DNA of 46,871 bases, taken from Fischerella sp. PCC 9431. GTDB lineage: Bacteria > Cyanobacteriota > Cyanobacteriia > Cyanobacteriales > Nostocaceae. This document shows positions 1 through 46,871 of the stretch, one piece after another (the stretch's first letter is position 1; each line of letters opens with the position of its first letter). The stretch spans positions 6,649,673 through 6,696,543 of the forward strand of contig NZ_KE650771.1 in the NCBI RefSeq assembly GCF_000447295.1, written 5' to 3'. Made by a program: the position numbers and the translations under genes. Below the pieces are notes generated by a model. That model worked only from the letters and a program-made list of their open reading frames with translations. It was not told where the DNA came from and did not search any database.

Positions 1-2
1 AA

Positions 3-1075
3 AGCCCAGTTAGTAGGTTAGCACGGTTGTTCCGGAAGGGTCGAGATAATTGGAGAGAAAAAGCCTTAGAAAAACAAAAAAAGGTTAGAGCTTTAGAAAT
101 AAAAGTCAGAGATTTATCTGATTCACGAGAGCATTGGAAAAAGCGTGCGCTGGCAGCAGAGTTAAAACTGAAAGAACAGAATGTCGGAGCAGAATCAGAA
201 GAAAAAAAGAAGAAATCGAAACCCAATCAACCAACTTAGAAGCCAAGAATTCTGGTGAAGAACTAACGATCAAGGGTCATTATTACGACGCTAGAACAAT
301 TCAGCTAGCGCTAGAGCTTTTAATTGAATGTGGGATAAGTTTTAGAGGAATAGAGAAAGTATTTGAGTTATTTAAAAATTCCTCTTCACAGACAACTCCA
401 AGCTTTACTTGTATCAGAAAATGGTTAGGAAGAATTGGGATATATGAATTAAAAAGAGAAAAAGAGTATCGAAATGATTGGATATTTATTGTCGATTTTA
501 CACTGGAACTAGGAAAACAAAAAGCTTTAGTAGTTTTGGGTGTTTCACAACAGCATCTTGTGGAAAATGTGATTGAGAAAACCAGAGGGCTGTCACATGA
601 AGATGTGGAATTATTAGGATTAGAAATTATGGATTCCACCAAAGGAGAAATGATCCAGTATCAACTAGATAAAATAGCAAAAAGAGTTGGTGTTCCAATA
701 CAAATAGTCGCAGACCATAGTAGTGACCTTGCTCGTGGAATCAAGCTATACCAACAAAACTATCCAGACCTAATTTACACTCATGATGTGACTCATGCAA
801 TGGCTTTGCTTTTAAAATATCAGTTAGATTCGGATGATAGATACCAGTCATTTATTCAAAAATGTAGCATATGCAGGCAAAGACTACAACAAACGGAATT
901 ATCTTTTTTATCTCCTCCAGCACAGCGTTCTCAATGTCGTTATTTCAATGTAGAAAGGCTGACAAATTGGGCTATTAAGCTGTTAAACTCTCCCGCAGAA
1001 ACTCTGATGGAATTAGTGCCAAATCTTCGCCAACACTGTTGTCTAACGGCTCGCCTCCCCATTCTGACTAGTTAA
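3..1075 (+). CDS. Transposase, 5'-partial, read through a -1 frameshift
   Basis: Two overlapping frames make one transposase-like protein. Frame 1 is open to the left window edge (the TTG at 27 is not a needed start), encodes a Lys/Glu-rich coiled-coil segment and stops at 237-239. Frame 2 continues the protein to 1075. They overlap at the heptamer A AAA AAG (203-209), which lies exactly in the zero-frame phasing of a -1 slippery site, so ...EEKK joins EEIETQ. Residues typical of DDE transposases such as the D in IVDFTLEL and in VADHSSD are visible, but I cannot assign an IS family. The C-terminus after NLRQHC looks short, so it may be truncated. A TTAGTAGGTTAGCA-like string near the start and TGCTAACCTAT near 1199-1210 could be terminal repeats. 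Confidence 0.7.
203..209 (+). promoter_or_regulatory. Putative programmed -1 frameshift site
   Basis: A_AAA_AAG in phase with the upstream frame (codons 204-206 AAA and 207-209 AAG). A one-base backward slip enters the frame that stays open to 1075. This is the classical heptamer used by many IS transposases. A simple inactivating indel in the A-run is the alternative. Confidence 0.6.
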
Positions 1076-1329
1076 ATAATGTTTCCTTTTTTACCTCCTT
1101 GTAGTTAACCTGCTTTATGTTTGCAGAGATACTGGGATCAGGTTAGCATTTTTTGGCTATTTTTAAAAGAGATATTGCTGAATATTTTTTGCATAAATTT
1201 TGCTAACCTATACAAACTTATTTTCAAATTGACAAAATCCTTGTCTGGTTTAGGTTGAGCACGTTTATTTCTAATACAAAAAAACACCAAAAATCTCCCC
1301 ATTATTTCAATTAAAGGGAATTCATCTTA

Positions 1330-1472
1330 GAGGATGTTTTAAAAGGGTCTTTTGCTCTCATAGTAAACACAGCGAAGCATCTCAGTACATGGTTGAAACC
1401 TTGATTTTTCGTTGAAGTTGACCGAAGTCAGAACGGTAAAATTATACCTTTCGGGACTTTTAAAACATCCTC
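1330..1472. repeat. MITE, 143 bp, TTA-flanked
   Basis: The ends are inverted copies of GAGGATGTTTTAAAAG (1330-1345 and 1457-1472). They are flanked by TTA on both sides (1327-1329 and 1473-1475), which looks like a 3-bp target duplication. The interior (about 110 bp) has no reading frame. The size and structure fit a non-autonomous element mobilised by a transposase encoded elsewhere. TNA-type 3-bp duplications are known for the IS1031 group of IS5. Confidence 0.75.
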
Positions 1473-1715
1473 TTAGAAATTATTGCTTTGTGACAAATCA
1501 AAAGTTAAAAGTTGACCAGTAGGCTCCAATCAAAGTTCTAAAGCTTTCTTGAGGTAGATGTCTTACTTTAACTTTCTATTTGCCTAGTATAAACCAAATA
1601 ACACTTGGACGAACAAGTAATTAGGTGAACGACATCACCCACAAGCCTGCCCTATTTCTTTAGGCAAATTCCAAACCTCTTTTTCCCGAGCCAATATCCA
1701 AAGGCCAATCCTCGA

Positions 1716-1811
1716 AATAAAAGCAAGCGCCGTATTAAAAAATATTTTGGCGCTTTCGCCTCTTGGGCGCGCCTCGACGGTAGGGCATTTTATTTTTTGG
1801 AGATCCCTTAA
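1716..1811 (-). repeat. Palindromic repeat, copy 1 (left of recombinase)
   Basis: It contains GCAAGCGCCGTATTAAAAA, a GGCG-cttt-CGCC hairpin (1749-1760), GGCGCGCCTCGACGG (1766-1780) and a GGAGATCCCTTAA end. The same blocks occur in the opposite orientation at 3575-3696, so the two copies bracket the recombinase and its minus-strand neighbour. Confidence 0.7.
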
Positions 1812-1917
1812 TGCGTCATTTCCAAACTCAGATCAGCGCCAATTAGAGTGATGTTATGACTGTATAAAAATCATCAGTTGTGATTGCTATATGTGTCACC
1901 CTATCTGATAAAATCGA

Positions 1918-3063
1918 GTGCAAGATAATGTTGATCTCTTTGCACTCATGGAGGTACGCTCACAATTGTCAACGCCTGATTTTACAAGCTATGACACAGA
2001 TCATCGCCTCATTGAAATTTGGTTGCACGGTTTGTCCAGTGATACACAACGGGGGTACAAACGTTGCGTAAGTGAGTTTCTCTGTTGGGTAAAAAAACCA
2101 CTCCATAGTGTCACTTTAGCTGACCTTCAAAGCTGGCAGGATACCTTTTTTGGTTATGCCCCCCACACACAAAGATTAAAGATGGCTGCCGTTAGGTCAC
2201 TGTTGAGTTTTGGGCATAAAATTGGTATGTTGCCAACAAATGTGAGCATGGGTTTAAGGCAGCCAAAAATTAAGGATACTCTCAATGAACGCATCCTATC
2301 TGAAGAAGAGGTGGCTGCGATGATTTCAGCACAGAACAATCCCAGAAATCAAGCGATATTGCTGTTGCTGTATACTGGTGGCTTGCGGGTGAATGAATTA
2401 TGCGCCTTGCGTTGGAAGGATTTATCTGCAAGAAAACCAGGTGGACAAATAACAATCTTCGGCAAAGGCGGAAAAACTAGAATCGTGCTTCTGCCGGAGC
2501 CTGTTTGGAAAAAGCTGTGTAAGTTGAAAAATAATGCTGTTGGGTCAGACCCTGTGTTTGTGTCCAGGGAAAAAGATTCTCTTGGCAGAACTCTTGACCA
2601 ATCTCAAGTCAATCGCATTGTAGCAGCTGCGGCACGAGGTGCGGGTATTGACAAAAAAGTGTCTCCTCATTGGTTGAGACATGCTCATGCAACCCATTCT
2701 CTCAACCGAGGTGCGCCATTGCATTTAGTGCAGAATACTCTAGGTCATAGCTCTGTGGCAACTACCAGTAGATATCTTCATGCTCGCCCTGATGATTCTA
2801 GCGCCTTGTACCTGAACGTACAAACTCAAGCGAATTTTGATACCACAACTGGTGCAATTGATACTAGACAAAACAAACAGCCAAAACAACCTCGTACTAA
2901 AAAAGTGCAGGCGACCCCATCGAATCTAAAATGCCCTAACTGCAAATCAAAGAAACTTCAAAAAAATGGTTTTCAGGTATTAGCCGATGGGTTAAAGCAT
3001 CAACGTTTTCGATGTCAAAACTGTGACTATGTGTTTACCCCGCTTTTATCAATTCCGAATTAA
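1918..3063 (+). CDS. XerC/D-like tyrosine recombinase with C-terminal zinc ribbon
   Basis: 381-residue site-specific recombinase. Residues about 28-115 form the SAM-like core-binding domain. The catalytic domain shows R157 (GGLRVNEL), K186 (GKGGKTRIV), H251-x-x-R254 (HWLRH), H277 (LGHSS) and nucleophile Y286 (SRYLH), the full R-K-HxxR-H-Y set, so it should be active. Residues 339-369 add a four-Cys ribbon (CPNC...CQNC) like the N-terminal ribbon of IS1-type transposases, which is unusual on a Xer protein. The start is GTG at 1918 and an in-frame ATG at 1948 is equally possible. It lies between two inverted palindromic repeats, suggesting it acts on them or travels with them; that is inference. 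Confidence 0.9.
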   Translation: MQDNVDLFALMEVRSQLSTPDFTSYDTDHRLIEIWLHGLSSDTQRGYKRCVSEFLCWVKKPLHSVTLADLQSWQDTFFGYAPHTQRLKMAAVRSLLSFGHKIGMLPTNVSMGLRQPKIKDTLNERILSEEEVAAMISAQNNPRNQAILLLLYTGGLRVNELCALRWKDLSARKPGGQITIFGKGGKTRIVLLPEPVWKKLCKLKNNAVGSDPVFVSREKDSLGRTLDQSQVNRIVAAAARGAGIDKKVSPHWLRHAHATHSLNRGAPLHLVQNTLGHSSVATTSRYLHARPDDSSALYLNVQTQANFDTTTGAIDTRQNKQPKQPRTKKVQATPSNLKCPNCKSKKLQKNGFQVLADGLKHQRFRCQNCDYVFTPLLSIPN

Positions 3064-3097
3064 AAGTTGGAAGTCAAGCGGAGGCTGGTAATATTAC

Positions 3098-3475
3098 TCA
3101 TTCTTCACTGCGACCGTTACCATTACGGGGTTCATAGCGCAGGTAACGCCAGATTTCACGTATTTCCGCTTTGTCAGAGGCTTGTTGACGTGCCAAATCA
3201 GCTACCAGTCGTATGGTTTCAGTTGTTGAAGTTGTGACTAGTTCGGCTAGTTGATCCATACGTTGCTCCAGTCTGTTGAGGGATTCGGCATTTCTGGTAG
3301 TCTGTTCAGAAAGTCGGTTAAGTAACTCATCATGGCGATCACCTCTAGCTGTCTGTTGTGCTAACAACTGAGCTATTTGTGCTGTGAGTGGTGCAAGCTG
3401 GCTTAAGATCTCATTGTGAGTAGCTACAGATGCTTCGATGCGATCAATTCGGTTTGATATTGGTTGATCAGTCAT
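3098..3475 (-). CDS. Coiled-coil protein of unknown function
   Basis: 125 residues, ATG start, convergent with the recombinase (34-bp gap). Almost the whole chain is amphipathic helix with heptad-like Leu/Ile spacing (IDRIEAS, LNRLSEQ, LNRLEQRMDQL), then a basic tail ending RYEPRNGNGRSEE. There is no membrane segment or catalytic motif. Small coiled-coil proteins of this composition are common and unassigned in cyanobacteria. It sits inside the segment bracketed by the inverted palindromic repeats, so it may be cargo of that unit. No function can be given. Confidence 0.7.
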   Translation of the reverse strand: MTDQPISNRIDRIEASVATHNEILSQLAPLTAQIAQLLAQQTARGDRHDELLNRLSEQTTRNAESLNRLEQRMDQLAELVTTSTTETIRLVADLARQQASDKAEIREIWRYLRYEPRNGNGRSEE

Positions 3476-3574
3476 TTGCTTGCTTCTATAATTTTGGCAA
3501 TGGAAACAGGGATAAAACTTGTTTAAATATAGGCATCAGCTATATATTACAGAGATTATCTATTCTAAGGCACA

Positions 3575-3696
3575 AGGGAGCGAATAAATTAGCCCAGCCG
3601 TCGAGGCGCGCCGTTTAGGCGAAAGCGCCTAAATCTTTGGGTTGAGCCAAAATATTTTTAATACGGCGCTTGCTAATTTATTTATTGGATCTCCCT
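3575..3696 (+). repeat. Palindromic repeat, copy 2 (right of recombinase)
   Basis: Inverted relative to copy 1. It contains CCGTCGAGGCGCGCC (3598-3612), a perfect hairpin TTTAGGCG-aaag-CGCCTAAA (3614-3633) and AATACGGCGCTTGC. The outer ends (AGGGAG...AATAAATTAGC and GCTAATTTATT...CTCCCT) also pair, so the whole copy folds as one long imperfect hairpin. The interval 3476-3888 holds nothing else recognisable. Confidence 0.7.
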
Positions 3697-3888
3697 AAAG
3701 CTCTTCCATCGTTCGTTTGCGGAAGAAAACAAGAAATCTTCAGATGTGTAGAGCTATTTGTGACCACAAATCGCCAAAGGGTATATAAAATAAGCTTTTA
3801 AGGCTATTTTGTTGCTCTCGGCTACACAATCGTTTAAATAGTAAGTAATCTTGATCTGAGTAGACGATTTTGAAAGGAATGACTTTCG

Positions 3889-4131
3889 GTGGAAACTAAA
3901 GAAATTTTTGTCAAAGCCCACACACGCACGATTAAGCAAAAAATTTATCGCTTCGTTTGCAAAGAATGTAATCAGGTGAGTGAGCGCATATGCTATCCGT
4001 GTTTACCCCTTTATTGTTCTAGCTGCCGACCACCCAAACCCAAAAGCACAAAACCTGATAAGGTGGTTGCAGCATTGAAGAAGAAACGAAAGCCTTCTGC
4101 AAACAAACAGCCAAAGCCAGCAACAGCATAG
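3889..4131 (+). CDS. Small Cys-rich (zinc-ribbon-like) basic protein
   Basis: 80 residues from a GTG start; AAGGAA lies about 10-15 nt upstream, and the only nearby ATG (3880) is out of frame. The N-terminal half has paired cysteines (CKEC, CYPC, CSSC) that could bind zinc. The C-terminal half is very rich in Lys and Pro (KPKSTKPDK, KKKRKP), as in nucleic-acid-binding tails. It lies just outside the recombinase-repeat unit and 130 bp before the sigma factor, same strand. The family is unrecognised and the DNA/RNA-binding role is inference from composition. Confidence 0.6.
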   Translation: METKEIFVKAHTRTIKQKIYRFVCKECNQVSERICYPCLPLYCSSCRPPKPKSTKPDKVVAALKKKRKPSANKQPKPATA

Positions 4132-4261
4132 CGTCAAAGCAGAAGAAGCTGGCAAAGTAGTTTGGTATTGATTGTTTTGTGCTATCGGGGGAGAAAAATC
4201 TATTGACCGATTTGATTTATGCTTTTAAATTCGTCTAAGTAGGGAGAAGTGATAAAGTTGT

Positions 4262-5209
4262 ATGTCCATAAGTACTGACATGGTTCGGGTTTATTTACAA
4301 GAAATAGCCCAGTTTCCCTTGTTAACAGCAGAGCAAGAAATAGCTTATGCAACACAAGTACAACTTCTGATTGTCATTGAGCAGCACGAACTTACTTTAG
4401 CTCAACAATTGCGTCGGCAACCAACACCATCAGAATTAGCGAATTTCGTAAACAAAAGCGAAACCGAAATCACTCAGATATTAGAGCAAGGGAAAATAGC
4501 CAAGCAAAGAATGGTAACAGCTAACCTACGATTGGTAGTTTCAATCGCCAAAAAGTATCAGCACCGGAATTTGGAGTTTTTAGATTTGATTCAAGAAGGG
4601 GCAATAGGTTTACAACGAGGCGTGGAGAAGTTCGACCCTAATCGTGGCTATAAGTTTTCAACATATGCATATTGGTGGATTAGTCAAGCAATCACAAGAG
4701 CAGTTGCCGAGAAATCCCGCACAGTCAGGCTGCCGGTTCATATTACTGAAAAACTCAATCAAATAAAGAAGGTACAGCTGCAATTATCTCAAACACTGGG
4801 TCGTCGTCCCACGCTCACAGAAGTTGCACAGAAATTAGACTTAAAGCCAAGCCAAATTCGAGAATATCTTAGCCTTGCTCGTAGAACAGCTTCTTTGGAT
4901 ATGAAAGTGGCTGCGGATCAAGACACACAATTAAGTGAACTTTTGGCGAGTGAGGGCATCTCACCTGATGAGCAGATCACTCAACAACTGCTACACCAGG
5001 ATTTAACTAATTTGTTGGCATCGCTTAAACCGATGCAGCGTCAAGTATTAATTCTGCGTTTTGGACTGTTAGGTCAGCAAGAACTATCTTGCGCCGAAAT
5101 TGCTCAGAAGCTGAATATCAGTAAAACGCGAGTTCGTCAAATACAGGAGCAAGCAATAAAGATTCTGCGTCGTACTCAATCAGATATTGGACAGTATTTG
5201 TCTTGTTAA
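4262..5209 (+). CDS. Group 2-type RNA polymerase sigma-70 factor
   Basis: 315 residues. It lacks region 1.1 and begins with region 1.2 (VRVYLQEIAQFPLLTAEQE, about 9-27). Region 2 (NLRLVVSIAKKYQHRN...FDPNRGYKFSTYAYWWI, about 83-140) binds core and the -10 element, region 3 follows, and region 4 (LRFGLL...TRVRQIQEQAIKIL, about 255-305) has the helix-turn-helix for the -35 element. This is the architecture of cyanobacterial non-essential SigB/C/D-type factors used for alternative or stress promoters. AGGGAGAAG lies about 15 nt before the ATG. Its place beside recombinase repeats suggests an acquired copy. The exact subgroup (SigB, C, D or E) cannot be fixed by eye. Confidence 0.92.
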   Translation: MSISTDMVRVYLQEIAQFPLLTAEQEIAYATQVQLLIVIEQHELTLAQQLRRQPTPSELANFVNKSETEITQILEQGKIAKQRMVTANLRLVVSIAKKYQHRNLEFLDLIQEGAIGLQRGVEKFDPNRGYKFSTYAYWWISQAITRAVAEKSRTVRLPVHITEKLNQIKKVQLQLSQTLGRRPTLTEVAQKLDLKPSQIREYLSLARRTASLDMKVAADQDTQLSELLASEGISPDEQITQQLLHQDLTNLLASLKPMQRQVLILRFGLLGQQELSCAEIAQKLNISKTRVRQIQEQAIKILRRTQSDIGQYLSC

Positions 5210-5352
5210 AAATGCGATCATGCAAGGCTTTATTGTTCACTCCTGCTGTTGCCCTCGTGTTGGGCCTAAAAGGCGGAACGCTTACCAGTTCTTGGACTCT
5301 TGCAAAATATATTTGATAGGGCGCTCTCCTAAAATATTTCTTGGAAAGGCCT

Positions 5353-5378
5353 AAAAAACCACCTGAGAAAACAGGTGG
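5353..5378 (-). terminator. Rho-independent terminator of the RHH gene
   Basis: Read on the minus strand, CCACCTG (loop ttttct) CAGGTGG forms a 7-bp stem followed by six T. It lies 41 bp after the stop of the 56-residue gene at 5419-5589. Confidence 0.75.
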
Positions 5379-5418
5379 ATGTTAATTTTGCTTGGATGCT
5401 CATCAGTCTTTTGGGTAT

Positions 5419-5589
5419 TTATGCAGTTGGTGGTAATTCTGACTGGGATGCAACAGCTAAGTGTCGAATCAGTTCTCTAATGATATCTGTTACTGGTCTT
5501 CCGGTTTCTTGGCTATATTTTTCAAGTTTTTCAACTTCAGATGAAGTCAAATTTATAGTCAAGCGCTTAACAGCCCATTTTTTATTCAT
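5419..5589 (-). CDS. Ribbon-helix-helix (CopG-like) DNA-binding protein
   Basis: 56 residues from ATG 5587-5589 (minus strand), starting MNKKWAVKRLTINLTSSEVE. The pattern is a short beta strand (KRLTINL), a helix (TSSEVEKLEKYSQETG) and a second helix starting at RPVTDIIRELIRHL, as in MetJ/Arc/CopG regulators that dimerise and insert the strand into the DNA major groove. Small RHH proteins act as antitoxins or plasmid-copy regulators. No toxin partner is visible next to it, so its target is unknown. It ends before a clear terminator (5353-5378), supporting a stand-alone transcript. Confidence 0.75.
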   Translation of the reverse strand: MNKKWAVKRLTINLTSSEVEKLEKYSQETGRPVTDIIRELIRHLAVASQSELPPTA

Positions 5590-5738
5590 TGTTAGTGTAT
5601 GGTGATGTTAATTACCATCATTTATAAATTTATAAAAGAAATTTGAGGAACTTGTGAGGAAATAAACTGTAACGTCAATTTATTGAATATTTTTAGACAT
5701 TTTTTGAGTGAAATCAGGCTGAATTATAGTACTCCAAT

Positions 5739-5790
5739 TAATAAAATGCCCTGAAGTCGAGGCGCGTCTGAAGAGCGGAAGTGGCAAATT
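5739..5790 (+). repeat. Palindromic repeat, degenerate copy 3
   Basis: AATAAAATGCCCT, then GTCGAGGCGCG, AAGAG-CGGAAG and TGGCAAA match the core of copies 1 and 2 with several changes. Orientation is as copy 2. The rest of 5590-5981 shows no gene; it is the upstream region of the efflux pump. Confidence 0.5.
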
Positions 5791-5981
5791 CACTTGCATC
5801 TTGCCAATTGGTAAATTAATGATGGCACTCAGCTATTTTAGACATAGAAACTTACGCGGGCAGCAAAAACTTTTACAATTTAGAAGCAAATATCCAGAAG
5901 TATTATGGCGATCACTAACTTTATCGGTTATATATCATGAGTCTCGATAAAATTTGGGAATAGCGTTTTTCCTAGCTTAAG

Positions 5982-7577
5982 ATGGCTAACATAGTTAAAC
6001 AGCCATGCGATGAAGGAGTAATTCTTTCAGCACCATGCACTGCCCCTTGCTCTAGAAATGTCGTCAAGTGGGTACTAGGGGCAACAATTCTCGGTTCAAG
6101 CATGGCAATGATTGATGGCACTGTCGTCAATGTGGCACTTCCGGTATTGCAATCACAGTTAAATGCAAGCACTACTGATGTGCAATGGATTGTTGAATCC
6201 TATGCCTTGTTTCTTGCTGCTTTGATATTAGTGGGTGGGTCACTGGGTGATCGCTTTGGACGACGACTTATTTTTGCTTGCGGTATTAGCCTGTTTGCCT
6301 TAGCTTCGATTTGGTGCGGTTTGTCGCCCAATGTGAATCAGCTAATTATTGCCAGAGCAGTTCAGGGAATTGGTGGTGCGTTGTTAGTTCCGGGAAGTTT
6401 AGCAATTATCAGCGCTTCATTTGACGAAGCACAACGCGGACAAGCGATTGGTACTTGGTCGGGTTTGACAGCTATAACCTCGGCATTAGGTCCAGTTGTT
6501 GGTGGTTGGTTAGTTGAAAATATCTCTTGGCGCTGGATATTTTTTTTGAATGTGCCACTAGCTGGGATTGTACTCGGTATTTTGTTTTGGCGTGTGCCTG
6601 AAAGTCGCAATGAAGATTCGACAAGGCTTGATTGGTGGGGAGCAGCTTTGGCTACTGTTGGTTTGGGAACGATAGTATACGCACTCATTGAATCGTCTGA
6701 CTTAGGATTGCTCTATCCCCTGGTTGTAAGCAGCTTGGTAGTTGGCGTACTGATTCTGAGTGCGTTTATTTTTGTCGAGGCTAACAGCCGCACCCCGATG
6801 ATGCCGTTATCTTTATTTAAATCGCGTACCTTTAGCGGTGCAAATTTGCTCACACTGCTACTTTACTCGGCTTTGGGTGGAGTATTTTACTTTGTTCCCT
6901 TTAATTTAATTCAAGTGCAAGGCTACTCAGCAACAGCAGCTGGTGCGGTATTCCTGCCGTTTATTTTAATCATGTTCCTGCTTTCACGCTGGTCTGGAGG
7001 GTTGGTAAGTCGCTTTGGCGCAAAACTACCTTTGACAATAGGTCCTGTTATTGCTGCGTTTGGATTTGCCGCCTTTGCTGTGCCAGAAATTAACAGTAAT
7101 TACTGGACAACCTTTTTCCCTGCTATTGTCGTGTTAGGTTTGGGTATGGCAATAAGCGTTGCCCCGTTAACGACAACAGTAATGGGTGCAGTAAAACAAC
7201 GCCAAGCTGGCATTGCTTCGGGGATTAACAATGCTGTTGCGCGTACGGCCGGATTGCTTGCGATCGCACTGTTCAATATCTTTGTCTTCAATACTTTCAA
7301 TCGCAGCCTCAATAACCGGATGGCGACACTGGGAATACCGCCCCAAGTGCAAAAACTACTAGATAGCCAACGCATCAAGCTAGCGGGTGCGGATATACCT
7401 ACGGGTGTGAGTGCTGAAATAAGCACAAAGCTAAAAGATGCGATCGCCTTAGCTTTCGTAGATAGCTTTCGCTTGATTATGTTTATTGCTGTTGGGTTGG
7501 CACTGGCAAGTGCAATCGTTGCTTTGGTGATGATTGGGAAAAACAAAAAGCAGATGAACGAGACTTCAACAGTTTAA
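5982..7577 (+). CDS. DHA2-family (EmrB/QacA-type) MFS efflux transporter
   Basis: 531 residues, about 14 transmembrane segments, inner-membrane proton-coupled drug efflux. Motif C-like features and the family signature IDGTVVNVALP (about 44-54) are present, followed by motif A (GDRFGRRL, about 88-95) and RAVQGIGGALLVPGS. The C-terminal half has the expected extra helices and a periplasmic loop after FNRSLNNRM. The cytosolic N-terminus carries three Cys (PCDEGVILSAPCTAPC) not typical of the family. The ATG at 5982 fits the conserved start. Substrate is unknown; neighbouring metal genes do not prove metal transport. No TetR/MarR regulator is adjacent. Confidence 0.9.
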   Translation: MANIVKQPCDEGVILSAPCTAPCSRNVVKWVLGATILGSSMAMIDGTVVNVALPVLQSQLNASTTDVQWIVESYALFLAALILVGGSLGDRFGRRLIFACGISLFALASIWCGLSPNVNQLIIARAVQGIGGALLVPGSLAIISASFDEAQRGQAIGTWSGLTAITSALGPVVGGWLVENISWRWIFFLNVPLAGIVLGILFWRVPESRNEDSTRLDWWGAALATVGLGTIVYALIESSDLGLLYPLVVSSLVVGVLILSAFIFVEANSRTPMMPLSLFKSRTFSGANLLTLLLYSALGGVFYFVPFNLIQVQGYSATAAGAVFLPFILIMFLLSRWSGGLVSRFGAKLPLTIGPVIAAFGFAAFAVPEINSNYWTTFFPAIVVLGLGMAISVAPLTTTVMGAVKQRQAGIASGINNAVARTAGLLAIALFNIFVFNTFNRSLNNRMATLGIPPQVQKLLDSQRIKLAGADIPTGVSAEISTKLKDAIALAFVDSFRLIMFIAVGLALASAIVALVMIGKNKKQMNETSTV

Positions 7578-8093
7578 ACTTGAAACTAGTGAACACACCA
7601 AATAATTCGCTTGCTGTAATCTCATCCAGAATGTTGCTGTGTTTGCAGTGTTGTCGGAATTTGGTTCAACCCAAACAAGCTTTAGGCATTATCTTGCCCA
7701 CAACGACTATGCATTTGACGCTGGTGTTCCAAAAACGATTCGCACTGCATGAAAAATACTGAGAAAGCTGCCAGTACAGTATCTTTGATGCTGTAGCGGG
7801 TCGCATTACTGGCAAGCCTTGGTCAAGGAAAATTAATTTACTCTCATCGCGATCGCGGTATGGCATCTGCAAATAAAAAAAATCCCAGCCTTATTTATTC
7901 GTACTTAGTTCAAGATTCAGCATTGAGGCGGCAGCAAGGCGAGAGCCTTGCTGCCAAGGCTGGGATTTTTTTTAACGGCTCCTCCCTATTCTGAGTTTTG
8001 CAGAAAATATGAGCAATCCCTTATCTTTTTTGTATAAGTAATTCATTCTGGCAATCGTATTTGTTGTAAACACGATACCTGTCTAAATGTTAT
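7578..8093. other. Gene-free stretch between MFS pump and IS4 remnant
   Basis: No supported gene. Short frames at 7580-7762 (+) and 7666-7872 (-) have no recognisable motif. The notable content is the nested inverted repeat at 7875-7973. The last ~90 bp (8000-8093) are probably the end of the IS4-type element. Confidence 0.5.
7875..7973. other. Nested hairpin with outer 18-bp perfect stem
   Basis: The outer arms AAAAAAAATCCCAGCCTT (7875-7892) and its exact complement (7956-7973) enclose a perfect 11-bp hairpin GGCAGCAAGGC-gaga-GCCTTGCTGCC (7930-7955) that abuts the right arm. The T8 tract after GGCTGGGA on either strand could act as a bidirectional terminator for the MFS gene and the facing IS. 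A short MITE or a structured small RNA are alternatives. Confidence 0.6.
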
Positions 8094-8838
8094 TTAGCCG
8101 CCAGATAAAAGTTTGGCAGTAGAGACGTGAGGATGCTTCGGATCTTTGACACTAGGGGGCTTCTTTTTCTTTTCGGTTCGGGGCTGTTTGAGAAAACGTG
8201 TTAGATGAACTTTAAGAGCTAAATCCTGGACGAGCAAAGCGAAATCGTTCAAAGTCAGCTCGCCAAAACACAGCCATGCAGTCGGTGGAATCGCAATCAT
8301 CATGCCACGGTAGGTGCTGTGAATTTCATCAACGACATAGAAATCAGATAAGGATGCGTCAATTTTGCCGACACCATGAACGCTGGCTAAAGCCGCTCTC
8401 AAGGTTGCCAGCAGATTGTAAGCAACTAAAGCTAGGGCAAAACTAAAGAGAGTGGCTTTGGGATAGGCCAATTTGTTAATTTCGCCTTCAAAGTTCTGTG
8501 TCACCGTTAAAAATAACCGCTCCACCTGCCAGCGTTCTCTGTACAATTGCATTACTTGTTGAGCATTCGCATCCGTGGTGGGCAGATTTGTCAACACCAC
8601 AATCTCGTCATCACCATGTCGAGATGGTGTGGTTAAGCGCAGAACAATCCGGCGTAATTTCACAGTTTCCTCCCCCCGCTGGATCTCAATCGGTTGTGCC
8701 AATAATTCACCACCCTCCACTTGACCACAGGATTTCAATTCCTCAATGGCAGTCCAAGGCAAGTTCTGATGTTCTCTAATGGCGAAGCTAGCTTCTCGTT
8801 GGAGAATCCCTGACAGAAAATCGAGCGTACACATATTA

Positions 8839-10930
8839 CCCACATTCCGCACCCAAAATTGGCACACAGAGAGAACAGTAAGTAAGTTATAAAGATTAGT
8901 AAAAATTGAGACAATAAAACCTAAGAAGTAAAGTTAATAGCCAGAATGAGGGTAAAAGTCAAAAAATAAATAAAATTAGCACTCTATAAGCTTCCATCAT
9001 GAAAAGCTAAAAAGAGTTGATGGTATATAGTGTGAAAATGAATTTGCCGTTGAACATTGAAGTAAAAAATTTAAATCACTTGGGGATAGTAGCAGGAATC
9101 ATCGATGAAATAGGACTAGTAGACCAAATAAATAAAATACTTGGACAGCACCCACAGTCCAAAGTGAGTGCGGGTCAAGCGGTCAAAGCAATGATACTAA
9201 ACGGGTTAGGTTTTGTATCAGGAACGTTATATATGTTTCCTAAATATATGGATAGCTATGCCTGTGAACACTTGATAGGAGAAGGAGTATTACCAGAACA
9301 TTTAAATGACGATAAGTTAGGAAGAGTATTAGACCAATTATATTTAAAAGGTTTAAGTGGAATATTCACGTTGATAGCGTTAGCAGCAGTAAAAAAATAT
9401 GGAGTGGATTTATCATCGCTACACTTAGATTCTTCTTCACTGCACTTACACGGAGAATATAAAACTGGCTTACCCGAAGTAGCGTTTGAAAAAAATGCTC
9501 CCATAGAGAATGAAGATAAGCTCCTAGAGTTAGCACCACAACCAATAAATATAACCTATGGTTATTCAAGAGATCATAGACCAGATTTAAAACAATTTAT
9601 TATAGAATTAATTTGTAGCAGTGATGGGGATATTCCCATCTTTTTAAAAGCAGCGTCAGGAAATCAATCAGATACGAAAACTTTTGCGAAAACTCTCGTG
9701 AATTTTCGAGAAAATATTGATGTAGACGCGTTAATGCTAGCAGACAGCGCATTATATAGTGCCGAAAACTTGAATTTGATGAAAAAGCTCAAATGGTTAT
9801 GCAGAGTACCATTGACAGTGGGGTTAGCCAAGCAAATACTATTAGAAATAGACGACAAAGATTTCATCCAAAGTGAAACAACAGGTTATTCATATATAGT
9901 CAAGTCTAGTAACTATGCTGGAATCGAGCAAAGATGGCTAATAGTTGAAAGTCAAGAACGGAAAAAAGCAGATTCTAAACAACTGATGCGCCGTGTTCAG
10001 CAAACTCAAACAAATGCTTATCAAAAAATCACGAAATTATGTAATGAAGAGTTTGCTTGTCATCGAGATGCCAAAAAAGCTGCATTACATCTATCAGAGC
10101 AATTAAAATATCATCGTTTGACTGAAATTAAAATATCTCAAAAACAGTTAAAGCCAGAGAGTAAAAGCAAAAATAACTCTCAGACTGATTGGAAATATTG
10201 CTATCAGATTTCAGCCCAGTTAGAACAGGATAAAGAGGCAATCGAAATAGAAAATCGCGCTTCGGGAAAATTTATTTTAGCAACTAATGTTATTCATGAA
10301 TCTCAACTGAGCCACTCAGACATGATTCAAGAATATAAAGCTCAACAATCATGTGAAAGAGGCTTTGCTTTTCTCAAAGACCCTTTATTCTTGACAGACA
10401 GCATATTTCTCAAATCACCGGAGCGCATTGAAGCATTATCCATGATTATGGGTTTATGTTTGTTGGTTTATACTTTAGGGCAACGACAATTACGTAAAAC
10501 TTTATTGGCTCAAAATCAAAAAATCAAAAATCAATTAGGTAAACTGACACCCTACCCCACTCTCAGATGGATACTTCAATGTTTCCAAGGTATCCATTTA
10601 TTAATTGTTAATGGTGTTTCACAAATATCAAACCTCTCTGATGAAAGATTAGGGATATTGCAATTCTTCCCTAATGCTTGTCGTCGCTACTATTTATTAG
10701 TTTGATTGTTATTTTACTCAAGCTTTCCTTTTATCAACTTTTTTGAGTTACTCACTCTATTTTCAGTAACTCTACTTTTTTATGCAGTATTTTTTATCGC
10801 CATCCATTTTTTCTCAACTCCAGCTTGATTTTTAACGGGAGCATCCCTCATGACTTTGGTTTTTTATCAAAAACTAGCGGACATATTCCCTTTCATTTCT
10901 TTTATGACAGTTTTAGGTGCGGAATGTGGG
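8839..10930 (+). mobile_element. Intact IS1634-type insertion sequence, 2092 bp
   Basis: Terminal inverted repeats start CCCACATTCCGCACCCAAAA on the left (8839-8858) and match 19 of 20 bases on the right (10911-10930). Both ends are flanked by ATATTA (8833-8838 and 10931-10936), a 6-bp target duplication inside the IS4-type transposase gene. One transposase gene fills the element. The perfect duplication and undamaged gene indicate a recent insertion. Confidence 0.92.
9020..10705 (+). CDS. IS1634-family transposase
   Basis: About 561 residues. The N-terminal domain (NIEVKNLNHLGIVAGIIDEIGL...) is typical of IS1634-group enzymes. The DDE core shows SSLHLDSSSLHLHGEY (first D), LADSALYSAENL (second D) and the late glutamate in AQQSCERGFAFLKDPLF. 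It cuts the element ends and inserts them into target DNA. An ATG at 9020 and another in frame at 9038 are both possible; the latter fits family starts better. The gene has full length and no stop or frameshift. Confidence 0.9.
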   Translation: MVYSVKMNLPLNIEVKNLNHLGIVAGIIDEIGLVDQINKILGQHPQSKVSAGQAVKAMILNGLGFVSGTLYMFPKYMDSYACEHLIGEGVLPEHLNDDKLGRVLDQLYLKGLSGIFTLIALAAVKKYGVDLSSLHLDSSSLHLHGEYKTGLPEVAFEKNAPIENEDKLLELAPQPINITYGYSRDHRPDLKQFIIELICSSDGDIPIFLKAASGNQSDTKTFAKTLVNFRENIDVDALMLADSALYSAENLNLMKKLKWLCRVPLTVGLAKQILLEIDDKDFIQSETTGYSYIVKSSNYAGIEQRWLIVESQERKKADSKQLMRRVQQTQTNAYQKITKLCNEEFACHRDAKKAALHLSEQLKYHRLTEIKISQKQLKPESKSKNNSQTDWKYCYQISAQLEQDKEAIEIENRASGKFILATNVIHESQLSHSDMIQEYKAQQSCERGFAFLKDPLFLTDSIFLKSPERIEALSMIMGLCLLVYTLGQRQLRKTLLAQNQKIKNQLGKLTPYPTLRWILQCFQGIHLLIVNGVSQISNLSDERLGILQFFPNACRRYYLLV

Positions 10931-11337
10931 ATATTACGGTCAGCTATCCATAATTGTTTTGCCTCGACCGTTTCCAATACCTGTGCAAACAATCGTCGCT
11001 CCTGAGCATGTCCATCTTTACAAGGGAAAATATCTACGGCTAGCCGCAATTGTGGATCTAGCACGACTAGTGATTTCCCAGGTAAAGGAGCGGCAGCTAT
11101 CGATTGCAGTACTTTTAGCCGCCGCTGTGTTGCGGCTAAGGCATTACCATCGAGTATCCGCACTACATAACCCCTCAGCATTGTGACTTTCAGCAAAACT
11201 GTTTACCAAAAAGGGATTTCCCTAACTAAGAAAACGATGAAGCAAGTTGAGTCTAGATTGCAACGAAATCCACTTTTATCCAAATGGGATATCTTGATTC
11301 GACCACTTTAGCTGGTAATTTCTTTTTCCAAAATCGC

Positions 11338-11460
11338 CTAACTTCCCAGTCGTTGGGCGTTGAAGAAAGCTTCTGTTTGCTTGATTATTACTCCCAAGCG
11401 CGGAAACCTGAGCATCATCTCCTGTACATCCACCGCTTCCCCGGATGGCGGCATTGGTGT
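11338..11460 (-). pseudogene. C-terminal fragment of an unknown gene (second copy)
   Basis: The minus frame encodes PPSGEAVDVQEMMLRFPRLG and a short tail to a TAG at 11338-11340. It resembles the C-terminus TPNGEAVNIGEMMRRFP of the pseudogene at 12921-13351, so the region once had two copies of this gene family. Only this fragment remains here. Confidence 0.5.
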
Positions 11461-11469
11461 TGACTTTTC

Positions 11470-11584
11470 AGTTCAAGAAGTTCAAGACGCTTTAGAAATC
11501 AACACATTCGGCTTGGAAGATGCCTTAAGAAGCGCGATTAATTATGTTCTGTGGTTGCACGAACAAAAAGAGAGATTTTCCTAA
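11470..11584 (+). CDS. Short hypothetical frame, possibly a fragment
   Basis: Encodes VQEVQDALEINTFGLEDALRSAINYVLWLHEQKERFS at its end, with a protein-like hydrophobic pattern. It has no clear start: the frame is open upstream but there overlaps the minus-strand fragment. Possibly the end of a decayed gene. No family recognised. Confidence 0.3.
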
Positions 11585-11814
11585 ATGCGATCTTAAGTAG
11601 AGCCTTGCTTGAGCAATGGAAGCCCGTCGCATGGCGTGATGATTATCTGGAACTACCAATGCTGCAATCACCAGGACAAAAGTGGTGGAATGCGGCAGCT
11701 TCAGTGTGGGGGTACGATAAAAGTAACCAACTCGTAGCCGATGTGTTTTATGACAATGGCAAGGAATTGATCAAATTTACTAACGAGAAAATAATACTAG
11801 TGGAAACAGCATGA
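11551..11814 (+). CDS. Hypothetical protein or gene fragment
   Basis: 87-residue frame starting GTG, overlapping the previous frame by 34 bp. Composition from EQWKPVAWRDDYLELPML to VADVFYDNGKELIKF looks like a real folded protein, with many Trp/Tyr and a regular strand pattern, but no domain is recognised and the first ~20 residues may not be coding. The surroundings (11.3-12.0 kb) are debris, so this may be a truncated gene. Confidence 0.35.
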   Translation: MVARTKREIFLNAILSRALLEQWKPVAWRDDYLELPMLQSPGQKWWNAAASVWGYDKSNQLVADVFYDNGKELIKFTNEKIILVETA

Positions 11815-12015
11815 CGTTGGGAGTGGGAACGAGTACTGAACTACGCTAGCAGTTGAAATGTGAGTGCTACTCCTTCGGTTTAATCAGCACTGTGTCCACA
11901 ACAATAATCCTCAACTGCGGAAACTTTGCACAGATTAGGATCATCCAAGGATTTGTTAAAGTGTAGACTGAAATAACCAGTTCTAGAGAGTGCTTGAACT
12001 AGGGGAAAAATAAAG

Positions 12016-12264
12016 ATGATGCAAGAAAATACTGAGTCTAGTAATGGCAAACAAAGCGAATTTTCTGTGTGGGGAAAAGAACTCTCTCGACTAGCACAAG
12101 AAGGGGTCAAAAAAGAAATTAGCAAACATAAAGTAGCTGGTCGCCCGATATTTTATTCTCGCGCAAGTGTACCAATTATGGAATTATCAGATGGTCGTTG
12201 CTTTGAATATCAATTGCGCCCAGATGGGACACGAGAAATAATTCGTGAAGTTAAGAGTAAATGA
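12016..12264 (+). CDS. Putative antitoxin of a zeta-toxin pair
   Basis: 82 residues. The start has two ATG codons in a row (AAGATGATG) behind AGGGGAAA. The N-terminal half is helical and charged; the C-terminal half (GRPIFYSRASVPIMELSDGRCFEYQLRPDGTREIIREV) reads as beta strands. Its TGA overlaps the ATG of the kinase gene (ATGA), so translation is coupled, as in toxin-antitoxin operons. It does not look like the classical three-helix epsilon antitoxin; similar small proteins sit before zeta-like kinases in cyanobacteria. The role is inferred mainly from this context. Confidence 0.65.
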   Translation: MMQENTESSNGKQSEFSVWGKELSRLAQEGVKKEISKHKVAGRPIFYSRASVPIMELSDGRCFEYQLRPDGTREIIREVKSK

Positions 12265-12857
12265 CACAACCAAAACCGACTCTAACTATCATCGCCGGGC
12301 CAAATGGGTCGGGTAAAAGTACATTTACTCGTGCAACTCAAAAAGCTTTACGAGTTCCAATTATCGATCCGGATCAAGAAGCACGACAACTTCGACCTGA
12401 TGATGCACAAGCAGCAGCAATACTTGGTGGAAGACAAGCAATAAAACGCGCTCGCGCTTACTTGACAAATAATGAAAGTTTTGCGGTAGAAACAACACTA
12501 TCTGGGCACACATATCTACGGATGATGGCAGAGGCTAGGCAAAAAGGGTGGCAAGTCAACCTTATCTATGTAGGGGTTGAGAATGTAGAAACCAGCATAG
12601 AACGTGTTGCGACTAGAGTTGCACAAGGAGGACACAATGTACCAGAAGAAGACATTCGGCGTAGATACACACGCAGCCTGTCTAATTTGTCAGTAGCCAT
12701 ACAACAGGCTGACCAGATTTTAATCTTTGATAACTCAACAGTACAAGGGTATCAACAAGTACTAACTATCGAAAATGGAAGAGTGACTCAAAAAGTTCGA
12801 GAGCTACCTGAGTGGTTAAAAACCTCACTCACAGAAGAGTTTATTGACGAAAATTAA
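12261..12857 (+). CDS. Zeta-toxin-family P-loop kinase
   Basis: 198 residues. Walker A is GPNGSGKST near residue 14, followed by the zeta-type PIIDPDQEA segment, FAVETTLSG (catalytic/substrate region) and RYTRSLSNL near the C-terminal lid. Zeta toxins phosphorylate UDP-N-acetylglucosamine and poison cell-wall synthesis; others in the fold act on different small molecules, so the substrate is not proven. It overlaps the upstream gene by 4 bp, forming a two-gene unit that could stabilise this accessory region. No damage is seen. Confidence 0.85.
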   Translation: MTQPKPTLTIIAGPNGSGKSTFTRATQKALRVPIIDPDQEARQLRPDDAQAAAILGGRQAIKRARAYLTNNESFAVETTLSGHTYLRMMAEARQKGWQVNLIYVGVENVETSIERVATRVAQGGHNVPEEDIRRRYTRSLSNLSVAIQQADQILIFDNSTVQGYQQVLTIENGRVTQKVRELPEWLKTSLTEEFIDEN

Positions 12858-12920
12858 AGCTAACTGTAAAGTTGGCAATCTGCTGAACAACTGGGTTGTG
12901 ACAGACGAGAGGAAAAATTT

Positions 12921-13351
12921 TTACTCCTGCATCGGAAACCTCCGCATCATCTCCCCAATATTCACCGCCTCTCCATTAGGTGTATAAACGACTCCACCTG
13001 ACATTGCAATCGCAATCCTCTGTTTCCTTGCCCACTCGAAGGGAGCACTCACATTCGATGTGACTACATTCTTTCCCTTAGCCCCACTCTTGCACGAATT
13101 GATAAACAATCCTGTGGGATTATCGCACCATCCCTCATGAATTGCTTCCTTCACTCGTGCGATCGCCCCTTGCACATTGCTCCAATACTTCTTGTTTTGC
13201 TGCTTCTAATTGCTGTTTCTCCTGGGCTGAGGACTCACCGACGAGCTGCTCAAATTCCGCCCGTTGTCGTTGCTTCAATGAAAGTTTTTTTGATGCTGTT
13301 GATTGCACTGTAAGGGAGGGTTGATGTTTTTTCGGCTTCTAGTGTCAGCAT
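12921..13351 (-). pseudogene. Unknown cyanobacterial gene with two frameshifts
   Basis: Starts at ATG 13349-13351 (MLTLEAEK), shifts frame at a run of six A (about 13327) into HQPSLTVQSTASKKLSLKQR, shifts again near 13197 into NKKYWSNVQGAIARVKEAI and ends GGVVYTPNGEAVNIGEMMRRF. Joined, it gives about 140 residues: a charged helical N-terminus and a C-terminal part rich in conserved-looking motifs (EGWCDNPTGLFINSC). No family is recognised; replication or DNA binding on plasmids would be a guess. A related C-terminal fragment lies at 11338-11460. Both shifts are needed to keep the frame, so the copy is dead. Confidence 0.6.
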
Positions 13352-13557
13352 AATTATTGCCCACTATGAAACATTGGCTAGCACAGTAGATAGAGTGCTA
13401 ACAATTGTTTAGCCTTTGTTAGCGAACTATACTTAGATGCCCAATGACTTGATATGAATAGATATGGACATCAGTTATCTCAATAATTGCTAGGTGTAGA
13501 TCTTGTATATTGATATCAATTTGCTTTACTGGCGCGATTACAGTCATAATAAATTTG

Positions 13558-13601
13558 CACTTTGCGTTTAGCAAGCGTTTAGCATAGCTAAACGCAAAGT
13601 G
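13558..13601. repeat. Perfect 15-bp inverted repeat
   Basis: CACTTTGCGTTTAGC (13558-13572) and its exact complement (13587-13601) around a 14-nt loop that repeats part of the arm (GCGTTTAGC). There is no T-tract, so a terminator is unlikely. It may be a cyanobacterial interspersed palindrome. Confidence 0.65.
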
Positions 13602-13631
13602 TTGCCTAAAAATCACAAACCCGCCTCAACT

Positions 13632-13843
13632 AGCAGGGCTGTTTCATTCGTTCAAATCAGGATTTTGTCAAGAGTATCAGCCAGAAATTTTAGTGAGTTG
13701 GTAATCGAAAAATTACTGCTTCCATCGGTAAATTTAAGTGCGATCGCTTGATTTTTGTCCAAAGCGCGATTGTTTAACAACCTGATTGTTTTGACTGATA
13801 CGCTTGTAAATTAGGGACTTTTAGGGAATGAAACAGCCCTGCT
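13632..13843. repeat. MITE, 212 bp, with 18-bp perfect inverted ends
   Basis: AGCAGGGCTGTTTCATTC (13632-13649) is exactly inverted at 13826-13843. GTATCAG is also shared as a subterminal motif. There is no coding frame inside. No clean target duplication is visible. It ends 18 bp from the 3' end of the sensor kinase gene. Confidence 0.75.
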
Positions 13844-13860
13844 GAAGAATGGCGCGTTTT

Positions 13861-15261
13861 TCAGAACATGACCTTCACAGAATTAGGTTTCGGAAAAATG
13901 GATAAAGTCGAGCTAAGTGGGCGGACATTGAAAGGTAACTTAATAGTGAAAATACTACCTTTACCTAATTCGCTGTGTACATTTAAGCTACCGTGGTGTG
14001 CTTGGACAATAGCTTGTGAAATAGCTAATCCCAATCCAGAACCGCCAGTAGTACGAGAGCGATCGCAATTTACACGATAAAAGCGATCAAGAATTCGTGA
14101 CAACTCTGGTTGAGGAATACCAATCCCTGTATCTTCTATCTCAATTACAGCATGATGGTCACTGCGGTCTAAATAAACACTTACCTTTCCTCCTGATGCT
14201 GTGTATTGAATGGCATTAATAATTAAATTAGAAAACAGTCGATAAAGCTGATCTCCATTACCGACGATATTCACAGAATCTGACACTCGTACTGTTGATG
14301 TTAGTGTTACCCCTGCTGCGATCGCCAATGCGGCAAATTCTTCTATTAAGTCCTCAATAATATCATTTAAACAGCAAATATCACGTCGCACTGATACAGT
14401 TTGACGATCTAGGCGGGTTAGTAGTAATAAATCTGTCACCAGAGTTGTAAGTCGTTGATTCTGACGTTGTATGCTTTGCAGAATCTCCCGTGCTTCTGTT
14501 TCATCTAATTGTGGTAAAAAAAGTGCTGATTCCACAGTTGCTTGGGTTGCAGCTAAAGGTGTTCGCAACTCGTGTGCAGCATCTGCTGTAAATTGCTGAA
14601 TTTGTCTGTAAGATTTATAAATGGGTTGCATGGCTAATCCTGCAAGCCACCAACTAGCAAGACCAACTAGACCTATAACAATTGGTGAACCCAATACTAA
14701 AGTGAGTTTCACTGCATCTAAATAACTATTAAAGTCTTCCAAACTTCGCCCGACTTGGATATACCCCCAATCATCATTGTTTTGAGTATGCAGTGTCAAA
14801 GAAATCTGGTGGTAAAGCTTACCTTTGCTGTCTTTTAAAGTCTGCCATAACTCCTTGTTAAACTCAAATGACAACCCTTTTGGATTAGAACCAGCTATAG
14901 CAAACAAACGTCCAGAATTGTCAAAAAAACGTACATAGTAATGACCTTGATGAATTGCGCTCAGAGTATGGCGTCGTAAATTTGATGGTTCTGGAGTACA
15001 CTTATTTCCTACTACACAGATATTTGGTAGAAGCTCTTGTATTACTGGTTCCAATCGACCAGGTTGCTGTAATTTTAGTTCAATACTATCGTGTAATGTT
15101 CCCGCAACTGATTCTATTTCCCGGTCTAATGTTACCCAATGAGCATGAGCGATCGCTCTGTAGATACCAAAGCCGCATACACTTAAAATCAGTGCTATAA
15201 CAAGGGCGTACCACAGAGCTAAATGCAAGCGTGTTAATTGAAACAGTTTATTCTGGTTCAT
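13861..15261 (-). CDS. rppB: Sensor histidine kinase, RppB/NrsS type
   Basis: 466 residues. TM1 is about 14-36 and TM2 about 186-210, leaving a ~150-residue periplasmic sensor domain. HisKA has the phospho-accepting H230 (DAAHELRTPL). The HATPase shows the N box (NLIINAIQYT, about 345-354), DTGIGIP (377-383) and GGSGLGLAI (407-415). Sequence style (AIAHAHWVTLDREIESVAGTLHDSI) matches cyanobacterial RppB, relatives of which sense nickel or redox state. Its start overlaps the end of the response-regulator gene by 14 bp, so the two are cotranscribed. Within a copper-type island it probably senses a periplasmic metal ion; the exact ion is not shown. Confidence 0.93.
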   Translation of the reverse strand: MNQNKLFQLTRLHLALWYALVIALILSVCGFGIYRAIAHAHWVTLDREIESVAGTLHDSIELKLQQPGRLEPVIQELLPNICVVGNKCTPEPSNLRRHTLSAIHQGHYYVRFFDNSGRLFAIAGSNPKGLSFEFNKELWQTLKDSKGKLYHQISLTLHTQNNDDWGYIQVGRSLEDFNSYLDAVKLTLVLGSPIVIGLVGLASWWLAGLAMQPIYKSYRQIQQFTADAAHELRTPLAATQATVESALFLPQLDETEAREILQSIQRQNQRLTTLVTDLLLLTRLDRQTVSVRRDICCLNDIIEDLIEEFAALAIAAGVTLTSTVRVSDSVNIVGNGDQLYRLFSNLIINAIQYTASGGKVSVYLDRSDHHAVIEIEDTGIGIPQPELSRILDRFYRVNCDRSRTTGGSGLGLAISQAIVQAHHGSLNVHSELGKGSIFTIKLPFNVRPLSSTLSIFPKPNSVKVMF

Positions 15262-15952
15262 CTGTCAGATTGAGACGATATCCCATACCATGCAAAGTTT
15301 CAATCACATTCCCACAACCACTGTTAACTAGTTTGCGACGCAACAAACGTATTTGAGCTGCTACTACATTACTAATAGGTTCTGCATTAATTTCCCAAAG
15401 CTGATTACGAAGTTGTTCAGTAGTAATGATTTGGTTTGGATGTTTCATAAAATATTCTAGGAGCTGGAATTCTTTATTAGTCAGAGAAATTTTTTGTTTA
15501 TTTCCTCCAGCATTTTGATTGACAACTATATTATTGCCGTAATCCAAAGTCAGCTTACCCACCGTTAATTCCTGTGGCTGAAATTGAGGCGATCGCCTCT
15601 GCAAAGCACGCAAACGTGCTAATAATTCTGCCATTCCAAATGGCTTCACCAAATAGTCATCTGCACCTGCATCTAAACCAGCAACTTTATCTTCCATATT
15701 ATCTTTTGCTGTCAGCATCAACACAGGTAGAGGATTTTTGTGGTAACGTAGTCGCTTACACAATTCTAATCCTGATATTCCTGGTAGCATCCAATCGAAA
15801 ATAGCTAGTGTGTATTGTGTCCAGCTATTTTCCAAATATGCCCATGCATCGTTACCATCAACTACCCAATCAATCAAGTATTTCTGTTGGGTAAGAGTTC
15901 GCTTAATTGCAGTACCTAAATCTGGTTCATCCTCAACTAGTAAAACTCTCAT
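15248..15952 (-). CDS. rppA: OmpR-family response regulator, RppA/NrsR type
   Basis: 234 residues. The receiver domain (1-118) has the acidic pocket E7/D8, phospho-acceptor D53 (IFDWMLPG), T81 and K103 (LVKPFG). The winged-helix DNA-binding domain (about 125-230) includes LTNKEFQLLEYF and the recognition region VVAAQIRLLRRKL. It is the cytosolic partner of the adjacent kinase. Its ATG overlaps the stop of the lipoprotein gene (ATGA), giving the operon lipoprotein-rppA-rppB. As an OmpR/PhoB-type protein it is expected to bind short direct repeats about 11 bp apart. Four such repeats occur upstream of metal genes in this window, including this operon. Confidence 0.94.
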   Translation of the reverse strand: MRVLLVEDEPDLGTAIKRTLTQQKYLIDWVVDGNDAWAYLENSWTQYTLAIFDWMLPGISGLELCKRLRYHKNPLPVLMLTAKDNMEDKVAGLDAGADDYLVKPFGMAELLARLRALQRRSPQFQPQELTVGKLTLDYGNNIVVNQNAGGNKQKISLTNKEFQLLEYFMKHPNQIITTEQLRNQLWEINAEPISNVVAAQIRLLRRKLVNSGCGNVIETLHGMGYRLNLTDEPE

Positions 15953-16896
15953 TGTACATCTACCCAGAAATCAGCAGTAATTATTTTGCCATTTCTATTG
16001 AACTGTCCCCACATTTTATACTTTCCAGGTTTCGGAAAACTAGTCATAAAATGAATTTCATCAGGTGGAGTATTTTTCATCGCATGAGCATGGATATAAT
16101 CTGCTTGTGTTAATGGCGATGACTGCTTGAGGATAACTAAATGTCCTCTTTCTCCTAAATAAGGTTTTAAATCTGTAGGTGGTTGATTACTTACAGTATC
16201 TTGTAAATTGAAAATTACATGAATTTCTTGTCCCGCTTTGATTGTGGGCTGAGATAATTTCAAATTAACTTTAGTGTTACCAAATGTTTTATTAGTAGCT
16301 AAATCAATTTTGGGTGTAGTTGGCGATCGCCCTATAACTTGCGCTTTTAGCACCGAAACTTGTTCTGCTTTTCCGGCTACTTTATAATCACTGAAAAGAG
16401 TGTATCCGCTAGGATAAGGGAAATCAGTTTGAACTTCAAAACGTCCATTACCTTTATATGTAGGATGAATATGTTGAAAAGATTGGAGATCATCACTAAC
16501 AACAATTAAATGCATTAATTGTTCTTGGAACGTATCAAAATTAGCAATTGGTTTACCTGCTTTGTCTTTAATATTAAATGCTAACAAAACAGGAATTTTA
16601 GGAATAATTTTGCTGGATGTTTTAAGTTCCACAATTGCGTTTGCAGGTTCTAAACTGGAATGACCAGAATGCTCATTGTGGTCATTTTCCATATTGTGAC
16701 CGTCATGAGAGTTTTTCTGAGTTTCTGATGTTTGAGAATCACCCATATTGTGACCTGTGTGGGGATTTGCATCTGCAATATTATTTGTATTAGAAATTGA
16801 TATTTCGCTTGTTTGAGAAGATTTTACTTGGGAGGCGCAAGCTTGGGTGAGAACAAGACTTGAAGTGATAGCTAATGCAGTAAAAATTCGCTTCAT
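15949..16896 (-). CDS. His-rich periplasmic lipoprotein, metal-binding
   Basis: 315 residues. Lipoprotein signal with lipobox LTQAC (Cys about 20). Residues 45-85 hold about nine His in HxxHNM-type clusters (HTGHNM, HDGHNM, HNEHSGHSS), a plausible copper or nickel buffer. The rest is two beta-sandwich-like domains with HLIVVSDDLQSFQHIHP and GHLVILKQSSPLTQADYIHAHA, which resemble His-rich YtkA/FixH-like periplasmic domains. First gene of the operon with rppA and rppB, so it may present the metal to the sensor. The assignment of metal is inference. Confidence 0.75.
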   Translation of the reverse strand: MKRIFTALAITSSLVLTQACASQVKSSQTSEISISNTNNIADANPHTGHNMGDSQTSETQKNSHDGHNMENDHNEHSGHSSLEPANAIVELKTSSKIIPKIPVLLAFNIKDKAGKPIANFDTFQEQLMHLIVVSDDLQSFQHIHPTYKGNGRFEVQTDFPYPSGYTLFSDYKVAGKAEQVSVLKAQVIGRSPTTPKIDLATNKTFGNTKVNLKLSQPTIKAGQEIHVIFNLQDTVSNQPPTDLKPYLGERGHLVILKQSSPLTQADYIHAHAMKNTPPDEIHFMTSFPKPGKYKMWGQFNRNGKIITADFWVDVQ

Positions 16897-16974
16897 GTGG
16901 TTATATTTCTAATTGTAAAATAAAAATATTTACTGGATGAACTTCATGATTGATCATTAGTTCCGTAATAGACA

Positions 16975-16992
16975 ATGAAGTTAGGATAAAAT
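16975..16992 (+). promoter_or_regulatory. Putative RppA operator A
   Basis: ATGAAGT-tagg-ATAAAAT, the most diverged copy of the ATGAAAT-N4-ATGAAAT direct repeat. It lies 79 bp upstream of the lipoprotein-rppA-rppB operon and would give autoregulation. Confidence 0.5.
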
Positions 16993-17100
16993 CCTCAAAT
17001 ATCAGAAAATCACTCCCGATGAATCATAAAAAAGTGAAATTACACTAAATCCACGCAAATTATCAGTCATTTTTACTGCCAAGATAATAAACTGCCCTAG

Positions 17101-17610
17101 TTAGCGATTAAAATTAAAACGCCCAGTTGCTTTTTTGCCTTGAATATCTGCGGTAATTCTCACTTGATACTGACCAGATGCTTGTTCACTCAGCAAAGCA
17201 GTATAGTGTTTATCATTAGGATCGTAAGTAAAAGGAACTGTCTTTTGTTTTCCATCAGGTAGCTGAACTTGAGATGTTACTTTTGCATTAGCTACTGTTT
17301 CATGATTGTCACCTTTTAGCAGGTATAAATCCATGTGAGTTGCACTTGCTTCTTTCTCAGGAACAAATTCTAGATGATAAGTTCCCGTCTCGACAACCTG
17401 ACCACCTTTGGATGCACCATGTTCGTTATTTGTTTTCGCAGCAGGTGAAGCAGAAGCAGTTGGCGATCCAGAACCAGAGTTAGAGGTTACTGAAGTATTG
17501 TCTGTACTAGCAGTTTGGTTGCTGTTATTACAAGCACCTAAAAAAACTAGCCCAACACTTGCTAAAAGTAAAAAACCGAGATTTAGATATCGCATTAAAT
17601 AATTTTTCAT
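17101..17610 (-). CDS. Small exported lipoprotein of the metal island
   Basis: 169 residues. Signal segment YLNLGFLLLASVGLVFLGAC ends in a lipobox (LGAC). A Ser/Thr/Ala-rich linker (30-60) leads to a beta-rich domain (GGQVVETGTYHLEFVPEKEA...YQVRITADIQGKK), which looks like an immunoglobulin-like or FixH/YtkA-type periplasmic domain. Few His or Met, so it is more likely a structural or accessory factor than a metal store. It stands alone as a transcription unit, with operator B 204 bp upstream. Function unproven. Confidence 0.7.
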   Translation of the reverse strand: MKNYLMRYLNLGFLLLASVGLVFLGACNNSNQTASTDNTSVTSNSGSGSPTASASPAAKTNNEHGASKGGQVVETGTYHLEFVPEKEASATHMDLYLLKGDNHETVANAKVTSQVQLPDGKQKTVPFTYDPNDKHYTALLSEQASGQYQVRITADIQGKKATGRFNFNR

Positions 17611-17813
17611 ATGAAAAATGTAATTGTCATTTAAGTAGGGTTAAACGCAGTATTTGGCAAATAAAACCGGAAAACTATTGCTTATCTTAATTTTCATTAG
17701 AACTTATGTATTTATATATTTATAAATAATCCTCATGTTGACTAACTATTTTATACAAATATGTTGGATTTTATCAGCAAATTTAGTGACAATATCAAGT
17801 ATTACAAATCAAA

Positions 17814-17831
17814 ATGAAATTGAGATGAAAT
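17814..17831 (+). promoter_or_regulatory. Putative RppA operator B
   Basis: ATGAAAT-tgag-ATGAAAT, a perfect 7-bp direct repeat at 11-bp period. It lies between the oxidase gene and the small lipoprotein gene, upstream of the latter. Confidence 0.6.
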
Positions 17832-17910
17832 TTATCAAACAGGTAGATTAGCCAGGGAATTGACAGAGGTTTCAATTATTTGACACACAGAAGCTGTTTT
17901 ACAAATATAG

Positions 17911-19389
17911 TCATCCTTGAATTGCCAGTGTCCCCATCATCCCCAAATCTTCATGATCAAGAATATGACAATGATAAACAGTTTTACCCGCAAAATCTCG
18001 GAAAGGAATGCGAATGCGGACTGTTTCTCCTCTGGGTACTAAAACTGTATCTTTCCAAGCGGGATAGGGTTCAGGTTGACCATTGCGACTAATGACTTGA
18101 AAATGATTAACGTGGAGATGGAAGGGATGATCCATCACGCCTGTATTGATTATCTCCCAGTCTTCTACTGTGTTTAATTTGACTTGGGTATCAATGCGAT
18201 TATTCTGGTAGGGCTGACCGTTAATTAGAAAGACCATACCCATACCAGGAGCCATACCATGATTAAGTTCAAAGCGACGCACTTGCTTTGGTTTGGGTAA
18301 AGCTGGTATTACAGATAGTTTTTTAGGTAAGGAAGCGGGTTTTACAGCAGAACCGTAATTTATCGTTGCTAAAACTCTAGGTGTGTCCTCATTTCTGGAC
18401 ATCATACCCGTTCTGCCCATCATACCTCCGCCGCCCATCATGCCCATTCCCATCGCACCGCGATCGTAAGGTAAATTGAGCAAGCGGTATTTTCCTGGTT
18501 TTTGATCTGCTTTAATCAAAACTTCTGCTCGTTGTCCTGGTGTCAATAGCAATTCGCTAATTTCTACAGGTTCGGTTAATGCACCTCCTTCAGTCGCAAT
18601 CAAGTAAAAAAGATGATTTTCCAAGGACAACCGATAAAAGCGGGAAGTGGAAGCATTGAGAATTCGCCATCGTACCATTCCTTTAGCCGGAAGTGAAAAA
18701 GTGGGGTTAGGATCGCCGTTAATGGTAATCACATCTCCTTCACGTCCGGTCATAATTGACATATGTGCTGAAGACATCAGCCTTCCTTCACCATCAAGAG
18801 CAAAATCTTGCAGCACCAAAAATTCTTCTTTAGCGGCTTTAATTTCGGGAATTTCGTCTAATTCTCCCCGCATTATAAACAAACCAGCCAATCCCCCAAA
18901 CAATTGTTCCGCTACAAAGCCGTGGCGATGGGGATGATACCAAAACGTCCCAGCCGGATGATTAGAAGGAATAGTAAACTCGTAGTTTAAACTTTCTCCT
19001 GGCTCAATGCTTAAAAAGACATTATCAGCATTACCTGTAGGGGGAATATGTAGTCCGTGGTAATGCAGGTTCGTTGCTTGAGAGAGGTTGTTAGTAAAAT
19101 GAATGCGGACGGTATCTCCTGGTTTAGCTTCTAGACGTGGCGCGGGTATTTGTCCGTTGTAAGTTAGTAAATATGCTTGCTTGTCCCCCAACTTTACAGC
19201 ACGGTTACTAGCTTCGAGGTTAAGCTCTAATAATCCATTATTACTTTTATGTAACTTAGGCAAATCAATTGCTGGTTTTGCTGATAACTGAGAAGAACTA
19301 ACTCTTTCCCACATCCAACTAGCAGCCACAGCCGTTCCAGCACCAGCCGCAGCTAAAGTAATAAATTGACGACGATTTATCTTTTTCAT
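17911..19389 (-). CDS. Multicopper oxidase, CueO/CopA type, Tat-exported
   Basis: 492 residues. Twin-arginine signal (NRRQFITLAAAG, 5-16). The four copper-ligand clusters are HYHGLHIP (109-116), WYHPHRHG (150-157), HPFHLHVNHF (about 425-434) and YHCHILDHEDLGMM (about 475-488, with the type 1 Cys and axial Met). A Met/Gly-rich insert GMGMMGGGGMMGRTGMM (about 315-331) resembles the Met-rich segment of CueO, used for Cu(I) capture. It would oxidise periplasmic Cu(I) to less toxic Cu(II). It follows the DUF411 gene by 54 bp, probably in one transcript controlled by operator C. Confidence 0.93.
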   Translation of the reverse strand: MKKINRRQFITLAAAGAGTAVAASWMWERVSSSQLSAKPAIDLPKLHKSNNGLLELNLEASNRAVKLGDKQAYLLTYNGQIPAPRLEAKPGDTVRIHFTNNLSQATNLHYHGLHIPPTGNADNVFLSIEPGESLNYEFTIPSNHPAGTFWYHPHRHGFVAEQLFGGLAGLFIMRGELDEIPEIKAAKEEFLVLQDFALDGEGRLMSSAHMSIMTGREGDVITINGDPNPTFSLPAKGMVRWRILNASTSRFYRLSLENHLFYLIATEGGALTEPVEISELLLTPGQRAEVLIKADQKPGKYRLLNLPYDRGAMGMGMMGGGGMMGRTGMMSRNEDTPRVLATINYGSAVKPASLPKKLSVIPALPKPKQVRRFELNHGMAPGMGMVFLINGQPYQNNRIDTQVKLNTVEDWEIINTGVMDHPFHLHVNHFQVISRNGQPEPYPAWKDTVLVPRGETVRIRIPFRDFAGKTVYHCHILDHEDLGMMGTLAIQG

Positions 19390-19443
19390 AATTCATGATT
19401 TGTAATGATTCTAAATTTTTTACTCTTCACTTTTTTCTCAAAA

Positions 19444-20052
19444 TTAGTAATTTTGATACTCTTTAAAAACTTCGACTTTACCTTTTTTATCAAACGCGAC
19501 AATTGCAAATGGCTGTTTTCTATTGCCTGATTCCATCCCTGGTGTTCCTAAAGGCATTCCCGGCACAGCTAAACCTGTAAACTTGGGTTTTTGTTGAAGA
19601 AAATGTTTAATATCGTCGGCGGGTATGTGTCCTTCCATCACATAGCCGTTAATAATTGCCGTGTGACATGATGCTAAATCTTGAGGCAAGTTGTACTTTT
19701 GTTTAATTGCCTCCATCTCATCAGTTTTGATATCTTCTTTAATTTTAAACCCATGTTTTTGCATATGTTCAATCCAAGCTCCACAACAACCACAAGACGG
19801 ACTGCGATAAACTGTGATTTCTCGCTTGCCTGAGTAAGATTCTGTTTCTTTGTCCCAGATACTTGTGTTAGAAATTAATTGAAAATTGCTGAGTACTGTT
19901 TGTGAATTATTGCTCGAATTTACATTATTTTCTTTGCTTAATACAGCTACTGTTGCATAAGTAGTAGCTACAACTCCAGTAGTAATAATGGCTGCTACTA
20001 AGGGGCGGTAAATTTTATTTATCCAGTCAAATAAATTTTTTCTCATAGTCAA
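19444..20052 (-). CDS. DUF411 metal-binding exported protein
   Basis: 202 residues. One N-terminal TM/signal segment (about 15-35), then the DUF411 domain with YRSPSCGCCGAWIEHMQKHG (CGCC metal-site core), CHTAIINGYVMEGHIPADDI and GLAVPGMPLGTPGME. Such proteins occur beside copper and silver resistance genes and are thought to carry soft metals in the periplasm. It is first in the transcript with the multicopper oxidase. Operator C lies 201 bp upstream. The family name is sure; the biochemical role is not. Confidence 0.88.
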   Translation of the reverse strand: MTMRKNLFDWINKIYRPLVAAIITTGVVATTYATVAVLSKENNVNSSNNSQTVLSNFQLISNTSIWDKETESYSGKREITVYRSPSCGCCGAWIEHMQKHGFKIKEDIKTDEMEAIKQKYNLPQDLASCHTAIINGYVMEGHIPADDIKHFLQQKPKFTGLAVPGMPLGTPGMESGNRKQPFAIVAFDKKGKVEVFKEYQNY

Positions 20053-20252
20053 AATCTCAAACTAAATTTTTATGACTAATAATGACTTGATGTTGCTCAT
20101 GGTTCCAAACCCGTTCTTCTAGTTTAGACTCTCTATCTAACTGGAGAGTCAACTAAAAAGATTGCTAATTATTTTAATATCTGTCACTGAGTACCATAAC
20201 GCACAATTTTTAAATTCATTTGAATATAAAAAAATATGAATAGCATCTCAAA

Positions 20253-20270
20253 ATGAAATTAAAATGAAAT
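20253..20270 (+). promoter_or_regulatory. Putative RppA operator C (divergent)
   Basis: ATGAAAT-taaa-ATGAAAT in the 340-bp divergent region. It is 201 bp before the DUF411-oxidase genes on the minus strand and 125 bp before the truncated Cys-rich gene on the plus strand, so it could serve both. Confidence 0.6.
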
Positions 20271-20394
20271 TTAACATAAATACAAATACTAAAAATAAAA
20301 ATTTTCTTTTATTCCCATAGTTAGAAGCACTATTTTGAAATATTTTTCTATTCTTCTAATTACGAAAGTACAAATCACAAAAATAGGGGTGTAT

Positions 20395-20523
20395 ATGCTT
20401 TTAGTTCATAAAGAATATCAATCTAGCTTTGATGTTGCGATGTATTGTGCAGTAGAATGCGAACACTGCGCTGAAGCCTGTATTGGTCATGCGGAAATGG
20501 CACCCGGACAGCTTACTGGCTAA
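20395..20523 (+). pseudogene. Csp-type (DUF326) copper-storage protein, 3'-truncated
   Basis: 42 residues from ATG 20395 (MLLVHKEYQSSFDVAMYC). The Cys pattern AVECEHCAEACIG matches the first helices of four-helix-bundle copper-storage proteins, which line the bundle core with Cys to hold many Cu(I). The normal protein is about 110 residues; here it ends at a TAA after GQLTG because the DNA jumps into a P-type ATPase gene in another frame. The remaining helix-and-a-half should not fold into a bundle. Confidence 0.75.
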
Positions 20524-21695
20524 CTATAATTGCGATCGCTGCTGGTAGTCTCACTTTCTTTGTTTGGCTGTTTTTTAGCGATCTACTGTTTGCTGTCAAC
20601 CGTAGCGTTACCGTATTAGTTATTACTTGTCCGCACGCCCTCGGTTTAGCGATTCCTTTGGTAATTGCTAATTCTACTAGTTTAGCTGCGAAAAATGGCA
20701 TTTTAGTGAGAAACCGAGATGCTTTAGAACGGGCTAAAGATATTAAAAATATGGCGTTCGATAAAACTGGAACTTTGACAGAAGGACGCTTTGCAGTTCA
20801 AAGAGTTGTTAGCGACTCTATTGCAGAAGAACAAGCCTTAGCAATAGCCGCCGCTTTGGAAACTGCTTCCGAACACCCCTTAGCGAAAGCAGTGGTGGAA
20901 GCTGCCGAACGCCGTCAACTGAGTTTACCCCAAATGTCTGATTTTAAGACAGTGACGGGTCGTGGAGTTGAGGGTAAAGTTAACGGTCAAACTTACCGAA
21001 TAGGTCGTCCGGAATGGGTGGAAGAACAAAACCTGAATTTACCATCATCTCTACGTCAAGGACTAAATACAGCCGATGAACGCGGAGAAAGTGCAGTAGT
21101 TTTAATGACTTCTAAAAGTGCTGTTGCCGTAATTTCAATGGCTGACCAAGTGCGGGAACGGGCGCGAGAAGCGGTAAATAAGTTAAAGGAAAAAAATATT
21201 CAAGTAATCATGATTACCGGAGACGCGGAAGCTGTCGCCCGGACTGTTGCTGAGGATTTAGGTATCGATCGCTATTATGGTCGGGTTTTGCCAGAAGACA
21301 AAGTTAGTATTATCAAACAATTGAAACAAGAAGGTGCAACGGCTTTTGTTGGCGATGGGATTAACGATGCAGCTGCACTTTTAGAAGCTAATATTGGGAT
21401 TGCGATCGGTGCAGGGACGAATGTGGCGATCGAATCAGCTGATTTGGTATTGATTGAAGATGATCCTTTAGATGCGGTGAAAGCTTTAAATTTAGCACAA
21501 AAAACCTACGGCAAAATGATTCAAAATTTGGCATGGGCAACAGGTTACAACGTAATTGCTATTCCCTTGGCTGCTGGTGTGCTTTATACTTGGGGATTTT
21601 TGCTATCGCCAGCTGTGGGGGCGTTGTTAATGAGTTTGTCAACGGTGATTGTGGCAATTAATGCTGTGATGTTGCGACGGGCGAAGTTGGCTTAG
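20475..21695 (+). pseudogene. CopB-like P1B-type metal ATPase, 5'-truncated
   Basis: The frame is open from 20475 with no ATG and starts in the middle of a transmembrane segment (AYWLTIIAIAAGSLTFF). It retains the intramembrane TCPHALGLAIP motif (CPH, as in CopB-type copper/silver exporters), DKTGTLTEG phosphorylation site, SEHPLAKA, MITGDA and GDGINDAAAL, plus the last two TM helices. The N-terminal His-rich region, first four TM helices and actuator domain are missing, deleted into the Csp gene. Expression from the in-frame TTG at 20658 would begin after CPH, so pumping is not possible. Confidence 0.85.
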
Positions 21696-21735
21696 TTTTA
21701 GACGCATCAGGTAGCAGAGTCTAAGGAGAAACACA

Positions 21736-23130
21736 ATGGCACTTGTTTTAGAACAAATTAATGCAGAAGGACTTGCTCAGTTATCTTACTTAATTGGTGA
21801 TGATCAGGCAGGTGTAGTGGCTGTAGTTGATCCACAGCGCGATGCGGATGTATATCTACAAATGGCCAGAAAGCGTGGTTTGAGAATTACTCATATCATT
21901 GAAACTCATATCCATGCGGATTTTGTTTCTGGTTCCCACGAACTCAAAGCCAGGACGGGTGCTACAGTTTACGGCGGAAAAAGCGATGATTACCAGTTCG
22001 ATTTGCACTCCTTAAAAGAGGGTGATGAGTTACATTTGGGTAAAATTACGCTTCGTGTCTTGCAAACACCCGGACATACACCAGAACACATTTGTTTGCA
22101 GATATGTGATGCCCAGCAAGGTAAAGAACCATTTGGTTTATTCACTGGCGATACATTGTTTAATTTAGATGTGGGAAGACCTGATTTGCGAGGTACTGGT
22201 ACAGAGAAAAAACAAGCTGCACAACTTTATCATTCTCTGTTTGACAAGCTTTTACCTTTAGGAGACAGAATCGAAATTTATCCCTGTCACGGTGCAGGTT
22301 CTGCCTGCGGACGTTCGATAGGAGACAGAAAACAAAGCACTATCGGTAACGAACGAATCTTTAGTCAAGCTTTTAAAGAAAGAACGGAGTCAGAGTTTGT
22401 TGAGTGGATTTTAACCGGAATGCCCGAACCACCTACCTATTATTCTTATCTGAAAAAGGTGAATGCTAAAGGTGCAAAAGTTTTGGGATGCGTACCGACT
22501 TTACCACCACTATCGGTTAAAGAATTCCAACAACAAATGCAGGATAAGAATACGGTAATTATTGATACCCGTTCAATTCTAGCTTTTGGTGGCGGACATA
22601 TTCGGGGTGCAATTAATATTGCTTTAACCTCATCATTCCTAGCTTGGGTTGGTTGGATGATTGATCCGGATAAAACTATTTTGCTAGTAGTGGAGAGCGA
22701 TCGCGATGTATCTTTGGTAGTAGAACATTTGTTCCGTATCGGTTACGACAACTTAGCTGGTTATTTACACGATGGCATGACAAGTTGGCAAAATGCCGGA
22801 TTACCTTTGCAACAAGTAGGTGAGTGGACTGTCAAAGAGTTAAATCAACACAAAGAAGATTTAAATTTAACAGTCTTGGATGTCCGCAGTGATGGTGAAT
22901 ATCAAAATGGTTACGTGCCAGGAGCCAAGCATATTTACCTGCCTCATCTAGAACAACATTTAGATCAATTGGATAAAAATCAAATAATTGTTACTTACTG
23001 CGGTAGTGGCTATCGAGCTTCAATCGCCGCCAGTATTTTGCAAAAATACGGTTTTGAAAACGTTATCAATATACCTGGTTCGTGGATTGCTTGGAAGAAT
23101 GAAAATTTGCCAGTACAACAACCAGGGTAA
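21736..23130 (+). CDS. MBL-fold persulfide dioxygenase-like protein with two rhodanese domains
   Basis: 464 residues. The metallo-beta-lactamase domain (1-250) has H58-x-H60-x-D62 (THIHADFVSG), H114 (TPGHTPEH), D139 (TGDTLF) and H185 (CHGAGSACG), the iron site of ETHE1/Blh/CstB-type persulfide dioxygenases. Rhodanese 1 (about 262-355) lacks the active Cys (LLVVESDRD). Rhodanese 2 (about 365-460) has it in VTYCGSGYRAS. It would oxidise glutathione persulfide or move sulfane sulfur. It lies 40 bp after the ATPase remnant, so it was likely the end of that operon; AAGGAG precedes the ATG. Sulfur chemistry genes often travel with soft-metal resistance. Confidence 0.88.
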   Translation: MALVLEQINAEGLAQLSYLIGDDQAGVVAVVDPQRDADVYLQMARKRGLRITHIIETHIHADFVSGSHELKARTGATVYGGKSDDYQFDLHSLKEGDELHLGKITLRVLQTPGHTPEHICLQICDAQQGKEPFGLFTGDTLFNLDVGRPDLRGTGTEKKQAAQLYHSLFDKLLPLGDRIEIYPCHGAGSACGRSIGDRKQSTIGNERIFSQAFKERTESEFVEWILTGMPEPPTYYSYLKKVNAKGAKVLGCVPTLPPLSVKEFQQQMQDKNTVIIDTRSILAFGGGHIRGAINIALTSSFLAWVGWMIDPDKTILLVVESDRDVSLVVEHLFRIGYDNLAGYLHDGMTSWQNAGLPLQQVGEWTVKELNQHKEDLNLTVLDVRSDGEYQNGYVPGAKHIYLPHLEQHLDQLDKNQIIVTYCGSGYRASIAASILQKYGFENVINIPGSWIAWKNENLPVQQPG

Positions 23131-23184
23131 ATTCTGAGGATTCAAAGAGAAACCTTAGTATAAACAGATAAGACGATCGCTACA

Positions 23185-23300
23185 CTATAGACCTTGGCGA
23201 TCGCCAATACACTGCTGAAAAAATTTTATTGGCAGTTAATGGAAAAGCTACTAAATCAGATATTCCCGGAATTGGATTTAAAAAGGGAGCAAAAGAATGA
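23185..23300 (+). pseudogene. Possible 3' fragment of an exported/metal-related gene
   Basis: An open frame without a start, ending TGA at 23298-23300, reads IDLGDRQYTAEKILLAVNG and then KATKSDIPGIGFKKGAKE. Its end overlaps the ATG of the Met-rich gene (AATGAT). It may be the tail of a deleted gene. Low certainty. Confidence 0.3.
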
Positions 23301-23707
23301 TTACAAGAAATACAACTGTTGCTAAATATGCTGTCACTATTATTACTCTATTAGGATTGAGTGCTGTACCATCAATTGCTCAGACAAAACCTTCTACATC
23401 AAGCTTGCTCAAGCAAAGCTCAGAAATGAACTTACAACAAATGTATCAAAATCACCGAGAAATGATGTTACATATGGGACAGATGCAGCAAATGATGGGA
23501 CAAATGCAAATCAATATGGGTCAAATGCAACAGAGAATGTCTCAAATGACACCTGAACAAATGCAGCAAATGATGCAAAGAATGACTCCACAGCAAAGAT
23601 ATCAGCACTATCAAAAAATGATGATGCAAATGCAAGAAATTATGAAAAACATGCAGCAGATGAACCAGATGATGAGAACTGATAGTCAAATGCCAAAAAA
23701 ATACTAA
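23297..23707 (+). CDS. Exported Met/Gln-rich protein, possible copper buffer
   Basis: 136 residues. Signal peptide (about 1-29, cleaved near SIAQT). The mature part is almost only Met, Gln and a few His, in repeats such as QMQQMMGQMQ and MQQRMSQMTPEQMQQMM; about one residue in four is Met. Met-rich periplasmic segments bind Cu(I) or Ag(I) through thioethers (CopK-, PcoE-like logic), so a copper sponge in the periplasm is plausible. It faces the cusA gene end to end. No named family is recognised. The low-complexity DNA also yields a His-rich antisense frame, which is an artefact. Confidence 0.75.
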   Translation: MITRNTTVAKYAVTIITLLGLSAVPSIAQTKPSTSSLLKQSSEMNLQQMYQNHREMMLHMGQMQQMMGQMQINMGQMQQRMSQMTPEQMQQMMQRMTPQQRYQHYQKMMMQMQEIMKNMQQMNQMMRTDSQMPKKY

Positions 23708-23788
23708 CGCTAATTTTTGGACAAGATAGCGATCGCTTGCAATTAAGTTATGAGACTACAAGCAAAAGGGGCAAAATTTTACTAAAAA

Positions 23789-26700
23789 TTACCACTCCAA
23801 TACTGCTCCAACTCCCTTTTCTTGTGCAACACTAGACATTTGTTTTGGCATTAACAACTTACCGAACTTAGCGTATAAAGCAGGTAACACTATTAATGTT
23901 AAAGCAGTAGAGGTAAACAATCCCCCCAGTACCACCACAGCTAGAGGTTGCAAAATTTCCTTACCTGCACCCGTACCAATGACTAAAGGAACCATTCCTA
24001 AAGCGGAGGTCAAAGCTGTCATTAAAATTGCCACCAAACGTTCCATCGACCCCTCAAAAATTACTTCCTTTAAAGTCATTTCCTGTGCCAGCTTATTGTT
24101 GTAATTATCTACAAGTAGTAAACCGTTGCGTGTCGCTACGCCAAAAAGGGTAATAAAACCGACTAATGAAGCTACAGAAATTATCCCACCTCCCAAAGCA
24201 ATGGAAAATATTCCGCCTACTACAGCTAGAGGTAAATTAATCATAATCATCAGCATCGCCGCGACAGATTTCACAGCAAAGTACATTAATATACCAATAA
24301 CAACAATTGCCAGTCCTCCGAATACTAGTAAATTATTAGTAGCTCGTTGTTCTGATTCAAACTGACCGCCGTATTGAATAAAGTAACCCGTGGGCAATTG
24401 TACTGAATTTTTGACTTGGGCTTGAATTTCATCTACTACAGAACCTAAATCTCGTCCTGATACGTTTGCAGACACAACAATCAGGCGAGAAACATTTTCG
24501 CGGTTAATTGTATTGGGACCAGTTCCATAATCTATACTGGCGACTTGGGCGAGAGGAATTTTTTGACCTGTGGGAGTATCTATTAATAAATTACGAATAA
24601 TATCTAAATTATTACGAGCATCTTCTTTTAACCAAACTACCAAATCAAACAGTTGTTGGTCTTTGAGAACCTGAGATACTACTCTTCCATTGAAAGCAGT
24701 TTCTACCATCTGGGTTAGATTACCTACAGTTAAACCATAACGAGCTGCTGCTTCGCGGTTAAATTGAATTTGCAATTGTTTAATCGGGACTTGGGGTTCG
24801 AGTTGTAAGTCTACGAGTCCGGGAATATTACTTACTGCTGCTTGAACTTCTGTCCCTAAACGGCGTAGTTCTGCCAAATCGGGGCCGAAAATTTTGATGG
24901 CGATCGCACTTCTTACCCCAGATAACACTTCATCCATGCGGTGAGAAATAAATCCGCCAATATTAGGTGCAGCACCAGGTATCTTCGCAAATTCGGCTCG
25001 CAGTTTTTCAATACTTCCTTTGCGATCTTTCAATCCCTCTGCACTTAGTTCTACATCCAAATGTCCCAAGTTAACCCCGCCTGCATCTGCATCCCCAGGC
25101 GCGCGTCCGGATCTTAACTGCACTGATTTAAATCGTTTATCGTTTTTAAGAGCATCCTGCATAGCAAATCCAACTTGATTGGTTGCTTCAAGAGAACTTC
25201 CTGGATACAACAGGACTGCATTGACTAAAGATGGTTCTTGAAACTCCGGCAAAAATACTCGCCCTAAACTTGGCAGAATCACTAAAGATGTTACTAAAGA
25301 TGCTGTTGCAACGGCTAAAATAATTGTCGGGAAACGCATCGAAAAATTGAGAATCGGTCGATAAAGTCGCTGTGATAATGCACTTACCCAAGTATCATCC
25401 GCAGGTAATCGTCTGTTCGCTAACAAAATCGCACATAAAGCAGGAGAAAGAGTCATTGCTACAAAAGTAGAAGCAAAAATTGACACCAAGTAAGCAACAC
25501 CCATCGGTGCAAATATCCGACCTTCCACACCTGTCAGTGAGAAAATCGGCGCAAAGACAACAGCAATAATTACGGTAGAAAAAATCACACTAACTCTGAC
25601 TTCCACAGAGGTATCGTATACAACTTTAAAAGGATTTACAGGAGTTCCCGCTAGCTGATTCTTTCGCAAACCCCGGTAAGCGTTTTCCATATCAACGATA
25701 GAATCATCCACTACCGAACCAATGGCGACAGCTAAACCTCCCAGTGTCATAGTATTGATACCCTGACCAAACAAGCCCAAAATCATCATCCCAATCAACA
25801 CTGATAAAGGAATGGCGCTCAGGGTAATTACAGCAGTGCGCCAGTTCATCAAAAACATCAGCAGGATAATCGAAACGATGATGATCCCATCACGTAAAGA
25901 ACTGGTCACATTTTCAATTGCGGCATCGATAAAATTATTTTGGCGGAAGGTTTCTATCACTTTCACATCTTTGGGCAAACCAGCTTTGACTTCCTCCATT
26001 GCTCTTTCAATGGCTCTGGTGACAGTCGGGGTATCATATTGGGGTTGCTTGTTAACCATCACTGCGATCGCCCTTTCACCGTTTAAACTGCCATCACCAC
26101 GTTTGAGGGCTGCACCAATTCGCACATCTGCTACATCTTTGAGTAAAATCGGCGTACCATTGCGAGCTGTAATTGCCGAATTTCCCAATTGCTCAATTGA
26201 ATCTATGCGTCCTACTCCCCGAATAACTATTTCTTGATCGGGATTAATTAAAAAGCCACCCGCAGCATTGACATTTGCACCTCTGGCTGCTGCTGTTACT
26301 TCTTCTAAAGTGACATTCAAAGCCTTGAGTTTAGCTGGATCGACTAAAACCTGATATTGGCGGACATCACCGCCATAGGCAATTACCTGAGAAACACCCG
26401 GTACAGCTAACAGTCGGTTAGTAATATCTCTGTCTACCAAACGCCGCACTTCCATCATGGGAGTTGTTTCGGTAGTTAAAGCATATTGCAGAACTGTACC
26501 AATAGGAGAAGAAATCGGAGAAATTTGCGGATTTTCCACGCCCTCTGGTAATTTTTGCACAGCCTGTTGCAATCGTTCTGTTACTAATTGCCGCGCTTGA
26601 TAAACATTAGTACCCCATTTAAAAATCACCTTCACAACAGAAATACCAACTGCCGAGGAAGAACGCACCGTTTCTACTCCCGGCGTACCATTGACTGCGC

Positions 26701-26911
26701 TTTCAATTGGCAAGGTAATGAGAGATTCGACTTCTTCGGGAGCGAGTCCTGGCGCTTCAGTTTGAATTTCTACCTGGGGTGGGGCAAAATTAGGAAAAAC
26801 ATCTAAAGGCATTTGGGTGAGGTTATACACACCCAAAAAAGTCACAACAATAGCTCCCAGCACTACTATCCAGCGTTGGAAAATCGACCACTTGAGAATA
26901 GCATTTAACAT
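23789..26911 (-). CDS. cusA: RND heavy-metal efflux pump, CusA/CzcA type
   Basis: 1040 residues, 12 TM helices with large periplasmic loops after TM1 and TM7. It begins MLNAILKWSIFQRWIVVLGA, followed by FPNFAPPQVEIQTEAPGLAP typical of the heavy-metal (HME) branch. The TM4 proton-relay region GGLAVAIGSVVDDSIVDMEN has the conserved acidic residues. The inner-membrane trimer works with a periplasmic adaptor and outer-membrane channel to move Cu(I)/Ag(I) or divalent cations out. The adaptor gene is 160 bp upstream. No outer-membrane partner is in the window. Metal choice (Cus versus Czc) is uncertain; the copper genes nearby favour Cus. Confidence 0.9.
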   Translation of the reverse strand: MLNAILKWSIFQRWIVVLGAIVVTFLGVYNLTQMPLDVFPNFAPPQVEIQTEAPGLAPEEVESLITLPIESAVNGTPGVETVRSSSAVGISVVKVIFKWGTNVYQARQLVTERLQQAVQKLPEGVENPQISPISSPIGTVLQYALTTETTPMMEVRRLVDRDITNRLLAVPGVSQVIAYGGDVRQYQVLVDPAKLKALNVTLEEVTAAARGANVNAAGGFLINPDQEIVIRGVGRIDSIEQLGNSAITARNGTPILLKDVADVRIGAALKRGDGSLNGERAIAVMVNKQPQYDTPTVTRAIERAMEEVKAGLPKDVKVIETFRQNNFIDAAIENVTSSLRDGIIIVSIILLMFLMNWRTAVITLSAIPLSVLIGMMILGLFGQGINTMTLGGLAVAIGSVVDDSIVDMENAYRGLRKNQLAGTPVNPFKVVYDTSVEVRVSVIFSTVIIAVVFAPIFSLTGVEGRIFAPMGVAYLVSIFASTFVAMTLSPALCAILLANRRLPADDTWVSALSQRLYRPILNFSMRFPTIILAVATASLVTSLVILPSLGRVFLPEFQEPSLVNAVLLYPGSSLEATNQVGFAMQDALKNDKRFKSVQLRSGRAPGDADAGGVNLGHLDVELSAEGLKDRKGSIEKLRAEFAKIPGAAPNIGGFISHRMDEVLSGVRSAIAIKIFGPDLAELRRLGTEVQAAVSNIPGLVDLQLEPQVPIKQLQIQFNREAAARYGLTVGNLTQMVETAFNGRVVSQVLKDQQLFDLVVWLKEDARNNLDIIRNLLIDTPTGQKIPLAQVASIDYGTGPNTINRENVSRLIVVSANVSGRDLGSVVDEIQAQVKNSVQLPTGYFIQYGGQFESEQRATNNLLVFGGLAIVVIGILMYFAVKSVAAMLMIMINLPLAVVGGIFSIALGGGIISVASLVGFITLFGVATRNGLLLVDNYNNKLAQEMTLKEVIFEGSMERLVAILMTALTSALGMVPLVIGTGAGKEILQPLAVVVLGGLFTSTALTLIVLPALYAKFGKLLMPKQMSSVAQEKGVGAVLEW

Positions 26912-26965
26912 ATTTTTTTCAATTTCAGATCGTGCGTGCTGCTTTAAAGTATGGGTAATTAATTT

Positions 26966-27068
26966 ATACCAATTCGTAATTCGTAATTCATAATTCGTAA
27001 TTACGGAAGTTAGGCTTGAACTGGGTTTCAGGATTTGAATGTGTTGCCGGATTTTAGAGAATTGGTAT
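26966..27068. repeat. Small element with 7-bp tandem repeats (STRR)
   Basis: Four tandem AATTCGT units (26971-26998, one with AATTCAT) sit at the left of a ~100-bp segment bounded by ATACCAATTC (26966-26975) and its exact complement (27059-27068). Heptanucleotide arrays of this kind are common in heterocystous cyanobacteria. It fills the cusB-cusA gap. Confidence 0.65.
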
Positions 27069-27071
27069 TAG

Positions 27072-28766
27072 TTAAGATTTGGGAAAATGAGGATCTTCAC
27101 GCTCATTGATATCTGTAGTCGAAGCAGATAAAGCTGGCGATTGAGAATTATTGTGATAATTTTCTGTTTGATCAACAGGTGTATCTAACTCTAAGGAATT
27201 ACCTGCTAGCACTAGCTGTTGTGATTTGTTGTGACGACCATTCCAGAAAGCACCAGCCACAAAAGCTAAAACAGCAGTCACAGCTACTCCCCCCACACCC
27301 AAAAGCCATAGCAAGTACGGTGTTTGTGTCTGTGCTGTTGTCTGTACAGGAGTTTCGCTATGTTCATCTTGTTTCGCTTTGCCACCTCCTCGCAGAGATT
27401 GAGCATACAACTGAGGCGCGCGCTGAGTAACTATTAAATCTCCTTCAAATAACCCAGTCTTGACTGCAACCATATCCCCAGAGGTTTGCCCTAAAGTAAC
27501 TTCCACAGGTTGATAAGCATTGCCATTTTGGATGTAAACTTGTTTCTTCCCATTCACATCAACTACAGCTGAGTTGGGAATAGCCAAACTAGGTGCTGAG
27601 GTTTGGTCTGTCAGGACTTCTAGCTCTGCAAACATCCCTGGTTTAAGGATTCCGCCTGAGTTATTTATTTGAGCTTTTACAGGTACTACCCGCGTTTCGC
27701 CTGCTATCAAAGACCCAATTACAGTAATTTTTCCGGTAAAAGTGCGGTTAGGTACAGAAGCAACTTTAACCCTTACCCGTTGACCTGTTCTTACCTGTCC
27801 TAAATCTTTTTCATAAATATTAGCTGTAGCAAAAACTTGACTATCATTGATAATCGTCATTAGCTTGCCACCAGCATCCTCAAATGTTTGACCGATTGTC
27901 ACTTCTCTGTCTGCAACTTTACCTGTAATAGGCGCAGTCACCGTTACTAGTCCCTTGACATTACCTCTGTTACCCAATTGTTGCAGCCTAGTTTGATAAG
28001 TGGTATTGCTGAGTTGAATACGTCTTTTTGCAACGTCAACTGCGGCTTGAGCGCGTTTGAGTTGATTTTCTGCCTCAATCACGTCTCGACGACTTTTGGC
28101 TTTGGTGAGTTCGGCTTTAGCTTCTGCTAGTTGAGTTTGTGATTCTAAAGCATTGCGACGGGGTAAAGCACCAGCATCAGCTAACTGCTTGTCTTTGTCG
28201 TACTTTTCTTGGGCAAAGTCAACTTGACTCTGTGCTTGGGCGATTTCAGAGGCAGCTATTTGTTGATATCTTTGGTAGTTTTGTTGAGCCAGTCTTAAGT
28301 CAGCTTGTGCTTGCTGTAAATCAGATTGAGCTTGTGCTAATTTTTCTTGAGATTCAACGCGCAATGTTACCAAGTCTGGACTAGTAACAACGGCAACGGG
28401 TTGACCTTTTGTCACATTTGCGCCAGGTTCCACCAGCAATTCAACTACTTTCGCCCCAGAAATTGGGGTAGTCACTTCCACTTTTTGGCTAGGTAGAGTT
28501 TCAATTTGTCCAGTGGTTTGAATTTCTACAGCTAACTGCTGATGCTTAACTGGCTCGACTTTAATCCCCAACCGTTGAGCAATTTGGGCATCAACTTGAA
28601 TTGAGTTAGTGGTACTATTAGCTTGATTTTCTTGATGAAATTCGTCTCCGTGTCCAGCGTGTGCTAAGACAATTGCGGGAGTTGTCAGTAAAAGCAGGCT
28701 TGCTAGTGTACTAGAAACACAATGAATTAATGCCGGTCGTTGAGTACGCACAGAGTTAAGCATCAC
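27072..28766 (-). CDS. cusB: RND periplasmic adaptor, CusB/CzcB type
   Basis: 564 residues. Signal peptide (about 1-36), then a His-rich stretch HAGHGDEFHQENQ. Barrel-sandwich halves (QIETLPSQKVEVTTPISGAK; GLVTVTAPITGKVADREVTI) flank a long helical hairpin (about 130-260, many QA/AQ heptads), followed by beta-barrel and membrane-proximal domains. An unusual tail has a TM helix (YLLWLLGVGGVAVTAVLAFV, about 484-503) and a ~60-residue soluble end, beyond the usual ~400-residue adaptor. It links the pump to an outer-membrane channel and may hand over the metal. First gene of cusBA, with operator D 100 bp upstream. Confidence 0.88.
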   Translation of the reverse strand: MMLNSVRTQRPALIHCVSSTLASLLLLTTPAIVLAHAGHGDEFHQENQANSTTNSIQVDAQIAQRLGIKVEPVKHQQLAVEIQTTGQIETLPSQKVEVTTPISGAKVVELLVEPGANVTKGQPVAVVTSPDLVTLRVESQEKLAQAQSDLQQAQADLRLAQQNYQRYQQIAASEIAQAQSQVDFAQEKYDKDKQLADAGALPRRNALESQTQLAEAKAELTKAKSRRDVIEAENQLKRAQAAVDVAKRRIQLSNTTYQTRLQQLGNRGNVKGLVTVTAPITGKVADREVTIGQTFEDAGGKLMTIINDSQVFATANIYEKDLGQVRTGQRVRVKVASVPNRTFTGKITVIGSLIAGETRVVPVKAQINNSGGILKPGMFAELEVLTDQTSAPSLAIPNSAVVDVNGKKQVYIQNGNAYQPVEVTLGQTSGDMVAVKTGLFEGDLIVTQRAPQLYAQSLRGGGKAKQDEHSETPVQTTAQTQTPYLLWLLGVGGVAVTAVLAFVAGAFWNGRHNKSQQLVLAGNSLELDTPVDQTENYHNNSQSPALSASTTDINEREDPHFPKS

Positions 28767-28865
28767 GCTTCAAATTTCCTTAAATACTGAAAGTCAGGAG
28801 TTGCGATCGCGTATTGGTTTTAATGAGCGAGGAATAGTACACATCTCCTACTTTTGCATTAAGAA

Positions 28866-28883
28866 ATGAAATTAGGATGAAAT
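28866..28883 (+). promoter_or_regulatory. Putative RppA operator D
   Basis: ATGAAAT-tagg-ATGAAAT, a perfect 7-bp direct repeat at 11-bp period, 100 bp upstream of the cusB start codon. The group II intron ends 66 bp further upstream. Confidence 0.6.
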
Positions 28884-28990
28884 AACCCTGTTTTGTCACT
28901 CTGAGAAAATAGGGGGTCGGGTAACATTGGGGTGTTGCCACCCCGCAGGTCGGGTAAGAAGATAGCGTTACCGCCATCCCCTCCCCGCGC

Positions 28991-29025
28991 GAACTAACCT
29001 TTGAAAGTTTCCCCTCAGTTAGCTC
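28991..29025 (-). ncRNA. Group II intron 1 domain V
   Basis: GAGCTAAC pairs with GTTAGTTC around the hairpin TGAGGG-GAAA-CTTTCA with a small bulge. It shows the AGC triad, GNRA loop and ~35-nt length of a catalytic domain V. Confidence 0.85.
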
Positions 29026-29032
29026 AAGCATT

Positions 29033-30753
29033 TCAAACGCCCGATTGTGGACGCGGCTTCACTACCTGTAAATTTTGGCTGTGGACTTGTCGGTGACAAT
29101 TAGGATGGAGCAGTACAAGGTTTTGTGCGCCATCAGTTCCACCATGTGTTCGCCAAACCAGGTGATGGCTGTGCCATCCAGTAATTTTAGTAATTTTCTG
29201 GTCGCAAACAGGACAAATGCCGTTTTGTTCTTTCCATAGATGAAGCAGAGTTCGCTTACTTTTAAGGTTGTCTTCCATCTTTACGTCAAGACGTTTCTCG
29301 AAGTACTCTTCCCAGTTAGGGTCATAAGGATTAGCTTCTCCATGTACTTTAAAGTGCCGCTTAATAGGGACACTGGTAGCAGAGAATAATTTTATAGTCT
29401 GGGTTTTACCTGGACTAGAAATAAGTTCTCCACAGAAGACCCAATTTCGCCCCTCAATAGACTGGAAATATTTATCCTTAATCCATTTTTTGGGCTTTTT
29501 AGGATGTCTTCTTTTTGCCCATTGCCACAAGGCTTGGAAGATGGCGTGGTCAACTTTAACAAAGGTAGCTTTACTGGCTGCGTGACAATGAAAATTTGCC
29601 CAACCACGAATAATTGGATTTAGTTGAGCGATGAGATTTCCGGCAGTAGCTTGTGCATTACCCTTGATAAGGATTCTGACTTTATTTAAAAACTCTTTCA
29701 CATTTTTATGTGAAGGTTTAGTCAGAAGTTTACCTTTGTACTTGCGTAGATTTTGTCCAAGAAAATCAAAGCCATTACTGATATGAGTGATGGTTGTTTT
29801 TTCGGGGGAGAGTTCTAGACCGCGTTCAGCAAGAAATTGCTCCACTATGGGTTTGACTTCAGTAGCTAGAAGTTCTTTGGAACTACCAGTAATAATGAAA
29901 TCGTCGCAGTATCTGACGAAATTAACTTTGGCATTACGGCTTTTTGGGGTAGCCTTGGGGTATTTCTCCCTCAGCTTTTTCTCCAGACCATCCAAAACCA
30001 TATTCGCCAGAACTGGTGAGCAAATAGCTCCTTGAGGAGTTCCTGCATCTGTGGGGTAAAGAACTGTCCTGTCGATGTACCCAGATTTGAGCCATTTTTG
30101 TAGGATAGATTTATCCATTGGGATGTTTTTTAACATCCAATTATGACTAATTTGGTCGAAACAGGATTTTATATCTCCTTCCAAAATCCACTGCGCTGCG
30201 TAATCTCGACATAGCACCTTAAAACACTGCTCAATTGCGTCAGTAGTAGACCTTTCCTAAACCCATAAGAGTTTGGGTCGGCTAAAGTTTCCGCAATGGG
30301 GTCAACAGCTAACAGGTATAGTGCCTGCATAGCTCTATCCTTCATTGTGGCGATGCCGAGAGGTCGCTTTTTACCGTTACTTTTGTCGATGTACACTCGT
30401 CTGAGGGGTTGAGGTTTATAACCTCTTTGTCTCAATCGGTGTATTGCCACCGCTTTCTTATTTGGGGTGTCCCAAATTTCTTTGTCCACTCCTGGTGTCC
30501 GTTTGCCTTGGTTTTCGGTCACTCGTCTGACAGCAAGAGCTTTACCGCTAAACGAGTGGGTCAGCAGATGTTGTAAGGATTTCACCTTGCCCCATCTTCC
30601 AGACTGTGTTGCCTTCACGATACGCGCTTGGAGCCGACGCACGATACGATTAACTTTGCGCCAGTCAATGGCATGCCAGTCTGTCATTTCGTCGGAAACC
30701 GCACCAGCAGTTACTTTAGTATTTGCTGTCATCTGCTTTGTCTCCTTTGTCAT
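29033..30753 (-). pseudogene. ltrA: Group II intron reverse transcriptase/maturase, frameshifted
   Basis: The N-terminal frame (30753 to about 30250) has the RT-0 to RT-2 blocks (GVDKEIWDT, KKRPLGIATMKDRAMQ, NSYGFRKG). The next frame continues STTDAIEQCFKVLCRDYAAQ, so a 1-2 base change near 30247 breaks the gene. The C-terminal frame has the catalytic YCDD (FVRYCDDFII), domain X (NPIIRGWANFHCHA) and a C-terminal HNH nuclease (CPVCDQ...HSHHLVW...HPNCHRQVH). An intact protein would splice the intron and drive retrohoming. As read, it would stop after the finger/palm start. Confidence 0.88.
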
Positions 30754-31354
30754 TTAGCCAATATCTCTCGTGATGAAATACCACAGAGAAGTCAGCCTAC
30801 TTTCGTAGAGGATAATGTTGCCAAATGGCTCAATCCCTATTCATCCGATTACAGGATGACCTTCGCTTTTTCTCTCTTCCTTTACCCGCAATCCTTGTGA
30901 CTTTGCCTTGCAGCAAACCTACCCGTGAGGGAGGATTACGGGCTTACCACGTTCCGCGCACATACCAACGAATGGGTTAGGTCTTGCCTCTTCGCCGATG
31001 GCTATTTTGTCTGCGATAGGGGAAAGGGGAAGTCTCCTACTCCTAGCCATGTACCTTTTGGTTCCAGCCTATCAGCATCTTTGGCTGGTCGTTCTCACGA
31101 CGTTTATCAGCAATTCACTTGTGTTGACCATACCATTCACCCTAGCTCCCGACCACCTTGATGTTAGCAGTCGTCATCGCTCCTCACGGTTTGATGACCA
31201 CTCCAATTTGGAGTGAGGCTTCATTGTCCCAAGAGCTTCGTACCGTCAAATTGCTTCGACTGCACGTCTTGGTAGAGTACCAGTGGCAGAACACTGGGTT
31301 ATGTCCTGGTATAATTCCAGTCATAACAGCTATGTACGCGACTACGTGTCGCAC

Positions 31355-31579
31355 TCCCCTCAGAACGGCTCGTGACAGTTATCCCATCAAGCCGCTCAAG
31401 CCTTCAGCAATTTAGAACGATTCTCACCATAGTGGAGTTGTTGGTGGCAGGCTTGATGGAGATGAACAAGGTTTTCCTCATTATCATTGCCGCCATCTTT
31501 GACTTGTACAATATGGTGGGTGTGCAATGGTTCTCCATTAAACAGGGGTTCTCTACATACTGGACACTGCCAGTTTTGG
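31355..31579 (-). pseudogene. HNH-domain remnant of another group II intron ORF
   Basis: Encodes QNWQCPVCREPLFNGEPLHT followed by HHIVQVKDGGNDNEENLVHL and HQACHQQLH, the C-terminal HNH module of a second intron protein (stop at 31396-31398). After it, GAGCCGTTCTGAGGGG looks like a domain V with its middle deleted. The right side is cut by the IS at 31580. So intron 1 sits in the ruin of a different intron. Confidence 0.7.
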
Positions 31580-32822
31580 TTACAACTGATAACTTGCACC
31601 ATTCTCAATTAGCCGTACTGCCAACCTCGAACGGATAAGTCTAAGCCATGTTGTCTAGCAAGTTGTTGAGCTTGATTAATTTGAATGATCAAGTTCAAAA
31701 CAAGCAACTGTGGAAGTAAAACGGCAGATGCAATCGCTGCACTTTCACCCCAATCAGGTAAAGTTTGCTTTCCAGACCACAAGTATGCCCAATGTGCTAA
31801 AAGGTAGACAATAAGTGACAAAACAATAAAACGATATACGCCCAACAGGGTACGCTGACGAAAACAATCCAAGCAAAAACGGTGTTTGGCGGTTTTAAAA
31901 AAACCTTCAATCATCCATCGTCGTTTGCCTAAACGGGAAATATAAGACCAAGACAAAGGTTGGGTGGAAACTACAAAACGTTTTTCACGAGTGCCATCAT
32001 CTCTATCCAACCAATACCAAGACAAGGTAACAGGAAAATTCAATCCCTGTAAATATACTTGTTGCCCTCGATGAGAGATATCATTAACAGTACCACCTGA
32101 TGATAATCTCCTGTCAATCCTAACTCCAGCAATAGCTTGATACTTCATCTGACGCACTTGCTTAAAGAAATCAATACTCCCAAAAGCTGTATCAACCAGA
32201 ACTTGTATTTGATAGCGTTTTGTTAAGCTCTTGGGCAAAGCTCGCAACATTTTTAGACCCAATTGCACACATCCTGCATTTCCTTTACCTCGGTATACAC
32301 GGAAACTCCAAGGTAATCGCCAACGACCAAGCGCAATGTAAAGTACGACTAAATGAAGTCCACGTTTGCCGTTATAAACTCTGATCAGGTTGCCTAGTCC
32401 CTTGAACTTACCTGTTTTCTCTAAAGTTGTCATATCCAGTATCACTTGTAGCTTCGGACGGCGACCTACTCGCTCATGAGTATTAATTTGTGCCAATACT
32501 GACTTACGTACAGCTTTAATCACAGCACGACATGACCAATTGTATTGGTTCAAAAATCGTGAAAGCGCACTTGCTGATACGCTCTGGCTGTATTCCGGTA
32601 AGGATTTTCCTGTTGCTTCTAGAAATAATCCCAGTAGCGTCCTTAAACTGTTGTGTTGATAACGGCTAGGCATTAATGAGAGTAGCGTATACACTAAATT
32701 TTGGGCGTGAGTTACTAGGTTCAACATGACCTGCGACTAATTTATTCCTACGCCCTTTTTTTCAGATTTTGGTTTCCATTGCAACCCCGCTTGTTGAGAA
32801 TGGTGCAAGTTATCAGTTGTAA
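31580..32822 (-). mobile_element. IS4-like (IS701-type) insertion sequence, 1243 bp
   Basis: The 29-bp ends are perfect inverted copies (31580-31608 and 32794-32822, outer end TTACAACTGATAACTTGC). TGG occurs directly outside both ends (31577-31579, 32823-32825), a possible 3-bp duplication. It holds one full transposase gene. Confidence 0.85.
31609..32727 (-). CDS. Transposase, IS4-like DDE fold
   Basis: 372 residues, full length within the IS. The DDE triad is visible as VILDMTTLEKTG (D), VLVDTAFGSIDF (D) and RRWMIEGFFKTAKHRF (R-3-E-6-K spacing of the IS4 signature). A hydrophobic C-terminal stretch (VYRFIVLSLIVYLLAHWAY) is normal for these enzymes. It cuts and pastes the element. The start is ATG 32725-32727. 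The family assignment (IS701 versus other IS4-like groups) is from the look of the sequence only. Confidence 0.85.
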   Translation of the reverse strand: MLNLVTHAQNLVYTLLSLMPSRYQHNSLRTLLGLFLEATGKSLPEYSQSVSASALSRFLNQYNWSCRAVIKAVRKSVLAQINTHERVGRRPKLQVILDMTTLEKTGKFKGLGNLIRVYNGKRGLHLVVLYIALGRWRLPWSFRVYRGKGNAGCVQLGLKMLRALPKSLTKRYQIQVLVDTAFGSIDFFKQVRQMKYQAIAGVRIDRRLSSGGTVNDISHRGQQVYLQGLNFPVTLSWYWLDRDDGTREKRFVVSTQPLSWSYISRLGKRRWMIEGFFKTAKHRFCLDCFRQRTLLGVYRFIVLSLIVYLLAHWAYLWSGKQTLPDWGESAAIASAVLLPQLLVLNLIIQINQAQQLARQHGLDLSVRGWQYG

Positions 32823-32939
32823 TGGACTTTGTACAGACAAAGAAGCGAGTACCATTTCCACACTAGCTTGGGCAGTCATTCCTGTAAAATCTGCGATCGC
32901 ATCTTCTGGTGTCCATCCTTGAGGGAAATATTTGTAACC
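32823..32939 (-). pseudogene. Gene fragment cut by the IS
   Basis: A 39-codon frame YKYFPQGWTPEDAIADFTG then MTAQASVEMVLASLSVQSP, bounded by a TGA upstream and the IS end downstream. It reads like a true protein piece but is not recognised. Confidence 0.35.
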
Positions 32940-33010
32940 TCAGTTCGGTTTAAGGACTCTATATTTGATCGCTTGAACGAGAAAATAAGGGTTTCAGGCT
33001 CTCAAAACCA

Positions 33011-33270
33011 ATGACAGAATCAAGGTTTCAGCTTATCCCGAACTCTAACTTTTCCCGTTAAGTCTGGAAACATGGATATAGTAAGGGTTTCAGTCCACAA
33101 GCCTATTATCGATAAAAGACGTTTAATGAGAATAAAACAACGGAAAAATAGGACTTTTAGGATAGCACTCTTGATCGCGATCGCTGTGATAGAAAGATAA
33201 CGGGAAAAGTCAGATCCCGAACTCAGGTCAAACAGTTAACCACTTCATTCAAGGTTTTGCTATCAGTTAG
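33011..33270 (+). pseudogene. Small reading frame interrupted by a MITE
   Basis: Starts at ATG 33011 (MTESRFQLIPNS), is interrupted by the 168-bp element, and after removing the element plus one 11-bp duplication continues in frame as GQTVNHFIQGFAIS to a TAG at 33268. A second frame then carries on as VRTGVVAVIACTRYFSGSIF and PQLLDKIPEIAAKHGYGAMF to 33412, suggesting a further frameshift in a formerly longer gene. Family unknown. Confidence 0.5.
33046..33213. repeat. MITE, 168 bp, with 11-bp target duplications
   Basis: ACTTTTCCCGTTA near the left end (33048-33060) is inverted at 33198-33210. Immediately outside lie identical ATCCCGAACTC copies (33035-33045 and 33214-33224). An 11-bp duplication fits IS4/IS231-type transposition. 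A GCGATCGC site lies inside. Confidence 0.8.
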
Positions 33271-33412
33271 AACTGGGGTAGTTGCAGTTATAGCTTGCAC
33301 CAGATATTTCTCTGGCTCAATTTTCCCGCAACTCCTTGATAAAATTCCTGAAATAGCAGCAAAACATGGTTATGGTGCGATGTTTGCTCTGAATTCTTCG
33401 CTTATTTATTAG
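33271..33412 (+). pseudogene. Tail of the same decayed gene in another frame
   Basis: Open frame reading GVVAVIACTRYFSGSIFPQL then LDKIPEIAAKHGYGAMFALN to TAG at 33410-33412. It has no start of its own. The remaining 120 bp to the devA stop hold nothing recognisable. Confidence 0.35.
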
Positions 33413-33532
33413 CTTTACTTATGTTTCTATTTCAAAGTGAGACATGAGGTGCTGGTATCTAAAAGCACGACATTTTCGCAAAAATCCACTGGAGCAGGTA
33501 TTCTTGACAGAGCGATCGCAAAACTTTTCAGT

Positions 33533-34279
33533 CTACTGACCGTATGATTTTACCATAGCCTCTGACTCTAAGCGACCGTCAACCAAGTTAATAATTCGGT
33601 CTGCAACATCTATAATGCCGCTGTCGTGAGTCACGATCAAAATTGTCCGACCATGTTCTTTGGCAAGTTTTCGCATGAGCATAATTACCTCGTGACTAGA
33701 TTTTTTATCTAATGCAGCTGTGGGTTCATCTGCCAAAATCAGTAATGGTTCATTGACTAAGGCACGAGCAATTGCTACCCGTTGTTTTTGTCCACCAGAT
33801 AGTGCTTTCGGTTTGTAGTTAGCTCGGTGTTCTAAACCCAGCTGGCTTAAAATCTCTAATGCCAGTTTCCGTTTTTTACGCCAGTTACCCAAAAGTTCAA
33901 CTGCCATTTCTACATTTTGAGAAGCTGTGAGCGACTCAAACAAATTATGAGCCTGGAAGATAAAGCCAATGTTGCGCCGCACCTGCACCATTTTTGGTTT
34001 ACTAAGTCCAACAAGCTCTTGTCCCAGAATTTTCAAGCTGCCTTCATCGGCTGAACGTAAAGCTCCAATCAAACTGAGAAGGGTGGTTTTACCAGAACCC
34101 GAAGGTCCAGTCATAATCACAATCTGTCCCGGAGTTAATTCAAAATTGATGTTGTACAATACCTGGGTGCGTAATTCACCCTGACCATAGTAGTAATTCA
34201 GGTTGCGAATCTGCACAACAAACTGGAGAGCCGTGTGTTGTGATTGTGCGCCATCGAAACTATTAAAAGAGAAGTTCAC
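33533..34279 (-). CDS. devA: DevA-type ABC transporter ATPase
   Basis: 248 residues. Walker [13 protein letters not shown]-loop [12 protein letters not shown], signature [15 protein letters not shown], Walker [14 protein letters not shown] and H-loop IVTHD are all intact. It powers a MacB-like (type VII) exporter with the two DevC permeases and the DevB adaptor. In heterocystous cyanobacteria devBCA exports heterocyst-envelope glycolipid; other paralogous copies export unknown lipids or peptides. Last gene of the operon; its ATG overlaps the upstream stop by 4 bp. Whether this copy is the heterocyst one cannot be told here. Confidence 0.9.
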
Positions 34280-35451
34280 GAGCCAAACACCTCTGCTGGG
34301 TCAGTGCTTTGTACTTTCCGTATTGCTATCACCCCAGAGATTAAGCACATGACAAATGTTGCTACCAAGATGTTCATTGCTCGTCCTATTGTCATCTGCA
34401 TTAACAAACCGGTACTATTGGCAGTCAGGCTATACATCCCCAGACTGATAGTGAACCCTGGCATAAACCCAAAAAATACTAATATTACTGACTCCTGCAA
34501 CAGAATACTGAGTAGGTAGAAATTATTGTAACCTATAGCTTTCATTGTGGCATATTCCGACCCGTGTTCCGCCACATCTGTATAGAGGATCTGATACACC
34601 AGGATCACGCCTACCAAAAAGCTCATGCTCGTGAGTAGTGCAAACACAAAACCAATACTGGTATTTTTTTGCCAGTAATCTCGCTCCTTCTGGACAAACT
34701 CGGCTTTTGTCCAAACTGATACATCTTGCGGCAACTGCTTGCGTAGCACCTTCACCAGAGCATTGACATCAGCATTTGGGGCAACCTTGAGCAGTCCAAT
34801 ATCGACGGTGTTGAGAGTACGACTATCTTTTTCTGGTGCCAAATTAGCAAAATAGCGGAGAAAATTTTGATCACTCATGACTATGTTGCCATTGGCAGAG
34901 GCAAAATCGGTTCCCATACTGAAGGTACCAACTAGGCGAATCTGCTGCTCCGATAGTTCAGTGAAAATGCCCACCTGTGTTGATCCCACTTCTGATCGGG
35001 ATTTATCATCAATCAGAGCCGTCCAGGGCATTTTAAGGGCTTCCAGGTTTTGCTGGATTCCGGGTAAGGGTAATACCGACTCCTGCGGGTTGAAGGCGAT
35101 AACCCGCAGTTGGCGTAAGGTTTTAGTCACCGGATTTTTCCAGTCGGCGTTAGTGATATAGAGCGGATAGGCAGCAACTACACCGTCAAAAGCTTGCGCC
35201 TGGTAGAGTCGCCGTCGGGCAAATTGCTCTGGCACGAACATATTGTACTTGAGCCGATTAACGATTATTATATCCCCATTCAGCAGCTTGAGTAGTTGCA
35301 CCTGGCTGTCGTACAGAGCATTCTCAAACCCCTTAAACATAAACATTAGCAGTACGGCAAAAGAGACCCCTGCTATTGATGTGATTAGGCGGTGTCTTTC
35401 ATGGGTAAGATTGAACCAGGCAAGGGGAGTGTAGCGGGGCGGTAGCATCAC
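34276..35451 (-). CDS. devC: DevC-type ABC permease (second of two)
   Basis: 391 residues. FtsX/MacB-like layout: TM1 (ITSIAGVSFAVLLMFMFKG, about 24-42), a ~220-residue periplasmic domain, then three C-terminal TM helices around FVFALLTSMSFLVGVILVY, LQESVILVFFGFMPGF and MNILVATFVMCLISGVIAI. The end [10 protein letters not shown] is the usual DevC C-terminus. It overlaps both neighbours by 4 bp (ATGA). Clearly homologous to the preceding permease, and the two probably form a heterodimer. Confidence 0.9.
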   Translation of the reverse strand: MMLPPRYTPLAWFNLTHERHRLITSIAGVSFAVLLMFMFKGFENALYDSQVQLLKLLNGDIIIVNRLKYNMFVPEQFARRRLYQAQAFDGVVAAYPLYITNADWKNPVTKTLRQLRVIAFNPQESVLPLPGIQQNLEALKMPWTALIDDKSRSEVGSTQVGIFTELSEQQIRLVGTFSMGTDFASANGNIVMSDQNFLRYFANLAPEKDSRTLNTVDIGLLKVAPNADVNALVKVLRKQLPQDVSVWTKAEFVQKERDYWQKNTSIGFVFALLTSMSFLVGVILVYQILYTDVAEHGSEYATMKAIGYNNFYLLSILLQESVILVFFGFMPGFTISLGMYSLTANSTGLLMQMTIGRAMNILVATFVMCLISGVIAIRKVQSTDPAEVFGS

Positions 35452-36608
35452 TTAAACACCTCTGCCGGATCGGCGGTAATTATTTTTTGAACGCAAATTA
35501 AACCAGAGACAATACACATAAGCACGGTCAACAGCAGAACGTAGACTGTGCGTCCAAACTCCATGCTAATAGGAAGACTGCCATGGGTAGCTCTCAGGGT
35601 TAATTCATAAAGACCGAGGGAAATAGCAAAGCCGGGGATGTAGCCCAGCACCGCCAGGATGAATGCCTCTTGGATAACAATGCTAAAGAGGTAGCGGCTG
35701 CGATAGCCCATTGCTTTGAGCGTAGCGTATTGAATCAGCTGGTTAGAAATATCAGTGTAAAGAATCTGATAGATAATAACCACGCCAACAATGCAGGAAA
35801 CTGCAACCCCCATCGCAAAAATGAAGCCTGTTGAGGTGGCGCTGATCCAGTAGTTGCGCTCGCGGGCAATAATCTCATCCTGTGTCATTACTAAAACATC
35901 TTTAGGAAGGATTTGGCGAAGCTTTTGGACTACCTGAAGGGCATCTACGCCCTCTTTCAGTTTGACTAACCCCAGGTTGATCTGATGTAGGGGAAAGGGA
36001 TCAAAGAAGCGACGAAAATTCTGATCACTCATAATCAGCGTACCATCGGAGACAAATCCTCCTCCTAGAGTATATTGACCGCCAATTTGAACCTGTCTAC
36101 CAAGACCCCTAGTAGACCTTGCTTCGGTAGTTAAACCGATAGTTTGGGGACCAAACTCTGGGCGGGAGAGCCGATCAATCAACACTGTATTCGGACGCAA
36201 CAGGGCAGTCTGGGTTTCGGGCAACTGCAAATCAGGTAAGAGAAACACTAGGTCTCTAGGATGGATGGCGAAGACAAACATTGCCCGACTCAGGTGGGTT
36301 TGAGGGTTGCGCCACTGAAGATATCCCACGTACAGGGGCATAGTGCGCTCCACTCCATCGATACCTGCGGCTTGATAGATGCGCTCGATGGGAAATGGCT
36401 TGGAGGTGCTAATTTCTAGAGCTTGGGAAGACATCAGATAAATGTTGGCATCGATTTGGTTGTAAAATATGCTGGCTGTTTTTGCTAGCGCTCCTAAAAA
36501 ACCTAAATTCATAAACACAAGAATGACAGCAAAGGCGACTCCAGTGATCGCCACCAATAGTCGAGTTCTGTTATGCACCAAATTTAGCCAGGCAAGAGGC
36601 GTTTTCAT
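35448..36608 (-). CDS. devC: DevC-type ABC permease (first of two)
   Basis: 386 residues, same fold: TM1 (LLVAITGVAFAVILVFMNLG), periplasmic domain, then TM2-4 (FIFAMGVAVSCIVGVVIIY; IQEAFILAVLGYIPGFAIS; VYVLLLTVLMCIVSGLICV) and the end TADPAEVFK. Sequence differs substantially from the second DevC, so the duplication is old. Overlaps devB and the next devC by 4 bp. It forms the transmembrane part of the mechanotransmission exporter together with its paralog. Confidence 0.9.
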   Translation of the reverse strand: MKTPLAWLNLVHNRTRLLVAITGVAFAVILVFMNLGFLGALAKTASIFYNQIDANIYLMSSQALEISTSKPFPIERIYQAAGIDGVERTMPLYVGYLQWRNPQTHLSRAMFVFAIHPRDLVFLLPDLQLPETQTALLRPNTVLIDRLSRPEFGPQTIGLTTEARSTRGLGRQVQIGGQYTLGGGFVSDGTLIMSDQNFRRFFDPFPLHQINLGLVKLKEGVDALQVVQKLRQILPKDVLVMTQDEIIARERNYWISATSTGFIFAMGVAVSCIVGVVIIYQILYTDISNQLIQYATLKAMGYRSRYLFSIVIQEAFILAVLGYIPGFAISLGLYELTLRATHGSLPISMEFGRTVYVLLLTVLMCIVSGLICVQKIITADPAEVFK

Positions 36609-37759
36609 CTGACGTTGATTTTCACATCTACTTGCAAATTAGTAAAAGCTTTGATAGGCTTACTATCATCTAGACGGATTCTCACCTCCACGACTCGTGC
36701 ATCTGCATTAGCTGCTGGATCATCGCTCAGGATGTTGTTCTTAAAAATCTGCCAACCAATTTCCACCACTTTTCCAGTTATTGCTTTACTAAATGCTCCG
36801 TTGCGGCTGGTAATCGTCGCGGGTTGACCTAGTTTCACCAAGCCCACATCAGATTCGTAAACTTCGGCGACTGCATACATCTGACTTGTATCTCCCATTT
36901 CTAAAATTCCGTCGTCACCAATTGCTTCTCCTGGATAAGTTAGAGTTTTGAGAATTTGTCCTGCTCTGGGAGCGCGAATGATAGTGCGTCTCAAGCGAGC
37001 TTCTGCCAAATTCAGATTCTTTTGTGCAGAGCCTAACGCTATCTGCCTCTGGGCTAAGAGTAAATTTGCCTGCTGTGAGCGCAGTTGAGCTTGAGCATTA
37101 CTCAGGTTTGCTTTCAATGCACTTTCTAGTTGGATGAGAAATGCTTTCGCATTGTTCAGCTGCTCTTGTAGTTGTTGTGTCTTGCTGATTTGCTGCTCCA
37201 GTGATTGCTGGGAGATAGCCCCATCAGTATGCAAGCTGTGAGAACGCTGCAAATCTTCCTCTGCTAGTCTTAGTTCAGCCTCTAGTTGTCGTACGGTAGC
37301 TTGCTGTGCTTCAACTTCAAAGTTTCCTGGTCTTTCAACTTGTATAATGCGGGTTTTGGCTTCTTGAATTTGTGTCTGGACATACTCAGTTGATGCCTTT
37401 AGCTTCTCCTTTGCCTCTGCTAACTGAGTGAGTGCGTAATCACGCTCTGCTACTTGCTCCTCGTAACTCTCCAAGTATGCGATGATTTCTCCTGACTGAA
37501 TAATGTCCCCTCGCGAAACCTCTAACCGAGCGATCCGCTCTCCTCTTGGCCCATTAATATGAATCACTTCTCCCTTTGGCTCTAGCCGTCCCAAAGCCAC
37601 AACTTCCAACCTCTGGGGAAGAGTTGTCTGTTCTGATAGTTTATGTTTGGGAGTAGTTAAGTTAGAGATATTCAGCCCTATGAAAGCAAGAGTGAATGCG
37701 CTTCCAATAATGCTTAGAATCCAGCCAAGCCAGGACTGAAGTTTCTTGCTTATCTTCAT
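36605..37759 (-). CDS. devB: DevB-type membrane-fusion protein
   Basis: 384 residues, HlyD-like. An N-terminal membrane anchor (WILSIIGSAFTLAFIGLNI, about 13-31) is followed by lipoyl half (VVALGRLEPKGEVIHINGP), long coiled coil (about 115-250, rich in EAKEKL, QLEAELRLAEEDL, SNAQAQLRSQQANL), second half (TIIRAPRAGQILK) and beta-barrel (YAVAEVYESDVGLVKLGQPA). It bridges the DevC/DevA exporter to a TolC-type channel (HgdD in Nostoc). First gene of devB-devC-devC-devA, preceded by a 960-bp gene-free region. Confidence 0.92.
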   Translation of the reverse strand: MKISKKLQSWLGWILSIIGSAFTLAFIGLNISNLTTPKHKLSEQTTLPQRLEVVALGRLEPKGEVIHINGPRGERIARLEVSRGDIIQSGEIIAYLESYEEQVAERDYALTQLAEAKEKLKASTEYVQTQIQEAKTRIIQVERPGNFEVEAQQATVRQLEAELRLAEEDLQRSHSLHTDGAISQQSLEQQISKTQQLQEQLNNAKAFLIQLESALKANLSNAQAQLRSQQANLLLAQRQIALGSAQKNLNLAEARLRRTIIRAPRAGQILKTLTYPGEAIGDDGILEMGDTSQMYAVAEVYESDVGLVKLGQPATITSRNGAFSKAITGKVVEIGWQIFKNNILSDDPAANADARVVEVRIRLDDSKPIKAFTNLQVDVKINVR

Positions 37760-38720
37760 ATCCTCTGTTTTTTATTGTTGACAGCAGTACTAACATGCTA
37801 TGAGTATTGGAGAGTTACTTAATTGCGTACGTCGGTTTCTAAGAGTATTGCGATATTTTAGCCCTCTCTGAAAAAATACTTTGCATAAGGCTTATGTATT
37901 AAGGGTTAGAGAAAATAGAGTATTTTGATCTTCTTGAAAAACTGGAACAAGTTCAAAACCAAGAGTATAAGCTTTATTCCTGAGATTTCTGAGAACTTAT
38001 TGTTGGTATTTCTGCTCGTAGTAGTCCATACCAGGGTCATTATATTGCCCAGCAGTCGCCCACATTTAGTAAAACTTTCAAAAAGAATTGTTAATTTATT
38101 CCTTCACCTATATTGTAGTCATAAAGTCCCTGTACCCATGCTCCCAAACAGGCAGGGCTGCAAAGAGTGAAACCTTGGTTTTAGATGTCAAAATACCTAG
38201 TAGGTCGCCTGTTTACTGTTTCTTTCACTCATCGCGGATGGTGTGCCGCCATTGCGCTTGATTCTAAGAAACAGAAATGTTTCTTTACATCCATTTGGAA
38301 AATGATCGCTTCCCCAATGGATGTAAGTTGATATCTTGCACCATTCTCAACAATCATAGGGTGTACAATATCCACAACGTAAAGATAAGGATTAGAGCGA
38401 ATTTCTGCATTGCCACCTGACTTTGATTGCAATAAAGAAGCTAGTGCAAAATATAATTCAAGAAATACTTCTGTTTCTCAGAAGAGTCTTGCAGTCTTAA
38501 GCATCTTGACACTTATTCAGAATATCTATATTCAATGCCTCCTCTTTGTTTTTTCATCCACAACAGGGACGAAAACCACCTCATGTGGGGAAATTTTTCA
38601 ATCATTTCACGCAATTAACCCTACTAACCCCCTGTTAAAGGTTATGTAATATAGTTTATCATCACTTTTCTGCTTATAGGTAAACAAAATCAGGTTCTAA
38701 GTACAAAAATTATAGCTAGT
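37760..38720. other. Gene-free region between devB and ndhH
   Basis: No supported gene. It contains the devB promoter region, an imperfect long hairpin (38283-38327) with CTTTACATCCATT arms and, directly next to it, a 22-bp sequence (38329-38350) matching the end of the IS at 31580 in 21 of 22 bases, probably a relic end. The minus frame at 38229-38432 covers these repeats and is doubtful. Confidence 0.5.
38283..38350. repeat. Hairpin plus relic IS end
   Basis: Arms 38283-38300 and 38310-38327 pair over about 15 positions. TGATATCTTGCACCATTCTC (38329 onward) is nearly identical to the inner part of the 29-bp ends of the IS at 31580-32822. No transposase remains here. Confidence 0.5.
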
Positions 38721-39905
38721 TCAACGGTCTACAGAACCCATGACCAAGTCAATACTTCCCAGGATGACAAAAATATCAGCTACTTTTCGTCCACGTATTA
38801 ATTGGGGTAGAACTTGGAGATTGTTGAAATCTGCTGGGCGAATCTTCCATCGCCAAGGAAAAACGTTGTCATCGCCAACTAGATAAACTCCGAGTTCTCC
38901 TCTGCCTGACTCGACCCGTGCATAAACTTCGCCTTTAGGAATCTTGAAAGTTGGTGCAACCTTCTTAGCAATAAATTGGTAATTAAACTCGTTCCATTCT
39001 GATTTGCGATCTGATGTCATACGTTTAGCTTCTAGATTCTCGTAAGAACCACCAGGTAATCCTTTAAGTGCCTGTTTGATAATCTTGGCTGATTCCCGCA
39101 TTTCTCGCATCCGCACTAAATAACGAGCAAGGCAATCTCCTGCTGTATCCCACTGTACCTCCCAATCAAAATTGTCGTAACATTCGTAGTGATCAACTTT
39201 TCGCAAATCCCACTTCACTCCAGAAGCACGAAGCATAGGACCAGATATCCCCCAGTTAATTGCTTCTTCGCGGCTGAGTGTGCCTATTCCTTCGACTCTA
39301 CGGCGGAAAATGGGATTATCAGTAATCAATTTTTCGTACTCGTCAACTTTAGGTAGAAAGTAATTACAAAAATCTTCGCACTTATCCACCCATCCATAGG
39401 GAAGGTCAACAGCAACACCCCCAATACGAAAATAATTGTTGTTGACCATGCGGTAGCCAGTAGCAGCTTCAAACAGGTCTAAAATCATTTCGCGTTCACG
39501 CAAGGTGTAAAAGAAGAGGGCGTGTGCACCAATATCAGATATGAAGGGTCCCAACCATAGCAAATGATTATTAATCCGGGTTAGCTCTAGCATGATGACC
39601 CGAATATAGCTGGCACGTTCAGGAATTTCAATATTTGCCAGTTTCTCTACAGCATTGACAGTGACTGCTTCATTAAACATTCCGCCATAGTAGTCCCAAC
39701 GACTCACGTAAGGGACATACTGAATATTGGTGCGGTTCTCGGCAATTTTTTCCATGCCCCGATGTAGATAGCCAAGGACGGGTTCACAGTCGGTCACATC
39801 TTCTCCGTCTAAAGTGACAATCAGTCGGAAGCACCCATGCATGGCAGGATGATGGGGACCAAAGTTGATCACCATCGGTTCAGTTTTAGTTTCAATTTTT
39901 GCCAT
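38721..39905 (-). CDS. ndhH: NAD(P)H-quinone oxidoreductase subunit H
   Basis: 394 residues, full length. The 49-kDa/NuoD-type signature is clear: [12 protein letters not shown] (about 14-25), [27 protein letters not shown] and the conserved end [18 protein letters not shown]. NdhH is in the hydrophilic arm of the thylakoid NDH-1 complex, near the plastoquinone site, and serves respiration, cyclic electron flow and CO2 uptake. It stands alone here, as it usually does in cyanobacteria, and is divergent from the NB-ARC gene. It is the most core-like gene of the window. Confidence 0.97.
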
Positions 39906-40061
39906 AGCTAAGAATTTCCCTAAGCTTTCCTAATGGCACTATCGCCTTTGTGATAATCTTAAACCAGGGAAAATAGGTAACTTAAGCAGGAAGTTAAACA
40001 GGAAATTAAGCACGTACGCTAGATTAAGGGATAAAACAGCTTTTATAACGACACTAAGCAA

Positions 40062-43000
40062 ATGTCGTTTTTGTCAATTAAAAGTATGATGATCCAAGAA
40101 AAGCAAAAACGCCAACGTGGTATTGTTCTCACTTCTGTGGGATTAGAGCGTCTGTTAACCAAGATTCGTGAAACAGAAATTTTACAGAACAATGGAGTCC
40201 GCTATACCCTAGAAGATTTGAGTGATCGCATCGGGCTCGACCCCAAAACTATCTCCAAAGTGTTAAAAGGTAATATTGGCTTAGATAAACGCACATTACA
40301 ACGCTGCTTTAGAACCTTTGGTTTACAACTGACTTTGAGTGACTACACAAAATATTTGGTCAGGGGAAATCAGGGAGAAATTCAAAATCCACAATCCACA
40401 ATCTACAATCAAATAGACTGGGGCGAAGTCATTGATGTTTCTTTCTTCCAAGGACGTAGCGAAGAGCTTGCCAAATTACAGTATTGGACGCTACAAGATC
40501 GCTGTCGTCTGCTTACAATACTGGGTATGGGAGGAATTGGTAAGACCTCTTTAGCTGTAAAACTAGTCAACCTTGTTCAAGATCACTTTGAGTATGTGAT
40601 ATGGCGATCACTCCGTAACAATCCACCCGTCAAAGAACTACTGGCTAACCTGCTCCAGTTCTTTTATCAAGGTCAGGCAATCAGTGTGCCAGAAAGAGTC
40701 AGTGATAGCATTTCGCAGTTGATGACGTATTTACGGAAACACCGTTGTCTTTTGTTATTAGACAATGCTGAGTCAATTTTTATAAGCGGTGAGCGAACTG
40801 GACACTACCAAGAGGATTATCAAGCTTACGGCCAACTACTTAAGGAAGTGGGAGAAACAGTTCATCAAAGTACGCTCGTACTGACTTCTAGAGAAAAGCC
40901 TCAAGAAATTGCCTTTCTTGAAACTAGCTCACTCTATGTTCAGTCATTGCATTTGAAGGGCTTGAATATCAGTGATGCCTTAGAAATCTTTAGAACTCAA
41001 AATTGTTTTCGTGGTTCAGAAGCGGATTGGCAAACACTGATACAACGCTACGACGGCAATCCTTTGGCTTTGAAGATGATTGCAAGCACTATTCAAGACT
41101 TGTTTAACTGCGATATTGCTGAATTTCTCGCCCAAGATACTAGAGTTTTTGGTGACATTCGCAACCTCTTAGAGCAGCAGTTTAAACGTTTGTCTGCATT
41201 AGAGAAAGATTTGATGTACTGGTTAGCAATTAATCGGGAGCCAGTATCTATCGCAGATTTACAGTTGGATCTGGTTTTGTCTTTATCTACAGCGAAATTA
41301 TTGGAGGCGTTAGAGTCTTTGGTAAGACGTTGTCTGATTGAAACTAGCTCAGGTGAGACACCTACTCGATTCACTCTCCAACCTGTAGTTATGGAGTATG
41401 TGATTTATTGTCTGATTGAGCAAATTTGTGCGGAAATTGTCAGGGAAATGGGAACAAAACCCTATATTGATTACTTCTTATCCCCAGAAGAAGCTCCACC
41501 TTCCCCAGCCCAAACATCAAAATACCTCTTCAACACACACGCCTTGATTAAGGCAGATACAAAGGATTATGTCAGGACTGCTCAAGCTCAACTGATTCTC
41601 CAGCCTATAATTAATGAATTGTTAAGAACCTTGGGAACCCAAAAAGCAATTAAAGACTGTCTCAGGCAAATGCTGTCTACCTTGCAAGTTCAAGCTCCAA
41701 ATCAACCGGGGTATATTGGTGGCAACATCCTCAACCTCCTTATTTGTCTCCAAACTGACTTAACAGGTTACAACCTCTCCAATCTAACAATTAGACAGGC
41801 TTATCTACAAGATACTCCTTTACAGCAAGTTAATTTTGCTGGTGCAGACTTGAAGAACTCAGTGTTTGCCAACATCTTTGCCCCAACAATGTCCGTTGTT
41901 TTTAGCCCCAATGGTAAGCTTTTAGCCTCAGGTCATTCTAATTACGAAATTTACTTATGGAATGCAAACACAGGTCAACAACTTTTGACTTGTCAGGGGC
42001 AAATGCGATTTCTTTGGTCTTTAGCGTTTAATCCGGGGGGAGACATCCTTGCTAGTAGCGGTGAAGACCAGATAATTCTATTGTGGAGTGTTGCTACTGG
42101 AGAGTGTATTAAAACGTTGTCTGGTCATATGGGAGGTGTTCATGCTGTTTGCTTCGTCAATAGTGATCTGCTAATTAGCGGTAGTGCTGACCATACAATC
42201 CGCCTGTGGGATCTCAACGTTGATAAGTGCTGTCGCATTTTACACGGACATAACGATGCCATTTGGGCGATTGCTCTCAGTCCCAATAGCAGAATTTTTG
42301 CTAGCGGCGGTGATGACTTTACAGTGAAACTGTGGGATATAACTACAGGTCACTGCATTGCAACGCTGTTAGGACATACAGATTGTATTAGATCTGTAGC
42401 ATTTAGTCCTGATGGTGCTAGACTGGCTAGCTGCGGTCTAGATAAAACGGTGAGACTATGGGATGTGAACAGTGGGGAATGCATTGGCATATTGACAGGA
42501 CATACAAATGCTGTTTTTTCTGTTGTTTTTGTTTGTGAAGGAAACATGCTTGCCAGCAGCAGCCTAGACCGTACCATCCGACTTTGGGATCTCAGTTTAA
42601 GGCAGTGTGTCCGGACGCTGTTTGGACATAAAAATTCGGTGTATACGATTGCTATTAGCCCTTTAGGAAACATACTGGCAAGTGGTAGCGATGACCAGAC
42701 TTTAAAGCTATGGGATGTTACCAGTGGTAGCTGTATCCGCACCTTTAAAGGGCGGTTGAACTGGTTTTCGTCTATTACATTCAGTCCAGATGGGAAAATG
42801 CTTGCTACTGGCAGTGAAGACAGGATGGTAAGACTTTGGGACTTGCATCAAGGGAAGTGTCAAACCTTTCGAGGACATACGGATTTAGTCACTTCTGTTG
42901 CTTTTAGTCCCAACGGTCGCATTCTGGCAAGCAGTAGTGCCGATAAAACTATCAGACTGTGGGATGTTTCACATGGTTACTGCTCCCAAGTCCTATGGGG

Positions 43001-43742
43001 ACACGCAGCAACAGTATCGAAAACTTCTTTTAGTCCAGATGGCTATACATTAATCAGTGGTAGCCATGATGGAACTATTCGATTTTGGAATATAACAACA
43101 GGTCAGATATTGAAAACACTCTCAGAGCATGTGGTTCAGTCTATTGCTTTGAGCCAAGATGGGAAAAAATTAGCGGTTGGTTCCTTTCATAAAACCGTGA
43201 AGTTGTGGGACACAACTATCGGACAGTACTGTCAAACTCTACAAGGACACAGTGGTTGGGCTTGGTGTGTTGACTTTAGTCCAGATGGACAAACTATCGC
43301 CACTGGTAGTGTAGATGGTACTGTCAGACTGTGGAATACAACCACAGGTAAGTGTCTTCATATCCTCCAAGAACACCAAAATTGGATTTTTGCAATCACC
43401 TTTAGTCCAGATGGTAAGACCTTGGCAACTACTTGTACTGATTGTACGGTTAAACTTTGGGATGTTACGACAGGTACAAGATTACTAACCCTTCAAGGAC
43501 ATGAAAAGTGGGTGATGGCGATCGCCTTTAGCCCAGACGGTCAAACACTAGCCAGTGCAGGAGCAGCAGATGAAACTATTAAGTTATGGAATCTGGAAAA
43601 AAAGGAGTACCTTAAAACCCTCAAAGCAGATCAACTCTATGAGGGAATGAATATCCAGGGAGTTAAAGGTTTGACAGAAGCACAGAAAGTGACACTCATA
43701 TCATTGGGAGCAGTTGAGGAGCCACATTTACACAGAGATTAG
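40062..43742 (+). CDS. STAND ATPase: N-terminal helical domain, NB-ARC, 14 WD40 repeats
   Basis: 1226 residues. The N-terminus (about 12-98) has a helix-turn-helix-like segment (TLEDLSDRIGLDPKTISKVL) as in vMAP/HTH-type cyanobacterial STAND proteins. NB-ARC (about 120-470) has P-loop LGMGGIGKTSLA (154-165), Walker B CLLLLDNAE and GNPLALKMIA. A short pentapeptide-like link (LSNLTIRQAYLQDTPLQQVNF) leads to 14 WD40 repeats (about 610-1190), enough for two seven-bladed propellers. Such NTPases oligomerise after ligand binding by the propeller; some bacterial STANDs are phage sensors, many are unassigned. No separate effector domain (protease, nuclease, TIR) is visible. The ATG at 40062 or 40086/40089 may be used. 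Confidence 0.92.
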   Translation: MSFLSIKSMMIQEKQKRQRGIVLTSVGLERLLTKIRETEILQNNGVRYTLEDLSDRIGLDPKTISKVLKGNIGLDKRTLQRCFRTFGLQLTLSDYTKYLVRGNQGEIQNPQSTIYNQIDWGEVIDVSFFQGRSEELAKLQYWTLQDRCRLLTILGMGGIGKTSLAVKLVNLVQDHFEYVIWRSLRNNPPVKELLANLLQFFYQGQAISVPERVSDSISQLMTYLRKHRCLLLLDNAESIFISGERTGHYQEDYQAYGQLLKEVGETVHQSTLVLTSREKPQEIAFLETSSLYVQSLHLKGLNISDALEIFRTQNCFRGSEADWQTLIQRYDGNPLALKMIASTIQDLFNCDIAEFLAQDTRVFGDIRNLLEQQFKRLSALEKDLMYWLAINREPVSIADLQLDLVLSLSTAKLLEALESLVRRCLIETSSGETPTRFTLQPVVMEYVIYCLIEQICAEIVREMGTKPYIDYFLSPEEAPPSPAQTSKYLFNTHALIKADTKDYVRTAQAQLILQPIINELLRTLGTQKAIKDCLRQMLSTLQVQAPNQPGYIGGNILNLLICLQTDLTGYNLSNLTIRQAYLQDTPLQQVNFAGADLKNSVFANIFAPTMSVVFSPNGKLLASGHSNYEIYLWNANTGQQLLTCQGQMRFLWSLAFNPGGDILASSGEDQIILLWSVATGECIKTLSGHMGGVHAVCFVNSDLLISGSADHTIRLWDLNVDKCCRILHGHNDAIWAIALSPNSRIFASGGDDFTVKLWDITTGHCIATLLGHTDCIRSVAFSPDGARLASCGLDKTVRLWDVNSGECIGILTGHTNAVFSVVFVCEGNMLASSSLDRTIRLWDLSLRQCVRTLFGHKNSVYTIAISPLGNILASGSDDQTLKLWDVTSGSCIRTFKGRLNWFSSITFSPDGKMLATGSEDRMVRLWDLHQGKCQTFRGHTDLVTSVAFSPNGRILASSSADKTIRLWDVSHGYCSQVLWGHAATVSKTSFSPDGYTLISGSHDGTIRFWNITTGQILKTLSEHVVQSIALSQDGKKLAVGSFHKTVKLWDTTIGQYCQTLQGHSGWAWCVDFSPDGQTIATGSVDGTVRLWNTTTGKCLHILQEHQNWIFAITFSPDGKTLATTCTDCTVKLWDVTTGTRLLTLQGHEKWVMAIAFSPDGQTLASAGAADETIKLWNLEKKEYLKTLKADQLYEGMNIQGVKGLTEAQKVTLISLGAVEEPHLHRD

Positions 43743-43952
43743 CCTTGCAAATATACTTGTATAAGTTCAAAAGCCTGTTAAAACAATGGTTTCAATTGTT
43801 GTGTACAATTGCTGACCCATGTAAATAGTTGAGCAAAATTAAGTTCATCTTTGAAAACAGGGAATCAAGAATAGGTAACAACAAAACAATAGATCTGTCG
43901 CCCTGGAGTTTAGACTAAATACTAATGCTGGGAAAATAACACTAAGAAAAAG
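43743..43952. other. Spacer with left target duplication of IS1
   Basis: No gene. AGAAAAAG at 43945-43952 is repeated at 46737-46744, directly outside the other IS1 end. Confidence 0.6.
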
Positions 43953-44657
43953 GGCGTTGCATAAATGCGGGATGAATCATGCAAACACAGGTATTTCTCT
44001 ATACTTTAAATAATGAAGTAACAATCGAATTGAATGTTTAAGCATATCCACGGATTTAGAATAGCAGAGTGTTTTCCGGTGTAGTCTTGCTAGGTAATGG
44101 CGCAAGCGGGTATTTTCACCCTCAACCCTAGTCATATAGGTTTTGCTGACGGCACGCCGATACAGGCGTGAGACTAATGGGGTGAAAGTCCCCTGACCCC
44201 AATTATCCGTTCGGGGGTCTAGCAGGAGGTCGAGTTGACGAAGCGATTCGTGGGCTTAAGTGACCTTGAACGATAGATGCAACACAGCGGGCTGCAACAA
44301 CAGTGAACTCAAATCAGCCTCGTAATACTAAGTTGTGTGAGCCGACCGTATCGTCTGCGCGGGAAGGCTGTCAGAGGACAGGGATAAAACGGATACATGA
44401 ACTGTCCTCGAGCACCGGGGTATTGGAGGTGGCACGCTGTAAAGGTCTTACGACCCCAGGTCGGGAGACCTCAACCAATGCCAGATGGCACTGGCAACTA
44501 CTGAGTATAAGGGAAACCGAAAACTCAATGGGTTGGTTGAGGAGTCCGCAGGGTTCATAGTACCGATTGTAGGACTGGGACAGCATAACCCAGTCCGAGG
44601 GAAGGAACCCGACTTCAGTTAACAGCTTGCAATGCAGTTGAGGAGTTTTGATTGCCT

Positions 44658-45962
44658 ATGGCTACTAACGAAACAAATAAAGTTCGGCAACTGCAAAGAA
44701 GCTTATATCGCAAAGCCAAGCAGGAAAAGTCCGCAAAGTTCTACAGTCTGTACGATAAGTTGTGTCGCGCCGATGTTCTTTGGGAAGCATGGCTACAAGT
44801 CAAAGCAAACCAAGGAGCGCCGGGAATCGATGGTCAAACCATCGAAGCAATTGTCGAAGCAGGGGAAGAAGCACAGATGATTCAGGAATTGCATTTACAA
44901 CTGCGCTCAAGAAGCTACCAATTTCAGCCTGTGCGACGAGTGGATATTCCCAAGCCACAGGGTGGAGTGCGTCCTTTGGGAATCGCAACGGTAGCAGACC
45001 GTGTAGTGCAAACGGCAATGAAACTGGTGCTAGAACCCATCTTTGAGGCTGATTTTCACAATTGCTCTTATGGCTATCGACCAAAACGGGATGCGAAAAT
45101 GGCATCAATTGCCATTCGAGAAGACCTGCACAAGGGAGCTTGGGGAGTAGTGGAAATTGATTTTCAAAGCTACTTTACAACCATCCCCCACGAAAATCTG
45201 ATGATACTCATCAAAGAGCGTGTGGTAGATGGCAGTATGCTAAGAATTATTAAGCAAAGCCTAAAGGTGGGGGTGGAGTACCAGGGAACTGTGGAGCCAA
45301 CGACAATAGGTGTACCACAAGGCTCGCCCATTTCCCCACTCTACAGTAACATCTACCTGAACCTACTTGACCGGGTATGGCATTCTAGAGGCTACCCAGA
45401 AAAGTTGGGAGCCACTCTTCATCGCTATGCTGATGATGTGATTCTAGTATGTCGTAAAAGTGCAGAGCAAGCGTTACAAGCGTTTGAGTCCATTACCCAG
45501 AGGATGAAATTGCGGCTAAATCGCGAAAAGACCCGAATTACGAAAATAACCGAAGGGTTTGTTTTCATCGGCTTTAATTTTGTGAAGCGGCGCAGTCCCA
45601 AGACGGGCAAGTATGGCATCTACATCTTTCCTAGCAAAACGGCTGAATGCAACATTCGTCGTCAGATAAAAGCAGTTAGTAAGCGACGCGCACCAATAAA
45701 GCCTGATGAGTTTGTTGAGCAAATCAACCAAAAGGTACTGGGGTGGGCGAATTATTATCGCCATACCAACGCCAGTAAAGCCTTTAGGAGTTTACAACGA
45801 TTTATCAATATTCGCTTTCGACGATACCTGAACTACCGAAGCAAATGCCCAGGCTTTGGATGGAAGGAATTTCCAAATAAGAAACTCTATGCTATGGGAA
45901 TTATCTACATTGGTAGCGGTTTCATCAGGTACGAGAGAGCGACTGTGAATGCTTTGCGATGA
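44658..45962 (+). CDS. ltrA: Group II intron reverse transcriptase/maturase
   Basis: 434 residues from ATG 44658 (an in-frame TTG is at 44652). RT blocks: GAPGIDGQTI (RT1), GGVRPLGIATVADRVVQ (RT2), WGVVEIDFQSYFTTIPH (first catalytic D), VPQGSPISPLYSNIYL, LHRYADDVILVCR (YADD). Domain X/thumb includes QKVLGWANYYRHTNASKAF. There is no HNH nuclease, unlike intron 1, but an SRP-like short basic tail. It reads through without damage, so this intron could splice and move by itself, probably using DNA-replication primers. Confidence 0.92.
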   Translation: MATNETNKVRQLQRSLYRKAKQEKSAKFYSLYDKLCRADVLWEAWLQVKANQGAPGIDGQTIEAIVEAGEEAQMIQELHLQLRSRSYQFQPVRRVDIPKPQGGVRPLGIATVADRVVQTAMKLVLEPIFEADFHNCSYGYRPKRDAKMASIAIREDLHKGAWGVVEIDFQSYFTTIPHENLMILIKERVVDGSMLRIIKQSLKVGVEYQGTVEPTTIGVPQGSPISPLYSNIYLNLLDRVWHSRGYPEKLGATLHRYADDVILVCRKSAEQALQAFESITQRMKLRLNREKTRITKITEGFVFIGFNFVKRRSPKTGKYGIYIFPSKTAECNIRRQIKAVSKRRAPIKPDEFVEQINQKVLGWANYYRHTNASKAFRSLQRFINIRFRRYLNYRSKCPGFGWKEFPNKKLYAMGIIYIGSGFIRYERATVNALR

Positions 45963-45973
45963 AGACTGTCGGA

Positions 45974-46006
45974 CCGCCGTATTCGGGAAAACTGAACGTA
46001 CGGTGG
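45974..46006 (+). ncRNA. Group II intron 2 domain V
   Basis: CCGCCGTA pairs with TACGGTGG around TTCGG-gaaaa-CTGAA with the conserved 2-nt bulge (CG, 45997-45998). It lies 12 bp after the maturase stop. Confidence 0.8.
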
Positions 46007-46009
46007 GAT

Positions 46010-46179
46010 GGGAAGGGGATGGTGAAACATACTGCGTGAAAGCTAGTGAGGCACTGTGCCTAAGACACCCGCAGATAACAGATAGGCTTTTTAGCTACTG
46101 AGGCACTGTGTGTATTTTAGGACTTCCACAGACAACGGATATGCTCTCATTGTTGTTGCCAAGTCATTCCTTTACCCTA
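46010..46179 (+). ncRNA. Group II intron 2 domain VI with long insertion
   Basis: GGGAAGGGGATG (46010-46021) pairs with CATTCCTTTACCC (46065 offset arm at 46165-46177), leaving A46174 bulged as the branch point. The stem is closed over about 140 nt instead of a short loop. The insertion holds two diverged ~52-nt repeats starting AGCTAGTGAGGCACTGTG (46041) and AGCTACTGAGGCACTGTG (46093). Confidence 0.65.
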
Positions 46180-46830
46180 GATATGGTCTCCTGGGTCAAT
46201 AAAGCAAGGATAAACCTTCCAACCGTCTGTGACGTAGAAGTAACATTGCCAATAGGAAACAATATCCCACAAGAATTTAAATGTTTCTGAGCTGCGATCG
46301 CCGATTACCCAAGCTAAGATACCCTCATGAAAGTGATTTACTGCCGTCCACAGCCAAACTTTGTTTTTTTTGAGCCGATGAATGTTTCTAGTTCATCTAA
46401 TTCTCCTACTTCTGGTACGTCGTTGCTAGGTGGTACGTCAGGGAGTTGAGAACCTATTTGTTTTAACCAATAAATTACGGTTGTATGGTGAACTCCTTTA
46501 TCTCGCTCAATTGCGCGAAATCCCATGCCATTGACGTATGACCTTAAACATTCTTGCTTGATTTCATCAGAGTACCCTTTTGGTGGACTGTAAACATCGA
46601 TAAATTGACGACCACAATTGACACAAATGTGATTTTGTTTACCTCTTCGTTTACCATTTTTTCTAATTTCAGTAGAGTCACAGTATGGACATTGCACAGT
46701 AAATCACCTCAATTCATCCCTCTATTATGCAACGCCAGAAAAAGATCATTGGTCACAAGTTAAAAGTGAGCGAATTTTGTCAATACGTCTTTGAGTAGAA
46801 ATAAATATGTATAAGAATGATAATCGTGCC

Positions 46831-46869
46831 GTGGGGGAAGAGGCGAGCGTCGCTCGCCTCTTCCCCCAC
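46831..46869. repeat. 39-nt palindrome, 19-bp perfect arms
   Basis: GTGGGGGAAGAGGCGAGCG (46831-46849) and its exact complement (46851-46869) around one T. The interval 46737-46830 before it holds the right IS1 target duplication and no gene. The window ends 2 bp later, so a T-tract and its role as terminator or repeat cannot be judged. Confidence 0.75.
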
Positions 46870-46871
46870 TC

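What the first reader, a model, noticed from the sequence alone, without database searches (positions are those of the whole stretch)
16975..28883. One shared 11-bp-period direct repeat in front of the metal-resistance units: a candidate RppA regulon
ATGAAAT-N4-ATGAAAT occurs perfectly at 17814-17831, 20253-20270 and 28866-28883, and with changes at 16975-16992. All four are in intergenic regions upstream of island units: lipoprotein-rppA-rppB, small lipoprotein, DUF411-oxidase and Csp-CopB-MBL (divergent), cusBA. I saw no other copies in the window. OmpR/PhoB-type regulators bind direct repeats about 11 bp apart and the island encodes just one such regulator. The link to RppA is inference.
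Basis: partly seen in the sequence, partly recalled or inferred. Interest (0 to 1): 0.85.

Follow-up and report, generated by a model that had tools for sequence, protein, structure and literature searches.

The report
Shared copper-type switch before resistance genes
The repeated DNA word in front of these metal-resistance genes is real and looks like a cyanobacterial copy of a known kind of copper-response switch, set at a fixed distance from a promoter, through which the island's own regulator probably turns on three of its gene groups.

Summary
ATGAAAT-N4-ATGAAAT occurs exactly three times in the window (17814, 20253, 28866) and five times in the 7.17-Mb genome. On the strand of the genes it is ATTTCAT-N4-ATTTCAT. 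The same box precedes copM and copBAC on the Synechocystis plasmid pSYSX, whose regulator CopR has a published putative TTCAT-repeat sequence. In 56 of 80 boxes from related regions an extended -10 (TGnnAnnnT) follows at one fixed offset, 10 bp from box end to hexamer, as in PhoB promoters. 105 of 116 genomes with the box hold an RppA/CopR-type response regulator (209 of 388 overall); the window's genome shows one such match. The three exact window boxes carry the -10 block, one lacking its last T; the fourth (16975) is a decayed copy of a box intact in Brasilonema. All four point leftward (cusBA, DUF411-oxidase, the two lipoprotein units), not to the rightward unit, whose copB lacks its N-terminal half. 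Verdict: CopR-type regulon, new member of a known kind. Binding and the metal sensed are untested. 'RppA' is a database label; a review gives Synechocystis RppA a different motif. Side yield: DUF2808 genes are probable targets (13 of 14 annotated, same loci as the training set).

The parts
28866..28882 (-). intact box TTTCATCCTAATTTCAT before cusB-cusA
   Evidence: module score 38.1; 19 of 22 cusB homologue hits in the held loci have a module upstream
28850..28858 (-). extended -10 block TGCAAAAGT; predicted +1 at 28843
   Evidence: rule derived from 80 boxes outside the window
20253..20269 (-). intact box TTTCATTTTAATTTCAT before DUF411-multicopper oxidase
   Evidence: score 29.3; module also before DUF411 homologues in 5 other genomes
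20237..20245 (-). extended -10 block TGCTATTCA (TG and A present, last T missing); predicted +1 at 20230
17814..17830 (-). intact box TTTCATCTCAATTTCAT before the small lipoprotein
   Evidence: score 37.3; found before this gene in only one other genome among the held loci
17798..17806 (-). extended -10 block TGTAATACT; predicted +1 at 17791
16975..16991 (-). decayed box TTTTATCCTAACTTCAT before lipoprotein-rppA-rppB; its -10 block (16959-16967) lacks TG and A
   Evidence: (score 17.9); aligns with the intact box at the same 79-nt distance before the Brasilonema orthologue
15248..15952 (-). response regulator, RppA/CopR type (NF041734), proposed binder of the boxes
   Evidence: only match at E <= 1e-60 in its genome, 7 of 139 first-look candidates scored
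13861..15261 (-). sensor histidine kinase, RppB type (NF041735)
15949..16896 (-). His-rich two-domain lipoprotein, first gene of the regulator operon
17101..17610 (-). small lipoprotein, predicted Ig-like fold resembling P19/FetP/CrdA
19444..20052 (-). DUF411 protein
17911..19389 (-). multicopper oxidase (CueO-like, below the NCBIfam cut-off)
27072..28766 (-). RND periplasmic adaptor (CusB type)
23789..26911 (-). RND permease, CusA/CzcA family

Best explanation
The repeats are operators of a CopR-type copper (or copper/silver) regulon. Two TTTCAT half-sites 11 bp apart, about one helix turn, are bound side by side by the phosphorylated island regulator (labelled RppA). The box ends 10 bp before an extended -10, so the bound regulator sits where a -35 element would be and recruits RNA polymerase, as PhoB does. 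It switches on, leftward, cusBA, DUF411-multicopper oxidase and the small lipoprotein. The copy before lipoprotein-rppA-rppB has decayed, so autoregulation is probably weak here. Shown by sequence: box, spacing, direction, -10 block, conservation, co-occurrence with the regulator. Inferred: that this regulator binds, that it activates, and that copper is the signal.
For: Same box before copM and copBAC of pSYSX; PMC4182526 passage names TTCATN4-5TTCAT as the putative CopR sequence; PMC13421787 passage says CopR binds upstream of and activates copMRS and copBAC. Box TTTCATYYTRRTTTCAT: 116 of 388 genomes, 218 sites by my sum of the rows, 5 for the reversed control pattern (my count of the rows); 105 of the 116 have the regulator at E <= 1e-60; box present in 50 of 76 genomes with the closest regulators (E < 1e-99), 54 of 103 intermediate, 1 of 30 remote, 11 of 179 without. 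Of 150 listed sites, 111 are in genomes with a listed regulator and 60 of these lie within 20 kb of one, where about 0.7% is expected for one regulator in 6 Mb. TGnnAnnnT at one offset in 56 of 80 boxes, background 0.0056 per position. 99 of 112 modules have the next gene on the same strand within 450 nt. Recognition-helix stretch the same in 35 of 36 regulators, pSYSX CopR included. PhoB boxes lie 10 bp upstream of the -10 (PMC1906773 passage).
Against: No binding or expression data for this organism. 104 of 209 genomes with the regulator have no exact box, and 51 of the 111 sites above are not within 20 kb of a listed regulator, 34 of them on another contig. The 30 regions were chosen around the regulator and the score matrix was trained on them. 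Most homologues of the large and the small lipoprotein in the held loci lack the module (6 of 34 hits; 1 other genome). Regulators that I call NrsR-type share the recognition helix, so the helix does not single out one regulator. One of 20 shuffled windows gave a module score of 20.3, above the 17.9 of the 16975 site. The spacing printed for CopR (N4-5) differs from the N6 between TTCATs found in pSYSX and here.
Confidence: 0.84

Rival explanations
1. The boxes are bound by another OmpR-type regulator of the host (for example RpaB) that recognises 11-bp direct repeats, not by the island's regulator.
For: RpaB-type boxes also have about 11-bp spacing (recalled, no call). First-look candidates for the regulator query number 139 in this genome.
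Against: RpaB is present throughout cyanobacteria (recalled), yet genomes without an RppA/CopR-type regulator at E <= 1e-60 hold the box in only 11 of 179 cases, and 60 of 111 sites lie within 20 kb of such a regulator.
Confidence: 0.07
2. The sites belong to an NrsR-type nickel/redox RppA regulon as described for Synechocystis sll0797.
For: NCBI's model labels the protein RppA; PMC4182526 reports the TTCAT repeat also between nrsRS and nrsBACD; two regulators that I take for NrsR-type (from recall and gene context, not tested) share the recognition-helix stretch.
Against: A review gives that RppA the motif AAMAWCTCYYWCCCC, at chance level in the window. Upstream of the two NrsR-type genes looked at there is no module (best scores 3.2 in L069 and -5.0 in L089), although in L089 a module does lie behind that regulator-kinase pair, before the next RND gene. 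The window regulator groups closely with neither. DUF411, oxidase and CusBA fit copper or silver better (family knowledge, recalled).
Confidence: 0.08
3. Chance or a dispersed simple repeat (A+T-rich heptamers) that happens to lie between genes.
For: With up to 3 mismatches allowed the window is at chance level.
Against: Exact copies are about 900-fold over the rate elsewhere in the genome; the box is conserved before cusB and DUF411 homologues and keeps its orientation and its distance to a -10 block.
Confidence: 0.01

Closest known systems
CopR box of Synechocystis (copMRS and copBAC promoters; pSYSX of strain IPPAS B-1465 read here)
   Same: Same two half-sites, same 11-bp period, similar spacers (CCTGA, CTTGG), same place before an RND efflux operon, same extended -10 block; regulator 65% identical with the same recognition-helix stretch.
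   Different: Here the boxes also stand before DUF411-multicopper oxidase and a small lipoprotein; the regulator operon starts with a different lipoprotein, not the DUF305 protein CopM, and its own box is decayed.
PhoB/Pho box promoters of Escherichia coli
   Same: Tandem direct repeats with 11-bp period ending 10 bp before the -10 (PMC1906773 passage); regulator of the same family.
   Different: Other half-site sequence, and a TG extension of the -10 that the passage I saw does not mention for PhoB.
RppA (sll0797, NrsR) regulon of Synechocystis
   Same: Same NCBI family label; PMC4182526 also places a TTCAT repeat between nrsRS and nrsBACD.
   Different: Motif AAMAWCTCYYWCCCC and pigment genes as targets according to a review (PMC13421787 passages); that motif is not enriched here.

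Membership tests
CopR-type copper regulon (Synechocystis CopRS) | TTCAT direct repeat in target promoters | tested here: met
   Three intact copies; same layout in the pSYSX copM and copBAC promoters. The printed spacing N4-5 is not met by either; both have N6
CopR-type copper regulon (Synechocystis CopRS) | OmpR/PhoB-family regulator with linked sensor kinase | tested here: met
   Response_reg + Trans_reg_C and HisKA + HATPase_c; NF041734/NF041735
CopR-type copper regulon (Synechocystis CopRS) | HME-RND efflux operon under the box | tested here: met
   cusB-cusA 100 nt behind the box at 28866
CopR-type copper regulon (Synechocystis CopRS) | Regulator operon under its own box | tested here: inconclusive
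   Box at 16975 decayed in both half-sites and in the -10 block
CopR-type copper regulon (Synechocystis CopRS) | Direct binding and copper-dependent induction | not testable with these tools
   Needs footprinting and reporters
CopR-type copper regulon (Synechocystis CopRS) | Regulator in the CopR clade rather than the NrsR clade | tested here: inconclusive
   Midpoint-rooted tree of 36 regulators puts it in a third group with Nostocales plasmid and family-level relatives
PhoB-like class of activated promoters | Direct repeats ending 10 bp before the -10 | tested here: met
   56 of 80 outside boxes; 3 of 3 intact window boxes carry TG and A, 2 of 3 also the last T
PhoB-like class of activated promoters | Activation by the regulator bound in place of a -35 element | not testable with these tools
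   Needs in vitro transcription or reporters
Synechocystis RppA (sll0797) regulon | Motif AAMAWCTCYYWCCCC in target promoters | tested here: not met
   2 matches at 2 mismatches in the window, 1.75 expected by chance

The most novel reading that the evidence does not exclude
Across cyanobacteria one promoter module (TTTCAT-CYTRA-TTTCAT-N7-TGnCAnnCTA) and its RppA/CopR-type regulator go together, often on plasmids, as a portable metal regulon. It reaches well beyond efflux: DUF2808 and DUF305 proteins, a cysteine-synthase-like enzyme, CemA-family proteins and outer-membrane porins, several of them without a known function, are wired to it; one Brasilonema plasmid stretch holds 16 boxes. Synechocystis, with two published CopR target operons, would be a reduced case.
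Probability: 0.6. Interest if true: 0.6.

Novelty: new member of a known kind. Interest (0 to 1): 0.45.

Why it matters
It turns a hand-spotted repeat into a sharp, testable promoter rule (box, 10 bp, extended -10) for reading the metal regulon of a cyanobacterium from sequence, and it gives a functional lead (metal response) for gene families without known function, above all DUF2808. It also warns that the database name RppA covers regulators for which different motifs are in print. For this organism it predicts which island genes are induced together, that autoregulation has decayed, and that the rightward csp-copB remnant is not part of the circuit.

Tried and rejected
Considered and rejected: chance for the three intact sites; the published RppA motif; the rightward copB unit as a target (direction of the box, statistics; truncated ATPase). 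Searching the own genome with the whole module at up to 3 mismatches gave 89 + 119 matches against 101 + 104 for the reversed control, so it is uninformative at that depth; of the five rows with 0 or 1 mismatch three are the island boxes. The copies elsewhere in the genome (L001, L002, L006, L007) score 7.3 to 10.3 with the module matrix, the intact island sites 29.3 to 38.1. Identifying the 42-codon ORF before copB as a Csp remnant failed: no Pfam match up to E 0.1 and no tblastn match of a plasmid Csp at 1e-3. Assigning the regulator to the CopR or NrsR clade by tree was inconclusive. Foldseek with the large lipoprotein gave only generic Ig-like and fibronectin-like matches.

Changed on the way: a first count of modules before homologous genes measured from extrapolated gene starts and gave large lipoprotein 5 of 29, small lipoprotein 1 of 29, DUF411 2 of 29, oxidase 1 of 17. 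It missed boxes already seen beside DUF411 genes, because those proteins are shorter than the query, so I recounted from the aligned start over all held loci; the report uses. My first proximity count left out five listed sites in two genomes with a listed regulator on another contig, and my first split by regulator similarity left one genome (G015) in the wrong class; both were redone on checking, which lowered the shares slightly and changed no conclusion or odds.

The original CopRS paper (Giner-Lamia 2012) was not among the listed results of my searches; I rely on what PMC4182526 and PMC13421787 say of it. Papers: listings for all searches; passages only from PMC4182526, PMC4284471, PMC4335983, PMC13421787, PMC1906773, PMC10957091 and PMC11663576; no whole text read. 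I did not see the -10 block or the wider regulon in print, but can say so only for the listed results and those passages.
Full report
What is there. The three exact and one imperfect repeats are at the stated coordinates. Exact copies are rare: five in 7.17 Mb, three of them in this 12 kb (P about 6e-9 from the rate elsewhere). The two copies elsewhere lie at or just before start codons of genes not recognised as metal genes, one with a spacer near the consensus (CTTCA), one not (GTTCA), and neither is followed by the -10 block (module scores 7.3 and 9.2). A near copy at C1:120055 fits the box pattern but not the -10 block either (score 9.0).

What it is. On the strand of the leftward genes the word is A-TTTCAT-N5-TTTCAT. 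Scanning 24.7 kb of pSYSX of Synechocystis sp. IPPAS B-1465 for two TTCATs 3 to 7 bases apart gave two sites: 51 nt before the DUF305 gene (copM) that precedes rppA, and 42 nt before the annotated start of the RND adaptor. They read TTTCATCCTGATTTCAT and TTTCATCTTGGTTTCAT. PMC4182526 (passage) calls TTCATN4-5TTCAT the putative CopR sequence of these promoters; PMC13421787 (passage) says phosphorylated CopR binds upstream of and activates both operons. In the pSYSX DNA the TTCATs are 6 apart (5 if the half-site is TTTCAT), as in the window; I could not check the original paper for the difference.

Distribution. TTTCATYYTRRTTTCAT was found in 116 of 388 genomes of the class, 218 sites by my sum of the rows, against 5 for the reversed pattern (counted from the rows). 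A relative of the window regulator at E <= 1e-60 was found in 209 of 388. 105 of the 116 box genomes have it (Fisher P 2e-23, not corrected for kinship). The box is present in 50 of 76 genomes with the closest regulators, 54 of 103 intermediate, 1 of 30 remote and 11 of 179 without. Of the 150 sites that one search lists (of 218), 111 lie in genomes with a listed regulator, 77 on the same contig and 60 within 20 kb. Against: half of the regulator genomes (104 of 209) show no exact box.

Anatomy. From ten plasmid records and 20 genome regions around regulators I took 100 boxes with perfect half-sites and at most one odd spacer base, 80 after removing near duplicates. The preferred spacer is CYTRA, preceded by A. 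Counting the first T as 1, there is a second conserved block: T25 G26, A29 and T33, with C28 and C32 preferred. TGnnAnnnT starts at that offset in 56 of 80 boxes and in at most 3 of 80 at any other offset from -40 to +69; the background is 0.0056 per position; 31 of 51 plasmid and 25 of 29 genome boxes carry all of it. This reads as an extended -10, CAnnCT with TG, starting 10 bp after the box. PMC1906773 (passage) gives the same 10 bp for PhoB in E. coli. The box then covers about -39 to -23, the place of a -35 element (inference). Of 112 modules scoring 25 or more in these 30 regions, 99 have the next gene on the same strand within 450 nt, 5 face a gene on the other strand, 8 are neither.

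The window's four sites. With the matrix from the outside boxes the only window hits of 7 or more are these four: 38.1 (28866), 37.3 (17814), 29.3 (20253) and 17.9 (16975); among 20 shuffles of the window the highest score was 20.3, so 16975 does not stand out by score. The three exact sites have TG and A at the right offset; 20253 lacks the last T; 16975 lacks TG and A. The 16975 site aligns with an intact box before the 75%-identical lipoprotein of Brasilonema, at the same 79 nt from the start: a decayed box with a decayed -10. All four face left.

Homologous genes. In the held loci, 19 of 22 CusB hits have a module scoring 20 or more in the 600 nt upstream; DUF411 7 of 32 hits (one the window's own and one site counted twice, so 5 other genomes); large lipoprotein 6 of 34; small lipoprotein 4 of 52 (two the window's own, the other two the same site in one genome); multicopper oxidase 1 of 16; CusA 6 of 67. 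Random 600-nt one-strand stretches of the same loci have one in 170 of 4800. So cusB is a core target, DUF411 a recurrent one, and the small-lipoprotein box a rare one. All but one of the 22 CusB hits lie in regions chosen around the regulator.

Regulator. The window protein scores 415 bits to NF041734 RppA (cut-off 250), the kinase 742 to NF041735 (cut-off 400). It is the only match at E <= 1e-60 in its genome (7 of 139 candidates scored). The stretch SN[VA][VI]AAQ-RL-RR, which I take for the recognition helix by analogy with PhoB (recalled), is present in 35 of 36 regulators, including pSYSX CopR and two that I call NrsR-type from recall and gene context. The tree puts the window protein with regulators from Nostocales plasmids and relatives, apart from both CopR and NrsR-type. 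NCBI's RppA label covers the pSYSX CopR too, while a review gives Synechocystis RppA another motif, at chance level here.

Wider regulon. Among 92 first ORFs behind modules, Pfam finds DUF2808 in 22, RND adaptors (HlyD_D23) in 17, DUF305 in 15, response regulators in 14, RND permeases in 6, PLP enzymes in 4, CemA and OprB in 2 each, DUF411 in 1. In the ten annotated plasmid stretches a module of 20 or more lies within about 320 nt upstream of 13 of 14 DUF2808 genes, 4 of 5 DUF305, 9 of 13 regulators, 4 of 7 RND adaptors and 20 of 213 other annotated genes (same loci as the training set; families as annotated, so unlabelled members count as other).

Mechanism and doubts. Best reading: the metal-bound sensor phosphorylates the regulator, two molecules bind the repeat, and polymerase is recruited to the extended -10. 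Binding, activation and the metal are inferred. Copper or silver is the better guess from CusBA, the CueO-like oxidase and DUF411 (family knowledge), and from the small lipoprotein, whose predicted beta domain (pLDDT above 90; whole model mean 77.5) has as its best PDB match a DUF4426 protein and next the copper proteins FetP/P19/FtrA and the copper determinant CrdA (E 1.9e-4 to 1e-3 for the first ten rows, TM by target 0.5 to 0.7), a modest match.

Noticed in passing
20395-21695: The rightward unit behind the divergent region looks broken: a 42-codon ORF (20395-20523) is followed by an ATPase reading frame that aligns only with residues 353-745 of a 764-residue relative, so the N-terminal half is missing. 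The short ORF could not be confirmed as a Csp.
   Followed up: partly
29033-32727: A group II intron reverse transcriptase split over two overlapping ORFs (29033-30217, 30169-30753) and a DDE transposase (31609-32727) sit upstream of the cusB box.
   Followed up: no
L062-L070 (plasmid records): DUF2808 genes near rppA carry the same promoter module in 13 of 14 annotated cases, a lead to a metal response for a family of unknown function.
   Followed up: partly
17101-17610: Small lipoprotein family with homologues in 119 of 388 genomes, in several (for example G191, G037, G304) directly upstream of rppA by the coordinates; predicted fold like P19/FetP/CrdA copper proteins.
   Followed up: partly
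15949-16896: Lipoprotein with a His-rich, low-confidence N-terminus and two beta-rich parts, no Pfam or NCBIfam match.
   Followed up: partly
L064 6453-29956: The Brasilonema plasmid pBOCT1 stretch carries 16 copies of TTCAT-N6-TTCAT in about 23.5 kb, several in a row before one gene.
   Followed up: no
L069 33117-33245: Divergent regulator/RND pair with only a weak variant of the box (score 3.2), whose -10-like block lies one base further away by eye: possibly how NrsR-type and CopR-type promoters differ.
   Followed up: no
L061 11337 and 14044: Published CopR spacing (TTCATN4-5TTCAT, PMC4182526 passage) does not match the N6 found between the TTCATs in pSYSX.
   Followed up: partly
L006 1501-1518 (C1:120055): A box-like copy elsewhere in the genome without the -10 block at the right distance; probably not a target.
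   Followed up: partly
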